NCBI GenBank assembly: GCA_029432775.1
Contig: JAROAZ010000020.1
Span: 1 to 64,000, forward strand
Reading direction: 5' to 3'
Source of the DNA: Pontiellaceae bacterium B12227
Lineage (GTDB): Bacteria; Verrucomicrobiota; Kiritimatiellia; Kiritimatiellales; Pontiellaceae
Length of the DNA stretch: 64,000 nt
Part shown: positions 1-64,000 of the stretch, one piece after another
How the letters are laid out: every line of letters begins with the position of its first letter
How positions within the stretch are numbered: the stretch's first letter is position 1
Position numbers and translations under genes: made by a program
Notes under the pieces: generated by a model
Told to the model about the DNA's origin: nothing
What the model saw: only the letters and a program-made list of their open reading frames with translations
Databases searched by the model: none

Positions 1-22
1 CATCCGCACCGATTCTCCGCAC

Positions 23-43
23 GGACAGCCCGGCGGTCTGTCC
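23..43. repeat. short near-perfect palindrome, REP-like
   Basis: The 21-base stretch has arms GGACAG and CTGTCC around a CCG/CGG core, with one mismatched pair. It lies just downstream of the hsdS stop codon. It could be a REP-like element or the hairpin of a terminator, but no T tract follows on the minus strand. A similar design, GGGCGGAC facing GTCCGCCC, occurs at 32425-32446. Confidence 0.4.
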
Positions 44-53
44 CTACCCTAAA

Positions 54-1808
54 CTACTGGATGGCGGATTCGACGAGGGTGTCGGCGAGATGGAGTTGGG
101 TTTCCTGTGCCGTTTTGAGGCGCGCTTTGAGTCGATCACAAAGCGCTATCAGTTCGTCGACTTTCGCCACGATGCGCTTCTGCTCAGCAATAGGAGGGAG
201 GGGAATTGTTATCATTATCATCCTGGTTAATCCAAGATCCTTGTTCCCAATTCCATGAGTGTACTTCTGCGACTGTTCATAGCAGTGGGGGCTATTAAGG
301 GCTAGTGCCATATATTCATCATGTACCTTGTCATTTGGTATCTTGAGAACAGCCACGTGCACCCAAACACTGAATTCAAGATCAAGATCATTTACCTTAG
401 CAATGCCAGTGGTTCCGCCTTTCGTATAAAGAATGTCACCTAGCTCCGGCTTGACTCTCTTACAAAACTCCTCGTGATCTTCTTTTGATACATACTTTAC
501 AGTGCTCAAATCAATTGAATCAACATTGATGTTCCTTCCGGATAGAAAGGGAATCCCATTCGCTTCATCTACATATTGCGGTGAGAAGTGAGGGCCGTCT
601 GCTACGACATGGCAAAGCGTTCCCATTAATGTCCATTCCCAGTTTGGAGGAAGATAGAATGCTAGCTCAACATCACTTACTAAAGGTAACTTTTTCGGTT
701 TGCGAATTTTCTTATCCTTGATCAGCCGCTCCTTTTCGGCGGCGATTTTTTTTAGGAGTTCGGAGGCGGGTTCGTCGTTGGGATTTTGCGGGACGAGTTT
801 GCCCATGACGGCGAGTTGGAGGATGGTTTGTTTGAGTTCGTCGATGCTGCTTTCGGTGGTGAAAAGGGTGTCGAAGTTGGATTCGATCATTTTCCAAGCA
901 TTGGAAAACCGGTCGGCGTCGCTGGCGGTCGTCAAGGCGCCGAGCAGCGTTTTTACCAGCGTTTGATGCGTACGCAGGCTGTCCTCCTGCCGCAGCTCCA
1001 ACTGATCGCAAAGCGCCATCAGTTCATCGACTTTCGCGACGATCCGGTGCTGTTCGGCTGTCGGAGGCAACGCAATAACGGTATTTATGATCTTCTCTCG
1101 GGAAATATTGGGTTGGGCTCCTCCAGCCCCCATGCCGATAAAACGTGGTTTGTATGCTTTTAATAACGTGAGCAGGAAGATATTCGAAAATCCGCTAAAA
1201 GGGGTGCACGCGCATACCGCTTGATTGGTGGTCGCAGCCACACTAAGAATGGAAGTTTTTCCAATTGTTGCGCCATACATTGCTAACAGAACATCGCCTG
1301 GTTTGTTGTAGCGCAGGGATGATTTTTGTAGGGCGAGCTCTGTAACCGTTTCTTCTGACTCCGATATATAATTTCCAACAAGCTCACCTGATTTAAACCA
1401 AGGTATTTCGCCGCCGTATAATCCAGAATCTCCCCGCCGCGGAGTAGCTCCAGCGCCCCATTCGCCTAAGTCGTTAAGTCGAACGTATTCCCAGCCTCGC
1501 GGAAGGGATCCGTTTATTTCGTCGTCTGAAATCGCAGGGAGTTTTTTGGGCTTCTTGATCTTCTTTTCTGAAGCAAGCTGACACTTTTCCTTATTGATCT
1601 TCTTCAGTAGCTCCGAAGCGGGTTCGTCGTTCGGATCTTGCGGCACCAACAATCCGCGCACGGCCAATTCAAGAATCAGCTCACGCAGTTTTTTGATCCC
1701 ATAAAACTCCTGTCCCTTCCCTGCCCCACGCCCGGCGGATGACTTCTGTTTGATCGCGAAAGACCAGGTATCGAGGTGTTCGGTAATCAGTTTTTCTGCG
1801 ATCGCCAT
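54..1808 (-). CDS. hsdS: type I restriction-modification specificity subunit HsdS
   Basis: This 584-residue protein is the DNA-recognition subunit of a type I restriction-modification complex. It has the internal two-fold organisation of full-length HsdS: two variable target-recognition domains (about residues 100-245 and 385-535) separated by conserved repeats. The block with LVPQDPNDEPASELLKKI (about 53-70) recurs at about 339-356, and the block AEQHRIVAKVDEL (about 251-263) recurs near 542-554. Each repeat pair forms the helical spacers that set the distance between the two half-sites of the target. The ATG overlaps the hsdM stop codon by one base, so translation is probably coupled. One exact copy of the TTCCAA-N3-TTGGAA palindrome lies in the central spacer, encoding S-N-A-W-K. 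The target sequence cannot be predicted from this sequence alone. Confidence 0.95.
   Translation of the reverse strand: MAIAEKLITEHLDTWSFAIKQKSSAGRGAGKGQEFYGIKKLRELILELAVRGLLVPQDPNDEPASELLKKINKEKCQLASEKKIKKPKKLPAISDDEINGSLPRGWEYVRLNDLGEWGAGATPRRGDSGLYGGEIPWFKSGELVGNYISESEETVTELALQKSSLRYNKPGDVLLAMYGATIGKTSILSVAATTNQAVCACTPFSGFSNIFLLTLLKAYKPRFIGMGAGGAQPNISREKIINTVIALPPTAEQHRIVAKVDELMALCDQLELRQEDSLRTHQTLVKTLLGALTTASDADRFSNAWKMIESNFDTLFTTESSIDELKQTILQLAVMGKLVPQNPNDEPASELLKKIAAEKERLIKDKKIRKPKKLPLVSDVELAFYLPPNWEWTLMGTLCHVVADGPHFSPQYVDEANGIPFLSGRNINVDSIDLSTVKYVSKEDHEEFCKRVKPELGDILYTKGGTTGIAKVNDLDLEFSVWVHVAVLKIPNDKVHDEYMALALNSPHCYEQSQKYTHGIGNKDLGLTRMIMITIPLPPIAEQKRIVAKVDELIALCDRLKARLKTAQETQLHLADTLVESAIQ
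892..906. repeat. iterated palindrome TTCCAA-N3-TTGGAA, inside hsdS
   Basis: Exact copy with spacer GCA, extended to TTTT/AAAA on the outside. It is read on the minus strand as S-N-A-W-K. It is the only copy found in the first 7 kb. Confidence 0.85.
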
Positions 1809-3298
1809 TACTCGTCCCCTGCCAGAGCGGTGGCCAAAATAGATTTTAACTCGTCGCGCAGGTTTTGGATTTCCCCTTGCTGGGTGCTGTATTCCGCCAG
1901 CAGTTCGGCGGGGTCGTGGTTGACGGCTTCGTCAACGTGCGGGTTGGAGATATCGAGGTTGTAGTTACGCGCGACGATGTCGTCGATGCTGACTTTCCAC
2001 GCCTGCTCGGTCGCTTTGCGTTTTTTGAAGCCGTCGTCCTCGGCGCCCCACCAATCGATTTCGGTTTGGAATTCTTCGAAGCGCATGGGTTTGGTTTTGT
2101 TGTAGCTGGAGACGCCTTCCGGATAGGGATGTTCGTAGAACCAAATGTGTTTCGTGCCGGGCTGTTCGCTCTCGGGCTTTTTGGTGAAGAAGAGGATATT
2201 GGTTTTGATGCCGGTGTAGGGCGCAAAGACGCCGTTGGGCAGGCGGACGATGGTGTGCAGATTGCACTCGGTCAGCAGCTTTTCCTTGAGGCGCGTTTTC
2301 ATGCCCTCGCCGAAAAGAAAACCATCGGGCAGAACAACGGCGGCGCGGCCGTGGTTTTTCAGCAGTTTAATGATGAGCGCCATGAAGAGGTCGGCGGTTT
2401 CGCGGGTGCGGAGGTTGGCGGGAAAGTTGTTTTCGATGCCGTCTTCTTCGGTGCCGCCGAAGGGCGGGTTGGTGACGATGACGTGGACGCGATCCTTATT
2501 ACCGTAGTCCGTGTAGGGTCGGCTGAGGGTGTTGTCGTGCAGGATATTCGTCGGCGTATCGATGCCGTGCAGGATCATGTTGGTGGTGCAGAGCATGTGG
2601 GGCAGCGCCTTCTTTTCGTAGCCGTGAATGCTGTTGATCAGCGTCTCTTCGTCTTTGGCGGCTTTGACATAGTTGCTGCGCTTGTGGTCGATGGTGCAGG
2701 CGAGGAAGCCGCCGGTGCCGCAGGCGGGATCGAGCACGGTTTCGGCGAGCTGCGGATCGACGCGGTTGACGATGAACTGGGTGACGGCGCGCGGGGTATA
2801 GAATTCGCCGGCGTTGCCGGCGCTTTGCAGATCCTTGAGGATCTGTTCGTAGATATTGCCGAAGGTGTGGCGGTCGGCGGTGTTGTTAAAGTTGATTTCG
2901 CTGATCTTGTTGATGACCTGCCGCATCAAGGTGCCGGATTTCATGTAGTTGTAGGCATCTTCGAAGACGTTGCGAATGACCTGGGCGCGCAACCCGTTCG
3001 GGCCTTCGAGAACGAGCTTTTCCTTGAGGGTCGGGAACAACTGCATATTCACGAAGTCGCTCATTTCATCGCCGGTCATGCCTTCGGGATCGGCGGCCCA
3101 GTTGCGCCAGCGCAGGTGCTCGGGCAGCGGCGATTGGTATTCATCTTCGAGGAGTTCGATCTCGGCTTCGCGATCGTCGTAGATTTTGAGGAAGAACATC
3201 CAGACCAGCTGGCTGATGCGCTGGGCGTCGCCATCGACGCCGACGTCTTTGCGCATGATGTCCTGAATGGATTTAATGGTTCCGCTTACATTGCTCAT
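1808..3298 (-). CDS. hsdM: type I restriction-modification DNA methyltransferase HsdM
   Basis: This 496-residue protein is the N6-adenine methyltransferase subunit of the type I complex and transfers a methyl group from S-adenosylmethionine to the adenines of the HsdS target. An N-terminal HsdM helical domain (about 1-135) precedes the Rossmann catalytic domain. Motif I is DPACGTGGF at about 190-198, and the catalytic motif IV is NPPFGG at about 277-282. Length is typical of HsdM. The gene sits between hsdR and hsdS, and its stop codon overlaps the hsdS start. A 256-base gap with a large inverted repeat separates it from hsdR, so hsdM-hsdS may have their own promoter. Confidence 0.97.
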   Translation of the reverse strand: MSNVSGTIKSIQDIMRKDVGVDGDAQRISQLVWMFFLKIYDDREAEIELLEDEYQSPLPEHLRWRNWAADPEGMTGDEMSDFVNMQLFPTLKEKLVLEGPNGLRAQVIRNVFEDAYNYMKSGTLMRQVINKISEINFNNTADRHTFGNIYEQILKDLQSAGNAGEFYTPRAVTQFIVNRVDPQLAETVLDPACGTGGFLACTIDHKRSNYVKAAKDEETLINSIHGYEKKALPHMLCTTNMILHGIDTPTNILHDNTLSRPYTDYGNKDRVHVIVTNPPFGGTEEDGIENNFPANLRTRETADLFMALIIKLLKNHGRAAVVLPDGFLFGEGMKTRLKEKLLTECNLHTIVRLPNGVFAPYTGIKTNILFFTKKPESEQPGTKHIWFYEHPYPEGVSSYNKTKPMRFEEFQTEIDWWGAEDDGFKKRKATEQAWKVSIDDIVARNYNLDISNPHVDEAVNHDPAELLAEYSTQQGEIQNLRDELKSILATALAGDE

Positions 3299-3472
3299 GG
3301 TGGTGTGGTTCTCGTTTTTGTTAAAAGTTATCTTTTTTACAGGCTGTCTTTATATCTCACTTTTTGACCCGCAATCCGAGATATGGGTTTTTATATCTCG
3401 GTTTTCCCCGCCCAAAGCGACCTATAATATCACCTACCGTTACTTTTTTATCGCAAATCTGCTCATCGGGGA

Positions 3473-3522
3473 GCAGGCGGGACGCCTGCGATACACTGGC
3501 CGTACCGCAGGCGTCCCGCCTG
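3473..3522. repeat. nested inverted repeat (REP/BIME-like) between hsdR and hsdM
   Basis: Two 18-base arms, GCAGGCGGGACGCCTGCG at 3473-3490 and its exact reverse complement at 3505-3522, enclose a 14-base loop. Each arm is itself a palindrome (GCAGGCG-GGA-CGCCTGC), so the element is nested, as in bacterial interspersed mosaic elements mobilised by RAYT transposases. No transposase is present nearby. The rest of the 256-base hsdR-hsdM gap shows no gene. Confidence 0.75.
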
Positions 3523-3554
3523 CCCCGCCGAGCGGAAGCAACCACCGCAGGTTC

Positions 3555-5906
3555 CTACAACGCCTCCTGATAGAGCTCAACTTCAAGTTCCTGAAGCGCA
3601 CTTTCGTAGTTTGCCTTGCCGCCGAAGACGTCGTTAATGATTTCAACGGGCGTGCCCATCGTATCGAACGGGGTGAGTTTGAGCACCTTGGGGCTTTCTA
3701 TGGTGAGGACGCCTTCGTCGGCATATTTATCCAGCAGGGCTTCGAGGACGGCGCGGGCCTTATCGCCGTATTTGGTGAAGTAGTTGCGCTTTTTCACGTT
3801 GTCGGCCCGCTCTTTGCGCGTAAGGGGCGGCTGGTCGTAGGCGATGTGGCAGATGAGATCGAAGTCGCCGTAGGCCGCGCCTACCTCTTCTGCGAGTTTA
3901 GGCAGTTCGATGCCGTATTCTTCCAGTTCCTGGACAATGGCTTCTTTTTTCTTGCTGGTGTTCCACTTATTAATGAAGTCGTTGAGGGATGCATATTCCT
4001 TGCGGATGTGTTTTCGGCTGTAGTCGCAGTAGGACTCGGTGACCATTTGACCATTGTCACCAAGGTATTCGACGGTTTTGGCGAGAATGTTGACGTCCAC
4101 GCCGCTGACGTGAATTTTTTTGGTGCCATATTCTGGCGAGCCTTCTTCAACTCCGCCGTCATCATCATCCGGATCGGGTTCGGGATCGGGGGGCACGGGA
4201 TCATCGTCGACGCCCGGCTCGTAGATAACGACGGGGTCGCCGTCGAAGTCGGGGTCTTTAAATAGTTCGGTCGCGTTCTTGAAATCCATAACGGTGAAGA
4301 AATATTTGCCGTACTCCTCTTCAATGCGGGTGCCCCGCCCTACGATCTGCTTGAAGGTGGTCATGGATTTGATGGTCTTGTCCAGCACGATGAGCTTGCA
4401 GGTTTTGGCGTCGACGCCGGTGGTGAGGAGCTCCGACGTGGTGGCGATGACCGGGTATTTGGACTCGGAGTCGATGAAGTTGTCCAACTCGGCCTTGCCC
4501 TCTACGCTGTCGCCGGTGATGCGCATGACATATTTGGGATTGTCGAGGGCGAGTTGTCCTGCGGCGTTGACGATGGCCACTCGCATGCGCTCGGCGTGGT
4601 CGATGTCTTCGCAGAAAATGATCGTCTTGGAAAAGGGGTCGGTGGCCTTGAGCAGCTTCATAACGCATTGGGCAACGAGCTTGGTGCGTTGGTTGAGCAC
4701 CAGAATACGATCCATGTCCTTCTGATTGTAGGTCCGGTGCTCGATTTCCTGTCCGAGATCGTCGGTCATGCCCGGCGGAGGCGTCCACCCTTCGAGATCT
4801 TTGTCGAGGTAGTAGCGGACGACCTTATAGGGAGCAAGAAACCCGTCATCAATGCCCTGCTTCAATTTGTAGGTGTAAACCGGCTCTCCAAAGTAGGTGA
4901 TGTTGGAGGCGTATTTGGTTTCCCTGGGCGTGGCGGTGAGGCCGATCTGAACAGCGCCGGAGAAATATTCAAGGATTTCGCGCCATGCGGAATCTTCTGA
5001 AGCGCTGCCCCGGTGGCACTCGTCGATGATGATGAGATCGAAGAAGTCGCGCGAGACGTTCTTGAAAATCTTGTCTGCTTCGTCGGGGCCGGTGAGGGCC
5101 TGGTAGAGGCCGAGGTAGATTTCGTAGGCCGGATCGATCTTGCGGTTCTTGATCTTGGTCATGACCGAGCCAAACGGCTTGAAGTCGTTTACGAGGGTCT
5201 GGTCTGCCAGTATGTTTCGATCCACCAGAAAAAGGGTGCGCTTGGCTTTCTTTGCATGCCATAGACGCCAGATGATCTGGAACGTGGTATAGGTCTTGCC
5301 GGTGCCGGTGGCCATAACCAAGAGCAGACGGTTCTGACCTTTGGCGACCGCTTCGAGTACGCGGTTGATCGCTTCCGTCTGGTAGTAGCGCGGCTCTTTG
5401 CCGTAGGCGTCCTTATGGTAGGGCTCGAGAACCAGCGCCTCTTCGTCGTCTTCGATATGGCGGTGTTTTTTGTAGCGCTTCCAGAGTTCGGCGGGCGAGG
5501 GAAAGGATTCGAGGGGGAATTCGCATTCAATGTCTTCGCCGGATTCCGGGACCTTATTATGGGAGGCGAAGGCGTCCCCGTTGGAACTGAAGGCACTGGG
5601 TACATCGATAATATCGGCGTAGCCCAGCGCTTGCTGCATGCCGTGGCTTACGATGTGGTAGTTGTTCTTGGCCTCAACGATCGCGAGGGGGACGCCGGCT
5701 TCCCATTGCAACACATAGTCAGCAAATTTCTTTTTCTTCTTATTTCGCGAGGACATATTGCCGCGAACGATCACGGGCCCCGGCGTAAGGGTGACTTCGC
5801 GCCGAATTTGTCTGAATTGATCCCAACCGGCAGCCTTAATGGCGGGTGTTATAAAGAGATCGCAAATATCGATTTCGCTGAGTTGCTGTTTTTCTTCTTT
5901 GGTCAT
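3555..5906 (-). CDS. hsdR: type I restriction endonuclease subunit HsdR
   Basis: This 783-residue protein is the motor and nuclease subunit of the type I enzyme. It translocates DNA using ATP and cuts away from the recognition site. The N-terminal nuclease fold has D63 and E78-A-K80, matching PD-(D/E)xK. The superfamily 2 helicase motor has Walker A GTGKT at about 201-205, the DECH box at about 295-298, a GLTATP motif III and a QIVGRGTR motif VI. A C-terminal helical domain probably docks on HsdM. I chose the ATG at 5906 because it begins with the family-like MTKEEKQQLSEIDICDLFITP; the frame extends to a TTG at 5945 but those residues look non-conserved. It is the first gene of the hsdR-hsdM-hsdS order. 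Confidence 0.95.
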   Translation of the reverse strand: MTKEEKQQLSEIDICDLFITPAIKAAGWDQFRQIRREVTLTPGPVIVRGNMSSRNKKKKKFADYVLQWEAGVPLAIVEAKNNYHIVSHGMQQALGYADIIDVPSAFSSNGDAFASHNKVPESGEDIECEFPLESFPSPAELWKRYKKHRHIEDDEEALVLEPYHKDAYGKEPRYYQTEAINRVLEAVAKGQNRLLLVMATGTGKTYTTFQIIWRLWHAKKAKRTLFLVDRNILADQTLVNDFKPFGSVMTKIKNRKIDPAYEIYLGLYQALTGPDEADKIFKNVSRDFFDLIIIDECHRGSASEDSAWREILEYFSGAVQIGLTATPRETKYASNITYFGEPVYTYKLKQGIDDGFLAPYKVVRYYLDKDLEGWTPPPGMTDDLGQEIEHRTYNQKDMDRILVLNQRTKLVAQCVMKLLKATDPFSKTIIFCEDIDHAERMRVAIVNAAGQLALDNPKYVMRITGDSVEGKAELDNFIDSESKYPVIATTSELLTTGVDAKTCKLIVLDKTIKSMTTFKQIVGRGTRIEEEYGKYFFTVMDFKNATELFKDPDFDGDPVVIYEPGVDDDPVPPDPEPDPDDDDGGVEEGSPEYGTKKIHVSGVDVNILAKTVEYLGDNGQMVTESYCDYSRKHIRKEYASLNDFINKWNTSKKKEAIVQELEEYGIELPKLAEEVGAAYGDFDLICHIAYDQPPLTRKERADNVKKRNYFTKYGDKARAVLEALLDKYADEGVLTIESPKVLKLTPFDTMGTPVEIINDVFGGKANYESALQELEVELYQEAL

Positions 5907-6292
5907 GTTACAACTTGCTCGGTTTGTGCGTGGTTGCCGGACCAAGTGTCACCCATTAAAGGTTCCGGCACAGGCGCCAAGCGTCAAACAGCACCACCTG
6001 CCCAAAATACGACAATTTAACACATATTTTGGAACAATACGAACCACTGAAACATTCCGCAAGCCAAGCCTTGAAAAGATATTTCCATGAGAAAAGCGAC
6101 TGCAGGTTCTTCTGGCCCGGGAAATAACGACTATCTGCGGGAAGCTGTATCGGCTGCCCGTCGAATTGGCCGATGCAGCGTTGGGCAGAGCACGAGGCTG
6201 TTCGAGATGGTGTCGTCGTGCGACTGGCTGACCGGTGTCCAATCCCTGCCCCACTCCACGTCTGGTTAATGAAGCTTGCAAGAGTTTCGACG
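5907..6292. other. no gene identified upstream of hsdR
   Basis: About 390 bases with no convincing coding region on either strand. Short open frames exist but show no family resemblance and no good ribosome binding site. A strong plus-strand terminator follows at 6293, so a short plus-strand RNA of unknown identity may be transcribed here. I looked for tmRNA and RNase P signatures and did not find them. Confidence 0.4.
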
Positions 6293-6338
6293 CAGCACAC
6301 GGGTTTTTCCTCCTCTTTTCCCGGGTGCTGTTTTTTTT
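6293..6338 (+). terminator. strong rho-independent terminator with no assigned gene
   Basis: An 11-base stem (CAGCACACGGG with CCCGGGTGCTG, one mismatch) encloses a 16-base loop and is followed by eight T residues. It would end a plus-strand transcript coming from the 5.9-6.3 kb interval. Confidence 0.75.
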
Positions 6339-6399
6339 ATGCCTACAGAATGCTCCATCGTGCTGAGAAGCGGATCCTGGCATCGCTTATGCTATATAT

Positions 6400-6575
6400 A
6401 TCCTGTTCGTTCTTTAACAATTTAGCCCAGCCGGTCAGAAACGTACTACTCTGATTCGTTAACACTACTAAAGGGAGCTTATAGCACCCACCTTGACACT
6501 TAAGGTTTCGGAGATGCACCTCTCCGCGTCTGGGCAGCTCTTCACCGCTTCGAGGGAACTCGGAGCGGTTTTTTT
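6400..6575 (+). ncRNA. ssrS: probable 6S RNA (SsrS-like)
   Basis: No coding frame is evident, but the stretch has the marks of 6S RNA, the RNA that mimics an open promoter and binds the main RNA polymerase holoenzyme. A TATA-rich -10-like box lies near 6390-6398. An outer stem pairs GCCCAG (about 6425) with CTGGGC (about 6529). The 3' half contains the CCACCTTGA-loop-AAGGTTTCGG pattern seen in many 6S RNAs. The unit ends at a clean terminator, giving about 175 nt, the usual 6S size. The 5' end is approximate. The identification rests on remembered family features, not on a covariance search. It could be another structured RNA. Confidence 0.5.
6545..6575 (+). terminator. rho-independent terminator of the 6S-like RNA
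   Basis: Stem CCGCTTCGAG / CTCGGAGCGG with one T-G pair, GGAA tetraloop, then seven T residues. Confidence 0.85.
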
Positions 6576-6813
6576 ATGGCTAAAGAACTCACTTAAGCCG
6601 TCACAAGCCTCAAAACAGTCCGCAACGGTCAAAGAGAGCGGATGACATACTCTGCGGCCACTGAAAGCCCCGAGATGGCTTGTGCCGAAAACCGTTATTT
6701 TTCGGATGTTTCACTCTGCTTCAGCATTTCTTTGGCATTTCTTTAGCGGAAGAACATGTTTTTGCACCTACTTCTCGTTATTTCTGACAACTTTAAAAGA
6801 TCCCTCTAAAAAG
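6576..6813. other. intergenic, nothing recognised
   Basis: No coding region or RNA gene is recognisable between the 6S-like RNA and the tRNA terminator. A weak hairpin, CCGAAAA with TTTTCGG, lies near 6686-6706. Confidence 0.4.
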
Positions 6814-6847
6814 AAAAACCCTGCTACCATGAAGGTAACAGGGTTTT
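6814..6847 (-). terminator. terminator of the tRNA-Asn transcript
   Basis: On the minus strand the hairpin pairs CCCTGTTACC with GGTAGCAGGG (one mismatch) around TTCAT and is followed by five T residues. It begins five bases after the tRNA 3' end. A T4 tract on the plus strand may make it weakly bidirectional. Confidence 0.85.
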
Positions 6848-6851
6848 AAAG

Positions 6852-6926
6852 TGGCTCCGGCGGTTGGGCTCGAACCAACAACCAAGTGATTAACAGTCAC
6901 CTACTCTACCATTGAGCTACGCCGGA
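6852..6926 (-). tRNA. tRNA-Asn (anticodon GTT)
   Basis: The minus strand folds as a cloverleaf: acceptor stem TCCGGCG/CGCCGGA, D arm with GTAGCTCAATGGTAGAG, anticodon loop CTGTTAA with anticodon GTT, T arm with GGTTCGAGCC. The discriminator is G and the 3' CCA is encoded. A terminator follows directly, so it is probably a single-gene transcript. Confidence 0.95.
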
Positions 6927-7005
6927 AATCTCGTAAGAGGCGAACAAGGTATCGGAATCATGGAATTTGTCAACACCTTGAAATTAACTTTTTTTACTCT
7001 GTTTT

Positions 7006-7020
7006 TTCCAGTGGTTGGAA
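7006..7020. repeat. iterated palindrome, one-mismatch copy downstream of recR
   Basis: TTCCAGTGGTTGGAA differs from the consensus by one base in the left arm. An exact copy lies 17 bases further on at 7037-7051, so the two sit as a pair in the recR-tRNA gap. Confidence 0.75.
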
Positions 7021-7036
7021 ACCAAGAACTTGCGCT

Positions 7037-7051
7037 TTCCAAACATTGGAA
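7037..7051. repeat. iterated palindrome, exact copy downstream of recR
   Basis: Exact TTCCAA-ACA-TTGGAA, 11 bases beyond the recR stop codon. It has no T tract, so a simple terminator role is not obvious. Confidence 0.85.
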
Positions 7052-7062
7052 ATATTTACTTT

Positions 7063-7668
7063 TTACCCGAACTCCTGCCGCCCTTTTATGGCTTTTGCCA
7101 AGGTGGCGGAGTCGGAATATTCAATGGCACTTCCGGCCGGCAGACCGAAGGCAATGCGGGAAACTTTTACATCGCGGTTCGACAGCACCTCGTTGAGATA
7201 GCTGGCGGTGGCGTCGCTCTCGACATCAGTACCGAGTGCAATCAGCACTTCCGATATGTTCTCGTCGGCTAAGCGGCCAAGCAGCTGGTCGACGCGCAGA
7301 TCGGCCGCACCGGTGCCGTGCATGGGAGAGAGGCGGCCCATGAGCGCATGATAGCGTCCCAGGAATCCGCCGGACTCTTCAATCTTCATGATATCGGCCG
7401 GCGATTCCACTACACAGAGAATGTGCGCATCCTTTCGGTGGCGGGTGCACAGTTCGCATGGATTAAGGTCGGCCAGGGTTACGTTGCCGCAACGGTCGCA
7501 ATTGGCAATGCCATCATCCGCCTCCAGCAACGCGTTGGCCAGAATACGCATCAGGCCTTTGCTGTCCTGCACCAGTGCCATGGCCATACGCTCGGCCGTG
7601 CGCCTTCCAATGCCTGGAAGCCGGCTGAGCGCCGCGACTAGGTTATCAAGGGGAATAAGATGGTTCAT
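7063..7668 (-). CDS. recR: recombination mediator RecR
   Basis: RecR loads RecA onto gaps as part of the RecF/RecO/RecR pathway. The 201-residue length is standard. It has the helix-hairpin-helix with LPGIGRRTAERMA at about 17-29, a four-cysteine zinc site (C57, C60, C71, C74) and a C-terminal Toprim domain (CVVESPADI at about 84-92). The order dnaX-ybaB-recR on one strand is a conserved bacterial arrangement. A variant of the iterated palindrome (TTCCAATGCCTGGAA at 7605-7619) overlaps the codons for the conserved LPGIG motif. Confidence 0.98.
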   Translation of the reverse strand: MNHLIPLDNLVAALSRLPGIGRRTAERMAMALVQDSKGLMRILANALLEADDGIANCDRCGNVTLADLNPCELCTRHRKDAHILCVVESPADIMKIEESGGFLGRYHALMGRLSPMHGTGAADLRVDQLLGRLADENISEVLIALGTDVESDATASYLNEVLSNRDVKVSRIAFGLPAGSAIEYSDSATLAKAIKGRQEFG

Positions 7669-7674
7669 TGGAGT

Positions 7675-7711
7675 ATGGGAGTAGTGGAGGATGGGAGTAG
7701 TGGAGAATGGG
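7675..7711. repeat. 16-base tandem repeat upstream of recR
   Basis: ATGGGAGTAGTGGAG plus one variable base is repeated twice and followed by a partial third unit. It lies in the recR-ybaB spacer. A related stretch (on the minus strand, GATGGAGTAGTGGAT) occurs near 9915-9930 after the SRP RNA. Confidence 0.6.
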
Positions 7712-7750
7712 TGTCACCCCCCTACCCCGATACGTCCTTACCCCAGCAAC

Positions 7751-8065
7751 TTAAAACGGCATACCGCCCGGGAGGCCCATGCCGCCGGTGAGTTTGCCCA
7801 TTTCTTTGGACATGGTTTCGGATGCGGAAGTCAGCACGCCGTCAACGGCAGCAAATACGAGATCCTCGAGCATCTCAACATCTTCGGGATCAACCGCATC
7901 GGGATTGATCTTGATGCTTTTAATTTTCATATCGCAGGTAGCCACGGCCGTAACCATTCCGCCGCCAGCAGAAAACTGCACTTCAGTTTTTGCCAGTTCG
8001 TCCTGCTTTTTCTTCATATTTTTCTGCAGGTCCTGCGCCTGCTTCATCATTTTCATCATGTTCAT
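7751..8065 (-). CDS. ybaB: YbaB/EbfC family nucleoid-associated protein
   Basis: This 104-residue protein belongs to the small dimeric YbaB/EbfC family that binds DNA and is encoded between dnaX and recR in many bacteria. It has the Met/Lys/Gln-rich N-terminal helix (MMKMMKQAQDLQKNMKKKQDEL), the glycine-rich turn FSAGGGMV and the C-terminal MGLPGGMPF tail typical of the family. The gap to recR contains a short tandem repeat, but the two genes are probably co-transcribed. Confidence 0.95.
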   Translation of the reverse strand: MNMMKMMKQAQDLQKNMKKKQDELAKTEVQFSAGGGMVTAVATCDMKIKSIKINPDAVDPEDVEMLEDLVFAAVDGVLTSASETMSKEMGKLTGGMGLPGGMPF

Positions 8066-8092
8066 AATCCGTGTTCCTTTCAGTCACTTTTT

Positions 8093-8117
8093 GTCGAAGG
8101 TCTTTGGGTCGAAGGTC
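8093..8117. repeat. direct repeat GTCGAAGGTC in the dnaX-ybaB spacer
   Basis: Two identical 10-base units at 8093-8102 and 8108-8117, with looser relatives of the same wording just beyond. No function is evident. Confidence 0.5.
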
Positions 8118-8175
8118 AAAAGTCCTGCCGGCAAACTCACCCGCGACTTTCGACGTTCAGACATTTGACCCTAAA

Positions 8176-9819
8176 TCATTCCCTAATATCTGTAATTTCC
8201 CCATTAAACGCGTCAACGACAAGTTTGACAACGGGGTTTGCATACCATTTCTGCTCTTTGGTGAGCATGACGGTGTTGTCCGGGCCGAGATCTGTGACCG
8301 GGTTATCGGTCGGCAATGGACGGGGGTCATCGGCTTTCAGCGGCTCATACGTGATCGACATTAAACGGCCGACCACCCGCTCGACCGCCCGGCCGAGCGC
8401 CAGCTTGGCGCGGTCGTCTTCGAGGCGTTTCCGATCTTTGGAAAATTCGGGATCGAACCCGACGACCAGGTGCGTTTCATCGGTTCGAAGGGGAGCGGTG
8501 TTCAACAGACAGCCTTTGGCGAGCGCATCGGCCTTGCCGACGCGGTCGATGATTTCGTTCCATTTCTCAAGCAAAAGTTTGACCTCGGAATCAGAGGTTA
8601 TCTTTTTTTTTTGAGGGGTCGCAGCGCCGGGAACGGCGGCTGCGGCGGGTGCAGCATCTACATCCCGGCCGGATTTAAAGTTTTTTTTTAGGTCGGCTAC
8701 CTGTTTAAGCAGCTCGTTGATGGTGGCGGTTTCGGCGGCGCGAGAACAGCGAATGAGCCCGGTTTCCAAGAGGGTTTTCTTGGAAAGGGCGTAGCGCATA
8801 CGGCCATCCGTTTCCACCAGGGCGTCGATGATGCGGAGCACACGACCGGCTTCGGTATCCGGGGCCTGGGTTTTATAAAATTCCAACTGGGCTTCCGGCA
8901 GTTCGAGCGCATTGGCATCGTTTCCGGCATAGAGCACCACCAGCAGGTTCCGGAAGCTTTCCATCAGCTCCATAATCACCCGCTGCAGATCTTTTCCGGC
9001 CTGATCCATATCCGAAATAATGTGGATAATCTTCGGCACATCCGATTTGAGAATGGCGACGGTTAAGTCTTCGAGCACGTGGCGCGAAACCAGACCGAAT
9101 ACGGCCAGCACGTCCTCTTCGCCGATCTCTTTCCCGCGAAACGAAATAATCTGGTCGAGTGCGGATTCCGCATCGCGCAGGCCGCCTTCGGCTCCGCGGG
9201 CAATGGCGAGGAGTGCATCTTCCGTGATGGTGATGCCTTCGTCTTCACAGCCGCTCCGCAGCCGTTCAACAATGTCCTGCACCGAAATGCGGCGCAGGTC
9301 GAACCGCTGACAGCGGGAAAGAATGGTGGGCAGCACTTTATGCACATCGGTGGTGGCAAAGATGAACTTCACGTGATCCGGCGGCTCTTCGAGTGTCTTC
9401 AGCAACGCATTGAACGCGGCCGTTGAGAGCATGTGCACTTCGTCGATAATATAAATTTTGTAGGGTCCGCGGGCCGGGGAATAGCGGGCGTTATCGCGCA
9501 GGTCGCGGACCTGGTCGACGCCGTTGTTCGAGGCTCCGTCGATCTCGATGACATCGAGGCTGTTGCCGGCCATGACTTCTTTGCAGGAGTCGCAGACATC
9601 GCACGGGGTGGGGGTGGGGCCCTTTTCGCAGTTGAGCGCCTTCGCCAGAATTCGGGCCGACGTGGTTTTGCCGGTTCCGCGGGAGCCGACGAACATATAG
9701 GCGTGGGCCACGCGTTCGGTTTCGATCGCATTGGTCAGCGTCTTGGTGACGTGCCCCTGCCCCACTACATCAGTAAACTGCTGCGGGCGCCATTTTCGTG
9801 CTAGAACTTCGTATGCCAT
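8176..9819 (-). CDS. dnaX: DNA polymerase III clamp-loader subunit tau/gamma, DnaX
   Basis: DnaX is the ATPase subunit that opens and loads the beta sliding clamp and, as tau, links the polymerases. The 547-residue product has the AAA+ Walker A GSRGTGKT at 45-52, a zinc module (C64, C73, C76, C79), Walker B with DEVH at 126-129 and the SRC sensor motif at about 168-170, then lid and collar domains and a variable C-terminal region from about 375. Two poly-A runs inside the gene (codons 377-380 and 403-406) are slippery, and a slip at either leads at once to a stop. A gamma-like product of about 380-410 residues is therefore likely. The SRP RNA gene lies immediately upstream, as in many bacteria. 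Confidence 0.97.
   Translation of the reverse strand: MAYEVLARKWRPQQFTDVVGQGHVTKTLTNAIETERVAHAYMFVGSRGTGKTTSARILAKALNCEKGPTPTPCDVCDSCKEVMAGNSLDVIEIDGASNNGVDQVRDLRDNARYSPARGPYKIYIIDEVHMLSTAAFNALLKTLEEPPDHVKFIFATTDVHKVLPTILSRCQRFDLRRISVQDIVERLRSGCEDEGITITEDALLAIARGAEGGLRDAESALDQIISFRGKEIGEEDVLAVFGLVSRHVLEDLTVAILKSDVPKIIHIISDMDQAGKDLQRVIMELMESFRNLLVVLYAGNDANALELPEAQLEFYKTQAPDTEAGRVLRIIDALVETDGRMRYALSKKTLLETGLIRCSRAAETATINELLKQVADLKKNFKSGRDVDAAPAAAAVPGAATPQKKKITSDSEVKLLLEKWNEIIDRVGKADALAKGCLLNTAPLRTDETHLVVGFDPEFSKDRKRLEDDRAKLALGRAVERVVGRLMSITYEPLKADDPRPLPTDNPVTDLGPDNTVMLTKEQKWYANPVVKLVVDAFNGEITDIRE
8603..8612 (-). other. A10 slippery run in dnaX
   Basis: The coding strand reads CAA-AAA-AAA-AAG (codons 403-406), ten A residues in a row. 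Adding one A reaches TGA five codons later. Losing one A reaches TAA immediately. Poly-A slippage making a truncated DnaX is known from Thermus; here it is inferred. Confidence 0.6.
8681..8689 (-). other. A9 run with A-AAA-AAC slippery heptamer in dnaX
   Basis: Codons 377-380 read CTA-AAA-AAA-AAC, which contains an in-frame A-AAA-AAC heptamer. A -1 slip gives CTT then TAA, ending the protein near residue 381. No stimulatory hairpin was verified. Confidence 0.55.
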
Positions 9820-9952
9820 AGTTTGCGAGGTAGATTGGATGTCTGGATGACGGGATTACTGCTCTCAGAGCTTAGCCCGGCCGTTCCTCATTCCAATATT
9901 CCATCCTTCCAGTGATCCACTACTCCATCCCTTCACAGGAAGAGAACGAAAG

Positions 9953-10088
9953 GGCTCCCGGCCAACGCTCCCGCCGGCGATTCCGAACACCCGAAAAACA
10001 TGGTGTACCGTTGCTGCCTTCCGACCCTGGCGGGGTTAACCCGATCTCGTCATCCGGATGCCAACGCTCAACACGCGTGCCGGGAACC
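9953..10088 (-). ncRNA. ffs: small signal recognition particle RNA (4.5S-like)
   Basis: This RNA joins Ffh to target membrane proteins to the Sec translocon. Its signature is the helix 8 core: the minus strand has GCCAGGGTCGGAAGGCAGCA, matching the conserved GGAAG/GCAGCA apical region of bacterial SRP RNA. The ends pair: GGTTCCCGGC near 10088 with GCCGGGAGCC near 9953, giving about 136 nt. Position directly upstream of dnaX is a recurring bacterial arrangement. The ends are estimates from base pairing. There is no Alu domain, so this is the short form. Confidence 0.9.
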
Positions 10089-10090
10089 GT

Positions 10091-10124
10091 CTCGTTCCCT
10101 TCCCGTTTTAAAGGGAAGAACGAG
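10091..10124. other. imperfect inverted repeat upstream of the SRP RNA
   Basis: CTCGTT..TTCCC faces GGGAA..AACGAG across an AT-rich loop that contains TTTTAAA. It sits between the lptF-like stop codon and the SRP RNA 5' end. It may be the SRP RNA promoter region or a terminator for the upstream gene; no long T tract decides between them. Confidence 0.4.
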
Positions 10125-10178
10125 GAAGATACTAGGGGCTTCGGGTCAAGGCAAGCCCGAGCAGTTGGAAACTCGATT

Positions 10179-10193
10179 TCCAACCGTTGGAAC
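10179..10193. repeat. iterated palindrome, exact copy at the end of the lptF-like gene
   Basis: Exact TTCCAA-CCG-TTGGAA, one base beyond the last base of the stop codon of the permease gene. A lone TTGGAA half-site lies a few bases further on, at 10165-10170. Confidence 0.85.
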
Positions 10194-10194
10194 C

Positions 10195-11322
10195 TTAGTT
10201 TGCGCGGCGAATCATGTACAACCCGCCGATCTGACCGAGAACGATCGGAACCCAGGGCAAAAGCCAGGGATAGAGCCCGGGGCTTTTATCGAAGGTGTCG
10301 GAGAGAATGATAAAGACGTAGTAGATGAACATGATCATCAGGCTCATCAGCATGCCGATGGACGATTCTTTGCGGTGCGAAGTGATCCCCAGCGGAATGG
10401 CAATCAACACAAACATCAGCGGTGCAAGGGCCAGACAGATCCGCTGATTGAATTCAATCAGGTTGCGCCCATGCTCAATGCTCAGATCATATTTCTGCAT
10501 CCATTCCATGTCGGAATCGGGATTACGAATGACGTAGAGCAGTTCGGAGAACGTCAGGAATTTTCTTTTTTTGCGCACAGAACTGCTTTTGGTCATTTCA
10601 TTGAGATCCACGCGGATCGGGTGCTTTTTGGCATTAAAATACTGCGTTTTTCCGGGATTCCGGGGGTCCGCAATTTCGACGCGGACATCGAACAGATCAA
10701 TTTTCAGAATCATGTTCTCCGTATCAAGCGTCATGATTCCGCTGTCGGCCCGAATGGTATCCTCGATTTCCCCCGTATCTTTATCGACTTTATAGACGAT
10801 CAGATCCTTGACCTTATTCCGGTTCTTTTTGCCCACGTAGATCATATAGCCGGGGAAATCGCGAATGAAGCGTCCCTCTTCCAGCAGTTTGATCGGATCT
10901 TCCACACCCATACTCAGCGCATTTCTTTTCAGATATTCCGCGGCGTAGGTGGTGCGCGGGTAAATGACGAAGCTGTTGTAGAAACAAATTGCAGAAAGAA
11001 AAACAGAAAACAGAATGACCGGCGAACCGATCTGCCACAGGCTCAGCCCCCCGCTGCGCATGGCGCTGAGCTCGCTGTCCGAGGAGATTCGCCCAAACAG
11101 CAGCAGCGATGAAAACAGTGCGCTGATCGGAATGGTATAGGACAAGGAGTATGGGAGGGTGTAGAGCGCAAACTGACCGATCACTTCCAACGGCAGCCCT
11201 TTGGCCATGTAGTCGATGAGCTTGTACATCGTTCCGATGCTGAATGCAAAGGTGATCAGCAACAGGGCTGTACCGAAAATCGCCAGAAAATCGAACAATA
11301 GATATTTAGTGAGTTTCCGCAC
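10195..11322 (-). CDS. LptF/LptG-family lipopolysaccharide export permease (YjgP/YjgQ)
   Basis: LptF and LptG are the membrane partners of LptB that pull lipopolysaccharide out of the inner membrane towards LptC/LptA. The 375-residue product has an N-terminal hydrophobic segment (KYLLFDFLAIFGTALLLITF), two further membrane segments, a periplasmic beta-jellyroll-like middle and three C-terminal membrane segments, the family layout. I chose the GTG at 11322 because it follows a GGGAGA ribosome binding site and begins one base after the stop codon of the exporter gene; the open frame runs further upstream only through that gene. Whether it is LptF or LptG cannot be decided here, and the second permease is not in the window. 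Confidence 0.88.
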   Translation of the reverse strand: MRKLTKYLLFDFLAIFGTALLLITFAFSIGTMYKLIDYMAKGLPLEVIGQFALYTLPYSLSYTIPISALFSSLLLFGRISSDSELSAMRSGGLSLWQIGSPVILFSVFLSAICFYNSFVIYPRTTYAAEYLKRNALSMGVEDPIKLLEEGRFIRDFPGYMIYVGKKNRNKVKDLIVYKVDKDTGEIEDTIRADSGIMTLDTENMILKIDLFDVRVEIADPRNPGKTQYFNAKKHPIRVDLNEMTKSSSVRKKRKFLTFSELLYVIRNPDSDMEWMQKYDLSIEHGRNLIEFNQRICLALAPLMFVLIAIPLGITSHRKESSIGMLMSLMIMFIYYVFIILSDTFDKSPGLYPWLLPWVPIVLGQIGGLYMIRRAN

Positions 11323-11323
11323 G

Positions 11324-13087
11324 CTAATCTCCCGAAAACTGACGATCGTACAATTGCTTATATACAGCATTACCGGTGTAAAGCTCGTCATGCGGACCGA
11401 AGCCGACGATTTGGCCTTCATCGAATACCGCAATTTTGTCGGCATTCCGGATGGTGCTGAAGCGGTGCGCAATCACGATGACTGTTTTATTCCGGATCAA
11501 TTCCTCTAGAGCGGTCTGAATCTTTTCTTCGCTTTCGGAGTCCAGTGCGGAAGTGGCTTCATCCAGAATCAGAATGGGCGATTGCTTGAGGAAAGCCCGT
11601 GCGATGGCAATACGCTGCTTCTGGCCGCCGGATAAACGGGTGCCCCGCTCACCGACCACGGTCTCGTATCCATCGTCCAGTTCCAGAATAAAGTCGTGCG
11701 CGTAGGCGTGCCGGGCTGCTTCATAGACCTGCTCATCCGTTGCTGCAGGATTCCCGACCCGAATATTATTCAATACGGTTTCGTTAAACAGGAACGTATC
11801 CTGCGAAACCACCGATATCACGGACCGCAAAGCGTGTTTGGAAACGGTACGCACATCCTGGCCATCGATCTTTACAGAGCCCTTTTCAACATCGTAAAAG
11901 CGCGGAATCAGATCGGCCACCGTCGATTTTCCTGCTCCGCTGGGGCCTACCAAAGCCACGCTGGTGCCGGGTTCAATCGTCAGATTGATGTCGCGCAGCA
12001 CCCATTCTTCCAAATATCGGAAATGCACTCCCTCCAGCTCAACGCGTCCGGTGATTTCGCCGAGCGGTTCAGGTTTTTCCGGTTCCGGCACCACATTGGA
12101 TTCATTCAGAATATATTCAATACGCTGCAAGGCGGCTTCTCCTCGTTTCAGCGACATGTGAATTTCACCGAATTTTTTGACCGGCTCATAGGCCATGTAG
12201 AGTGCTCCGAGCATGGCCACCGCCACCGCCTCGATATTCTGCTGAATCATGTAAACCAGTGCACCGGAAACACAGAAGACCCCGATAATTTCGATGGTGG
12301 GACGAATAATTTGTCCGTATTTCACCACTTTCATAGAGAGGTGACAGAAATTATCCAGCGCGTGATCAAACCGCGTCATTTCGGCTTCCTGGAGGTTAAA
12401 GGCGCGAATTTCGCGGACGGCACTCAGGTTTTCACTGACCAGCTTGGAGATGTCTCCACTCTGGGCCTGTACCTGCTTGGCCCGCTTCAGAATCTTTTTA
12501 CCGAAAATACGCAGCGGCAGAATGATCAGAGGCACGGTTGCAATGAACATGATAAGAAAAAGGCCGTTTTTCTCCTGAAAAGCCAGATAGATCAGTGCAC
12601 CAACCGCACTGAGCATGGTTACCGGCTGCTTTACCAGATCGTTCGCCACTTTTGTCAGAACCTGCTGCAAAGCCATGGCATCGCCTAACACACGGGCCAT
12701 GAGATCGCCGACCGTATTCTTGTGATAAAAGGACATCGGCAATTGCTGCAGCTTTTCCAGCACATTGCTTTGGATTTGCAAAAGCACGCGCATTCCACAA
12801 TAGGAGATCAGATAGGTATTAATGAATCCGCTCACTCCGCGAACCGTCATTGCGATCGGAAAAATGGCAACATACATCACCATCAGTATCAATTCAGGAC
12901 GAGGATCTGCAAAAATGACCGGAATCGCTTTATAGAGAAGAAACGGGAGCCCGAAGCCGCCCGCCACGCCATAAATGACCCCGGCGAGCATGCCGCCAAT
13001 AAAAGATCGTTTCACCGGTTTCAGATACTGAAAATACGGAGCGTAGATTTTTATATTTCCCAGAAATGATTTTTTCTTAAAACTCAT
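11324..13087 (-). CDS. msbA: MsbA-type ABC exporter (lipid A / lipid flippase)
   Basis: This 587-residue half-transporter has an N-terminal six-helix transmembrane domain (about 25-300) fused to an ATPase domain. Walker A is GPSGAGKST (381-389), the signature is LSGGQ (485-489) and Walker B is LILDE (506-510). It resembles MsbA-like lipid exporters. Pairing with an LptF/G permease one base downstream supports a role in moving lipid A-core or another lipid-linked glycan. Start chosen at the ATG at 13087, preceded by AAAGGGCGG; the frame stays open to 13135. An unrelated multidrug or glycolipid substrate cannot be excluded. Confidence 0.88.
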   Translation of the reverse strand: MSFKKKSFLGNIKIYAPYFQYLKPVKRSFIGGMLAGVIYGVAGGFGLPFLLYKAIPVIFADPRPELILMVMYVAIFPIAMTVRGVSGFINTYLISYCGMRVLLQIQSNVLEKLQQLPMSFYHKNTVGDLMARVLGDAMALQQVLTKVANDLVKQPVTMLSAVGALIYLAFQEKNGLFLIMFIATVPLIILPLRIFGKKILKRAKQVQAQSGDISKLVSENLSAVREIRAFNLQEAEMTRFDHALDNFCHLSMKVVKYGQIIRPTIEIIGVFCVSGALVYMIQQNIEAVAVAMLGALYMAYEPVKKFGEIHMSLKRGEAALQRIEYILNESNVVPEPEKPEPLGEITGRVELEGVHFRYLEEWVLRDINLTIEPGTSVALVGPSGAGKSTVADLIPRFYDVEKGSVKIDGQDVRTVSKHALRSVISVVSQDTFLFNETVLNNIRVGNPAATDEQVYEAARHAYAHDFILELDDGYETVVGERGTRLSGGQKQRIAIARAFLKQSPILILDEATSALDSESEEKIQTALEELIRNKTVIVIAHRFSTIRNADKIAVFDEGQIVGFGPHDELYTGNAVYKQLYDRQFSGD

Positions 13088-13221
13088 AGCCGCCCTTTTT
13101 ACCAACTTGCCTCCGCAGACTCCATCTAAAACCATGACAGCCTGAATACGGAAGCAAGGCCGAATCGATCTCTTTTATTCTGGTTTTGCTATTATCCCCT
13201 TTTTAGCTGATTTTATTCAGC

Positions 13222-14310
13222 ATGAGTAAGGAGATCCATATTATTGAGCCTACGCTGGAGAACCAGATTGGTCACTGCTACAGCTTTAATCTGGCTTTAT
13301 CGAGTCATTTGGACTTTGAAAAGAACCACTATCATCTATGGCTGAATAAAAATGCGGAGCTGGATCTCAATCGTAAGTTTACCCTTCATCCCTATTTCCA
13401 ACGGAAACTTCGTCGTATCCAGCTGGCTCTTCTGTTGAGCAAACTGCTGAAGCAGGAACAGCATTCTGTATTCATTCCAACCTGCACGTTGACTGATCTG
13501 GAAATCCTCTCTTTGTGTGCTGGTGGAAGCCATCGAAAACAAAACCGAATCACCGCGTATGTTCACTGGTTCAAGTTAAAGCCCAAAAGAGTGAAGCGAT
13601 TACTTCGGCTCGCAAATAAGCTGGAAGCAATTCATATCCTCGTACCCACAACAAAATTACATACTGTGTTTAAGAAGGCCGGTTTTAAGCGGGTTTCGAT
13701 CGTTGCCTATCCAACTGAGATCAGCACTGACATTGCTTTCCCGGATCAGGAACCTGCATTTAACAAGGTCATCTACAGTGGAGCCGCCCGAATCGATAAA
13801 GGATTTGTGGAAGTCACCCACTATCTCCAATATCTCGAGGAGAACAAAAAAGAGATTCCCATCTCGATCCAGACATCCTCTACGCACTCGGGTTCCATCC
13901 CTGCGCAACTGGAAACCGCACTGGACCGAGTGAAAAACAGCCGCTATCCATGGCTTACGACCGTCGAGCAGACGCTGGATATCGATCAGTACCGGTTGAA
14001 TTTCCAACAGTCGATTTCTCTCATGTTTTACGACCCGGCTGATTTCGACGAACGCATCAGTGGCGTTGCCCTCGATTCGCTATGCATCGGGGCGCCCATT
14101 ATCTGTAACGAGGGACACTGGATTGCACAACAGGTGATGAAGTATAACGCAGGAATTGTACTGCCCGACATCAACAACGAATCGATCCATGACGCCGTAC
14201 AGGAAATATCCGAGAACTTTGCGGCCTATTATGAACGGGCGCGCCATGCGAGCCGCGACATTCTGGAAATCCACAGCCCCCGTCATCTGGCAGCGGCCAT
14301 TGAAAACTAA
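13222..14310 (+). CDS. predicted GT-B glycosyltransferase (GT4-like)
   Basis: This 362-residue protein has the outline of a GT-B glycosyltransferase. The N-terminal half is poorly conserved. The C-terminal half has a strand-turn with IYSGAARIDKGF (about 189-200) and a sugar-nucleotide-binding-like segment GVALDSLCIGAPIICNEGHW (about 283-302), as in group 1 (GT4) enzymes. No signal peptide or membrane segment is seen. It is transcribed away from the exporter gene and converges on the next glycosyltransferase, overlapping its 3' end by four bases. The likely role is surface polysaccharide or lipopolysaccharide core assembly; acceptor and sugar are unknown. Confidence 0.65.
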   Translation: MSKEIHIIEPTLENQIGHCYSFNLALSSHLDFEKNHYHLWLNKNAELDLNRKFTLHPYFQRKLRRIQLALLLSKLLKQEQHSVFIPTCTLTDLEILSLCAGGSHRKQNRITAYVHWFKLKPKRVKRLLRLANKLEAIHILVPTTKLHTVFKKAGFKRVSIVAYPTEISTDIAFPDQEPAFNKVIYSGAARIDKGFVEVTHYLQYLEENKKEIPISIQTSSTHSGSIPAQLETALDRVKNSRYPWLTTVEQTLDIDQYRLNFQQSISLMFYDPADFDERISGVALDSLCIGAPIICNEGHWIAQQVMKYNAGIVLPDINNESIHDAVQEISENFAAYYERARHASRDILEIHSPRHLAAAIEN

Positions 14311-15083
14311 GCTTGTTTCGTTTTCCCTGCCTGATACAGCAGGTGATACTTTCGCCAGACCTCATGCGCCCGGTGGACCGCAATCTTCAAACCGAGTCGC
14401 CCATCCATAAAGCCCCGCTTCAGGATATAATCTTTCATAAAAACGAATACGGCATGCGTATAGGCGCTGCTGCGTGAAACTTTTTTATGCGCCTCCACCT
14501 TATCCTTCAGCCACAACGATTCATAAAACAGCGATCGTTGCTTCAGGTCTGCCCAATCCCGAAAGGAATAGTGCTCCAGACAGGTTTCCACCTTAACAAT
14601 GGAGCCGGAAATCTCTAAAGCTTCGTGAACAGAGGTTTCACTCATGGTCCAGGAATCGCTCCTGAATATCCGCATGCACCAATCCGGAAACCACGCACCG
14701 TGTTTAACCCATCGCCCCTCAAAGTAGACCATCCGGTTGACCTGAATCCCGGAAACCGGATCCAGATTTGTGGCGAACAGCTTATACAGCTCATCCACTA
14801 ATGTCTGATTAACAATTTCATCCGCGTCCAGCCACAGAATCCAGGGCTGTGTTGCTCTCTCAAACAACTTCCGGCGATTCACGGAAAAATTCACCCACTC
14901 ATCCTCAACCAGGTTGACATCATGCTTCCGGCAAATCTCGAGCGAGCCGTCTGTGCTGCCGGTATCCGCCACAATAATTTCGCTGAATGCATGCAACCCC
15001 GAAAAACAACGTTCCAGGCGGTCCGCTTCATTCTTGCATAAAATGCAGACGCTGATAGGTAGAGTTGGTCTTTCAATTTTCAC
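14307..15083 (-). CDS. family 2 glycosyltransferase, WaaE/KdtX-like
   Basis: This 258-residue protein has the GT-A fold of family GT2. It opens with LPISVCILCKNEADRL, followed by IIVADTGSTDGS (about 35-46) and the metal-binding LWLDADE (about 82-88). This arrangement is typical of the WaaE/KdtX group, which adds glucose to the lipopolysaccharide inner core. No membrane segment is seen. It begins three bases after the stop codon of the gene upstream on the same strand, so the two are probably co-transcribed. The exact sugar and linkage are inferred only. Confidence 0.85.
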   Translation of the reverse strand: MKIERPTLPISVCILCKNEADRLERCFSGLHAFSEIIVADTGSTDGSLEICRKHDVNLVEDEWVNFSVNRRKLFERATQPWILWLDADEIVNQTLVDELYKLFATNLDPVSGIQVNRMVYFEGRWVKHGAWFPDWCMRIFRSDSWTMSETSVHEALEISGSIVKVETCLEHYSFRDWADLKQRSLFYESLWLKDKVEAHKKVSRSSAYTHAVFVFMKDYILKRGFMDGRLGLKIAVHRAHEVWRKYHLLYQAGKTKQA

Positions 15084-15086
15084 TAT

Positions 15087-16532
15087 TCAGCTCACGTCAG
15101 CAATACGGTCTGCACTGCCAGAATGGGAATCAGGAAAAACAACTCCGTTTAAGACCTCTTCGAAACGGTGCGCATGCCAACTCTCGTCCTCATGGGCCGA
15201 CAGCGGCACGTAGCTGTGATTAATTAGACCATCAACGGAGACCTCTTCAATGGCCTTGAGATAACGCAAGGCGTGTTTACGACAATCCTCCGCACTCATA
15301 TCCCAATTAAAAATTCGCTGCAGCGCTGTTTTCATATCATCCACCGTATAGATCGCAAATACGCTGGGGAAGAATTTGAAGAATGCGTTCCCGAAAATCA
15401 AAGCAGGTTTTCCAAGAAAGGCTGCCTCCCAACCCAATGTTCCAGTAATCGTGGCAACCGCAAGCGAGCGGTTGATGAGATCAAACGTATTTATTTCGGT
15501 AGAGACCAACTTAACATTTTTCAAGTCTGTAATCATCGAATAAAATTCGCGAAACCTGCCACTTGGATCTCTTGTTTTCAGCATATTGGGATGTTCTTTA
15601 ACATAGAGCATCACATCATCAGGCAGGCATCGGGCAATCAATTGAATAGCGAGAAACTGGTTAACATATCGGCCGCCCAAAGCATTGGTCGTTAACTCCG
15701 GTTGCACATGCAATCCAAAGTATATAAATTTTTGATTCAGGTCGACTTGAGAAACACACTTGGCTGCCGGCTCAAGAATTTCGTCATGGATCATCTTTCG
15801 GCGCTCCGTTTTCACAATGTGTTTGCGAAAACCATTCAATACCGCATCGACCATTCTTCCATGGCGAACCTTCGGCTTCATATAAAGCGGAGCTTCCATC
15901 CCCGTACGTGAAGAAAATTCAGTTTTCATACGCTCAGACAGATTTTCAAGGCCGACCTCATCTTCAACAGATTCCAGCGCTGTAGCGATCGGAGAAAAAA
16001 GCTCTTCCACCCGATGGGTATGCATATAGCTATCGCGAACCTGGAGATTGTAAAACATATCGATTTCGAGATTCAGATGTTTTGCCAAAGCATAGATCAG
16101 ATAGTCGTATCCATCGTGCGGCACATTTCCGAAGATAACCTGTTCGATTTCATTCGCCGTAAGAAACTCCAACCAATACGCCAAATGTGTGTAATAAAGG
16201 TGATTACGAATATCGTGAAATCGATATCGCCCATGCCGAAAATGGGCCCGCTCAATCATCTTCAGGATAATTGGCTCATCATCGGCCAAGGCATCAAGCA
16301 ACGCGGCATCGATCGCAGTCCCCTGTTTTGCCTGAAGCTTCATACGATGAATCGGCTCAGAGAACATATAGATATACTTATCCGCCGGAAGCTTCTCAGC
16401 TCCGGTTACATCGTCGCATGAGATATTGTAAACTCGCCCTAACCGAGCCAGTTTTCCTGAGAGGAAATTACCTAGCGCAGCTTGTTGAATGCGATCGTCC
16501 ACCCTCAGAAATAATATATTTTTCGCTGTCAC
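15087..16532 (-). CDS. surface polysaccharide synthesis protein, capsule-transferase-like
   Basis: This 481-residue protein resembles capsule polysaccharide synthesis proteins with a GT-B-like C-terminal half. The visible marks are KFIYFGLHVQPEL (about 270-282), the VKEHPNM segment (about 322-328) and the GWEAAFLGKPALIFGNAFF segment (about 380-398), which match the sugar-nucleotide site of Kdo- and CDP-glycerol-type transferases. No signal peptide or membrane segment is apparent. It stands between the pseudaminic acid cluster and a WaaE-like gene, and its product may transfer pseudaminic acid or another sugar to a surface glycan. The acceptor is unknown. Confidence 0.6.
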   Translation of the reverse strand: MTAKNILFLRVDDRIQQAALGNFLSGKLARLGRVYNISCDDVTGAEKLPADKYIYMFSEPIHRMKLQAKQGTAIDAALLDALADDEPIILKMIERAHFRHGRYRFHDIRNHLYYTHLAYWLEFLTANEIEQVIFGNVPHDGYDYLIYALAKHLNLEIDMFYNLQVRDSYMHTHRVEELFSPIATALESVEDEVGLENLSERMKTEFSSRTGMEAPLYMKPKVRHGRMVDAVLNGFRKHIVKTERRKMIHDEILEPAAKCVSQVDLNQKFIYFGLHVQPELTTNALGGRYVNQFLAIQLIARCLPDDVMLYVKEHPNMLKTRDPSGRFREFYSMITDLKNVKLVSTEINTFDLINRSLAVATITGTLGWEAAFLGKPALIFGNAFFKFFPSVFAIYTVDDMKTALQRIFNWDMSAEDCRKHALRYLKAIEEVSVDGLINHSYVPLSAHEDESWHAHRFEEVLNGVVFPDSHSGSADRIADVS

Positions 16533-16571
16533 CTAAGCACCGCCTTCAAACCTAAAAAAATGGCATCCATG

Positions 16572-17582
16572 TTATCTCGTTAAATGTGCGTCGTTTAGCG
16601 GAGTTCCCCGCTTTATGTTACATGCGGCCTTCGACACAAGAACGCGGTCCATATGCTTTGGCATCATTCCGTATCCTGGTCGAATAGAGCGCACATTCGC
16701 CGCCGTAAAGGCTTCACCTTCCACGACATCAGCCACTACAAAAAGAGATCTCCGGAAAATTTTGCTTTTATCTTCATTCTGACTCGTACCGAATTTAACC
16801 GACCCCAATGACTGCTCGGCAATGCGCACATTCTGGACTAACTGCTTAAATTCATCGGGTTCCAATGAAAAGCCGCTATCGGCTCCTCCGTCAGAACGGG
16901 CCAGCGTAAAATGTTTTTCTATAACCGTTGCTCCGAGCGCCACGGCCGCTACCGGAACAGCAATTCCCAGCGTATGATCCGAAAGACCTACTCGGCATCC
17001 AAAGCGCTTTCCCAACTCAGGAATGGAGAGCAGGTTGGCATCTTTCGGTTCTGCCGGATAAGCACTGGTACATTTCAACAAGGTAATCTCCGGGCAACCG
17101 CTGTTGTTCAATGCATCCATCGCTTCCGAAATTTCTTCCAGCGAGGCCATGCCCGTCGACATAATCACGGGCTTGCCCGTGCTCCCGATCTTTTTAAGCA
17201 ACGGAATATCGACCAGTTCAAATGACGCGACCTTGTGAATCGGCACGTTCAGCTCTTCCAGAAAATCTACAGAACTGGCATCAAACGGCGTTGAGAAAAA
17301 TTCCAAACCGCACTCAGTGGCCACCTGCTGCAGTTCAGCATGCCACTCCCAAGGCGTATAGGCTTCTTTATAGAGATCATACAGCGTCCGCCCATCCCAT
17401 GCTGTGCCCCCTGAGATTTTAAAATATTCATTATCACAATCAATCGTGAGCGTATCAGCCGTGTAGGTTTGCAGCTTAACCGCATCAGCCCCCGTAGTTG
17501 CTACCGCACGAATCGATTCACGTGCTCTTTCCAAACTTCCATTATGATTGGCCGAAAGCTCTGCAATAATATACGTGCTCAT
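16572..17582 (-). CDS. pseI: pseudaminic acid synthase PseI (NeuB family)
   Basis: PseI condenses 6-deoxy-AltdiNAc with phosphoenolpyruvate to give pseudaminic acid, a nine-carbon sugar of flagella and surface glycans. The 336-residue protein has the NeuB TIM barrel starting IIAELSANHNGS, then GADAVKLQTYTADT, FFSTPFD, HKVASFEL, IMSTGMAS and GLSDHT, and it ends with the SAF antifreeze-like domain (about 280-336). Its ISGGTAWDGRTLYDLY segment is more like PseI than sialic acid synthase. It is two bases downstream of the formyltransferase gene and is the last gene of the pse cluster. Confidence 0.9.
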   Translation of the reverse strand: MSTYIIAELSANHNGSLERARESIRAVATTGADAVKLQTYTADTLTIDCDNEYFKISGGTAWDGRTLYDLYKEAYTPWEWHAELQQVATECGLEFFSTPFDASSVDFLEELNVPIHKVASFELVDIPLLKKIGSTGKPVIMSTGMASLEEISEAMDALNNSGCPEITLLKCTSAYPAEPKDANLLSIPELGKRFGCRVGLSDHTLGIAVPVAAVALGATVIEKHFTLARSDGGADSGFSLEPDEFKQLVQNVRIAEQSLGSVKFGTSQNEDKSKIFRRSLFVVADVVEGEAFTAANVRSIRPGYGMMPKHMDRVLVSKAACNIKRGTPLNDAHLTR

Positions 17583-17584
17583 AG

Positions 17585-18220
17585 TTAAAATTTTTCCAAG
17601 ATTATTTTATATTTGTGCCCATGCAGTTCAATGAAAGCGGGATATCTCTCGGGATCAGCAATCCGCAACATGTCAAATTGCTCGCGAATCGTTCGGTCGG
17701 GATCAATGCGACTGTCTTCAGGAATCCGTTTCCGATAATAGGTCTTCCCTTCCTTAGCCTGAGGAACGGCCTGCACCCGGCCGAAATATTCGACGGCATA
17801 ACTCATTAAATCAATCTCTGCGCGGAAAAGCTTTTCATTAATTTCATCTGCCAGTTCATGCGCCTCAACCTCTATTGTGCTCTTTTTCCAAACCAAACCA
17901 TCGTCGACCTTATCTGCCGCCTCAAAAAGCGTAAGCGTAATTTCATCCCGACCTTCAAGAACCTGCCAAACGAGCGGAGACCACCCTCGCCCTTCCGGCA
18001 AATCACTGGCATGAATAACCAGCACAGCTCCATATTCGGCACGGCATTCCGCGCCGACAATTTCTGTGCAGGAAATGAGAAACAAAAGTTCTCCCCCGGA
18101 ACATTGAGCGCATTCTGAAACAATATTAATCTCATGGGATCCAGAAAACTGTTCAGCCCAGTCATAAAGGAAAGGTCTAACAGGATGGTCCTGACTGGAA
18201 CAGAGTATATCAATTTTCAT
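17585..18220 (-). CDS. formyltransferase-family protein of the pseudaminic acid cluster (PseJ-like)
   Basis: This 211-residue protein belongs to the formyltransferase superfamily that moves a formyl group from N10-formyl-tetrahydrofolate. The key segment is IHASDLPEGRGWSPLVWQ (about 89-106), and a D-D-G near 129-131 fits the catalytic Asp position. The Asn usually placed two residues before the catalytic His appears as Val, which may be a subfamily trait. It overlaps pseG by 11 bases and precedes pseI, so it is within the operon. No PseH acetyltransferase is present, so I infer that it N-formylates the 4-amino group before PseG acts, giving an N-formyl pseudaminic acid. Substrate is inference; membership of the superfamily is firmer. 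Confidence 0.75.
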   Translation of the reverse strand: MKIDILCSSQDHPVRPFLYDWAEQFSGSHEINIVSECAQCSGGELLFLISCTEIVGAECRAEYGAVLVIHASDLPEGRGWSPLVWQVLEGRDEITLTLFEAADKVDDGLVWKKSTIEVEAHELADEINEKLFRAEIDLMSYAVEYFGRVQAVPQAKEGKTYYRKRIPEDSRIDPDRTIREQFDMLRIADPERYPAFIELHGHKYKIILEKF

Positions 18221-19298
18221 ATTGTGTCCTTATGCACTCAACAATTCGTACGGCGCCATTTCCATCGACCAACACACGTCCTCTAAGCCTTTGATCTTCT
18301 CTTCGCACCGGATCCATCGACAAATCATAAAGAGCACTTTTCACCGACTCCACTTGAAGGGTTTCATGCCATCCTAAATTTATCGCCGCGCCGGCTTTAT
18401 CCAACCCTTCCGCTATCCGCCGCTGATTTTCAGCAATCACAACAACCAGAAACGGCAAGCCCAGATAACAGAGCTCCCAACAGGTGCTGCCACCAGCACT
18501 TACCACTAAATCTGCCCATTCAAATACTGAAGCCATGTCTTTGACCGAAGATATCATTTCAATCGAACATGGAGATTGTTTAATCAATTCTTCCAGCGTT
18601 GCCCTATTTGGGTTAGCCGCCCCGACAATAACTTTCACGTTTAATGCAGGGTCATTAAGGGCATTTATCGCATGGATGATCACGCTGGTAACATTATCTA
18701 AATCACTGCCACCAAAGGTTACTAAAATATTTGATGCCCTTGCTGGGATTTCTTCATCAGAGATTGGGCGGTCACGGAATTCACGGCGAAGTAGCGAATA
18801 ACGTGGGCCTAAGAGCCGAACGGCATCTGCATTAAGCGTGTAGTCCAATTCTTCAGAACCGACATTCTGATTCAGCAATACGTCGCAGTCATATTCAGAC
18901 AGATGGTTATAATCATCAAGACAGAGCAGATGGATTCCTTGCGCCCTCACCCCCCGCTGATAGTTCGTATCAAAATGATACCCATCAGCGACCAGCCAAA
19001 TGGGCCGTGCATCCGCTTCCGGGCGTGACCGCACGATGCAGGCGACGGTTTCATCCACATCTTCACCCTCAGGATGTGCGTGAGAAATCGGTTCAACCCG
19101 GAATCCTTCGCTGACCAGTCGGTTTAACAACTCATCGTTGCTGCAACAGGTCAGAAAAACAACCTCACCTCCGGCATCCTTCCACATTTGGCCAAGCGCA
19201 ATACAGCGCATGACATGCCCGGTCCCCATCTGACTATTGGCATCCGCACGAATGAAAAGCGGCACTTCGATTGTTTCACTACTATCGTTTTCTGACAT
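18210..19298 (-). CDS. pseG: UDP-sugar hydrolase PseG
   Basis: PseG removes UDP from UDP-2,4-diacylamido-2,4,6-trideoxy-altrose to feed PseI. The 362-residue protein has the GT-B-like fold with FIRADANSQMGTGHVMRC near the N terminus (His of GTGHVMRC is the conserved catalytic position), a central LLNQNVG, LLGPRYSLLRREF (about 161-173) and ILVTFGGSDLDNVT (about 191-204). The C-terminal SAGGSTCWELCYLGLP matches the nucleotide-binding loop. Its stop overlaps the formyltransferase start, suggesting translational coupling. Confidence 0.93.
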   Translation of the reverse strand: MSENDSSETIEVPLFIRADANSQMGTGHVMRCIALGQMWKDAGGEVVFLTCCSNDELLNRLVSEGFRVEPISHAHPEGEDVDETVACIVRSRPEADARPIWLVADGYHFDTNYQRGVRAQGIHLLCLDDYNHLSEYDCDVLLNQNVGSEELDYTLNADAVRLLGPRYSLLRREFRDRPISDEEIPARASNILVTFGGSDLDNVTSVIIHAINALNDPALNVKVIVGAANPNRATLEELIKQSPCSIEMISSVKDMASVFEWADLVVSAGGSTCWELCYLGLPFLVVVIAENQRRIAEGLDKAGAAINLGWHETLQVESVKSALYDLSMDPVRREDQRLRGRVLVDGNGAVRIVECIRTQYEN

Positions 19299-19312
19299 CC
19301 TTAATCCATCCG

Positions 19313-19999
19313 TTATTGACTCATGGCCTGATACATCAGTTCCGCCCGAGTCCAGTCTTCTGGCGTATCAATATCCTGAACCCGATAGCGAGGAAGAATC
19401 ACTGGAGCTGCATCTACTGCGTAAATAGAAGGGGCCTGGATATATTTTTCTACATTCACCCAATAAAACTGCCCCGCATCATGATAGGTTTCCGGCAAAT
19501 CCTGCGATCGGGTCAACCGATGCTCTGGCCAGATCATTTCCAGTGCCCCCGTTGAATTGACCTGAAGCCCCCGAAAAATGGGAAAAGAAAAACTGGTGAC
19601 CGAAAATGCGGAGGTTGCTTGTGTTTCTTGTAATATCTCAAGCCCTTGAATCAAAAACTCAGGCTGAACAAAAGGCGCCGTAGCATAAAGACAGCAGGCA
19701 TGATCCGGAAGTCCTCCATGATCGCCGAACCAGTTCAATGCATGTTGAATCACGGAGTCAGTCGTTGCATGATCGTTCGAAAGTTCTTCCGGCCGAGTGA
19801 ACGGGACTTCCGCCCCCCACTTTTTTGCAACCGCACCAATTTCATCCGAATCCGTAGAAACGATAATCCGGTCGAAGACCGCTGAATTATTTGCCGCTTC
19901 GATGGAATGTGCAATCATGGGCTTTCCACAGAATTCACGAATATTTTTATTCGGAATTCGTTTACTCCCGCCTCTTGCAGGAATAATGCAGACATTCAT
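19313..19999 (-). CDS. pseF: pseudaminic acid cytidylyltransferase PseF
   Basis: PseF activates pseudaminic acid as CMP-Pse for transfer. The 228-residue protein has the nucleotidyltransferase start CIIPARGGSKRIPNKNI (4-20), which binds CTP, then IIVSTDSDEIGAVAKKWGAEVPF (two ligand segments) and the HDAGQFYWVNVEKY segment of the PseF type. Length is normal. It overlaps the pseC stop by four bases and lies 14 bases before pseG, consistent with one operon. Confidence 0.93.
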   Translation of the reverse strand: MNVCIIPARGGSKRIPNKNIREFCGKPMIAHSIEAANNSAVFDRIIVSTDSDEIGAVAKKWGAEVPFTRPEELSNDHATTDSVIQHALNWFGDHGGLPDHACCLYATAPFVQPEFLIQGLEILQETQATSAFSVTSFSFPIFRGLQVNSTGALEMIWPEHRLTRSQDLPETYHDAGQFYWVNVEKYIQAPSIYAVDAAPVILPRYRVQDIDTPEDWTRAELMYQAMSQ

Positions 20000-21144
20000 C
20001 TCATGATCTCCTCTACCGACTGGATAACTCGTCCAACATCATCGTCGGACATGGTTGGAAAAAGCGGGAGAGAGATACACTTCTCATAGTAGGCTTCAGC
20101 AACCGGACACTTACCCTCGGCATAGCCGTATTTATTCCGGTAATACGGCTGCAGATGCACGGGAATATAATGAACCTGTGTACCCACTCCCAATTCGCGC
20201 AACTCCTGCATGACCTGCGCCCGGGATTTTCCAAGCATTGGAAAATCAATTTGTACCACGTAGAGATGCCAGGCAGAGCTTCCTCCGGAAAAGAGCGCAG
20301 GAGTCTGCAGGTTTTCCAAGGATTGGAAGGCCTGATTATAGGCATCCGTAATTTCCTGCCGACGGGCAATAAAATCATCCAGCCGCTTGAGCTGAGAAAT
20401 ACCCAGTGCACACTGCAGATCGGTAATCCGGTAATTGAAGCCCGGCGTTTCCATTCCATAATACCAGGGTTCTTCGGGGCGGTTGCGCACCATACCGTGG
20501 TTACGGAACAGGCGGCATTGTTCGGCCAGTTCATCGGAATCCGTCAGAATGGCTCCGCCTTCTCCGGTGGTCAGCGTTTTTACCGGATGAAAACTGAGCG
20601 TGGTCATGTCCGCCCAGGGATGTGCTCCAACCGTATGCGTCTGACCATCATGCTTCAGTCGGCTCCCCAGCGCATGGGCGGCATCTTCGATTACGACGGC
20701 TCCATTGTTACGAGCAATTGCGGCAATCGCGGGCATGTCACATGGTCGACCGGCGAAATCGACGGCAACCACCGCCCTGGTGTCCGCCTGCCAGTTTTTC
20801 TCCAACAGGTCCGAAGAGAGATTTAAGGTTTCCGGATCAATATCAATAAAATCGGCGGTAGCGCCAACATATTCCGCACAGTTGGCCGAAGCCAGAAAGG
20901 TGTTGGGTGAAGTGACCACGCGGTCGCCGGCTTTGATCCCGCCCGCCAACATGGCTACATGGAGGGCAGCGGTTCCGTTCGAAACCGCAATGGCATGCTT
21001 CGCACCGGTATAATCGCACAACGCGGCCTCAAACCGCTCAACCGTCGGACCACAGGTGAGCCAGTCCCCGTTTAAAACTTCCACAACAGCGTCGATGTCT
21101 TCTTGAAGAATGGACTGTCGACCATAAGGAATCATGCTGCCCAT
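19996..21144 (-). CDS. pseC: UDP-4-keto-sugar aminotransferase PseC
   Basis: PseC is a PLP-dependent aminotransferase (DegT/DnrJ/EryC1 family) that aminates the 4-keto product of PseB. The 382-residue protein has MIPYGRQSI at the start, VSNGTAALHVAML (about 55-67), EDAAHALGS (PLP-binding) and the lysine loop SFHPVKTLTTGEGG (the Lys forms the internal aldimine). It overlaps pseF by four bases and lies three bases from pseB. Two exact copies of the iterated palindrome fall inside its 3' half, read in different frames. Confidence 0.93.
   Translation of the reverse strand: MGSMIPYGRQSILQEDIDAVVEVLNGDWLTCGPTVERFEAALCDYTGAKHAIAVSNGTAALHVAMLAGGIKAGDRVVTSPNTFLASANCAEYVGATADFIDIDPETLNLSSDLLEKNWQADTRAVVAVDFAGRPCDMPAIAAIARNNGAVVIEDAAHALGSRLKHDGQTHTVGAHPWADMTTLSFHPVKTLTTGEGGAILTDSDELAEQCRLFRNHGMVRNRPEEPWYYGMETPGFNYRITDLQCALGISQLKRLDDFIARRQEITDAYNQAFQSLENLQTPALFSGGSSAWHLYVVQIDFPMLGKSRAQVMQELRELGVGTQVHYIPVHLQPYYRNKYGYAEGKCPVAEAYYEKCISLPLFPTMSDDDVGRVIQSVEEIMR
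20229..20243. repeat. iterated palindrome, exact copy in pseC
   Basis: TTCCAA-GCA-TTGGAA. The minus-strand codons read F-P-M-L-G-K. Confidence 0.85.
20314..20328. repeat. iterated palindrome, exact copy in pseC
   Basis: TTCCAA-GGA-TTGGAA, 70 bases from the previous copy. The minus-strand codons read F-Q-S-L-E, a different frame from the neighbouring copy. Confidence 0.85.
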
Positions 21145-21147
21145 GAA

Positions 21148-22179
21148 CTACTCCGCTTTAAAATCAGGATCAACAAACTCGACGATCTTTTTGCGGAGAC
21201 TTTCAACCGTATCCCACTCGTCATTCGTTCCGGAATTGTAGGCAAAGCCCGGCTCCACTTTTTTACCCTTATGATGCCTGAGAAAATCTGCTTCAGGATG
21301 CTTGTAGGAGACCGTAGGCAGAATGGCGTAATATGGTCCGATATCAATGGTGCTCAGGGAATCCGTGGGTGTAATCATTTCCTCGTGCAGCTTCTCTCCG
21401 GGGCGAATACCGATCACTTTGGTCTCGCAGGAAGGAGCAATAGCTTCGGCCACATCCATGATTTTGTAGGAAGGAATCTTCGGAATAAAGATTTCACCGC
21501 CCAGATGGTTGTTCATGGCAAAGAGAACCAGTTCAGCTCCCTCTTCCAGAGAAATATTAAACCGGGTCATCTGATCATCGGTAATCGGCAGCACGCCATC
21601 GGCTCGACGATCCATAAAAAAAGGGATCACCGATCCGCGCGACCCCATCACATTGCCATAACGCACCACACTGAATTTAATATCGTGTTTACCGGCAATA
21701 TTGTTAGCGGCACAGAACAGCTTATCAGAAACCAGCTTGGTCGCACCGTAGAGGTTGATTGGAGCACAGGCTTTATCGGTAGAAAGGGCAACGACACCTT
21801 TAACGTCATTTTCCAGACAGGCATCGATCACATTCTGGGCCCCGTCCACATTGGTTTTTATGCACTCATCCGGGTTGTATTCTGCGGTATCGACCTGTTT
21901 CACTGCTGCCGCATGAATCACATAATCAACCCCCGCCATGGCCCGCTTCATTCGTGCGCCATCCCGGACATCGCCGATAAAAAAACGCAGTCGCTGCTGC
22001 TCTTCGTGCGTATATTTCGATTTCAGCAGAAACTGCTTATATTCGTCCCTGCTGTAGATCACGATGGTTCCGACCGCACTGTTACGGAGCATCATCTCCG
22101 TCAGTTTTTTGCCCAGACTCCCCGTGCCCCCGGTAATCAGCACCCGTTTACCATCTAAATAGCTATAATCAGTTTTCAT
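21148..22179 (-). CDS. pseB: UDP-N-acetylglucosamine 4,6-dehydratase (inverting) PseB
   Basis: PseB starts the pathway by turning UDP-GlcNAc into UDP-2-acetamido-2,6-dideoxy-4-keto-L-arabino-hexose. The 343-residue short-chain dehydrogenase has the NAD(P) site VLITGGTGSLGKKL near the N terminus, VIHAAAVKQVDTAEYNP and a YGATKLVSDKL segment with the catalytic Tyr and Lys. I chose the ATG at 22179 (MKTDYSYLDGKR); an upstream ATG at 22233 would add 18 unlikely residues. It is the first gene of pseB-C-F-G-formyltransferase-I. Confidence 0.94.
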   Translation of the reverse strand: MKTDYSYLDGKRVLITGGTGSLGKKLTEMMLRNSAVGTIVIYSRDEYKQFLLKSKYTHEEQQRLRFFIGDVRDGARMKRAMAGVDYVIHAAAVKQVDTAEYNPDECIKTNVDGAQNVIDACLENDVKGVVALSTDKACAPINLYGATKLVSDKLFCAANNIAGKHDIKFSVVRYGNVMGSRGSVIPFFMDRRADGVLPITDDQMTRFNISLEEGAELVLFAMNNHLGGEIFIPKIPSYKIMDVAEAIAPSCETKVIGIRPGEKLHEEMITPTDSLSTIDIGPYYAILPTVSYKHPEADFLRHHKGKKVEPGFAYNSGTNDEWDTVESLRKKIVEFVDPDFKAE

Positions 22180-22256
22180 AAAGCTCAGAATTCTCCTAAT
22201 AACCAAAGGTTTGAGTGCACAAGAATCGCTCACTTATGTCGAGGTTAATATCCATT

Positions 22257-23216
22257 TCAGACCAGCTGCCCGCACTGTTTAAGATATTTATCGACCACAC
22301 GCAGAGAAACTATTTGTTCGAGCAATGGATCAGTAAACATTTGGTAATAGTTCTTAAAATTCTGGATGATCTCCTCTGCCTCCTCGGAATGCTTTCCATA
22401 ATACTCGATTTTCTCGCCGATATCGGCGTAATCATCCTGCAATTCAACATAATGCTTCCCCCCGATTAACCGCTCTTCCATAAACCACGATTCCATTCTG
22501 GGTTTTCGCATAAAACAAAGGGAGTTGGACTGAGCAATCCATTTGAGATTTGTCGCCACATCCGTGCCTTCCAGCGAAAGAATAAATTTATATTTCAACT
22601 GCTCAGCAATCGTCATTTTCGATTTAACGTGTTCCTTTGGAACAATATCACACGGAGGATTCACCTGCCCGACATCACACAACGGGTGGTTCCAGTATTC
22701 CTTCAGGAAATCCCGGCGGGTTTGCTGCCACCCCGCTCCGCGCCAGACCAGCAATTCCTTCTTATCCCGAAACGGCGTATTATCCTGAATCGAAACAAAG
22801 TGGCGAACCTGATTCAGCCGGAGCAGCACATTATTCTGATTATCGGCTGCAATCGGCCGGCTTTTCACCAACGCCGGTTCATCTTTGATGACCCGCACAT
22901 CACCGAATTCATAATCAAACTGCACTGCAGCGGGAAAATAGCGCAAAACCGAACGTAGGTCATAATAGTACGCCGAACGTTTTGACGGAGAAATATCTCC
23001 CAGACAAACAGCCTTCGAAGTCAACTCGAACGGATGGTTGATCTTATTATAGTGGTTCACCCGATCTTCAATGATTTGTGGGTCGTAGTCCGCGGCCGGT
23101 TTCAATTTATCGTTTAACTGAGCGCGATAGAATGCATTCGGAACAAGAAAGCGCTGTACCGCATTTTTGGAATAGAAACGAACCTTGTCTTTCCGTTTTT
23201 GAGTCAATATTCCCAT
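22257..23216 (-). CDS. glycosyltransferase family 90 (LpsA/Cap10-like)
   Basis: This 319-residue protein resembles GT90 enzymes, first known from fungal capsule xylosyltransferases and bacterial LpsA. The C-terminal stretch YKFILSLEGTDVATNLKW (about 208-225) and the following RMESWFMEE are characteristic, as are LLVWRGAGWQQTRRDFL (about 155-171) and the N-terminal PFELTSKAV. No membrane segment is seen. It lies upstream of pseB on the same strand with a 78-base gap. It may decorate the lipopolysaccharide or the pseudaminic-containing glycan; the sugar is unknown. Confidence 0.75.
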   Translation of the reverse strand: MGILTQKRKDKVRFYSKNAVQRFLVPNAFYRAQLNDKLKPAADYDPQIIEDRVNHYNKINHPFELTSKAVCLGDISPSKRSAYYYDLRSVLRYFPAAVQFDYEFGDVRVIKDEPALVKSRPIAADNQNNVLLRLNQVRHFVSIQDNTPFRDKKELLVWRGAGWQQTRRDFLKEYWNHPLCDVGQVNPPCDIVPKEHVKSKMTIAEQLKYKFILSLEGTDVATNLKWIAQSNSLCFMRKPRMESWFMEERLIGGKHYVELQDDYADIGEKIEYYGKHSEEAEEIIQNFKNYYQMFTDPLLEQIVSLRVVDKYLKQCGQLV

Positions 23217-23259
23217 TTCAGATATCCGTTTTTGTATCGCACAGCCCTAAATCAATGTT

Positions 23260-24024
23260 ATGTTTTACCTCTTGATGAATAGTAAACACACCATGACAAA
23301 ACAACAGAAAAAACCGAACGGCATAACCCGCCGAAAAGCCCAGCTTCCAATCATTGGAACCTTCAGTCTACTGGGATCGGGCCTGTCCGCACAAACGGCT
23401 GCCCCGCGCGCGAGCATTCTGCCCAAGGGACTGATGCTGAACCTGGACTTCGAGCGGGCCCATAACGGTCTGATCCCGAGCAAGTCGCTCTTTCCGCTGT
23501 ATGTGCCCCAGAACAATCTAGTCATTGAACGGACCGTGAACCGAAACCTGCTGATGTTTCAGCCGGACGAGGGACTCAGCATTCCGCACAGCGCCTTGCT
23601 GGACCCGGCCGGCGATGAATGGGTCCTTTCCATCCGCCTGTTTCTGCTCACCGACGGATTGATTCTTTCGCAGGGCAATGAGCAGCACGGTTTTATGGTC
23701 TACTCTCAGGAGGGGCAGATCTTTGTTCGGGCGCGAACGGGACATACAGCATTCATGCTTAACGAAAGTTCCGTTCGCGGGATCCACAAATACAGGAAGC
23801 GCTGGGTCACCATCGAGGTTCGGCTCCGAAACGATATTGCCCTGCTGAGCCTGAACCGCAAGCGGGCCTGCATGGTAACCGGCGAACCGGCTCTTTCCGG
23901 CTCCGACCTTCGGCTCCGGCTGGGCGATCACCGCAAAAAACCGGGCTTCGTGAAAAACTTCAAAGAGTTACCGTCTATCGGCTTCAGCGGGGCCATCAGC
24001 TCGCTGAAGATACATCGGCAATGA
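23260..24024 (+). CDS. secreted LamG/concanavalin-like domain protein
   Basis: A 254-residue protein that I do not assign to a specific family. A basic stretch (ITRRKAQ) followed by a hydrophobic segment ending near Ala-Gln-Thr-Ala looks like a signal peptide, perhaps Tat-like. The remainder has the pattern of a concanavalin-type jelly roll: NLDFERAHNG, DEWVLSIRLFL, RWVTIEVRLRNDIALLSLNRKRA and a final GFSGAISSLKIHR, as in LamG-like domains. Starts at 23260, 23275 and 23293 are all possible, since no clear ribosome binding site decides. It stands alone, convergent with the M42 gene. Confidence 0.6.
   Translation: MFYLLMNSKHTMTKQQKKPNGITRRKAQLPIIGTFSLLGSGLSAQTAAPRASILPKGLMLNLDFERAHNGLIPSKSLFPLYVPQNNLVIERTVNRNLLMFQPDEGLSIPHSALLDPAGDEWVLSIRLFLLTDGLILSQGNEQHGFMVYSQEGQIFVRARTGHTAFMLNESSVRGIHKYRKRWVTIEVRLRNDIALLSLNRKRACMVTGEPALSGSDLRLRLGDHRKKPGFVKNFKELPSIGFSGAISSLKIHRQ
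23345..23359. repeat. iterated palindrome, exact copy in the LamG-like gene
   Basis: TTCCAA-TCA-TTGGAA, in the signal-peptide region. The plus-strand codons read L-P-I-I-G-T. Confidence 0.85.
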
Positions 24025-24044
24025 GGCGTGAAAATTTGAAAATT

Positions 24045-24059
24045 TTCCAAGTTTTGGAA
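24045..24059. repeat. iterated palindrome, exact copy between convergent genes
   Basis: TTCCAA-GTT-TTGGAA lies in the 76-base gap between the LamG-like and M42 genes, where their 3' ends face each other. Confidence 0.85.
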
Positions 24060-24100
24060 GCCCCGTCAATCGATTCACGACTCAATCGTCACGCTTCACG

Positions 24101-25168
24101 TTAAAACGGAACAAAGTTGGTGCGGGGTGTAACCTTTTCAACTGTCTTGGCGATCAGCTTTGAGCAAAGTTCCAGATCTTTCAGACTAATGAGTTCACAG
24201 GGGCTGTGCATATAGCGCAACGGAATGCTCACCAGCGCGGTCGTTACTCCGGACCGGTTGAGTTGCAGCGCATTGGCATCCGTTCCTGTACCTCTCGGCT
24301 CGGCATTAATCTGTACCGGAATTTTTTCCGCCTTCGCGGTTTTCACCAACAGATCAAACAGCTTTGAATTAATGTTCGGACCGCGCGTCAGCACCGGCCC
24401 TTTGCCCAGCTCGATCAGATTTTCCCGCTTCCTGGCTTCGCCCATGTTCGGATGGTCTGTCGCAAAGGTCACATCCACCGCAATTCCAATGTCTGGATTA
24501 ATGCCATACGCCGCGGTCTGAGCCCCCCTTAAACCAATCTCCTCCTGCACGGTTGCCACCGCATGGATCTCAGCCTTCGGGCTCAGTTTCGCCAACTGGC
24601 GGGCAGCTTCCAGAACCACAAAGGCACCGGCCCGGTCATCAAACGCGCGCCCAACCGCCAGCCCGTTGGCCATTTCTTCATAGCCGGAAGCAATCACCAG
24701 CGGATCCCCGATCTCCACCATTTTTTCGGCATCGGCCTTATTCTTTGCGCCGACGTCCACCCACAGGTCCTTGATCTCCGAAACTTTTTTGCGATCCTCC
24801 GGCGTCTGCATATGAATCGCCACCTTGCCGATTACACCGCGCACCACGCCCTTCTTCGTCATAATCTGTACACGCTGACCCTGCGCAATCTGCGGATCCC
24901 AGCCGCCCAGCGCCTGAATCCAGAGAAAGCCCTCATCATCGATGTAGGAAATCTGAAAGCCGATTTCGTCGTAGTGCCCGGCCAGCATGACCACCGGCGA
25001 ACCGCCCGGATTCACCACAGCGTGCGAGTTACCGTGCGTATCCGTCCAGACCCTGGAAGCGAAAGTAGTCGCCTCGGCCTTCCAGACTTTAGCCACGGGA
25101 CCTTCATAGCCGGATGGACTGATGCTGTTAATGAGATCGGCGAGAAATTTTTTCGACTGCTTGTTCAT
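24101..25168 (-). CDS. M42 family aminopeptidase (glutamyl aminopeptidase/FrvX-like)
   Basis: M42 enzymes are dinuclear-metal cytosolic aminopeptidases that form large tetrahedral dodecamers. The 355-residue protein has LAGHYDEIGF (H65 and D67 as first metal site), an inserted beta-barrel domain (about 70-165), GRAFDDRAG with the bridging Asp, and VQEEIGLRG with the catalytic Glu pair. The C-terminal EPRGTGTDANALQ and YMHSPCE supply further ligands. AAAAGGAAAG precedes the ATG. No signal peptide. It was once named cellulase M, but the peptidase role is better supported. Confidence 0.93.
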   Translation of the reverse strand: MNKQSKKFLADLINSISPSGYEGPVAKVWKAEATTFASRVWTDTHGNSHAVVNPGGSPVVMLAGHYDEIGFQISYIDDEGFLWIQALGGWDPQIAQGQRVQIMTKKGVVRGVIGKVAIHMQTPEDRKKVSEIKDLWVDVGAKNKADAEKMVEIGDPLVIASGYEEMANGLAVGRAFDDRAGAFVVLEAARQLAKLSPKAEIHAVATVQEEIGLRGAQTAAYGINPDIGIAVDVTFATDHPNMGEARKRENLIELGKGPVLTRGPNINSKLFDLLVKTAKAEKIPVQINAEPRGTGTDANALQLNRSGVTTALVSIPLRYMHSPCELISLKDLELCSKLIAKTVEKVTPRTNFVPF

Positions 25169-25289
25169 GGCTTTCCTTTTCTAAGTAATACGGCAACGCT
25201 ACCGCAGCGCAATGAATGATCAAGCAATACGTAATACAAATGCGCAGAATTCAGCTCTGCGGGAGGTGCCTCCAGCTCATCCCGGCCGG

Positions 25290-27236
25290 CTACTCGGGGA
25301 GCAAAAACAAACGAAACCCTGCATTTTTAGCGCGAGAAGAGATATCGCCCTCGATGCCATGCGCGCAACTCAGACTGCGCTCTTCATTATCGCTCCAGGA
25401 TCCCCCCCGGAGCTTACGTGAAGTCTTCCCGCTGCGTTCTTCCGTCCATTCCAGCACGTTGCCTCCCATTCCATACACGCCCCACGTATTGCTCCCGCTT
25501 TTTTCAACCGGGCATGAAACCTTATAAATATCCGAATAGTTCTCAATTTTTCCACTATCGTAATTTCCATACTTCGGAGGCCACTCATTGCCCCAGGGAT
25601 ATTCGCGAACCCGGCCGCAACGCGCCACCATAATCCACTCCTTTTTCGAAGGCAGAGTTAATTCATACCCTTCCGGTATTTCCAAATTATCCCGCATCCA
25701 GTCGATATATTTCTGCGCGTCTTTCCAGCTCACTTCCACCACGGGCTGATGGTCTTCATCTAACGATAATCCACCATAATTTCCGGAATTGTGATAGGGT
25801 TTAAAGAGGTGGTATTCAGCATTGGATACCTCGTATTTCCCGGCCCACCCCTTCAGGACGGGAATCCAGATAAATCTCATCTTCTGCCCGCCGCCCAGAT
25901 CGATAGAGGTATGACGCCCCTTCAGCGGCTCGCTCGCCGTTGTGGATTCCGGGGACACAGGAGCCGGCTTAGCGGCATCAATCAGAACCACGATCATGAC
26001 AACGCTGACCAATGAAGAAATGATCAATAAAGGAGCCAGCATGTCCGGACGCCGGTGTTTTACCCGGGACGAAACATTATCCGGTTTACCGGAACCGGAT
26101 GAAGACGGCTTACCCGCCGACTTTTCCGGAACCCTTCCTTTCGATGCCTTTCGCTTCTTTCGGGGATGTGACGGGCTGTCAGCAGAGGCGTGATTTTGGC
26201 GTTGCGGCCCCGCGTCCTTTGCCGGCAAGGTTGCTGGATTATCAACTCGTTTTGACCGAGATCCGGAACCCTTTAAAGACGGCAATGCCGCAACCATTTC
26301 TTCTACACTTTGGAAACGTTTATCGGGGCGCTTTTCCAGGGCCTTGATCACGAGGGCATCCCACGCAGGGTCGATCGAGGAATCAAGTTGCGAGGGGGTG
26401 CGCATGCCCAGATCCTCGCCCGTCAGCAGGCGGTAAATGATTAGACCCACCGCATAGAGATCGGAGCGTTCATCGGCCTCGTTCCCCTGCTTTTGTTCCG
26501 GGCTCATATATTCGAAGGTTCCGAGCAGCGATTCGGTGGAGGAGCCCACAGTATCGTGGTCGATGGGGGCAGAGCGCCCGTCGATCGGCACAATCACCGT
26601 CTTCACCCATTCTTCGCCCGACAACTTAACCAGACCGAAGTCAGTAATTTTGACCAACGGCACCGCACCATCCTCCCCGTGCAACAGGATATTGGATGGT
26701 TTCAAATCCCGGTGGATGGCCCCGCGGGCATGGGCATAGGCCAGGCCCTCCAGGATTTGTCTCAGGATCGGCAGAAGCAGTTCCTGCGCAACCTTTCCCC
26801 CGCAAGCCTGAGCCAGATCAGCAAGCGTAAGCAATTGATCCCGATTCGATTCAGATCCGGTTGGCAAACATTCCGAAGCTCCGCTGATGCCCTCGGCGAG
26901 CTCCATCCGCAGCCAATAGCGACCGGCGGTTTCGCCGAATTCATCGACCTGAACAATATTGGGGTGCTCAAGGTTGGCCATCACCTTGGCCTCGCTCCGG
27001 AAGTGTTCAAGGGCATGGGCGGGACGGAGGGATTTCTCCGACAGCAGTTTCAGGGCATACCGACGGCCGAGTGTCGTGTGCTGCACCTCATAAACCTGTC
27101 CCATGCCGCCCTTGCCCAGCACGCGCACGACATGGTACTGCCCGAGCACCGCGCCCGGCTCCAGAGAATAGTCCTCTGCCGCCCCGCTCCCCAGAACGGG
27201 CGGGACAGCATCCGGTGGATCGGTTGGTTCATTCAT
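25290..27236 (-). CDS. membrane-anchored Ser/Thr protein kinase with C-terminal FGE-sulfatase-like domain
   Basis: This 648-residue fusion joins a cytoplasmic Hanks-type kinase, a basic linker, one membrane helix and an extracytoplasmic formylglycine-generating-enzyme-like domain. Kinase marks are the glycine loop LGKGGMGQVY (40-49), K63, HRD 175-177, DFG 199-201 and YMSPEQ. The membrane helix is about 400-421. The C-terminal domain (about 445-648) has SNAEYHLF, EVSWKDAQKYIDWM, TLPSKKEWIMVARCG, PWGNEWP and RGGSWSDNEERSLSCAH. Only one Cys is seen where true FGE carries a catalytic pair, so it is probably a ligand-binding domain rather than a sulfatase activator. Kinase-FGE fusions occur in PVC bacteria. 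GGGGAAG precedes the ATG. Confidence 0.9.
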   Translation of the reverse strand: MNEPTDPPDAVPPVLGSGAAEDYSLEPGAVLGQYHVVRVLGKGGMGQVYEVQHTTLGRRYALKLLSEKSLRPAHALEHFRSEAKVMANLEHPNIVQVDEFGETAGRYWLRMELAEGISGASECLPTGSESNRDQLLTLADLAQACGGKVAQELLLPILRQILEGLAYAHARGAIHRDLKPSNILLHGEDGAVPLVKITDFGLVKLSGEEWVKTVIVPIDGRSAPIDHDTVGSSTESLLGTFEYMSPEQKQGNEADERSDLYAVGLIIYRLLTGEDLGMRTPSQLDSSIDPAWDALVIKALEKRPDKRFQSVEEMVAALPSLKGSGSRSKRVDNPATLPAKDAGPQRQNHASADSPSHPRKKRKASKGRVPEKSAGKPSSSGSGKPDNVSSRVKHRRPDMLAPLLIISSLVSVVMIVVLIDAAKPAPVSPESTTASEPLKGRHTSIDLGGGQKMRFIWIPVLKGWAGKYEVSNAEYHLFKPYHNSGNYGGLSLDEDHQPVVEVSWKDAQKYIDWMRDNLEIPEGYELTLPSKKEWIMVARCGRVREYPWGNEWPPKYGNYDSGKIENYSDIYKVSCPVEKSGSNTWGVYGMGGNVLEWTEERSGKTSRKLRGGSWSDNEERSLSCAHGIEGDISSRAKNAGFRLFLLPE

Positions 27237-27362
27237 CTTTTACTTCCCCAAAAAAGTTATAGTAAGCTAACAAAAGAAAAAACCGTATGGCAAACTCGCA
27301 CTTCCTTTAACCATCCATCTTCCTTGTCTTATGGGACATAACCCATTACTCATTAACTCATC

Positions 27363-28829
27363 ATGGAAAACTTAAGCATCATCATCACCTTCATCGCCTA
27401 CCTCATCTTCATGCTGGCGATCGGCGCCCACTTCTGTAAACGCAACGAATCGCTCTCCGACTATCTGATCGGCGACCGGCAGCTTAACAAATGGGTTACC
27501 TCTATGAGCGCTCAGGCATCCGACATGAGCGGCTGGTTGCTGCTCGGACTGCCCGGCTACGCCTACCTCCAGGGACTGGAAGCCGTTTGGATTGCCCTCG
27601 GACTCGGCATTGGAACCTATCTAAACTGGAAATTTGTTGCGCTGAAACTCCGGCGCTTCACGGAAGCGGCCGGCAATGCTATCACCCTGCCCGACTATTT
27701 TGCCAACCGGTTTAATGATCACAACAAATCCCTCAGGGTTCTTTCGGCGCTCTTCATTCTCGTCTTCTTCCTCATCTATACGGCTTCGGGCTTCGTAGCC
27801 GGAGCAAAGCTATTCGAATCCGTTTTCGGCCTGGCCTACCACAATGCTCTGTTGATCGGTGTCGTGGTTATTATTTCCTACACAGCCCTCGGCGGATTCA
27901 TGGCGGTCAGCTGGACCGACTTTTTTCAGGGCATCATCATGTTTTTCGCCATCATCGCGGTTCCAATCCTTGGAATTCATGCCACGGGCGGCTTTGCAGC
28001 ATCTTCCAATGCCTGGAATTCCGTCAGCCCCGGATTTATGGATATTTTTTCGCACGGGAACAGCGATCCGCTGAAAGCTATTTCTGTGATTTCGCTGATG
28101 GCATGGGGCATTGGCTATTGCGGCCAGCCGCACATCCTGACCCGCTTTATGGCCATCCGCTCACCGGAGGAAATCAAACCCGCCCGACGGATTGCAATGA
28201 CCTGGGTGATTGTCAGCCTCTCCTGCGCCGTGCTGGTTGGGCTCATCGGCCGGATTTATCTGGCCGAAAAGCTGCCGGACTCCGATTCCGAGAAAATTTT
28301 TATGATACTGGTCCGTCAGCTTACGCACCCTGTTATCGGAGGCATTTTGCTGGCAGCCGTCCTCGCCGCCATCATGAGCACAGCCGATTCCCAGCTACTG
28401 GTCACCTCATCCGCTCTCACAGAAGATCTCTACCGGGTCATCATTCGTCCAAAGGCCTCGCAGAAAGAACTGGTATGGGTCAGCCGCGGCACGGTGATCG
28501 GCGTGGCCGCACTTGCATGCATGATTGCACTTAAACCCGACAGCAGTGTGCTTGGACTCGTATCCTATGCCTGGGCAGGATTCGGTTCCACTTTCGGCCC
28601 GCTGGTACTGCTCTCTCTTTATTGGAAACGTATGACCCGCAACGGAGCACTGGCCGGAATTATCGGCGGCGCAATTACGGTGCTGGTCTGGAAACACCTG
28701 AGCGGCGGGATTTTCGATCTTTATGAAATCGTACCCGGCTTCCTGATCAGCACCCTTTGCATTGTTCTGTTCAGCTTGCTTCAAAAAGCCCCTGACAGCG
28801 ACGTGGATGCCTTGTTTGATGCAACCTAA
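27363..28829 (+). CDS. putP: sodium/proline symporter PutP
   Basis: PutP imports proline with sodium and belongs to the sodium:solute symporter family (LeuT fold). The 488-residue protein shows about 13 hydrophobic segments. Family marks include SDYLIGDRQLNKWVTSMSAQASDMSGWLLLGLPG near the N terminus, ALGGFMAVSWTDFFQG, GYCGQPHILTRFMA and AAIMSTADSQLLVTSSA. It starts about 125 bases from the kinase gene, transcribed away from it. One exact and one variant copy of the iterated palindrome lie within it. Confidence 0.93.
   Translation: MENLSIIITFIAYLIFMLAIGAHFCKRNESLSDYLIGDRQLNKWVTSMSAQASDMSGWLLLGLPGYAYLQGLEAVWIALGLGIGTYLNWKFVALKLRRFTEAAGNAITLPDYFANRFNDHNKSLRVLSALFILVFFLIYTASGFVAGAKLFESVFGLAYHNALLIGVVVIISYTALGGFMAVSWTDFFQGIIMFFAIIAVPILGIHATGGFAASSNAWNSVSPGFMDIFSHGNSDPLKAISVISLMAWGIGYCGQPHILTRFMAIRSPEEIKPARRIAMTWVIVSLSCAVLVGLIGRIYLAEKLPDSDSEKIFMILVRQLTHPVIGGILLAAVLAAIMSTADSQLLVTSSALTEDLYRVIIRPKASQKELVWVSRGTVIGVAALACMIALKPDSSVLGLVSYAWAGFGSTFGPLVLLSLYWKRMTRNGALAGIIGGAITVLVWKHLSGGIFDLYEIVPGFLISTLCIVLFSLLQKAPDSDVDALFDAT
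27961..27975. repeat. iterated palindrome, exact copy in putP
   Basis: TTCCAA-TCC-TTGGAA; plus-strand codons V-P-I-L-G-I. A one-mismatch copy follows 43 bases later at 28004-28018, read as S-S-N-A-W-N. Confidence 0.85.
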
Positions 28830-29569
28830 ATCGGCCTCGGAGCCCGCCTGGTTTTATGATGCTGTGCCCGCCGGCGCTCCAGCGCGAAGCCGGCAAAAAC
28901 CGGCGACGAACCCACAAGCCCTATGATTAGGAACAGACCGAATGCCGTTCCAATCGGGAAAATGAGCAGGTTGCAAACGGCCAATGCATAACCGAGCGTA
29001 AGCCCCCAGGCCTTTTTGAGCATCACACCGGTTAAAGTAACCACAGACAATACAAACAAGCCGGCAAACAGCGTCGGCAGGACAATCGCCAAAAGGTGGT
29101 CTTCGTGCTTATTCAGCAGTTGTAAAAAGGTCAATCCCAGATACAGCACGGGTAGCACCGCGCAGAGGACCTTCAGCAGGCTCAGCCAGATGCTGCCAGA
29201 TTCTTTGACAACCTCGTTTCGGGATTTCGAGGTTCTGGTCCGGCGCCCTTCCCAGCGGTCAACCGTTTGAGGAGCCGAGTAAATCGAAGTGGAATCAAGA
29301 CCTTCCGTCTGTTCAGCCTGTTCTTCGGTTTTGCGCGTTTTTCCATAAGAGCGCCTGCGACTCCGCTTGTTTAAGCGCGCAAACTCAAAATAGCCGAGCG
29401 CAGCCACGGCGACAAAAGAAAGAACTAACAGGGTAATATCAGCCTTTCGCTGACTGTTGTATTTTTCCAGCAGCTCACCCGTTTCATGCATTTGCATGAG
29501 CGAATTGGCAGACAAGCCAATCAGAAAAGCAAATACAACAATTCCCACTATGCGTAACACTCTCAACAT
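28826..29569 (-). CDS. predicted membrane protein of unknown function
   Basis: This 247-residue protein is not assigned to a family. It opens with a membrane segment (IVGIVVFAFLIGLSANSLM), has another (ITLLVLSFVAVAALGYFEFA), a charged Arg/Lys/Glu-rich cytoplasmic stretch (about 69-118) and then three more hydrophobic segments from about 125. It converges on putP and overlaps its stop by four bases. The upstream neighbour on the same strand is clpB, about 100 bases away. No enzyme motif is visible. Confidence 0.7.
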   Translation of the reverse strand: MLRVLRIVGIVVFAFLIGLSANSLMQMHETGELLEKYNSQRKADITLLVLSFVAVAALGYFEFARLNKRSRRRSYGKTRKTEEQAEQTEGLDSTSIYSAPQTVDRWEGRRTRTSKSRNEVVKESGSIWLSLLKVLCAVLPVLYLGLTFLQLLNKHEDHLLAIVLPTLFAGLFVLSVVTLTGVMLKKAWGLTLGYALAVCNLLIFPIGTAFGLFLIIGLVGSSPVFAGFALERRRAQHHKTRRAPRPI

Positions 29570-29670
29570 GGTTCATCCTCCAATTCAACCCATGTATAGC
29601 GTTCTCACAGTAGTAGCCACTGAATTTTTGTCAACCTTATGACTAGTATTTTTTACTAGACGCATCCCTG

Positions 29671-32247
29671 CTAATGAAAACTCAGTTCCTCACCATCAAG
29701 ATCGACATGAATCACCGAACCGGGCACCTTTTCGCCGGAAATAATACTCCGGGAAAGTGGAGTTTCCACATGCTGCTGAATGAAACGCTTCAACGGACGC
29801 GCTCCGTAAACAGGATCAAACCCTTCTTTGGCAATATAAGCGGATGCCTCTGCACTCACCTTCAGCTCCAACCGCTGCTGCAACAGCCGATCCCGCAGCT
29901 CCGCGATCAACAGATCGACAATTCCGGTGATCTCACCCAACGAAAGCGGTTTAAACAGCACGGTTTCATCTACCCGGTTCAAAAACTCCGGGCGGAAGTG
30001 CGACCGCAAAGCCGCCATCACCTGCGCTCGGGCCGGTTCAGCAATATGGCCTTCCGCATCGATTCCTTCCAGCAAATGGGTCGATCCGATGTTACTGGTC
30101 ATAATAATGATCGTATTCTTAAAGCTGACTGTCCGGCCGTGCGAATCGGTCAAACGACCATCTTCCAGAATCTGGAGCAGCACATTGAATACATCATGAT
30201 GCGCTTTCTCAATTTCATCGAGCAATACCACGCTATACGGCTTGCGCCGCACGGCCTCCGTCAGCTGGCCGCCCTCTTCAAAGCCCACATAGCCGGGAGG
30301 CGCTCCAACCAACCGCGAAACGGTATGCTTTTCCATATACTCGCTCATATCGATCCGCACCATATTGGCTTCCGAATCAAAAAGCTCCCAGGCCAGCGTC
30401 CGGGCCAGCTCGGTCTTCCCGACACCCGTCGGGCCAAGAAACAGAAACGATCCAATCGGCCGGTTCGGATTTTTAATCCCCGCCCGCGCCCGCAGCACGG
30501 CGTCGGCCACGGCCTGCACCGCCTCGTCCTGGCCAATCACCCGCTCATGCAGCACATCGTCCAGTTTCAGCAACTTTTCACGCTCGCCTTCCAGCAACTT
30601 GGTCAGCGGGATACCGACCCACCGGGAAATCACTTCCGCAATCTCCTCCTCGGTCACCTCTTCGCGCAGCAGGCTTCCCGCCTCGCGCCCGGTCATGGCC
30701 GCCTCGGCCTCTTCCAGCTGCTTTCCAATGTCCGGAATGGTTCCGTGCCGCAGCTTGGCCACGCGTTCCAGATCGTATTCCCGCTCCGCCTTTTCGGCTT
30801 CCATACGGGCCAGCTCCAGTCCTTCGCGCAGCTCACGCACCTTTTCAATGCCGCCCTTTTCATGGTCCCACTGCGCGCGCATGGCATCGGCATCGGCCTT
30901 CAGATCCGCCAGCTCCTGCTTCAAAACGGAGAGCCGCTCTTTACTCGCCGGATCCTTTTCTTTTTTCAGCGCCGTCTCTTCAATCTCAAGACGCATCACC
31001 TTCCGGGTAATCTCGTCCAGCTCTGCCGGCATCGAATCAATCTCCGTACGGATCGTTGCGCAGGCCTCGTCCATCAGGTCAATGGCCTTATCCGGCAGGA
31101 ACCGGTCCGAGATATACCGATCCGAGAGCACCGCGGAAGAAACCAGCGCAGCATCCTGAATGCGCACGCCGTGATGCACTTCAAAGCGCTCCTTCAGTCC
31201 GCGCAGAATCGAAATGGTGTCCTCCACGCTCGGCACATCCACCACCACCGGTTGGAAACGCCGCTCCAGCGCAGAATCCTTTTCAATATATTTCCGGTGC
31301 TCATCCAGTGTGGTCGCCCCAATACAGTGCAGCTCGCCGCGCGCCAGCATCGGCTTCAGCATATTCCCCGCGTCGGACGAACCTTCCGTCTTGCCGGCCC
31401 CCACGATTGTGTGCAGCTCATCAATGAACAGAATAATCCGCCCTTCGGCCGCTTTGATTTCCTGCAGCACCGCTTTCAGACGCTCCTCGAATTCACCGCG
31501 ATATTTTGCCCCCGCCATCAGCGCCGTCATATCCAGCGCCCAGATCGATTTATCCTTCAAACCTTCCGGTACATCGCCGCGCACAATCCGCTGCGCCAGC
31601 CCTTCCACAATCGCAGTTTTGCCCACGCCCGGCTCGCCGATCAGCACCGGGTTGTTTTTTGTTTTACGCGAAAGAATACGAATCACCGAGCGGATCTCCA
31701 AATCGCGGCCGATCACCGGGTCCATCTTTCCCGTCCGTGCGGTTTCCACCAGATCCACGCCATATTTTTCCAGCGCCTCGTACTGGCCCTCCGGGTTATC
31801 GGAGGTCACACGCTGATTTCCGCGCACCTTTTCCAATGCCTGGAAAAGCGCGTTGCGGTCCACGCCGTTTTCTTTAAGCAATTTGATCTCGCCGGAAAAG
31901 ACGATCAGCAAATGCTCCACCGAAACAAATTCATCCTTCAGCTTCTTTGCTTCATCGCCCGCCTTCACCAGCAGCTGGTTCAGCCGTTGGGTAATATAAA
32001 CCTTCCCGGCTTCCGTGGCACCCTGCACCCGTGGCCGCTTTTCCAGTTCCTGCTCCAGCTGAGCGGTAATCACCGGGACTGCAGCACCGACATTTTCAAT
32101 AAGGCGCGGCGCCAATCCGTTTTCCTGTTCCATCAAAGCAAGCAGCACATGTTCAGCATCCACTTCCTGATGACCAAACCGCAACGCTTTTACCTGCGCC
32201 TGCTGCAGCGCTTCCTGAACCTTCTGTGTCGTTTTATTCATATCCAT
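29671..32247 (-). CDS. clpB: protein disaggregase ClpB
   Basis: ClpB is a hexameric AAA+ chaperone that pulls proteins out of aggregates with DnaK. The 858-residue length matches the family. It has a Clp_N domain (about 1-145), Walker A GEPGVGKT and an [15 protein letters not shown] segment in AAA1, a long coiled-coil middle domain rich in Glu/Lys/Arg (about 405-520), AAA2 with [13 protein letters not shown], and [16 protein letters not shown]. The ATG at 32247 is chosen because GGAGG sits six bases before it; the frame stays open from a GTG at 32436 but those residues are unlike ClpB. No CIRCE element was seen upstream. Confidence 0.97.
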
Positions 32248-32311
32248 TGTAAACCTCCATAAAGTCAAACGCCCTATTGCACCGACCGTGCCAACGCAAA
32301 AAGCCCCGGTT

Positions 32312-32326
32312 TTCCAACCTTTGGAA
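32312..32326. repeat. iterated palindrome, exact copy upstream of clpB
   Basis: TTCCAA-CCT-TTGGAA. A second, two-mismatch copy (TTCCAATGACCGGAA at 32329-32343) follows after two bases, making a tandem pair in the clpB leader. Confidence 0.85.
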
Positions 32327-32424
32327 ATTTCCAATGACCGGAAACCGCGCCATTTCCGCCCACCACCGCGACAAGATGGCGCTCGCGGGCGACACATCGC
32401 TTGCCCCCAACGAATACCATGTAG

Positions 32425-32446
32425 GGGCGGACCCACGTGTCCGCCC
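32425..32446. repeat. inverted repeat GGGCGGAC...GTCCGCCC, REP-like
   Basis: Perfect 8-base arms around a six-base loop, in the spacer between clpB and the exchanger gene. The design resembles the palindrome at 23-43 but the wording differs. Confidence 0.55.
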
Positions 32447-32494
32447 GCTTCCTTCGCCGTAACCCGCTACCGTTGTTATATGCAATAAGGTTTG

Positions 32495-32509
32495 TTCCAA
32501 TGATTGGAA
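32495..32509. repeat. iterated palindrome, exact copy upstream of the exchanger gene
   Basis: TTCCAA-TGA-TTGGAA ends 18 bases before the likely start codon of the cation exchanger, where it could overlap a promoter or leader. Confidence 0.85.
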
Positions 32510-32527
32510 CTCGTGTACAAAACCCGC

Positions 32528-33571
32528 ATGGAAATTATGGAACAATTGATTGGAACGCAGATCGGGCTTTTGGTTGCTTTCATTGCAACAGCGACTTTAG
32601 TGGTTCTGGCCGGCATTAAACTCAGCGTCTACGGCGATGCACTGGGCGACCGAACCGGACTGGGCAACGGCCTGATCGGCCTCGTTTTTCTGGCCGGCGT
32701 CACCAGCCTGCCGGAACTGGTGGTTTCTCTCACCTCGGTACTGAAGGCCGCCACCCCGGCCATCGGAGCGGATCTGGCCACCGGAAATATGCTCGGCTCC
32801 AACGTATTCAACCTGCTGATTCTGGCCTTTATGGCCCTGCTCTTTTCTAAAAAGTTCCAACCTTCGGAAATGGAGACGCCCCACACCGACTCCACAGTCT
32901 ACGGTTTAGTGATGCTCGGGCTCTTCAGCGTGGCCTATCTGGCATCCAACTGGGGAAATTTTCTGGCCCCCGGCCTGGACTGCACCTGGTTTGTTCTGTC
33001 GCTGCCCGTGGTCTATCTGACTATTCTCATGCGCGAACACAAACAGCATCAGGAATCGGATGATGAAGCGAAACTGCCCGCGGGGAGCAAACTCACGCAG
33101 ATTCCCGCTCCTCAGTTTTACAGCGTATTGCTCGGCCTTTGCGGGCTCATTATTCTTGGCGGTGTTATTCTTTCTATTCTTGGAAGCCGCATGGCCCTCC
33201 CGCCTGAACAGGGCGGATTCGGCCTGGAAGCCAGCCTCATCGGCACCATCTTCCTGGCCATCTCCACCAGCCTGCCGGAACTCGTCATTTCCTTCGCCAG
33301 CATTCGTATGGGCTTTCTCGATATGGCCGTCGGAAACGTGCTCGGCAGCAACATGTTCAATCTGCTGATCATCTTTGTGGCGGATGTTGCCTTGCGTAAG
33401 GCCAGCCTGTTGGCAAACGCTTCTTCCAAACATTGGACGAGCGTCATCCTGATCCTCGCCCTCACCCTGATGGCCAGCGCCCTGCTGCGCACCAAAACCC
33501 GCACCGCCGCCACCATCATCTCGATCCTCATGATTGCGCTCTACGCAACAGCCATGACCTTGTTCATGTAA
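32528..33571 (+). CDS. calcium/sodium antiporter (YrbG/CaCA family)
   Basis: This roughly 347-residue membrane protein belongs to the cation exchanger superfamily that swaps Ca2+ for Na+ or H+. Two inverted alpha-repeats are clear: LVFLAGVTSLPELVVSLTSV with NMLGSNVFNLLIL, and IFLAISTSLPELVISFASI with NVLGSNMFNLLII. The Glu in each LPEL and the GSN(V/M)FN loops form the ion site. About ten hydrophobic segments are seen. Starts at 32504, 32528 or 32537 are possible; I prefer 32528 or 32537. It is divergent from clpB. Confidence 0.88.
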   Translation: MEIMEQLIGTQIGLLVAFIATATLVVLAGIKLSVYGDALGDRTGLGNGLIGLVFLAGVTSLPELVVSLTSVLKAATPAIGADLATGNMLGSNVFNLLILAFMALLFSKKFQPSEMETPHTDSTVYGLVMLGLFSVAYLASNWGNFLAPGLDCTWFVLSLPVVYLTILMREHKQHQESDDEAKLPAGSKLTQIPAPQFYSVLLGLCGLIILGGVILSILGSRMALPPEQGGFGLEASLIGTIFLAISTSLPELVISFASIRMGFLDMAVGNVLGSNMFNLLIIFVADVALRKASLLANASSKHWTSVILILALTLMASALLRTKTRTAATIISILMIALYATAMTLFM

Positions 33572-33577
33572 GCAAAA

Positions 33578-33612
33578 AGGCCGAAAGCCCGTTTGGGGCT
33601 TTCGACCTTTGA
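33578..33612. terminator. terminator between the exchanger gene and ahcY
   Basis: A 15-base stem with one mismatch (AAAGGcCGAAAGCCC / GGGCTTTCGaCCTTT) around GTTTG. On the minus strand it is followed by a T tract, so it serves ahcY best and probably both convergent genes. Confidence 0.85.
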
Positions 33613-33633
33613 CGAATCGATTTCAACTACACG

Positions 33634-35085
33634 TTAGTAGCGGTAATGATCCGGCTTGAACGGGCCATTTTTCGGAATTCCGAGATACTTGGCCTGTTTA
33701 TGGGTGAGCGTATCGAGTTTTACTCCGACTTTTTCGAGGTGCAGACGAGCCACTTCCTCATCGAGGAATTTCGGCAGGACATAAACACCCACCGGATATT
33801 TACCCGGGTTGCAGTAGAGTTCCATCTGCGCCAGCACCTGGTTGGTGAAGCTGTTGGACATCACGAAACTCGGATGACCGGTCGCACAACCGAGGTTCAC
33901 CAGACGGCCTTCGGCCAGCAGGATAATGCTGTTGCCTTTCGGCATCGTGATTTTGTCGACCTGCGGCTTAATGTTGGTCCACTTGTATTTTTTCATCTTT
34001 TCGACCTGAATTTCAGAATCGAAGTGCCCGATATTACAAACGATTGCCATATCCTTCATTTTCTTCATATGGCGTTCGGTAATAACATCGCAGTTACCGG
34101 TGGTGGTCACGAAAACGTCGCCGATCAGCGCGGCGTCGTCCATGTTCATGACTTCATACCCTTCCATCGCGGCCTGCAGTGCGCAGATCGGATCGATTTC
34201 GGTAACAATTACACGTGCTCCCTGCCCTACGAGCGACTGTGCACAGCCTTTGCCCACATCGCCGTAACCGGCCACAACAGCAACCTTGCCGGAAAGCATC
34301 ACGTCAGTGGCCCGCATGATGGAATCAACGAGCGAGTGACGGCAGCCGTAGAGGTTGTCGAACTTGGATTTGGTGACGGAGTCGTTCACGTTGAATGCCG
34401 GGAAGAGCAGTTCGCCGGCTGCTTCCAGCTGATAGAGACGATGTACGCCGGTGGTGGTTTCTTCCGACACACCCAGAATATCTTTAGCGATACGGGAGAA
34501 ACGGGTCGGATCTTTTTTCAGCGCTTTTTTCAACTGTGCCAGGAAAACGGCTTCTTCTTCGCTCTCCGGTTTTTTATCGAGAACGGTCGGATCTTTTTCC
34601 GCTTTCACCCCAACCTGAACAAACATGGTGGCATCGCCGCCATCGTCGAGAATCACGTTCGGTCCCTTGCCGTTGCCCCAGTCGAGGATACGGTCGGTGT
34701 ATTCCCAGTATTCTTCGAGCGTTTCACCCTTCACTGCGAATACCGGCGTGCCCTTTTTGGCAACAGCCGCCGCGGCGTGGTCCTGCGTGGAGAAAATATT
34801 GCAGCTGGCCCAGCGTACTTTTGCACCGAGGGCCTGCAGGGTTTCAATCAGCATGGCCGTCTGAATGGTCATGTGAAGCGAACCCGTGATGCGAGCCCCT
34901 TTGAGCGGCTTTTCCGTGCCGTACTTTTCGCGTAGCGCCATCAGCCCCGGCATTTCGTATTCGGCAAGATCCATTTCCTTACGGCCGAATTCCGCCAGAC
35001 CGATATCTGCAATTACGCAATCCATCACTTTTTTCTTTGCAGCTTTTTTTGCTGTCTTCTTTGTAGCTTTCTTTTTTCCAGCCAT
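33634..35085 (-). CDS. ahcY: S-adenosylhomocysteinase AhcY
   Basis: AhcY hydrolyses S-adenosylhomocysteine to adenosine and homocysteine, clearing the inhibitor left by methyltransferases. The 483-residue protein has [14 protein letters not shown] (substrate), [12 protein letters not shown], the NAD site [18 protein letters not shown] (about 267-284) and the C-terminal FKPDHYRY. The first 20 residues are unusually lysine- and alanine-rich, which is not part of the conserved core. A variant of the iterated palindrome overlaps its start codon. It lies 43 bases after the ArsR-methyltransferase gene, likely in one operon. Confidence 0.97.
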
Positions 35086-35090
35086 TGGAA
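35076..35090. repeat. iterated palindrome variant overlapping the ahcY start codon
   Basis: TTCCAGCCATTGGAA differs from the consensus by one base and spans the ahcY ATG. A protein bound here could affect initiation. Confidence 0.7.
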
Positions 35091-35128
35091 GTTCTCCGTT
35101 TGGGTTATAAGATTCAGTTTATTAAGTA

Positions 35129-36055
35129 TTAAGAAATTTTTCGACCGACAACAATTAAGACAGAAAGGTCCGGGGTGGAACCCGGCAGCGAATCGATGAC
35201 ACTCGGTTCAATTTCCGCTCCATCCAGCCATTTGCGGATTTCCCGCGGTTCAAAGCCCAGCCACTGATCCGCCCACTCTTCGCGGGTCCATTCGTGCTCG
35301 TGCCGTACCAGATCGAGAATCACCAGTTTACCGCCTACCTTGAGTCCATCAGCCGCCGAGTGAATCACCTCTTCCGGATTCGAGGTATGATGCAGAGACT
35401 GACTGATAAACACCGCATCGAAGGCTTCGCCGGCAAGCGCCAGGCTCTCCAGATTACCGACCCGCAGGTCCAACTGCTCGAGCACATTCTGTTCAGTGGC
35501 CCGTTCCGCCACGAGTTTAAGCATGTTTTCTGATTGGTCGAATGCAACGACCTGCTTGGCAAAACGAGCAAGCAACAGCGCCAGCCCGCCTTCTCCGCAG
35601 CCCAGATCGGCTACCCGCTGCCCTTCAAACCCGGCCGCCAGGCCTGCGGCAAGCGCCTGCCATCCGCCACCCGGCTCGGTGAGCGATCCGTAGCGCCCGG
35701 CAATCTCGTCAAAAAATTCACGGCTCTTTCTGCGGCGCAGATCCAGCACCCGCTCCACTGCGGCGGCATCGCGGTTGGCCACCGATATTTCCTTGAGCCG
35801 TTCATTCAGAATCTGGGCAAAAGCCGCATCCCGGAAAAGCTCGCCCCGGTGATAGTACATCGAGGTTCCATCCCGGCGGGAAGCCACCAACCCGGCCTCC
35901 CGCATCGGTTTCAGATGCCGGCTAACGGTCGATTGGGGCATTTCCAATGCCTGGACAAGCTCCGCCACAGACAGCTCCGCCTGATCGATCGACCGCAGGA
36001 TCCGCAGGCGGCCCTCATCGGCCAATGCTTTAAAAATATCAAGTATATCGCTCAT
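35129..36055 (-). CDS. ArsR-type regulator fused to a SAM-dependent methyltransferase-like domain (SahR-like)
   Basis: This 308-residue fusion has an ArsR winged helix (about 1-85; FKALADEGRLRILRSI and the recognition segment MPQSTVSRHLKPMREAGLV) followed by a class I methyltransferase fold with VADLGCGEGGLALLLA and FDQSENML (about 145-250). Proteins of this design sit next to ahcY in several phyla, and the related SahR regulator is known to respond to S-adenosylhomocysteine. I infer that the second domain is a SAH/SAM sensor and that the protein represses its own operon with ahcY. A perfect ATATCCG/CGGATAT dyad lies just upstream. The residues that bind arsenic in ArsR are absent. Confidence 0.88.
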   Translation of the reverse strand: MSDILDIFKALADEGRLRILRSIDQAELSVAELVQALEMPQSTVSRHLKPMREAGLVASRRDGTSMYYHRGELFRDAAFAQILNERLKEISVANRDAAAVERVLDLRRRKSREFFDEIAGRYGSLTEPGGGWQALAAGLAAGFEGQRVADLGCGEGGLALLLARFAKQVVAFDQSENMLKLVAERATEQNVLEQLDLRVGNLESLALAGEAFDAVFISQSLHHTSNPEEVIHSAADGLKVGGKLVILDLVRHEHEWTREEWADQWLGFEPREIRKWLDGAEIEPSVIDSLPGSTPDLSVLIVVGRKIS

Positions 36056-36062
36056 TATTCAT

Positions 36063-36090
36063 ATATCCGAATTTCCGGATATAAGGATAT
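36063..36090. promoter_or_regulatory. probable operator of the ArsR-methyltransferase/ahcY operon
   Basis: ATATCCG at 36063-36069 and CGGATAT at 36076-36082 form a perfect inverted repeat with a six-base spacer. A third half-site AGGATAT follows at 36084-36090. It begins eight bases upstream of the regulator start codon, as expected for autorepression by an ArsR-type protein. The site is seen; the binding is inferred. Confidence 0.7.
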
Positions 36091-36270
36091 TAACTGGGGT
36101 CTGTCAATGAATCTGAACAAAAAACAATGGGCGGCCATGCTCATTTCACACTTTTAAATGTGTGAAATTTATTTTCTTAACAATTATAAAAACGTCCGCT
36201 TTCGGCTTGTTTTTGAACTTCTGAAGGAGGAGGTTGTCGGACTTCAAAATATTCAGGTAATTGAAATAAA

Positions 36271-37041
36271 ATGGAAAATAACGCTTTGCTGCTGGGCAGC
36301 GTCTTCGGCATTCCGATTAAAGTGAGCATGACGCTCCTGATTCTGATGCCTCTGCTGGCCCTGCGATACGGTGCCGAGAATCTTGGCTTCGGTTTGATTA
36401 TTGTCGTTGGACTTTTTGCCAGCGTGGCCCTGCATGAACTGGGTCATGCGCTGGTTGCGATCAAGTTCGGTGGACATGTGAAGGATATTGAACTGGGCAT
36501 TCTCGGCGGAGTTGCCCGAGTCTCCAACATGCCTTCTCTGCCCAGGCAGGAAATTCTGATTGCCCTGGCCGGCCCGGCCGTGAGCCTCGTTTTGGGACTG
36601 ATTGGCGTTTTCTCCAGAGTGCATCCCCTGCTTTTCTACATTGGAGCGATTAATCTGATGCTGTTCGGCTTCAACATCCTCCCCTGCTTTCCCATGGATG
36701 GAGGCCGGGTATTGCGCGCGGCCCTTGCCACCAAAAAGAATAAACTCGAAGCCACCCGCCTCGCGACGACCATCGGCAAATATTTCTGCATCCTCTTTGT
36801 CGTCTACGGCTTGCTGAACTTCAACCTGATCCTGGCCTTGATCGGCGGCTATATCTATATGGCCGGACAGCAGGAACTTCGGATGGTCAGTATGGAATAT
36901 CAGGCCAACCGTTTCAGCGGCTTCAGCCGGGATGATAACATTGATGTGGAAGTCAGCCCGCCACCCTATGCACGGGGCGGCCATTCCTCAGCGGACTCCA
37001 TCGTTGAGCGACTGAAAAAGTTCTTCAGCGACAAAAAATAA
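36271..37041 (+). CDS. site-2 protease-family zinc metalloprotease (M50)
   Basis: This 256-residue protein belongs to the intramembrane M50 proteases that cut membrane proteins such as anti-sigma factors. Zinc ligands are in HELGH (55-59), and the third is Asp143 in NILPCFPMDGGR (135-146). About five to six hydrophobic segments are seen. There is no PDZ domain, so this is a compact type. The C-terminal tail (about 210-256) is hydrophilic. A GGAGGAGG stretch about 40 bases upstream is too far to be the ribosome binding site. A terminator follows directly. Its substrate is unknown. Confidence 0.88.
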   Translation: MENNALLLGSVFGIPIKVSMTLLILMPLLALRYGAENLGFGLIIVVGLFASVALHELGHALVAIKFGGHVKDIELGILGGVARVSNMPSLPRQEILIALAGPAVSLVLGLIGVFSRVHPLLFYIGAINLMLFGFNILPCFPMDGGRVLRAALATKKNKLEATRLATTIGKYFCILFVVYGLLNFNLILALIGGYIYMAGQQELRMVSMEYQANRFSGFSRDDNIDVEVSPPPYARGGHSSADSIVERLKKFFSDKK

Positions 37042-37066
37042 AAACGGGGCGCACGGCCCCGTTTTT
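37041..37066. terminator. terminator after the site-2 protease gene
   Basis: Perfect 10-base stem AAAACGGGGC / GCCCCGTTTT with a five-base loop, flanked by A and T tracts, so it can act in both directions between convergent genes. Confidence 0.9.
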
Positions 37067-37090
37067 AAAACAACCCAGCGGCTTATCCGC

Positions 37091-37438
37091 TTAATCGTTC
37101 TGCTTTTGAGTTTCCGGAATATTCGGCTGATACTCGATGTACTGATCGGCAGTTTCCTGCTCCCGAACCAGTTGTTCTTTAATCACGAACTGCCAAATGG
37201 CAATAACAATGAGCACAACGGCAAAAAGAACGCCGGCTGAGATCCAGATGACTTTTTCATTTTCGGACTTCCGAGAAAGATGAAGAAGGCGGCGCAAACC
37301 GGAATTTTTGCTGCGCCGTTTACGATCGTGATCGTCAAATGCGCGTTGAGTTTTTTTACGACGACGGCGCCTCTTATGCGGGGGCTTATTTCCCACCGGC
37401 ATGGCTTCGCGGTTTTTATAAATATCGGTGTCTGACAT
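37091..37438 (-). CDS. small single-span membrane protein of unknown function
   Basis: This 115-residue protein is not recognised. Its N-terminal half is very basic (HKRRRRRKKTQRAF and KRRSKNSGLRRLL), then one membrane helix (WISAGVLFAVVLIVIAIWQFVI, about 66-87) and a short Glu/Gln-rich outer tail follow. The basic stretch could bind nucleic acid or acidic lipid. It lies between waaA and the site-2 protease terminator and may share the waaA transcript. Confidence 0.65.
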   Translation of the reverse strand: MSDTDIYKNREAMPVGNKPPHKRRRRRKKTQRAFDDHDRKRRSKNSGLRRLLHLSRKSENEKVIWISAGVLFAVVLIVIAIWQFVIKEQLVREQETADQYIEYQPNIPETQKQND

Positions 37439-37505
37439 GCTCTATCCCATTAATTAAAAGATCGAGAATGTTGGCATAATACGAAGTATGCGTCCATTCT
37501 ATTCG

Positions 37506-38789
37506 CTATCCCATTAGTTCAATCGTACGCTCGATGGCTCCGCGGTTGATCTCCACGATACCGGCCGCGCGCTCTCCGAGCTCCGCTCTCTTTGCAGGCG
37601 AAGCCAGCAACTCCACAATGGCGGTTTCCAATGTCTGGATACCATCAACCTGAACAATCGATCCATTCTTCAGAAATACCGGCATGACTGCGGGAAAGTT
37701 TTCCATATTCGGCCCTACCACCACGGCCTTGCCAAATATTGCCGGTTCGATCGGGTTCTGCCCGCCGTGTTCCAACAGACTTTTACCCACGAAGATAATA
37801 TCAGCCGTGGAATAAAAATTGCGCAGCTCACCGGTTGTGTCCACAAAAAGAAGGTCCGGAGTTTCCAATCCCTGAAAGTCATCGACCTGACTCCTGCGTA
37901 CAACAGAAAGGCCGTGTTCTTCAAAACAGGCCATCACCTCGTCACGACGCTCCACATGGCGCGGAACGATGACCAGAAAGAGGTTCGGATATTCGGGCCG
38001 GAGTTTTTTATAGAGTTTGCAGAGTACTTCCTCTTCCCCCGGCCAGGTGGAACCGCCGAGCAGCACAACCGCATCATCTGGAACGTTGACCTTCCCCATA
38101 ACCCCGGCGGCAATCTGTTCGCCGGCCGGGTCGCGCTGGGCGACATCGAACTTGACCGTGCCCATGATGTGGACATTTTCCTTCGGCGCGCCGATGCCCA
38201 GCATCCGCTGCGCATCCGCATCGCCCTGAACACAGATTGGATTAATCCGCCGCAGAATATCGGCCGTCAGAGATTTGAGTTTGAGATATCCTTTATAGGA
38301 ACGCTCGGACATTCGACCATTCACGAGCGAAATCGGGATGCCCCGATTATCCGCCAGGCGAATGAGGTTCGGCCAGAACTCCCCCTCCATCAAAACAATG
38401 CGCACGGGATTGATGATGCCGAGCACCTTGTTGATGATCACGGGCAGATCGACCGGGAAATAAAACAGGACATCGCGCTCATCGATCTCTTTGCGTCCAA
38501 TGGCATGTGCTGTGGATGTGGTGGTGCTGAGCGCAAAATGGGCATCCGGATGCGCCGACCGGTAGGCTTTGATGAAGCGAAGGGCCACATAGATCTCGCC
38601 CACGCTGACCGCATGCACCCAGATTCGTTCGTGTTCCCGCAACCGTGCCTTTGTCTGCGTTCCGAAATGGCCGATGCGCTGCTCAAAGTGCTGTCCATAG
38701 CCGCCGCGCTTGAGCATGCGCGAAATAAATTTCGGCAGCATGCACAGAAACACAATCGGGAACAGTAGGTTATAAATGACCCAGAGCAT
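37506..38789 (-). CDS. waaA: 3-deoxy-D-manno-octulosonic acid transferase WaaA (KdtA)
   Basis: WaaA transfers one or more Kdo residues from CMP-Kdo to lipid A precursor at the inner membrane. The 427-residue protein has an N-terminal membrane anchor (LWVIYNLLFPIVFLCML), the catalytic HAVSVGE segment (its Glu is the proposed base), LMEGEFWPNLI, SLVNGRMSERSY and the CMP-binding end FVGKSLLEHGGQNPIEPA. I chose the ATG at 38789; an upstream ATG at 38819 adds ten residues. Its presence means lipopolysaccharide is made, in line with msbA and the LptF/G gene. Confidence 0.95.
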   Translation of the reverse strand: MLWVIYNLLFPIVFLCMLPKFISRMLKRGGYGQHFEQRIGHFGTQTKARLREHERIWVHAVSVGEIYVALRFIKAYRSAHPDAHFALSTTTSTAHAIGRKEIDERDVLFYFPVDLPVIINKVLGIINPVRIVLMEGEFWPNLIRLADNRGIPISLVNGRMSERSYKGYLKLKSLTADILRRINPICVQGDADAQRMLGIGAPKENVHIMGTVKFDVAQRDPAGEQIAAGVMGKVNVPDDAVVLLGGSTWPGEEEVLCKLYKKLRPEYPNLFLVIVPRHVERRDEVMACFEEHGLSVVRRSQVDDFQGLETPDLLFVDTTGELRNFYSTADIIFVGKSLLEHGGQNPIEPAIFGKAVVVGPNMENFPAVMPVFLKNGSIVQVDGIQTLETAIVELLASPAKRAELGERAAGIVEINRGAIERTIELMG

Positions 38790-38844
38790 AGGAACACAAA
38801 AAGGGCGGGATGATTTCAAACCATTCCCGCCCTGTATACTTTCT

Positions 38845-40074
38845 TTAGAACTTCAGGTCGGCCTTCAGGAGACGATCCTTAAGCTCGTTCAGAACGCGCT
38901 CATCATCTTCGTCGCCGGCAGATTCGAATACCGCACCGAAGCGCACAAACGGTCCGGTGTTATCCCACGGCACCGTGGAGATCCCGAAGTTTTCGATCAG
39001 ATAAAGCGAGCACTCTTCCGCATTGGCAAATTCAACATCGCCGGCGCCCTTCGGCGCCTTCAGATACATGAAGAACGTTCCGCCTGGCATACGGGCATCG
39101 AACCCGACTTCCTTGAGTACTTCCGCCATCTTGCGCAGACGCTGTTCATAGTGATCCCGAATGCCATCGGCCAGACTCACGTCGGCAATGCCGGCACAGG
39201 CCGCTTTCTGGATGGCGAGGAACTGGCCGCTGTCGCAGTTGTCTTTGATCGTTGCAAGGGCATTCACGGCCCACTCTGCACCGCAGAAAAATGCAATACG
39301 CCAACCGGTCATGTTGTACGCTTTGGACATGGAGTGCAGCTCCAGACAGCACTCTTTCGCGCCCGGACGCTGCAGCAGCGAGGTGCGCTCGCCGTCATAA
39401 ACCAGCGTGGAATACGGCGCATCCTGAATAATCAGAATGTTGTGCTTTTTTGCGAAAGCAATCAGTTCGTCATAAAACTCCGGCGTTGCAACCGCACCGG
39501 TCGGGTTGTTCGGATAGTTGATGTAGAAGAGTTTACAGCGTTCGGCCAGTGCCGGATCAATTTTTCCAAGGTCTGGAAGAAAAGCATTTTCTTCGAGCAG
39601 CGGAATATCCACCACTTCGGCTCCGAGATATTTGGAATGCGTGGCCATCACCGGATAACCGGGTACTGTCTGGAACACGACATCGCCCGGATTCACGAAG
39701 GCGAGCGGCAGCATGGAAAGGGCCGGTTTGGTCCCGATGCTGTGGTTAATCTCTGTGGCAGGATCCACTTCCACGTCAAAAAACGTTTTCATGTAGTCAG
39801 CAGCAGCCTGCTTGAAGTCCGGGCCGCCGTTATCGGCATAGCCGCGGTTTTCCGGCTTGTCGCACTCGATCTTCAGCGCTTCACGGATCGGTGCCGGGGC
39901 AATCTGGTCGGGCTCACCGACGCCGAAATCGAGGATTTCGAGATCCGGGTGCAGCTCACGCGCTTTGGCTTTGGCGCGTTTGATTTTTTCAAACTTGTAG
40001 ATTTCGGTGGATTTACCGAACTGGGTTCCGCCGATACGATCGGCAAACAGCGCTTCATGGTTCATTTCGTTCAT
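38845..40074 (-). CDS. dapL: LL-diaminopimelate aminotransferase DapL
   Basis: DapL makes LL-diaminopimelate directly from tetrahydrodipicolinate for lysine and peptidoglycan synthesis, a route known in plants, Chlamydiae and other PVC groups. The 409-residue fold-type I PLP enzyme has DFGVGEPDQIAP, NRGYADNGGPDF, INYPNNPTGAVATPEFYDELI, IIQDAPYSTLVYDG and the lysine loop LHSMSKAYNMTGWR. Its motifs fit the DapL group better than plain aspartate aminotransferase. A variant palindrome (39564-39578) is read as L-P-D-L-G-K. A small gene lies five bases upstream. Confidence 0.88.
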   Translation of the reverse strand: MNEMNHEALFADRIGGTQFGKSTEIYKFEKIKRAKAKARELHPDLEILDFGVGEPDQIAPAPIREALKIECDKPENRGYADNGGPDFKQAAADYMKTFFDVEVDPATEINHSIGTKPALSMLPLAFVNPGDVVFQTVPGYPVMATHSKYLGAEVVDIPLLEENAFLPDLGKIDPALAERCKLFYINYPNNPTGAVATPEFYDELIAFAKKHNILIIQDAPYSTLVYDGERTSLLQRPGAKECCLELHSMSKAYNMTGWRIAFFCGAEWAVNALATIKDNCDSGQFLAIQKAACAGIADVSLADGIRDHYEQRLRKMAEVLKEVGFDARMPGGTFFMYLKAPKGAGDVEFANAEECSLYLIENFGISTVPWDNTGPFVRFGAVFESAGDEDDERVLNELKDRLLKADLKF

Positions 40075-40079
40075 TCTCC

Positions 40080-40427
40080 TTATTTAAATCGGTCGCGCAC
40101 CGGGGTGATGAGTTTGTCGATTTCCCGCTCGACATTTTCGGCCGAGAACTTCTGCAGCTCAAGCGCCCGCGATGCATTCACATAGATTCCGTTTTCGATG
40201 GTCGGGTTTTCCCGGTAGAGGCCTATCACCAGTTTTTCGCCCAGAATATCCACGCTGAAATAGGCCAGATCAACCACCAGGCCGCCTTTGGTCTGATATT
40301 CACGGGAATAGACATACTGCAGGTTCCGCGTATATTCCCCGCGGACCGAGAACTGATCCTCCGTTCGGCGGTGCTTAAAGCCCCGTTTAGTCATTGCTGA
40401 TTTGATTATTCCTCCACCTCCGAGCAT
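40080..40427 (-). CDS. conserved-looking hypothetical protein upstream of dapL
   Basis: A 115-residue soluble protein that I do not recognise. A strong ribosome binding site (GGAGG five bases before the ATG at 40427) supports the long start; an internal ATG at 40394 is the alternative. The sequence is mixed charged with VDLAYFSVDILGEKLVIGLYRENP in the middle and no membrane segment. It precedes dapL by five bases, so it is probably translated from the same mRNA. Confidence 0.6.
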   Translation of the reverse strand: MLGGGGIIKSAMTKRGFKHRRTEDQFSVRGEYTRNLQYVYSREYQTKGGLVVDLAYFSVDILGEKLVIGLYRENPTIENGIYVNASRALELQKFSAENVEREIDKLITPVRDRFK

Positions 40428-40574
40428 GGAGTCCTCCTTCTATCCAAAATGGAATTCGTTACAAAAGTGCAGATCATTGGAAATCCGGACCCTTAGATCA
40501 AGGCTAATCAGTTTTGTTGATCCCTTTAATCCGGTTTTATCCGGCCCAATCGCCGGATTTAGCCCCGAAAAGAC

Positions 40575-40598
40575 AAAAGCTCCGGGAAAAACCGGAGC
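40575..40598 (-). terminator. terminator of the first sulfatase transcript
   Basis: Perfect stem GCTCCGG / CCGGAGC with a six-base loop, followed on the minus strand by TTTTGTCTTTT. It is about 60 bases after the sulfatase stop codon. Confidence 0.8.
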
Positions 40599-40634
40599 AT
40601 CTGTCAGTTTTGGTCCGCCGAACACGCAGCGGTT

Positions 40635-40649
40635 TTCCAATGTTTGGAA
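40635..40649. repeat. iterated palindrome, exact copy after the sulfatase stop
   Basis: TTCCAA-TGT-TTGGAA, six bases beyond the stop codon and ahead of the terminator. Confidence 0.85.
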
Positions 40650-40655
40650 ACCGGT

Positions 40656-42215
40656 CTAGAAACCGAGCTGTTTCTTGTTCAACCCTTTCTCTCCCACTGC
40701 TTTTTCGGGAGCCACTTGCTGAATGATGGCTTTCATTTCTTCCACGCGGTCCGGATACACGGCCGCCAGGTTGTTTTCTTCGGTCGGATCTTCGGTCAAA
40801 TGAAACAGCAGGCCGGGTTCTTCCACCTTGGTTTCTTTCCAGCCGCTGCCTTTTTTCCAGGTCATGATGCCGAGGCGTTCGGTTACACTGCCCGGCGGAA
40901 CATATTTCCAATTGCCCTTGCGGACGGCAATCTGGGTCAGTGCTTCCTGAATGACATATTCGCGGCCGTCCAGCTCTTCACCCAGAAACGCCCCCATCAG
41001 CGGTTGTCCGTCCTGTCCGGCATTCTTCGGCATGGGCTTACCGATCAGCTCGGCCACGGAGGCGTAGAGATCGACCTGACTGACGATCGCATCGGAGATA
41101 CCCGGCTTGGATTTTCCCGGCCAGGTGACAATGAACGGGACGCGGGTTCCGCCTTCCCATCGGCTGTATTTTCCGCCGCGCCACGGGCCGGATGCATCGT
41201 GCGTTCCCTGGCGTTCAATGCCGGCTTCCCAATAGCCATCGAACAGAACCGGCCCATTGTCGGAAGAAACAACGAACAGCGTATTTTCATACTGCCCGGC
41301 CTCCTTGAGCGTCTGAACCAGACGGCCGACACACCAGTCGAAAACGGCCAGCGCATCGCCCCGCGGCCCGAGGCTGGTTGCTCCCTGAAAGCGGGGATGC
41401 ACCACGCGCGGAACATGATTTTCGTTGGGAGCGAAATAGAGAAAGAACGGATCCTCCTTATTGGCCTCAATGAAGTCGACGGCCTTGTTCAGATAGGTGT
41501 CAGCCATATCCTCGTCTTTAAACCGGGCGCTGTTTCCGCCGCTCATCCAGCCGATGCGGCTCACGCCATTGACAATGGTTTTACCGTGCTGCTCATCGGC
41601 CTGCAGCTTGAGCAGCTGCGGGTGGGAAATGCCGGTTGGATCGGTGCCGACCGGTTCCTGATAGTTCACCTGTATCGGATCGGAGGCATCCAGGTTCACC
41701 ACACGGCCGTCTTTAATATAGACCGATGGAACGCGGTCAGCGGTGGCCGCCATGTGAAAGGATTGCTCGAAGCCGACTTCTTTCGGTCCGGGCTTGATTT
41801 CACCATTCCAGTCGAGCGGTTCCGTTGGAGAACCCAGACCCAGGTGCCATTTACCGGACAGCATGGTCTTATATCCATTATCGCGGAGAAATGCGGCAAT
41901 CGTCGGGCGGGACGGATCAATAATGAGCGGCGCGTTGCCCGGCAGAATCTGAGCGCCCTTATTACGGAAGGCATATTCACCGGTCAGCAGGGAATAGCGC
42001 GACGGCGTGCAGGTTGCCGCCGTGCAGTAACCGCCTGTGAAACGAACGCCCTCTTCAGCCAACGCATCAATGGCCGCCGTATTCACTTCCCCGCCGTAGC
42101 AGCCGATATCGCCATAACCGATGTCATCGCCGTAGATAAAAATAATATTCGGTTTTTCCGCCACGGCTGCACAGGCAGTGAAGGCGGTCACGAGAATCAA
42201 CAGTTTCTTTTTCAT
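40656..42215 (-). CDS. secreted sulfatase, family S1
   Basis: This 519-residue enzyme hydrolyses a sulfate ester, probably on a sulfated galactan. It has a signal peptide (MKKKLLILVTAFTACAAVA), the metal-binding start NIIFIYGDDIGYGD with the paired Asp, and the formylglycine motif C69-T-P-S-R followed by YSLLTG. Cys69 must be oxidised to formylglycine by a maturase not encoded in this window. Further marks are GKWHLG, the long C-terminal subdomain and WRGGKYSRWEGGTRVP. GAAGGGAA precedes the ATG. A GH110-type gene lies just upstream on the same strand, so the two act as a pair. The S1 subfamily is not determined. Confidence 0.93.
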   Translation of the reverse strand: MKKKLLILVTAFTACAAVAEKPNIIFIYGDDIGYGDIGCYGGEVNTAAIDALAEEGVRFTGGYCTAATCTPSRYSLLTGEYAFRNKGAQILPGNAPLIIDPSRPTIAAFLRDNGYKTMLSGKWHLGLGSPTEPLDWNGEIKPGPKEVGFEQSFHMAATADRVPSVYIKDGRVVNLDASDPIQVNYQEPVGTDPTGISHPQLLKLQADEQHGKTIVNGVSRIGWMSGGNSARFKDEDMADTYLNKAVDFIEANKEDPFFLYFAPNENHVPRVVHPRFQGATSLGPRGDALAVFDWCVGRLVQTLKEAGQYENTLFVVSSDNGPVLFDGYWEAGIERQGTHDASGPWRGGKYSRWEGGTRVPFIVTWPGKSKPGISDAIVSQVDLYASVAELIGKPMPKNAGQDGQPLMGAFLGEELDGREYVIQEALTQIAVRKGNWKYVPPGSVTERLGIMTWKKGSGWKETKVEEPGLLFHLTEDPTEENNLAAVYPDRVEEMKAIIQQVAPEKAVGEKGLNKKQLGF

Positions 42216-42229
42216 AAACGAATTCCCTT

Positions 42230-44026
42230 CTAGAACCCTTTGTTATTCTGAACGTTCAGTGTCGGCATTGTGGCCTCGTCGGCCGACACGGTTTTCTTAT
42301 GACTTCCAATATAGGTATTATCTGAAATTGCTACATTCCGGCAATTCTTCAAATCGAATAGATGAGCATCTTTCCGCAGCGGGTCATACGTATCGGTCTG
42401 TTTGATGGTATTCCCTTTGAACACAAATCCATCAACGCGATCAAGCCACACGATACGGTTATCGAAGGTCTCGATGGTGTTGTTGATGAAGCGGATGTTT
42501 TTATCGAACGGAATCGAGGCATCGAATGTTTTTCCGAGCCGCGGTGTAACCAGTAGAACCGAATGCTCCATTCCGCTGGAAGCGCAATTCTTGAAACGGT
42601 TGTTCTGAATCAGGACATCTTCCACGTTGCCGGATTCGAACCAGTAGTAGGTTTCTCCGCGCAGGAAAACGGCCGACATGTGTGAAGAAAAGTCATTATC
42701 TTCAATCACAATCGGAAGCGGCGTTTTGATGACCACGTTGCGGGCGCGGTGTTTCTCGAAATTATTGCCACGCATCGTGAAGGTCGGGTTCCAGGTTTTA
42801 TTTTCCAGCACGTCGCCCTTTTTGAAATTTCCAGGAATTGGATTTTTGAAGATCAGTTCAATAAAACGGTCATTGATGACGATGACCTTTGCAACCGTAT
42901 TCACTTCGCCGCGGGAAGGGTCGGGCTGATGGATGAACCAGCATTCGTCGCCGACACCGGCAAACTCGAAGCCGAGCTGCTGGAAATGCATCAGTTTTAC
43001 TCGGACCGTTTTATCATCGATCACGTCATCCACAGCAACATAGGTTCCGTGGACATTGGTGCTGTCGTCAAGCATCCCCTTGAAGCGCATACCTTCCACC
43101 AGAATATCGCCTTTGCAGTTTGCGAAGTGCGTACCGTCGGCAATGATGGAAACCACCCGCTCGGAGCCCTCGCGAACATAGATGCCGCCGCCTTTAATGC
43201 TGGCGGTATCGCAGCGTTCGAGCAGGAAGCCCATTCCAAGCGCATGGTGGATCACGATGTTTTCGAAGCTCAGGTTCGAGGACGATTTACCGTGAAATGC
43301 CGGAGCATAGCGGTTCTTTTTCCCTTTGGAGTTCAGAATGGTTCCAACGGTTGGATAATGTTTCAGCTTTTCATAAAACCGAAGAATGCCGCCTTTGCGC
43401 TTTTCCACTTTGGTCGGCTGGCTGGTGAAATCCCAGGCACCGTAAGCGACCTCTTTAGACTCCTTATCGAACGCCAACGTCGCACCGACCATTGCATAGG
43501 AGGCCCCGTCCATATCGGGATATACAAGCCGGTTGTTTTTAACCGTCCAGTTAAAGCCCTCGGTGGCCGGCTTAATGTCGCGCCAGCCCTCTTCTTTGTT
43601 CACGGCCATCACCTCGCCCTGGAAGCAGAACGGGATGTCCCAATCGATCGTAAGATTCGATGCCTTCACCTTGGAACAGTTTTCGAACAGGAAAGGCAGT
43701 ATTTGACCATGGAAAATAAACTCGGAGCCGTTTCCTTCAATTTCCACTGATTGGAAACCATCGAACAGAAACGCGATCTTCTTCAGCCCGTTGTCATGAT
43801 TCGTAATGAAGCAATATTTTTCACGGGCGTAGTCCGGTCGGAAAACATATTCACCTTTGGCAAAAACAAGTTTCACCTCTTTGTCTTTCACATTTTCCAG
43901 CGCGGCTCGGATCTCCGAAGTACGATCTCCGGCTCTGGGCTCAAACGTTACCGTTTCCAGCGCCTTAACCACCGGAGAAGCCAGCAGAACCGCCAGCGCG
44001 CAAACCTTTTGAACATTCATCTTCAT
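42230..44026 (-). CDS. GH110-type alpha-1,3-galactosidase, right-handed beta-helix, copy 1
   Basis: This 598-residue secreted protein (signal peptide to about residue 22) has the right-handed parallel beta-helix of GH110, enzymes that remove alpha-1,3-linked galactose. The family-like elements are ITNHDNGLKKIAFLFDG, IEGNGSEFIFHGQILPF, NLTIDWD and, most tellingly, MLDDSTNVHGTY with the Asp-Asp pair at the expected catalytic position. The repeated IRFINNTIETFDNRI-type rungs form the helix. It shares these marks with the gene at 59016. It lies 14 bases upstream of the sulfatase. The nearest biochemical parallel I know is a marine GH110 active on a lambda-carrageenan product; the substrate here is inferred. 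Confidence 0.78.
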   Translation of the reverse strand: MKMNVQKVCALAVLLASPVVKALETVTFEPRAGDRTSEIRAALENVKDKEVKLVFAKGEYVFRPDYAREKYCFITNHDNGLKKIAFLFDGFQSVEIEGNGSEFIFHGQILPFLFENCSKVKASNLTIDWDIPFCFQGEVMAVNKEEGWRDIKPATEGFNWTVKNNRLVYPDMDGASYAMVGATLAFDKESKEVAYGAWDFTSQPTKVEKRKGGILRFYEKLKHYPTVGTILNSKGKKNRYAPAFHGKSSSNLSFENIVIHHALGMGFLLERCDTASIKGGGIYVREGSERVVSIIADGTHFANCKGDILVEGMRFKGMLDDSTNVHGTYVAVDDVIDDKTVRVKLMHFQQLGFEFAGVGDECWFIHQPDPSRGEVNTVAKVIVINDRFIELIFKNPIPGNFKKGDVLENKTWNPTFTMRGNNFEKHRARNVVIKTPLPIVIEDNDFSSHMSAVFLRGETYYWFESGNVEDVLIQNNRFKNCASSGMEHSVLLVTPRLGKTFDASIPFDKNIRFINNTIETFDNRIVWLDRVDGFVFKGNTIKQTDTYDPLRKDAHLFDLKNCRNVAISDNTYIGSHKKTVSADEATMPTLNVQNNKGF

Positions 44027-44295
44027 TCGTGTTTCCTTCCCATTGAAAGCAGACGATTATAGGTCATAGCTCATAACTGAATACCACCGATCCCGCCAAT
44101 TATATATGAGAATTCGACAACTCCCGGCTGATCATACAAAAACCCGCACATCAATTGCACAGACTTACACTTCTCCCAGGAACCAAAACTTCATTCCGGC
44201 CCCAGGGTGTTCTGCAGAGAAGACGAATTGCTTACGCTTCGATGCCAGATCTCCCTAAAATATAACCCTTCCGACATGACCATTTATTGAGGATT

Positions 44296-44331
44296 GCATA
44301 TTAAATATTGCCATGTCATTTTTCAGACATG
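44296..44331. promoter_or_regulatory. AT-rich palindrome and CATGTC/GACATG dyad at the regulator start
   Basis: GCATATTAAATATTGC (44296-44311) is nearly palindromic. It is followed by CATGTC (44312-44317) and GACATG (44326-44331), a perfect inverted repeat ending at the start codon of the regulator. Either could be an autoregulatory operator. The rest of the 300-base gap to the GH110 gene shows no gene. Confidence 0.45.
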
Positions 44332-45477
44332 ATGAAATCAAACAAAACTCCGGAAGTCGCCATTCTGATTGGAACCGCACGCACCTGGGGGCGCGATCTT
44401 GTGAAAGGCATCCTGACCTATACCAACCAGGTTACCCCCTGGCATGTCTGGGTGCGCCCGAATATCGGCGGCTTCTATGATGCCCTTCCAGAGGGATGGC
44501 ATGGCGATGGAGTCATTGCACGCGTAACCTCTCCGAAGTTGGCGGAAGAACTCAATGCATCCGGCATTCCGGTGGTGGATGTGTCGGACACTCCCCTGCC
44601 TGGTTTTTCCGCCCCCTGCGTTCGAACCGACGACAATGCGTCCACCCGGATGGCTGCCGAGCATTTCATTAAACGCGGATTCAAAAATATGGCGGTGCTG
44701 AATGCAGACAGTCGACAGATCCAGAATTCGTACGCAAACACCTTCAAAAAAACGGTTGAGGAACAGGGGCTGACCTGCTCAACATTTACCGTTAAGCAGG
44801 ACCAGTCCGACCTTAACGAAGAACTCGCACGCTGGTTGACGGGGCTGCCGAAACCCGTTGGCATTGTCTCCCTCGGTTTGCAATTCGGCTCTGCGATTGT
44901 GGAATGTTGCAAAAAGATCGGGCTGAATGTTCCGCACGATGTTGCCGTCCTCTGCAGCAACTATGACGAACTGATGAACTATGCCTGCCATCCGCCCTTA
45001 TCCGGCATTGTGTCCCCGACCAAACAGATTGGTTTCAAGGTGGCGGAACTGCTGCAGCAGATGATGACGGGAGAACAGGTTCCCCATGAGAATATTTTCA
45101 TTCCGCCGACCGGCATCCGGGAGCACCTCTCCACCGACACCATCGCCGTGGAAGATCCGAAGTTGGTTCCCCTGGTGGAGTTTCTCCAGGAAAACGCCTT
45201 TAAAGCCATCACCATGAACGACATCCTGAAGATCATCCCCATGAGCCGCCGCACCCTTGAGCGCCGCTACTTCAAGGCCTTCGGCCGCACGCCGTTCGAC
45301 GAAATCAAACTGATCCGGATCAATCATGCACGCAAACTGCTGGTCGAAACCGACTGGCCGTTACAGATTATTGCCGAAGAGTGCGGCTATTCCACCTATA
45401 ACTATCTGGCGCAGGTCTTCAAACAAGTAACGGGTATCAGTCCCAGCAGCTACCGCAAAAAAATGACGCTGAGTTGA
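44332..45477 (+). CDS. LacI/AraC hybrid transcriptional regulator (XylR-like)
   Basis: This roughly 381-residue protein joins a periplasmic-binding-protein-like sensor (about 8-275; VAILIGTARTWGRDLVKGI, VDVSDTPLP, GIVSLGLQFGSAIVECC) to a C-terminal AraC-type double helix-turn-helix (about 285-381; ILKIIPMSRRTLERRYFKAFGRTPFDEI, IAEECGYSTYNYLAQVFKQVTGISPSSYRK). The design is that of E. coli XylR. It lies between the GH110-sulfatase pair and the large hydrolase gene and is the only regulator in the polysaccharide locus, so it probably senses a sugar released there. Start at the ATG at 44332 (or 44329); a TTG at 44308 is possible. Confidence 0.9.
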   Translation: MKSNKTPEVAILIGTARTWGRDLVKGILTYTNQVTPWHVWVRPNIGGFYDALPEGWHGDGVIARVTSPKLAEELNASGIPVVDVSDTPLPGFSAPCVRTDDNASTRMAAEHFIKRGFKNMAVLNADSRQIQNSYANTFKKTVEEQGLTCSTFTVKQDQSDLNEELARWLTGLPKPVGIVSLGLQFGSAIVECCKKIGLNVPHDVAVLCSNYDELMNYACHPPLSGIVSPTKQIGFKVAELLQQMMTGEQVPHENIFIPPTGIREHLSTDTIAVEDPKLVPLVEFLQENAFKAITMNDILKIIPMSRRTLERRYFKAFGRTPFDEIKLIRINHARKLLVETDWPLQIIAEECGYSTYNYLAQVFKQVTGISPSSYRKKMTLS

Positions 45478-45488
45478 TGCTCCGCATT

Positions 45489-45503
45489 TTCCAGGGATTG
45501 GAA
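45489..45503. repeat. iterated palindrome variant between convergent genes
   Basis: TTCCAGGGATTGGAA, one mismatch, flanked by TTT/AAA. It fills the 28-base gap between the regulator and the clan-A-like hydrolase gene, and two more variants lie within 230 bases in the hydrolase gene. Confidence 0.7.
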
Positions 45504-45505
45504 AA

Positions 45506-48500
45506 TTAAGGCTGGCTGATATGCAGCCGAAAGAAGAGATTATCATTGGTGCTGCCATCGATATGATATGCAGCATCGTAATAGCCCGAAGTGGCTGATT
45601 CGGTATAATTTGACCCATCCCACACACGGTTCCAGACATTGGAAACCAGATCGTCCGACCATTCAGTCAGATAGGTGATGCCCGGGTTGGAGTTACTCAC
45701 TTCCAAATGCTGGAAACTGACCGTGTTGTCCGGATGATATATAATCGAGGGCGGAGTTCCCTGGTTCAGCGCATTGGTCGGATTCCCGGCCAGCGCATAT
45801 TCATAGAGGTCCGTTTTTCCATCATCATCGTTATCTGCCGCAGGATCCCCGTTCAACCCGTAGGCGGACACATAATCGTTCCAACCATTGGAAGTGCCCG
45901 AACTGGCTTTCGCCTGAAAGTACCGAAGGTCGGCATAAATGTTCACACCTGATCCCGAAAGGTCATAGTAGAGACCTACGGATTTAACATTTTTCATATC
46001 AATGATGGCTAAGGAACCGATGGATCCATATCCATTGACCAACGGAGTAAAATTATACCAGTTTAAGCCGGATGGCTCATCCACTGACAACGTTGGAAAT
46101 GAGGCAGCGTTTGCATGGTATTGTGTTAATTGCAAACCGGCACTTGCATACCAATCGCCGCTTTCTTTCTGAACAATCCAGTGGACCGTTCCGGTCCCCG
46201 ACCCTCCAAACATCGAAAAGCGGGCCTCAGCCGCCAGACTGACTAAACCGGCCGTTCCGCCGTCGGGCAGAAGGTCCCATACATACATGCAATCGTATGT
46301 GGCCTGATTTTTACCCGACCGGATTATATCGCCGCTATCTTTGTCACTGATCTCTTTTGCATTTCCGTTGCTGCTCGCAGCTGTGTTGAACCGGGGCGAC
46401 CGATTCGTATTCACCGGATAATAGTCGGCGCCAACCACCGGGTTGGCATTGGTATTCCCGACATAGGTAATGCTCTTGAAAATGAAACTTTGATTGTTCG
46501 TAACAATGCCGGTGTCTCCCCCGACTTCACCCCACTGAATAATCACGTTCACAACGGGTGGTGAGACCGGATTTTCAGTTTTAAGCAACAGGACATCATA
46601 CGGCTGCATCATCTGCGTACTCGATACCGGTTGCCCGGTAAGCAAGTTACGATAATTCGCAGCATGGCCGGATGTGAGCGACAGGGCAACCGTTCGCGGC
46701 TCGGTGCTGAGGTTGATCAAGGCCATGGTTGAGTTGCCGATTGCCTCATCCTGGGATTGCATGGCCAGCACGCCATAGGCCGGAGCACCGCCGTCCGTGA
46801 TTTCAACCTCAACCGGAAGAACCGGCTTCAAAGCAAGCAATGCACTCTCCAGACCGGCAGCCATGGCAAAGGTATCCGATGAATACGGCACGCTCGCATA
46901 GGGCGTCAGTCCGGATGATCCTCGCGCAACACCGTGCTCATCTTTTGCAAAGCTGGCTGAAGTCCCATTGACCTGGATAACGTTTCCTCCCGCAGCTTCG
47001 AATGCCTGCAGCTTCAAAAGATTTGCATCAGAAACGAACGGTGCGGGCGGCATAATGACTGTCTGCTCAGCCGGATTAAGCAAACTGAACGTCGACGGCG
47101 TAACAAACCCGACCGGAATATTAAGTAACTTTGCGGATTCATAAACCGCTTCCAGCTGAACCAGATAATCAGCATCCTGGATGGCGGCTTCATCGCAATG
47201 ATAAATCATGTAATAGCGGGTCTCCGGAACCAGCGACACCACCGAGGCGGCGTGAGCATTCAACTCCTTAAACGTGCGGCCATATGCATCGAGTGCCGAG
47301 GGCAACGTGACGATGCTCCCCATCATCGCGTCAATGCCGCCTTTACGCAGACTCCCGTCATCATCGCGCGGCCAATACCAGGCCTGCATGGCGCGCATAC
47401 CGTGCGATGCCGCCATCCAGATTGCCGCACGAACATAGTCCGGATCCATCGAGAAATCGCGCCAGCGACCGGTCGACAGCCCATGCCACTCGGAATCATA
47501 AAACGCCTTACCCGGAGAGACGGAACGCATAAAGTCGAGCGTGGCCGACTGCCCCGTCCATTGCATGCCATAGCGGGTCATCCACTCTTCGTCACCTTTA
47601 TAGTTCAGGTTCGACATCCCCAGCGGAATCACCTTGTTATCCGCTCCCTGCACATCCATCAGTTTTGCCAGATATTCCACATCGATTCCTTCATCGCGCG
47701 ATGAAAGAAACTGTCGGCCCAGCACTTTGATGGTTACCGGGTCCAATCCGGGATCATTGGCTTGTGTACCGGCTTTGAGAAACTCAAAAAAACCGTTGAT
47801 GCGACTCATATTAAACAGACACCAGTCATGCCAGACCGGGCCGCCCTGAATGGTCGATGGAGCCGACGGATCAATCGGCATCGTCATGGCATTCATAGCG
47901 GCATTAAAATCCGCATGCGTTGTGCCGTAAGTCGTATTCAGATTGGCAATAGCAGTATATTTATCCTGCAGCCATTGGTTGTAGTTGGTCATGGTGTTGG
48001 CCGAAACCCCGTTATCCGCCAACCAGCCGCCTTTGCGCGTGGCAAAGTTGGGTTCGTTCGCCAACAGGTGCATACGTGCACCGTTGCCGGAACCGTTGGG
48101 ACCGCAAAGCTCCGGCAGTAGGCCTTCAAACAACTGGGTCAACCAGTTTCTAATCTGCGGGCTGTCCGTATCGTATTTGACGAAGTTGCGCGCTCCGTTG
48201 GTAATGGCGGAGTTGGTGGCAATCATCCAGGAATCAACAGCCCCCCCCAGGAAGATCTGCTGCGGCATTTCATTGTTCGCCGTCTGGGCAAAGGCATCGT
48301 CGCGCTCATCGGTTAGGAACCAGGGTGTGATCGATCCATCCGGCTCCAGATTGGTCAGTTGATAATAGGACCCGCTCATACGACCGAATGCCTGCATCAG
48401 ATCCTCATCAGCCGGCATCCAGGTGAAGGTGCTTGGAATGGCCGGAATGCCATCCAGCGCATAGTAGTCGTTCGTCAATGTCATGGTACCGGAGGAAAGA

Positions 48501-48931
48501 TCGAGAGGAGCTTTCAAAACAATATCGGATGCAAGCTGCGCCTGCAGCTCAGCAACCGCATTGGAGGCCACCGCAAGGCACTCCGCCATTTCATCAAACG
48601 GCAGTTCAAGATGATAGGTCGCCGCATTCGGAATCTTATGCCCCCACCACGTATCCTCAACCGCGTTCGACATCACTTCCGGATGATCGTAGTCATATTG
48701 AGCGAAGGTCTGAAACCGGTCGATCACGACTTGAGAAACATACGCATAGTCCGTATTCAACCCGGCCGCATCCGCCTCAGCAACCAAGGTGGCCAATACG
48801 GTTTCATTGCTGGAGACACTGTTCGCCAGAGCCTGCCAGTCAGCAGGGGTGGTTCCCCCGTCCCAGGCCGCAGCCCCCGAGGCGAGCAGCAGCGCGCTGA
48901 ACGGCACCATTTTCCAAGGTTTGGAATTCAT
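45506..48931 (-). CDS. large secreted clan-A-like glycoside hydrolase with accessory module and EF-hand tail
   Basis: This 1141-residue secreted protein (signal peptide to about 22) has a catalytic part whose segments LLANEPNF (about 283-290) and FYDSEWHG (about 472-479) look like the acid/base and nucleophile Glu of TIM-barrel clan GH-A enzymes such as GH42. A beta-sandwich follows. Then comes a module of about 200 residues (about 790-1010), beginning with IIQWGEVGGDTGIVTN, that recurs twice in the secreted protein at 52396. The C-terminal end has DNDDDGKTDLYEYALAGNP, an EF-hand-like calcium loop, and ends in FFRLHI. GAGGG precedes the ATG. Beta-galactosidase-type activity is plausible; the GH family is not fixed. 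Confidence 0.6.
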   Translation of the reverse strand: MNSKPWKMVPFSALLLASGAAAWDGGTTPADWQALANSVSSNETVLATLVAEADAAGLNTDYAYVSQVVIDRFQTFAQYDYDHPEVMSNAVEDTWWGHKIPNAATYHLELPFDEMAECLAVASNAVAELQAQLASDIVLKAPLDLSSGTMTLTNDYYALDGIPAIPSTFTWMPADEDLMQAFGRMSGSYYQLTNLEPDGSITPWFLTDERDDAFAQTANNEMPQQIFLGGAVDSWMIATNSAITNGARNFVKYDTDSPQIRNWLTQLFEGLLPELCGPNGSGNGARMHLLANEPNFATRKGGWLADNGVSANTMTNYNQWLQDKYTAIANLNTTYGTTHADFNAAMNAMTMPIDPSAPSTIQGGPVWHDWCLFNMSRINGFFEFLKAGTQANDPGLDPVTIKVLGRQFLSSRDEGIDVEYLAKLMDVQGADNKVIPLGMSNLNYKGDEEWMTRYGMQWTGQSATLDFMRSVSPGKAFYDSEWHGLSTGRWRDFSMDPDYVRAAIWMAASHGMRAMQAWYWPRDDDGSLRKGGIDAMMGSIVTLPSALDAYGRTFKELNAHAASVVSLVPETRYYMIYHCDEAAIQDADYLVQLEAVYESAKLLNIPVGFVTPSTFSLLNPAEQTVIMPPAPFVSDANLLKLQAFEAAGGNVIQVNGTSASFAKDEHGVARGSSGLTPYASVPYSSDTFAMAAGLESALLALKPVLPVEVEITDGGAPAYGVLAMQSQDEAIGNSTMALINLSTEPRTVALSLTSGHAANYRNLLTGQPVSSTQMMQPYDVLLLKTENPVSPPVVNVIIQWGEVGGDTGIVTNNQSFIFKSITYVGNTNANPVVGADYYPVNTNRSPRFNTAASSNGNAKEISDKDSGDIIRSGKNQATYDCMYVWDLLPDGGTAGLVSLAAEARFSMFGGSGTGTVHWIVQKESGDWYASAGLQLTQYHANAASFPTLSVDEPSGLNWYNFTPLVNGYGSIGSLAIIDMKNVKSVGLYYDLSGSGVNIYADLRYFQAKASSGTSNGWNDYVSAYGLNGDPAADNDDDGKTDLYEYALAGNPTNALNQGTPPSIIYHPDNTVSFQHLEVSNSNPGITYLTEWSDDLVSNVWNRVWDGSNYTESATSGYYDAAYHIDGSTNDNLFFRLHISQP
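45879..45893. repeat. iterated palindrome, exact copy in the clan-A-like hydrolase gene
   Basis: TTCCAA-CCA-TTGGAA; minus-strand codons S-N-G-W-N. One-mismatch copies lie nearby at 45630-45644 (S-N-V-W-N) and 45701-45715 (F-Q-H-L-E). Confidence 0.85.
48912..48926. repeat. iterated palindrome, exact copy at the start of the hydrolase gene
   Basis: TTCCAA-GGT-TTGGAA covers codons 2-7 of the 1141-residue hydrolase, read as S-K-P-W-K. Confidence 0.85.
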
Positions 48932-49102
48932 CTTTTATCCCTCTTTACGAACCAGGAAACGGCAATTGAGCCCCATCACACATCGCGATGCTTCCTTTCA
49001 ATAGTCGATTTACAGTGTCTGCAATACGAGAGATAGAGGCTATCGGCGATCCGGCAAAAGATATACGACATTTCGCCTCGTTGCAGTCCGGATGCTACAG
49101 AA

Positions 49103-50641
49103 CTACAGAATCGAACGAATTCCGGCCTTCCCTTTCATCTTTTCGAGCAGTTCTTTCAGCTCGGCCGCTTTTTCGGGATGCTTCGCAATGATGTTGTTCT
49201 GCTCCGAGGGATCGTCTTTCAGATTAAAGAGCGAAGGCTGAATGGGGTCGCGCCCCTTGGGCCACTTCGGCTTGGCCGGACCCACATATTTCCACTCATG
49301 GTGGCGAAGCGCCAGCCCCCAGGATTCTTCAATCATATAGGTGTGCCCTTTATCGCTCTCCCCCAGAAAAGTCGGCAGCATATTCCGGCTATCGATGCCT
49401 TCTTTCGCCGGAAGCTCAACCCCGACGAGGTCTGCAAACGAAGCCATAAAATCGATCTGGTTCACCATTGCATCCGAAGTGCCCGGTTTAATACGGGCGG
49501 GCCAGCTGATGATCAGCGGCACCCGGGTTCCGCCTTCATAGATCTGGTATTTGCCGCCACGCCAGATTCCGGAGCCATCGTGCCCGCGGTCCAGTTCTTC
49601 TTTCGAACACTCCACTTCGGTTCCATCCACATAGCCGTCGTCATAGGTCGGTCCGTTGTCGCTGGAAAAGATGACGATCGTATTCTCAGCCAACCCGTGC
49701 TTCCTGAGGGTTTTCATGATTTGGCCGACCGTCCAGTCGAACTGCACCATGGCATCGCCGCGGTAGCCCAGCTCGGTCTTCCCTTTAAAGCGCGGGTGCG
49801 GCGCGCGCGGCACATGAATGTCCTGCGAGGCGAAATAGAGAAAAAACGGCCGGTCTTTATTGGCCGCAATGAATGAGCGGGCTTCGCCCACAAATACATC
49901 CGAGATGGTTTCATCATTCCACAATGCCGATTTACCGCCGGACTGATACCCAATCCGTCCGATTCCGTTAATCACACTGTTATCATGCCCGTGCGTGCTC
50001 TGATAATAGGTCATCGCCTCGCGATTGGTTTTTCCGTCGGGATACTGCGTGCTACCCGCAACCTGAACGTCAGCCAGTTTCTTTCCGACATACAGCGGAT
50101 CCGACGGATCCAGATTCACAACGCGGCGTCCCTTCAGATAGACACAGGGAACCCGGTCGTTCGTGGAGGGCAGCAGAAAGGAATAGTCGAAACCAATTTC
50201 CAACGGGCCGGGCTTCACCTTCCCGTTCCAGTCGGTTTTCACACCGGACTTGCCAATGCCCAGATGCCATTTCCCGATCACGCCGGTCGTATAGCCGGCC
50301 TGTCGGAACATCTGCGGAAGCGTTAAGCGGTCGAGCGGAATCAGCAACGGCGCATCGGGCGGAAGAATCCGGGCGTTATAACGAAAAGCATGAATGCCCG
50401 TCAGCATCGAAAAACGCGACGGTGTACAGGTGGAAGCAGAGCAATGCCCGTCCGTAAAATTAATACCGCCGGTTGCCAGCTTATCGATGTTCGGAGTCGG
50501 AATCATTTTTGATCCATTCACTCCAACGTCGGCAAATCCCACGTCATCGCCATAGATAATAACAACATTCGGTTTCGTTACCGCACCGGTTGAGCAAGCA
50601 AGCCATGCAACAGCATAGACCATCATCGGGAAAAGTTTCAT
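49103..50641 (-). CDS. secreted sulfatase, family S1, copy 2
   Basis: This 512-residue sulfatase has a signal peptide (about 1-21), VVIIYGDDVGFADVG with the metal-binding Asp pair, and the formylglycine motif C72-T-P-S-R followed by FSMLTG. GKWHLGIGKSG, the GGTRVPLIISWP segment and a compact C-terminal domain complete the family outline. It resembles the sulfatase at 40656 in overall plan (both have FIAANKDRPFFLYFA-like or FIEANKEDPFFLYFA-like segments) but is clearly a different paralogue, so it probably removes sulfate from another position. It lies between the clan-A-like hydrolase and GH27 genes on the same strand. Confidence 0.93.
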   Translation of the reverse strand: MKLFPMMVYAVAWLACSTGAVTKPNVVIIYGDDVGFADVGVNGSKMIPTPNIDKLATGGINFTDGHCSASTCTPSRFSMLTGIHAFRYNARILPPDAPLLIPLDRLTLPQMFRQAGYTTGVIGKWHLGIGKSGVKTDWNGKVKPGPLEIGFDYSFLLPSTNDRVPCVYLKGRRVVNLDPSDPLYVGKKLADVQVAGSTQYPDGKTNREAMTYYQSTHGHDNSVINGIGRIGYQSGGKSALWNDETISDVFVGEARSFIAANKDRPFFLYFASQDIHVPRAPHPRFKGKTELGYRGDAMVQFDWTVGQIMKTLRKHGLAENTIVIFSSDNGPTYDDGYVDGTEVECSKEELDRGHDGSGIWRGGKYQIYEGGTRVPLIISWPARIKPGTSDAMVNQIDFMASFADLVGVELPAKEGIDSRNMLPTFLGESDKGHTYMIEESWGLALRHHEWKYVGPAKPKWPKGRDPIQPSLFNLKDDPSEQNNIIAKHPEKAAELKELLEKMKGKAGIRSIL

Positions 50642-50680
50642 GAATACATCCTTAGCGTTTCAAATCAGTCGAGTATGTAT

Positions 50681-52270
50681 TTATGACATTGTGCGTACCA
50701 ATACAACTCCATGCGAACGAACTTTTGCCGAAAACCCTTTCCTGAAATGACCGATATCAGTCTGCCGCCAGATATCACGTAAAAGTGTCGGACCCGACAG
50801 CCCTATGGTCTTCCAATCAATGGAAACCACCTGATCAGCATCTGCTTTATTAAATAAGCCAATCGCCTTTCCGCCATCGGCCAGTTCTTTAACAACCACT
50901 TCGACCTGATTCGCCAGGTCATACGAACGCCCCGGGACAGCCAGCGCATCCTGATGCACTTCGAGCACTTCCGCATTCTTGAGCAGGTTCAGCGTAAATG
51001 CATCCATCGACTCGATCGGGCAACCGATTAATAACGGACACGACCAAAGTACCCATAGAGAGATATGGCTGTACTGTTCATCGGGGGTCAAACTGGATGG
51101 AGCCGGCGCCTGCCGACTCTCTGTACTGGTGACCACATCACCGATCACCAACATATCAGCATCCGGAAAATGTCCTGGTCCGCCGCGCACGCCTTCTTCC
51201 ATCCAGTTGCGATGCTGCGTCCATTGTTCCACCACATTCAGGTGACACCCCTCCTGATCCCACCGATCCTTCAGGTCTCCTGCCGTTCGCCAACAGTTGA
51301 CTACCTTCATGTAAAGTTCCGCATGCTCCAACGGTGCGGTGTTGGAGATTGAATATAGAATATCGCGTCCGCAGTTTTTCAGCGCGTTGGCCATGCGGAG
51401 CGTGCTTGCCGGGTCGTTGGGATTCCAGTCGTACTTCAAATAGTCGATGCCCCACTCTGCCCACTGAGCGGCATCGTTTTCATCGAACACATGCTCAGCA
51501 ACCCGGTAGCACTCTTTCATTTTCCGGTCTTTTTTATGACCCATGATTTCCTGATCCCATCTGCCATCCGGATAATCGCTCGAACCGCCAATACGGCCGG
51601 CATAGGTGGTAATCCACGGAGATGAATAGATCCCCACCTTCAGGCCCAGCGCATGGATTTCATCGCACAGTTTTCCAAGGTCCGGAAATGCTGAAGGATC
51701 AGGCTGAATGGCATTATGCGGACCGCCCCGCCGGCCCTGCCACGCATCATCGATATTGATGTATGACCAGCCATAATTTATCAGTTCGGTTTCGACCATT
51801 GCTCGGGCCGAATCACGCACATGCTTCTGGCTGACTTCGGTTTGCCAGCAGTTCCAGGAATTCCACCCCATTGGCGGAGTCAGACCAATCGAGTCGCCGA
51901 CCACAACCGTGAAAGTCCGTTCGGCAGAGCCAAAGCGATTCTCCACCTTAAACACCAACCGGTATTCAGACTCGGTTGCGTCAACAATAGTACCGCTGAT
52001 CTGCCCCGTATCCGCATTCAGCTGCAAGCCGGCCGGCAGATGGTCGGCCCTGAACTTCATCGGGCGCCGGCCAGAGGCCGGAATCGTGTACAGAAAGGGA
52101 GATCCCGGCCGGACCCCGAAAACAGAAGGACCATTGATCCGGGGCAAAGGCAGTTCCGGCGGTGTTAACAAATATTTACCATCTCCATAGACCGGATCAT
52201 ATACCTCGCCATCCACAGCACTCACCGAAGCTTCTTCATTTATCATGATGTTACTATGATCAATCATCAC
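50681..52270 (-). CDS. GH27 alpha-galactosidase-like glycoside hydrolase
   Basis: This 529-residue protein has an N-terminal Ig-like putative domain (about 35-125, PAGLQLNADTGQISGTI) followed by the GH27 TIM barrel: LTPPMGWNSWN, INIDDAWQ, DYLKYDWN with the nucleophile Asp, and WRTAGDLKD with the acid/base Asp. A C-terminal beta-sandwich closes it. GH27 enzymes remove terminal alpha-galactose, alpha-N-acetylgalactosamine or beta-L-arabinopyranose. Unlike the other hydrolases here, it has no evident signal peptide at the ATG at 52270, so it may act inside the cell or start differently. It precedes the second sulfatase on the same strand. Confidence 0.88.
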   Translation of the reverse strand: MMIDHSNIMINEEASVSAVDGEVYDPVYGDGKYLLTPPELPLPRINGPSVFGVRPGSPFLYTIPASGRRPMKFRADHLPAGLQLNADTGQISGTIVDATESEYRLVFKVENRFGSAERTFTVVVGDSIGLTPPMGWNSWNCWQTEVSQKHVRDSARAMVETELINYGWSYINIDDAWQGRRGGPHNAIQPDPSAFPDLGKLCDEIHALGLKVGIYSSPWITTYAGRIGGSSDYPDGRWDQEIMGHKKDRKMKECYRVAEHVFDENDAAQWAEWGIDYLKYDWNPNDPASTLRMANALKNCGRDILYSISNTAPLEHAELYMKVVNCWRTAGDLKDRWDQEGCHLNVVEQWTQHRNWMEEGVRGGPGHFPDADMLVIGDVVTSTESRQAPAPSSLTPDEQYSHISLWVLWSCPLLIGCPIESMDAFTLNLLKNAEVLEVHQDALAVPGRSYDLANQVEVVVKELADGGKAIGLFNKADADQVVSIDWKTIGLSGPTLLRDIWRQTDIGHFRKGFSAKVRSHGVVLVRTMS

Positions 52271-52342
52271 TATCTACCATGAGCGATTACGTCCCGTTTA
52301 TCTATACTATTTCAGGTAAAAGGCATGCGGGATTGCGCCAAA

Positions 52343-52374
52343 AAAAAGCGCCCCGCCTGAACGGAGCGCTTTTT
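52343..52374. terminator. bidirectional terminator downstream of the 802-residue secreted protein
   Basis: Stem AAAAAGCGC-CCG / CGG-GCGCTTTTT, with one mismatched pair (C/A) in the middle and a six-base loop. It lies about 22 bases beyond the secreted protein stop codon and upstream of the GH27 gene. Confidence 0.85.
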
Positions 52375-52395
52375 CCGAAAACTGTGGATCCCGGT

Positions 52396-54789
52396 TTATT
52401 CCACAATCAGTTTTATAAACTTCTTCGCATCGGCAGTTCCGATGGTTTCGCTATTTTCGAGGAAGTCACCGCTGATCGAGCCGGAGCTGACGTTGATTAC
52501 CGCGCCCGTTGCCCAGGTGCCAGTGGTCAGGCTGTCGGTGGTGAGAACTCTGGCTTTCAGGCCGTCTTCGGCACCCAGCGTCCAGAAGACATAGTCGCCG
52601 GTGGAAGCATCGAATACCGGCTGCGTTCCAACATGGTCGCCATCGAGAGGCTCGCCGCCAAAGATATATTCGCCCCAGTTGTCCAGCGCGTCGTTGTCCG
52701 GGTTTTCGCCCATTCCGCCAACACCCTTCTCTGTTGCCCATTCTTCGTATCCAGAAGCTCCAGCCGGTGCGGCATATGCGGCGAAGTGACGCATTCTTGT
52801 GCCATACCACGCTGATGATGCTCCGTTGACTTCGGCATAGTAGCCGACGGAAACGACGTTCTCCATATCGATGGTCGTTGGAGTCGCGGCAATAACCGGA
52901 TTGTCGCCGGCATGCGGAGTGTATTCATACCAAGTCATGCCATCGGTATATTGAATTATGCCATCCGTGTAGGCCGTGGTCAGTGCGGTGGCCTCGCTGG
53001 CAAACCAGTCGCCGTTGCTCTTTTCAATGACAATGCGGTAGTTGCCATCGCTGAAGGCGGCATTGAAGCCTTGGATTTCAATGGAAACACCCATGAGCGT
53101 GGTGGCCGTTTCGTCCAGATAGTTTTCCCACACCACCATGTGCTGCTGGTTGGTTTGGTTCCGGTTGACCTGGATTCGATCTCCGGTCCAGTCGTCGTCT
53201 ATCGTGAGGCTCTGCACCGATCCTGCGGCATAGCCGGCAAAGTTAAAGACCGGCGATTTGTCCGTATTGTTCGGATAGTAGTCCGGTCCCACTGTGGGAT
53301 TGGACTCCGTGCCTGCTACGTAGGTGGAGGATTCGCCGGACACGCCGACGTCGTTCGTGGTGATATCAGTCGATCCGCCAGCGGCTCCCCACTGCACAAT
53401 CTTAGTCGATACGGGCCCCGGAGTTGCAGAAGCCTTGAAATAACGGGTCTGGTGCGAATTCCATCCGCCGGACGAGTTGGTAAATACATTAAAACTTCCG
53501 ACCGTGACAATATCGTCCATCGTGATGAACGTTGCATTGGATGCAAAGGTGACACTGTCAATATCCTGATAGGGATTGAAGGCATACCAATCGATGGAGT
53601 CCGGATAGTTCTCTTCATAGAGTTCCCAGCCGCCGGTAGTCGCAACAGGCGCGCTGGCATACCAATCGCCGGTACCCTTCTCGATCACCCAGCGGAAGTC
53701 GGAATAGTCATCGCCAAGCGATTTGCTTCTTCTTGTTGACGTTGCCAGATAGTCCAGCGTGTGATTATCGAGCATGAAGTTTTCCCACGCCAGCATCATG
53801 CGGTATTCCTTCTGGTTCTTGGCCGACTCGATGCTATCGCCATCACTGCCGCCTTCCAACACGCGCTTAGTATTGGCCGTGGCCGATGCCACTTGATTGA
53901 ATATAGGCGTGCGGTCAACGGCACTGGAATAGTAGCTGTCGCCAATCGCAGGATTGCACTCGCTTCCCGCAACATAGGACCCTAGCGATAGTGCAAAGTT
54001 TTGATTGTTGGTCACAATGGCGGTGTCGCCACCGGGCTCGCCCCACTGCACGACCGTCGGCCCTGGAAGCGGGATCAAAGCGACATAACTGGAGGTCACC
54101 GAAAAATCATCGATCACCCGATTGGTGGTCTTTGTGGTGTCTTCGTTGCGCGAAGAGCTGATCCCCACCTTGATTGTGGAATTGGTGAAGAATGACTCAG
54201 TTGTCTTGATGGCACTCGCACTCGTTTCAACCGTTACACCACTGGTCAGATTGGAAAGACTGAAGGTCGCCGACCAGGAATTGGTGAAGTGCCCTTTGCT
54301 GAGACTGCATGTATACAGGCAGGCCTCGCCAGTCAGATCGTTGCTGCTCAAGCCCAGCACGGATTCATTGAACGGCTTCCAGCCATAGGGTGTATTTTCC
54401 GTGTCCTTCATGGACAGTGCGTAGCCTGTGGCGCCAGAACGCGACAGATAGATGCGCGGCCCGCCACTGAACTGGAAGCTGAATACATCATTTCCACCAT
54501 TAGTGGGGTTGGTTTCATCGAACGAAAATACGGCAGAAAGCGTATAGATATTGTCCGTAGCTGCATCAATCAGATCCGGGGCATACGAGCTCTGCCACTG
54601 ATTTGAAGAAATGGCCACCTTCTCGCCTGCCACCGTATTACCATCGTTCCCGGTCCATCCGTTCTGTCCGCTAAGCACACCATTCGTATAGCCGCTGGCC
54701 AACGAAAAGTCATACGTCACCGCCTGCACAGAGGCTGCCAGCATCAGGCCTGCACCCAATGCGAATGTTGTTATATTTCTGTTCTTCAT
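52396..54789 (-). CDS. secreted protein with two copies of a QWG module and EF-hand-like tail
   Basis: This roughly 797-residue protein has a signal peptide (MKNRNITTFALGAGLMLAASVQA) and an N-terminal concanavalin-like region (about 25-240). Two homologous modules of about 200 residues follow, opening TVVQWGEPGGDTAIVTN and KIVQWGAAGGSTDITTN. Each has NP-x2-G-x2-YY, an FN, a WENY/WENF, a K-x2-GDW(Y/F)AS and a WY-x(F/Y)-x-P. The same module occurs once in the clan-A-like hydrolase at 45506. The tail has NPDNDALDNWGEYIFGGEP, an EF-hand-like loop, and ends KFIKLIVE. There is no catalytic motif, so a substrate-binding role is inferred. The ATG at 54789 has GAGGAG upstream. Confidence 0.65.
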   Translation of the reverse strand: MKNRNITTFALGAGLMLAASVQAVTYDFSLASGYTNGVLSGQNGWTGNDGNTVAGEKVAISSNQWQSSYAPDLIDAATDNIYTLSAVFSFDETNPTNGGNDVFSFQFSGGPRIYLSRSGATGYALSMKDTENTPYGWKPFNESVLGLSSNDLTGEACLYTCSLSKGHFTNSWSATFSLSNLTSGVTVETSASAIKTTESFFTNSTIKVGISSSRNEDTTKTTNRVIDDFSVTSSYVALIPLPGPTVVQWGEPGGDTAIVTNNQNFALSLGSYVAGSECNPAIGDSYYSSAVDRTPIFNQVASATANTKRVLEGGSDGDSIESAKNQKEYRMMLAWENFMLDNHTLDYLATSTRRSKSLGDDYSDFRWVIEKGTGDWYASAPVATTGGWELYEENYPDSIDWYAFNPYQDIDSVTFASNATFITMDDIVTVGSFNVFTNSSGGWNSHQTRYFKASATPGPVSTKIVQWGAAGGSTDITTNDVGVSGESSTYVAGTESNPTVGPDYYPNNTDKSPVFNFAGYAAGSVQSLTIDDDWTGDRIQVNRNQTNQQHMVVWENYLDETATTLMGVSIEIQGFNAAFSDGNYRIVIEKSNGDWFASEATALTTAYTDGIIQYTDGMTWYEYTPHAGDNPVIAATPTTIDMENVVSVGYYAEVNGASSAWYGTRMRHFAAYAAPAGASGYEEWATEKGVGGMGENPDNDALDNWGEYIFGGEPLDGDHVGTQPVFDASTGDYVFWTLGAEDGLKARVLTTDSLTTGTWATGAVINVSSGSISGDFLENSETIGTADAKKFIKLIVE

Positions 54790-54921
54790 CCTGTAACTCC
54801 TCATGGTTAATTACATCCGGTCCCCTTCCGGTTCATCCGCCGAAAGACAGGCATCGGGTTCATTTCCCCTTACCTGATGATTGCATAAAAACTTAAAGCA
54901 CAAATACATTCTATACATGAT

Positions 54922-54942
54922 ATCGCATTTAAAATATGCGAT
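54922..54942. promoter_or_regulatory. inverted repeat ATCGCAT...ATGCGAT in a divergent promoter region
   Basis: Perfect seven-base arms with a seven-base AT spacer, in the gap between the secreted-protein gene and the PhoD-like gene. An extra ATCGCATTT half-site lies at about 54993. Wording is similar to GCATATTAAATATTGC before the regulator gene. It may be an operator of the locus regulator; inference only. Confidence 0.45.
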
Positions 54943-55076
54943 TTTGCCACACCGGTTTTCCAGCGGACTCAGAATCAACCATTGCCCGGCCATCGCATTT
55001 GTATACTTTGTCCACATTTTAATTCCCCATTCGTTTAATGCTTGATTGCACGGCCCTGTGCCGTAACAAGGATTGT

Positions 55077-56552
55077 ATGAAAAGAAGAAATTTTATCTCT
55101 AACGTCACCGTGCTCTCTCTCGGCGCAGCCGGAACCCCCTTCATTTCCTTCGGTGAATTGCCCCATCATAAGCTGATGAGTAAAGGCGACCTGCAAACCA
55201 GCCTGAAAATTTTCAATCTTTGGGACGTGCAGCCGACCGAAAAACAGGCGCTTCTGATCAAAGCCGATGAAATCCTGCGGCCGAACCGCGCCGGTTCATT
55301 TGCCGACCTCTCAGACGATCCCGAATTTCAGGCCATGGCCCGAAGCGCCGGGCTCACCCACCTGGGCGGCCCCATGCTTGGAAACATTTCTGAAACCGGC
55401 GCAGACCTTTGGATCCGCACCTTAAAACCGGCGCAGGTTTCGGTGGAACTGGATGGAAACGTTTTCGGTCCCGTGGCCACAACCATAGAAAGCAACCTCT
55501 CCGCTGTGGTTCCAATCATTGGAATGAAGCCCGGCCGTGATTATCCTTATAAGGTGCTGATCGACGGCAACCCCGCGCGCATTCCGGCAACTTCCAGGCT
55601 CCGGACCGTTCCGGGGAAAAACACTCGCATCGCCTTCGGAAGCTGTTGGCACCGTTGGGGATTGAACCACCCGCAGATGGATCTGCTCCGGGAGCGCCGC
55701 CCCCATGCGTTGCTCGCCATCGGCGACATTGCGGTGCAGGATCGGAGCGGCCACATCGGATTGACCACCCACGACTTTCTCATGCGCGACCTCACGCCCC
55801 GTTGGAACGACTTTGTGGCAACCGTCCCGGTTTATTCCGGATGGGACGACCACGACTACTGTGCAAACGATAAATGGAACACCTCTTCAAAATTCAGTGC
55901 CGCCGATCGTTCCAATGTTCGGAAAGCCTTCACCCAGTCGTGGGTGAACCCCCAGTACGGCCTGAACGGTAAAAGCACCTTTCTCCGCACCCGTATCGGC
56001 CCGTGCGACATCATCATGACCGACAACCGGTTCGCCCGCAAAAAGAACGGCCGCTACCTCGGCGAAGAGCAGCACGAATGGCTGAAAGAGCAGTTGCTCG
56101 ACTGCAAAGGCCCGTTCATCATTCTCTCCTGCGGCACCATGTGGTCCGACTATGTATCCAACGGCAAAGACTCCTGGGGCAAATACGATCAGGCCGGACG
56201 CGAAGAAATCTTCAAGCTGATTGAAGAGCATCAGATTAAGGGCGTTCTGCTTATTTCCGGCGACCGCCACGGTGCGCGCGGTTTCACGCTGCCCCGCCCC
56301 GGCGGCTTCAACTTCTACGAGTTCGGCGGTGCCTGCTTCGGCGGTCGCATCGGGCCGCCCGCAAAAGATCCAAACTGGACCACCCAGCTCTACGGCATTG
56401 CAGCTCAATATGCCTTCAGCGAATTTGAATTTAATACCACAAAACCCGACCCCGAAGTCACCTTCCGCCTCACCGGCGAAAAGGGAAACCGGATTCACGA
56501 GCTGACGTTAACCCGCAGCCAGCTCACACCGCCGGAAAGGACCCGCTCATGA
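55077..56552 (+). CDS. PhoD-like metallophosphatase with Tat signal
   Basis: This 491-residue protein resembles the PhoD (alkaline phosphatase D) family of calcium/iron-dependent phosphodiesterases. It begins with a Tat-type signal ([18 protein letters not shown]). A fibronectin-like N-terminal part (about 90-185; [20 protein letters not shown]) is followed by the metallophosphatase: [34 protein letters not shown] and [12 protein letters not shown]. Start at the ATG at 55077. Its stop overlaps the ATG of the next sulfatase by four bases, so they are translated together. In a carbohydrate locus the substrate may be other than phosphate esters; that is open. Confidence 0.85.
55510..55524. repeat. 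iterated palindrome, exact copy in the PhoD-like gene
   Basis: TTCCAA-TCA-TTGGAA; plus-strand codons V-P-I-I-G-M. A one-mismatch copy lies at 55910-55924 (S-N-V-R-K). Confidence 0.85.
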
Positions 56553-57946
56553 AAAAATGGATAGGCATCGGCCTGCTTGCCGCAACAACCGTACTGGCAA
56601 ACCCGAAAAACGTACTACTGATCTGCATCGACGATCTCCGGCCTGAACTGAACTCGTTCGGGGTGGACTATATTCACTCGCCGAACATCGACAAACTGGC
56701 CGAAAGCGGGCGCCCTTTTATCCGGCACTATGTAAACGCGCCCAGCTGCGGTCCCTCCCGCTGCACCCTGCTGACCGGCCGCTACGGAGCCCCGGCGAAC
56801 GATGCCCTCTTTAAACGGGCGGCACAGTTTGCCAAAGCCCCGGAATCCGTCCCGCCGAGCATGCCGGAATGGTTCCGCACCCATGGCTACACCACCGTCT
56901 CTGTCGGCAAAGTTTCCCACCATCCCGGCGGACGCGGCGGCCCCGACTGGAACGACAACTCGAAAATTGAACTGCCCAACGGCTGGGACCGTCACCTCAT
57001 GCCCGTTGGTGAATGGCAGCACCCGCGCGGAGCCATGCACGGCCTCGCCCACGGCGAAATACGAAACAAGCCCGGTGAGATGGATCTGTTCCAATCTTCG
57101 GAAGGTCCGGACACCATCTATCCCGACGGCCTGATCGCCGACGAAGGAATTAAACAGCTCGAAGAACTCGCGCAGGCAGACCAACCCTTCTTCCTGGCCG
57201 TCGGCCTCATCAAGCCCCACCTGCCGTTCGGCGCGCCGGCGGAATATATGAAACCGTATGAAGGCAAACCCCTTCCCCCCATCCCCCATCCCCGAAAACC
57301 GACCGGCAAAACCACCTGGCACGGCTCCGGTGAGTTCATGAAATATAACCGATGGGGAAAAGATCCGCGCAAAAACGATGCATTTGCCGAAGAAGTCCGC
57401 CGCCACTACGCCGCCTGTGTCACCTATGCCGACAAACACGTTGGCGACCTCATGGCCGCTCTAAAAAAATCCGGGGCGGCGCAGGATACCATCGTCATCA
57501 TCTGGGGCGACCACGGCTGGCACCTGGGAGAACATGCCATCTGGGGCAAACACAGCCTTTTCGAAGAATCCCTGCACTCCCCGCTGATCATTTCCTATCC
57601 CGGCATTGGAAACCCCGGCATACCATCCGGGGCCGTGGTTGAGACGCTCGACATCTTCCCGACCCTGTGCCAGCTGACCGAAGTTCCAATGCCTGGATTT
57701 ATTCAAGGCGAATCGCTGGTTCCAATGCTTGGAAATCCCGACGCGGAAGGTCACTGCGCATTGGCTTACAAGGGGGGAATATACACCTTACGAACCGATC
57801 AATATCGCTTCACCCTTCACGGCAACGGCCACGTGGAGCTTTACGACCACACCTCACCCGAAAAGGAAATGTTGAATGTGGCGGAAAAACATCCTGAGCT
57901 CGTTAAAAAACTGACCGCTCAACTCAAGGCGAAAAAAAACGGATGA
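56549..57946 (+). CDS. secreted sulfatase, family S1, iduronate-2-sulfatase-like
   Basis: This 465-residue sulfatase has a short signal peptide (to about Ala17), [18 protein letters not shown] with the metal-binding Asp pair, and the formylglycine motif C67-G-P-S-R followed by CTLLTGRYG. Gly at the second position, and the IDDLRPEL start, fit the branch near iduronate-2-sulfatases rather than the two CTPSR enzymes in the window. [23 protein letters not shown] is well kept. It overlaps the PhoD-like gene by four bases (ATGA). An exact and two variant palindromes lie in it. Confidence 0.93.
57720..57734. repeat. iterated palindrome, exact copy in the third sulfatase gene
   Basis: TTCCAA-TGC-TTGGAA; plus-strand codons V-P-M-L-G-N. 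Variants lie 36 bases upstream (57684-57698) and at 57089-57103. It is the last copy before the right edge of the window. Confidence 0.85.
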
Positions 57947-58103
57947 CCACTTTTCGGGACCCGTTCATCCACAAGGACCCAGTTGCGGATTCAGGAGCGT
58001 TTATAATATCAGGCAGAGGTTATAATGTCGCAGATTCATTCCTGTGCCATTCTTTCAGCAGATGCCAACCCGCATGGATCGAATTAAAGCGAAGGGAAAG
58101 AAA

Positions 58104-58793
58104 ATGACTGCTGACAAACCTCTGCTCTTATATGAAGAAATTATGCTGCTGGCCCTGCGCGACGAAAAAGGCACCATGTCCGCCCAATATCCGGAACAAA
58201 TGGTGGCAGGAGCCATCTTGGCAGAACTGCTGCTCGACCGGCGTATTTCGGTTGCAGATAACCGCAAACAATTAGTAGATGTTCAAAACCATACGTTAAC
58301 AGGCGATCCGATTATTGACCAAAGCCTGAAGTTGATCGCATCGGCCAAACGGCGGGCCTCGTTGAAAACCTGGGTAACCCGGCTGGCAGGCATGAAAGGA
58401 CTCCGGCACAGCGTGGCCCGTCAGCTATGCCACCGGGGCATTCTACGGGCGGATGAAGACACGGTTTTGTTCATTTTCAAGAGACGCATCTATCCGGAAC
58501 TCAATCCCGTGCCTGAAAAAGAAATTATCAACCGTCTGCACACGGCCATATTTACCGATTCCAATCAGCTTGATCCCCGCACCATTGTGCTGGTTTCGCT
58601 GGCCGGTGGCAGCGAACTGCTGAATCAGACCTTCGGGCGCAGAGAGATTAAATCCCGGAAAAAACGAATCGAACACATCGTGAACGGTGAACTGACCGGA
58701 AAAGCGACCAAAGAAGTCATTGCAGCCTGTCAGGCCGCGATAATGGTTGCCGTCATCATGCCGGCCATGATGGTCAGCACCATTCAAAGCTGA
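58104..58793 (+). CDS. GPP34 (Golgi phosphoprotein 3)-family protein
   Basis: This 229-residue protein has the GPP34 helical fold: LLLYEEIMLLALRDEKG at the start, GAILAELLLDRRI, a block with WVTRLAGMKGLRHSVARQLCHRGIL, FKRRIYPELNPVPEKEI and a final helical hairpin. Eukaryotic GPP34 (GOLPH3/Vps74) binds phosphoinositide and glycosyltransferase tails; bacterial members, known best in actinomycetes, have no settled function. Start at the ATG at 58104 with AAGGGAAAG upstream; the frame is open from 58044. It stands within the polysaccharide locus, downstream of the third sulfatase. Confidence 0.85.
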   Translation: MTADKPLLLYEEIMLLALRDEKGTMSAQYPEQMVAGAILAELLLDRRISVADNRKQLVDVQNHTLTGDPIIDQSLKLIASAKRRASLKTWVTRLAGMKGLRHSVARQLCHRGILRADEDTVLFIFKRRIYPELNPVPEKEIINRLHTAIFTDSNQLDPRTIVLVSLAGGSELLNQTFGRREIKSRKKRIEHIVNGELTGKATKEVIAACQAAIMVAVIMPAMMVSTIQS

Positions 58794-59015
58794 TCCGTCC
58801 AACAGCATAATGAGACAGAAACAGGGCTCTATTTGCACAGTGGCCGGTATGCCGTCCACTGGTTTCCAGCTGCACAGGGCGACAATATAACGCATTTCTT
58901 TTACGTGATGTAGTATAGTTTTAATCCCCCCCTTCAGTTACCTTTTTCAGCACATAGGGATATGAAGTGTACTTGGGTTCCCCTGTGTAATAGAGAATTG
59001 AAAGGGTTAGGGTTT

Positions 59016-60848
59016 ATGAAAACACTTATTTCCTGCGTCGCCGTTCTGGGCACGCTGGCCGCCGAAGCGCGGGTTATTAATGTTGCGGAACACGGCATTG
59101 TGCCGGGCAAAGATGCAACGTATGCATTAAATCGGCTGATTGAGTCCGTCAGCTCCGAAGACGGCATCACATTGAGCTTTCCGAAAGGCCAATACGATTT
59201 CCATTTTGAAAATGCGGTCGAAATGCACCGGGCCGTCGCCAACCACGACAACGGCCTGAAACGAATGATTTTCCCCATCTTCGGAAACAAAAATATCACC
59301 ATTGATGGCAACGGTTCCCTGTTTATGATGCATGGGCGTGTGGTGCCCTTCACCATTGAAAGTGTCGACGGCATTACCCTGAAAAACTTTTCCATCGACT
59401 GGAAACAGTCGTTCCATGCCGAGCTCAAGTGCATTGAGCGGGATGTAGCAAAAAATGCGGCAACCTTCGAGCTGGATGAAGAACTATACCCCCACAAAAT
59501 CAAGCATGGTCAACTGATCTTTGATCGCATGGGCCAGGAAGACCGTATTGGCGCCAATATGGTTTGGGACCCGGAAACACGGGCCCCGATCTACGACACG
59601 AATCGTTATGCACTGAATTCCTGGAAGGCAGTCAAAGTTTCAAAGCCGGGAAAAAACAAGATCAAGCTGGAAGGCTGCTTTAAAAAAGAGCCGCCGCCGA
59701 TCGGCACCATCACAGTCGTCTACGGCGAGCATCCGACCAGCCGCCTCTGCCCGGCGATTCACGTCACCAACTCGAAAGATCTGAAGATTGAAAACGTCAC
59801 CGTGCATGAGGCCGGCGGCATGGGCCTGATTGTTGAGCGCACCGAAAACATCACATTGGACGGCATGAAGGTGACCTCCAATAAAGACCGCATTGTTTCC
59901 ACCCGTGCCGATGCCACTCACTACATCGGCTGCAAAGGAACGATCAAAGTTGAAAACTGCGTGTTTGAGCACATGCTCGATGATGCCATCAATGTGCACG
60001 GCGCCTACGTTCCGGTGGCCGAATATATCGGCAACAACGAATTCATCTGCGATATCAGCCACTTCCAGCAATGGGGTCTGCTCTTCGGGGAACCCGGCGA
60101 TAAGATTGCACTGATGTCCCGCAAGACCGTGCTGCCGTTTTTTGAAACCACTATTAAGGATCTCAAAATCCTGAACGAACATCGTTTCGTCCTAACGGTT
60201 TCCGAACTACCGGAACAGCTTCCTGATGTGCCGCTGTCCGTTGAAAACCTGACCTGGTATCCGGACCTGATCTTCCGCAAGAATATAGTCCGTGAAAACC
60301 GCGCGCGCAGCATTCTGGTCACCACCAAAGGAAAAGTGCTGATCGAGAATAACTATCTCTCCTCCCAGATGCACGGCATCCTGATTGAAGGCGACAACAA
60401 CAAATGGTACGAATCCGGCGCCGTTGAAGATGTCATCATCCGAAACAACGAATTCGTGAATATCGGCTATGCGAAAACAGAGCGTTACCCCCTGCTTGCA
60501 TCACCGCTGTTTACTTCCGACCAGCACATGGGCGAAGGCCGCTACCACCGCAATATCGACTTTGTCGACAACACCATCAAGAGCTTCAACGGCCTGATGG
60601 TCAAGGCCTGCTCCGTTGAAGGCCTGAAGATTTCCGGCAACCGGATGATCTTCAGCGAGGATTATCCCCAGGCCGACGAAGGCGATGCGATCAAACTGGA
60701 ATACTGCGACAAAGTGACGATTTCCAAAAACACGGCCGATGGATTCGACTCGCTGGTGATCAGCCAGACTGCCGACACGGAAAACGTGAAGATCAAGAAG
60801 AATGCAGGATTCGCCAAGGCGGAACCGATGAAAACCGCGCAGAACTGA
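59016..60848 (+). CDS. GH110-type alpha-1,3-galactosidase, right-handed beta-helix, copy 2
   Basis: This 610-residue secreted protein has a short signal peptide (to about Ala17) and the same GH110 outline as the gene at 42230: VANHDNGLKRMIFPIFG, IDGNGSLFMMHGRVVPF, NFSIDWKQ, a catalytic MLDDAINVHG and C-terminal beta-helix rungs (IRNNEFVNIG, IDFVDNTIKSFNG, ISGNRMIF). The Asp-Asp of MLDDAINVHG corresponds to the pair described as catalytic in marine GH110. The two copies differ widely elsewhere, so they may act on differently sulfated ends. GGGTTAGGGTTT precedes the ATG. A terminator follows. Confidence 0.82.
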   Translation: MKTLISCVAVLGTLAAEARVINVAEHGIVPGKDATYALNRLIESVSSEDGITLSFPKGQYDFHFENAVEMHRAVANHDNGLKRMIFPIFGNKNITIDGNGSLFMMHGRVVPFTIESVDGITLKNFSIDWKQSFHAELKCIERDVAKNAATFELDEELYPHKIKHGQLIFDRMGQEDRIGANMVWDPETRAPIYDTNRYALNSWKAVKVSKPGKNKIKLEGCFKKEPPPIGTITVVYGEHPTSRLCPAIHVTNSKDLKIENVTVHEAGGMGLIVERTENITLDGMKVTSNKDRIVSTRADATHYIGCKGTIKVENCVFEHMLDDAINVHGAYVPVAEYIGNNEFICDISHFQQWGLLFGEPGDKIALMSRKTVLPFFETTIKDLKILNEHRFVLTVSELPEQLPDVPLSVENLTWYPDLIFRKNIVRENRARSILVTTKGKVLIENNYLSSQMHGILIEGDNNKWYESGAVEDVIIRNNEFVNIGYAKTERYPLLASPLFTSDQHMGEGRYHRNIDFVDNTIKSFNGLMVKACSVEGLKISGNRMIFSEDYPQADEGDAIKLEYCDKVTISKNTADGFDSLVISQTADTENVKIKKNAGFAKAEPMKTAQN

Positions 60849-60872
60849 TCCTTCCTCCGCGTTCAGCAGGCC

Positions 60873-60903
60873 AAACGCCCTCGTATAACGGGGGCGTTTT
60901 TTT
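60873..60903 (+). terminator. terminator after the second GH110 gene
   Basis: Stem AAACGCCC-CGT / ACG-GGGCGTTT with one mismatch and loop ATA, followed by T residues to 60903. Confidence 0.85.
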
Positions 60904-61062
60904 GTCTCCCTTTTTATCAAGTTACTGTTCTGCAACTGCAAAGATAAAGAAACCGCCCGAGTCAGGCGTCGAGCCTCTCTGGCGAAATCACGTATGTCTT
61001 TGGTGTTTGAGCATATTTCATCATGAACACATTATGGTAGTTTAAAGCCGTAAATGGAGGGT

Positions 61063-61130
61063 TATCCGACCTCATGCTGTTACTTGACTGCTTTTTAATC
61101 GAATGGATCAGTCGGTCACGTGGTCGGATA
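61063..61130. promoter_or_regulatory. paired TATCCGACC / GGTCGGATA sites before the last gene
   Basis: Perfect nine-base inverted arms at 61063-61071 and 61122-61130, 50 bases apart. The second arm adjoins GTCGGTCACGTG. They could be two operator half-sites or a long leader stem. A TTGACT at 61084-61089 might be a -35 box. No gene is seen in the rest of the 60904-61148 gap. Confidence 0.45.
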
Positions 61131-61148
61131 TACAAAAAGAGGCCTTTT

Positions 61149-64000
61149 ATGACTGTTAAACGATTTGTTTTCCTGACGCTAAGTATGCTGCCGCTGTATG
61201 CCTCCCGGGGCGCACTGGTTCAGAACGGCGACATGTCCCTCAATGCCTATGCAACCGGCGGCAATAACGCAACCTTTGCGGATCTCGATCAGGGCTGGGC
61301 GGTTAAATCGCAGGCAGCGATCGATTTTGATACCAACCCCGGTAAAATCACATGGGACGGCCCCACAGAAACCCTGCTCGAAGATGGCCTGGCCCAGATT
61401 AATTCCGTAACTTCGGAAACCGGCAATACGTTGGTCTTTGCATTCGACTGGACCGCGGCCCCGGGTTCCACCACGCCGGACCTTGAATATCAGGTCGTCG
61501 GTTGGAAGGTCACCGGAACCCCGGTCGCGACCGATAAGTTTTTCAATAATATTAATGGCGACACCAAAATTGTCTCCGGCCTCGATGGGAATGCTGATGC
61601 GATTGACCTGTTGAGCGGCATCAACGGCGGTTCCGGCAACTCTGCCCCGAGCACGGGCCTCTTCAACGGTACCGCCGGCTCAGCCGAAACAGCATCGATC
61701 ACGATTGAGCTCAGCAGCTATCCCCTCGGCTTCAATGATATCAGCGACTATGACTATATCGGCATCCGTTTCCACATTGCCGGCGATAATGCCGACCTGT
61801 CTGCAATCGGCAGCACGCTCGACAATGTTTCGCTGACCACCTCAACCGTCACACCGACCGAACCGATCGTCAGCCACGACACCGGCTATACGATCACCAA
61901 GGTCCGGACCTTGCAGGCGGGTGCTGAAGAATTCATTGTGGGCAGTTCCTACGAAGGCACCGTCCTCGCCCTCGATTATGACGGCACCGCCCTGTGGACC
62001 AACACGCTCTCCGGATACGTTAACCACGACCTCTGGACCGGCGATCTCACCGGCGACGGCACCAACGAAATCCTGACCGCCAACGCAGACGGAACCGTTT
62101 ACTGTATCGACGGAACCACCGGGGCGGATCTCTGGCAGTTTAAAACCAACAGCGCCCCCATGTTTGCCGTCTGTACCGTCAGCGCCCCCAACGGTACGCC
62201 CTATGTGGTGTGCGGCGGCTATGACCTGAGCATCTACTATCTGAATGCAGCCGGTACGCCCGTCAAAACCATCCACTCCTCCACCTACTCGGCGGCCGAT
62301 GCCTGGGCCGGTGAACCCGACGGTCTCCATATGGTCAATTTCCTGCGCCCCGTAAACGTCGGCGGCACAGAATGCCTGGTTGTGAAGGGCGAAAACAACA
62401 GTCAGCAGAGCACCGGCAATACATACCTGTTCGATGTGTTTGCGGATATACCGTTCAGGACCAATCTTAACACCGGCATTAAAGGCGCCGGCGATCTGCG
62501 CGTATGCACTCCGCCCGGCGGCGGAAACGATCAGATTATCGTGGGCGACTCGGGCGGTCGGGAGAATGATTTTATTCTATATGATCCGACGGCCGACACG
62601 GAAGCCTACGTGGATATCTCCACCAATTTCAATCTGGGCTTCGGCTACCGCGTAGTGCAGAACGAAATCATTCCCGACGGCGGAAGCTATCAATATCTGT
62701 CGCTCATCGGATCCGACCTGATTCTAACACCGACCAACCTCGATGTTTTCAGTGCCGAACGACTGGAAACCACCTATTCCTACAACGATATGTGGAAGGA
62801 TAGCGCCGACCGGATTTTATTGGCCAGTGCCCAGAGCGGCGGCAGCTGCATCCACATAATCGACACGGCCAACAACGGCTGGAAAGCCGCCTACTCAGCT
62901 CTGAATCCGCCCGGCAAAATTGCACAGATTCTCGCCAACACTGCCGCAGCTCGCACCAACCTGAATACCGGCTTCACCAAACCGGCCTGGGAACGCGCTC
63001 CCCTGCCCGTCTATCTGATGACCGAAGGAACCACCGGAGTTGAATCGCTGATGCAATCCATCACGAACTCCTACAGCAGCCCGGTATTCCTGAACAGCGA
63101 GCATACCGGCCATGCCCACGATCCGGTCGACTGGGACCGCGATACCGTGCTGGCCGCCAACCCGGTCTATCGCGACAAACGCGACAGCCGCAGAACCTAC
63201 GACTGGACCTACGGCGATGTGACCAACTTTTATTTCCCGCTTTACGTCGGACACCCCGGCGTCTCCTACTGGGGCGGACACGGCAACGATCCGTATATGT
63301 TCAGCAAGCAGGTGACCAAAGATATCATCTCCAATGCCGGCAGCAAAAAGACCGTGCTGGTGTATCCGGAAATAGGAGACACCTCCACCAACCTGAACTT
63401 CCTTACCGACGATCTGCTCTATCCCCTCGCTGCGCACTCAGAAGCAACCGGCGGCAATGCCTATCTCTACATCCGGTCGAAGCAGCACTTCTGGTCGTCG
63501 GACATCTATCACTCCGGCTGGTCCCGGCTGGTGGCCGGTGATTATGCGGACACCTTTGTGGCCGCGCTCGAAGAGACCAACAGCAAGACCATGGAGTTGA
63601 GCATGGCCGCGCGTCTGGGCCTGTGGGCCGGCGGCTCCATCAATCAATGGGGTGCGCGCTGTGCACGCGACAACCCCAGCCTCAATCGGCTGCGCGAATT
63701 TTCGCACCAGGAACTGCCCAACCACTTCCTGCGCCAGATGGTTTACAACATTTCCAGCGGCGCGCAGTTCATCAATAACTTTTCAGTCGATCAAACCTAC
63801 ATGAGCATGTTCTGGGAACTGATTGCCAAAGGTGCCATCTATGTGCCCAAACGCGAAGAGCTCGTCAGCATCTCCCCGGTGCACCTCAGTATCGCGGATC
63901 CGGATGAACATTATATCGAGGAAGGCGGCGCGGTGAAGTGGCTCATCAAATATGATGAAGCCTTTGAAGAAGCCAACCCGTTTGTCTTCAGCCGCATGAA
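61149..64000 (+). CDS. large secreted propeller-bearing protein, possible lambda-carrageenase (GH150-like), cut by the window end
   Basis: The frame is open to the edge, giving about 950 residues without a stop. It has a signal peptide (MTVKRFVFLTLSMLPLYASRGA), an N-terminal jelly-roll-like region (about 25-230) and then PQQ/propeller-like repeats (LALDYDGTALWTNTLSG, YCIDGTTGADLWQFKTN, IIVGDSGGRENDFILYD). A long C-terminal part follows, with YVGHPGVSYWGGHGNDPYMF, TVLVYPEIGD and AARLGLWAGGSINQWGARC. Lambda-carrageenase of Pseudoalteromonas (GH150) is described as having a predicted N-terminal beta-propeller before its catalytic part. With two GH110 genes and sulfatases beside it, that is the best guess, but I cannot confirm the family from sequence alone. 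AAAGAGG precedes the ATG. Confidence 0.5.
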   Translation, partial: MTVKRFVFLTLSMLPLYASRGALVQNGDMSLNAYATGGNNATFADLDQGWAVKSQAAIDFDTNPGKITWDGPTETLLEDGLAQINSVTSETGNTLVFAFDWTAAPGSTTPDLEYQVVGWKVTGTPVATDKFFNNINGDTKIVSGLDGNADAIDLLSGINGGSGNSAPSTGLFNGTAGSAETASITIELSSYPLGFNDISDYDYIGIRFHIAGDNADLSAIGSTLDNVSLTTSTVTPTEPIVSHDTGYTITKVRTLQAGAEEFIVGSSYEGTVLALDYDGTALWTNTLSGYVNHDLWTGDLTGDGTNEILTANADGTVYCIDGTTGADLWQFKTNSAPMFAVCTVSAPNGTPYVVCGGYDLSIYYLNAAGTPVKTIHSSTYSAADAWAGEPDGLHMVNFLRPVNVGGTECLVVKGENNSQQSTGNTYLFDVFADIPFRTNLNTGIKGAGDLRVCTPPGGGNDQIIVGDSGGRENDFILYDPTADTEAYVDISTNFNLGFGYRVVQNEIIPDGGSYQYLSLIGSDLILTPTNLDVFSAERLETTYSYNDMWKDSADRILLASAQSGGSCIHIIDTANNGWKAAYSALNPPGKIAQILANTAAARTNLNTGFTKPAWERAPLPVYLMTEGTTGVESLMQSITNSYSSPVFLNSEHTGHAHDPVDWDRDTVLAANPVYRDKRDSRRTYDWTYGDVTNFYFPLYVGHPGVSYWGGHGNDPYMFSKQVTKDIISNAGSKKTVLVYPEIGDTSTNLNFLTDDLLYPLAAHSEATGGNAYLYIRSKQHFWSSDIYHSGWSRLVAGDYADTFVAALEETNSKTMELSMAARLGLWAGGSINQWGARCARDNPSLNRLREFSHQELPNHFLRQMVYNISSGAQFINNFSVDQTYMSMFWELIAKGAIYVPKREELVSISPVHLSIADPDEHYIEEGGAVKWLIKYDEAFEEANPFVFSRM

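Follow-up and report, generated by a model that had tools for sequence, protein, structure and literature searches.

A module of 210-213 residues occurs once in a GH167-type hydrolase and twice in a second secreted protein of Pontiellaceae bacterium B12227, a marine, Pontiella-like organism. Both are encoded in the 64 kb at the start of a contig of 116.5 kb, a stretch that is here called the window. The module is probably sugar-binding, because it is fused to, and appears to travel with, enzymes that digest λ-carrageenan. The reading that we favour is that of a new family of non-catalytic β-sandwich carbohydrate-binding modules (CBMs) for carrageenan-type sulfated galactan, with lambda-carrageenan as the most likely ligand, where "new" means, as judged from sequence searches, that the family was not found in Pfam-A, NCBIfam or the PDB sequences. 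Such a module would hold the secreted enzymes and their non-enzymatic partner on the polysaccharide.

Module copies and predicted fold

The 1141-residue reading frame at 45506-48931 (minus strand) contains one copy (copy 1, 45905-46543, minus strand, 213 residues) and the 802-residue frame at 52396-54804 (minus strand), which we call SecX, contains two of 210 residues each (copy 2, 53425-54054, and copy 3, 52771-53400, both on the minus strand). Both BLASTP and an iterated profile search thereby confirm the distribution that had been proposed in the initial annotation, in which the second frame ended at 54789, its second in-frame ATG. Pairwise, the copies are 32-35% identical over their full length and score 111-114 bits (BLASTP, E 7e-35 to 6e-36). 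Chance similarity can be discarded, since the best of 1000 shuffled copies reached only 26 bits; reversed decoys gave at most 4.7 bits. Of the seven motifs listed earlier, six are present at equivalent positions in all three copies, whereas D-x4-VG is found literally only in the first copy of SecX. When a profile was made of just the three copies in the window, as had been suggested, it recovered 35 domains in the loci collected, and a genus-wide profile search yielded 36 domain copies in seven genomes. Two further copies lie 0.6-2.4 kb past the right edge of the window (G000:C119:64596-65222 and 65762-66367).

The initial annotation did not recognise the domain, and this has held up: no Pfam-A family was accepted for the module (DUF3823 at E 0.004 and Mann_GBD_bact at E 0.055 are among the best matches below threshold), NCBIfam gave no match, and the profile of the module matches no PDB sequence even at an E-value of 10. 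The structure prediction that had been called for gives a confident all-β domain of 15 strands for the isolated module (AlphaFold2, 35-row alignment, pLDDT 95.8, pTM 0.92). Foldseek returned only six PDB matches at E<=0.001. AgWH50C, a GH50 agarase, comes first in its list, in which the weak matches include CBM11, CBM61 (beta-1,4-galactan), CBM4-2, agar-binding CBM6 and GH50 agarases, as well as β-sandwiches of viral, MAM and lectin type. Known CBMs reach low TM-scores only (0.21-0.44, query-normalised) and non-CBM β-sandwiches score alike. With TM-scores of about 0.2-0.44 in the list and CBMs intermingled with other β-sandwiches, the predicted fold class would suit a CBM without being diagnostic of one.

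A catalytic role for the module itself was considered and dropped, as it lacks an accepted match to a catalytic family and is joined to several different catalytic domains; we take it to be non-catalytic. It does behave as a discretely folding domain within carbohydrate-active enzymes, as a CBM is understood to be, given the confidence of the model (pLDDT as above), a GH167 homology that stops before the module begins and the fusions to both GH150 and GH167.

Carrier proteins and their locus

Residues 44-784 of the hydrolase, which span the GH167 catalytic and accessory domains (46580-48802, minus strand), match the solved GH167 structures 9whd_A (E 7.8e-69) and BovGH167 6ptm_A (E 7.2e-59) in a phmmer search of the PDB, and the alignment to these relatives stops about 13 residues short of the module. 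The NE and SE motifs of the GH-A type are kept, ANEP and DSEWH being aligned to NEP and SE/TEGH, so that homology together with both catalytic glutamate motifs assigns the protein to GH167. A characterised GH167 enzyme releases β-neocarrabiose from carrageenan ends (PMC6923384). Following the module, the hydrolase ends in a domain of about 130 residues (45506-45904, minus strand; DNDDDGKTD..YEYAL..) that it has in common with GH150 proteins, and tblastn finds matches to this tail beside GH150 and GH167 in loci L006, L032-L037, L050 and L055. The Asp-rich tail, unnamed by Pfam, is also seen at L006:5245-5628 and 9165-9545. Its function may lie in anchoring or sorting.

SecX (52396-54804) is a secreted protein without a recognised catalytic domain, in which the two modules are preceded by an all-β domain of about 215 residues (54067-54717, minus strand) that was modelled at low confidence. 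Its sole Pfam match, to DUF3823, is below threshold (16.7 versus 27 bits), and a profile of its orthologues found nothing in the PDB; both searches are consistent with the description of this protein as catalytically silent. Modelling of SecX at full length gave a poor result (mean pLDDT 52.8), which was left out of the fold searches. Orthologues with two or three modules are present in four other genomes. Since no catalytic domain was accepted by Pfam or PDB profile, its sequence is consistent with a role in capture or as a scaffold.

The proteins that carry the two copies past the window edge have 1518 and 1282 residues and are members of the λ-carrageenase family GH150, an assignment based on the Pfam CGLA models on the first protein, of which CGLA_M is also found on the second. 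Three GH150 genes are grouped closely just beyond the edge (L006:1075-5631, 5700-9548 and 14045-17011, within G000:C119:61.1-77.0 kb), two with a module and one without, and a GH2 gene is found in the same region. Between the GH2 gene and a GH150 gene lies a frame for a 271-residue protein with a PEP-CTERM-like C-terminus (L006:13203-14018), the tail of which also matches L006:10256-10354. Further carriers, as named by Pfam, are additional GH150 proteins, four sulfatases, an SASA-type esterase, a Big_9 protein and several proteins without a named domain. GH167 and one GH150 have the module at the C-terminus, and other GH150s and sulfatases have it at the N-terminus. Among 43 copies placed in a tree, one from a GH150 is nested within GH167 modules with a support of 0.98, which shows that modules have been exchanged between enzymes. 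In several carriers of 650-947 residues (L046:7644-9653, L043:5934-7883, L041:7021-9861 and L045:8310-10922) the remainder of the protein matches no named domain above the threshold; these are possible enzymes or binding proteins of an unknown kind.

Between SecX and the hydrolase lie a GH27-like alpha-galactosidase (50681-52270, minus strand; Melibiase_2, Melibiase_C and He_PIG in Pfam) and an S1_15-like sulfatase (49103-50641, minus strand; best PDB match S1_15A 9bas, E 1.6e-147). On the other side of the hydrolase are an AraC/XylR-type regulator (Pfam; 44308-45477, plus strand), which is also found near the locus in G018, G024 and G027, a GH110-like protein with GLAA-B domains (Pfam; 42230-44026, minus strand) and a second S1_15-like sulfatase (40656-42215, minus strand; 9bas, E 1.2e-149). 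Beyond SecX follow a sulfatase (Pfam; 56549-57946, plus strand) and a GH110 alpha-1,3-galactosidase (58962-60848, plus strand; best PDB match GH110A 9beh, E 1.5e-85). A PhoD-like phosphatase (PF09423) with a DUF7800 domain is encoded at 55038-56552, directly upstream of the former. GH110A and S1_15A are part of the experimentally solved λ-carrageenan pathway of Pseudoalteromonas distincta, and GH150 enzymes are reported to act on lambda-carrageenan only (PMC12549532). With three GH150 genes, two GH110 genes, a GH2 gene and S1_15-like sulfatases clustered, the gene content of the neighbourhood matches that pathway.

The block of SecX, GH27, sulfatase and GH167 is kept in G005, G024 and G027, where the GH27 gene likewise adjoins SecX, and parts of it are found in G018, which has the GH27 gene, and in G021. 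At L032:10991-11128 in P. sulfatireligans, the GH27 position between SecX and the sulfatase is represented by a 46-residue match only, as if the gene had been lost or replaced.

Distribution and possible ligands

Strong matches to the module (>75 bits) within the genus occur in G000, G005, G014, G018, G021, G024 and G027, which are exactly the seven of 28 genomes that have a canonical GH150 (>400 bits; Fisher p=8e-7, a value inflated by the common descent of the seven). Among 388 genomes drawn from the phylum, a strong match was present in 6/6 genomes with a canonical GH150 versus 2/382 of the others; here too shared ancestry makes any co-occurrence p-value too small. In two genomes of other families (G211 and G247) the module is fused to GH150, with GH110 in the same loci. 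Among the carriers, P. sulfatireligans is able to grow on carrageenans, as is P. agarivorans, which is inferred to be one of them. Scans with a single sequence found no relatives of the module in viral contigs or in genome contigs. A 9-row core alignment found seven loci in the genome contigs, including one from a Phycisphaerae MAG, a planctomycete, in which two copies are part of a large cadherin-like surface protein. This frame (L097:7013-11794) has a LEPR-like N-terminus and cadherin-like repeats and is cut by the contig end.

The weaker matches to the module are mostly secreted proteins of about 250-310 residues from several families that end in PEP-CTERM signals. A profile-profile comparison aligns the two groups over 192 columns (probability 99.5%, E 4e-23), which places the module in a larger superfamily together with PEP-CTERM surface proteins of the stand-alone kind. 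The PEP-CTERM alignment A4, used as a query, matched 141/289 genomes, a number that we do not take as a frequency of the domain because many of the weak matches span the tail only (query positions of about 240-291). Within the superfamily, N79, Y83 and R207 (numbering of copy 1) are kept in 20-22 of 25 copies from GH150, GH167 and SecX versus 4-8 of 18 others, and are candidate residues of a ligand site. All nine copies counted are net negative (K+R 6-13 versus D+E 18-31).

The initial annotation had suggested a new CBM, and several observations combine to support this: no family match was accepted, the module is fused to carrageenan enzymes at either end, it is duplicated in SecX, where no catalytic domain was recognised, and its predicted fold is all-β with CBMs among the weak neighbours. 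The low TM-scores, the acidic copies and the stand-alone PEP-CTERM relatives speak against it; a net negative charge is unhelpful for binding a polyanion, unless there is a specific site or a metal. The acidity and these relatives, together with a genus member with a weak PEP-CTERM match (L049) and the planctomycete surface protein, would suit a generic surface or attachment domain of exported Verrucomicrobiota proteins, engaged in protein-protein contacts or in the cells' own exopolymer matrix and present on the carrageenan enzymes merely through shared display. We consider this rather unlikely, as the occurrence of the high-scoring subfamily follows that of canonical GH150 from one genome to the next, the module is found at either end of GH150, GH167 and sulfatases, and the tail domain of about 130 residues on the same enzymes is the better candidate for anchoring.

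The "sulfated galactans" named initially as ligands can be narrowed to carrageenan, with lambda-carrageenan as the best guess. We regard a different or broader ligand, such as kappa-, iota- or beta-carrageenan, agar or a neutral galactan, as improbable, since strong matches in the genus coincide with canonical GH150, which is reported active on lambda-carrageenan only (PMC12549532). Points in favour of such a ligand are the action of characterised GH167 on beta/kappa-carrageenan ends rather than on lambda (PMC6923384), the copies on an SASA-type esterase and, at a distance from the main locus, on proteins that lack known domains, and the presence of CBM61 and agar-binding CBM6 among the weak fold neighbours. 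Slightly less probable still is that the module has already been described as a CAZy or dbCAN family that lies outside Pfam-A, NCBIfam and the PDB sequences, where it has no accepted match; CBM92, which is known to bind carrageenan, has a different fold, that of a beta-trefoil (PMC11039641).

If the module is indeed a carrageenan-binding CBM, it would raise the local substrate concentration on the GH150 endo-lambda-carrageenases, GH167 and the sulfatases, and SecX, with its two or three modules, would serve the same locus by capturing glycan or as a scaffold. A more elaborate version is a tentative one, which we think somewhat doubtful: a CBM specific for lambda-carrageenan could have arisen from a widespread Verrucomicrobiota surface domain and then been passed around between GH150, GH167 and sulfatases, SecX being its dedicated, non-catalytic partner for carrageenan capture at the cell surface. 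Carrageenan-binding modules are scarce, and the literature that a full-text search found on them defines one CBM family, CBM92, as a carrageenan binder. A module that binds λ-carrageenan would help to account for the attack of anaerobic Kiritimatiellota on a polysaccharide that is among the most highly sulfated and could serve as a probe for λ-carrageenan; it would also give a testable function to a superfamily that otherwise consists mainly of unnamed PEP-CTERM surface proteins.

Comparison with known binding modules and carrageenases

CBM92, the founder of which binds carrageenan (PMC11039641), and CBM16, present on the kappa-carrageenase kappa-ZL-4 (PMC10449746), resemble the module in being non-catalytic domains on carrageenases. 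The beta-trefoil of CBM92 differs from the fold predicted here, and the papers cited for the two families report neither of them on GH150 or GH167 (PMC11039641, PMC10449746). The β-sandwich families CBM11, CBM61, CBM4 and CBM6 and the CBM-like domain of the GH50 agarases are likewise all-β and appended to glycosidases, but they have no detectable sequence similarity to the module, their TM-scores to the query are at most 0.44, and the matched CBM chains are shorter, with about 127-175 residues versus about 210.

The stand-alone PEP-CTERM proteins of the Verrucomicrobiota are homologous to the module over its full length; unlike the module on the carrageenan enzymes, they carry a sorting tail and have no enzyme attached. 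Finally, the GH150 enzymes of Pseudoalteromonas (CglA, GH150A/B) have the same three-domain CGLA catalytic part as the GH150 carriers described here. The former have been modelled as three domains, to which the carriers add the module as an extra, appended part.
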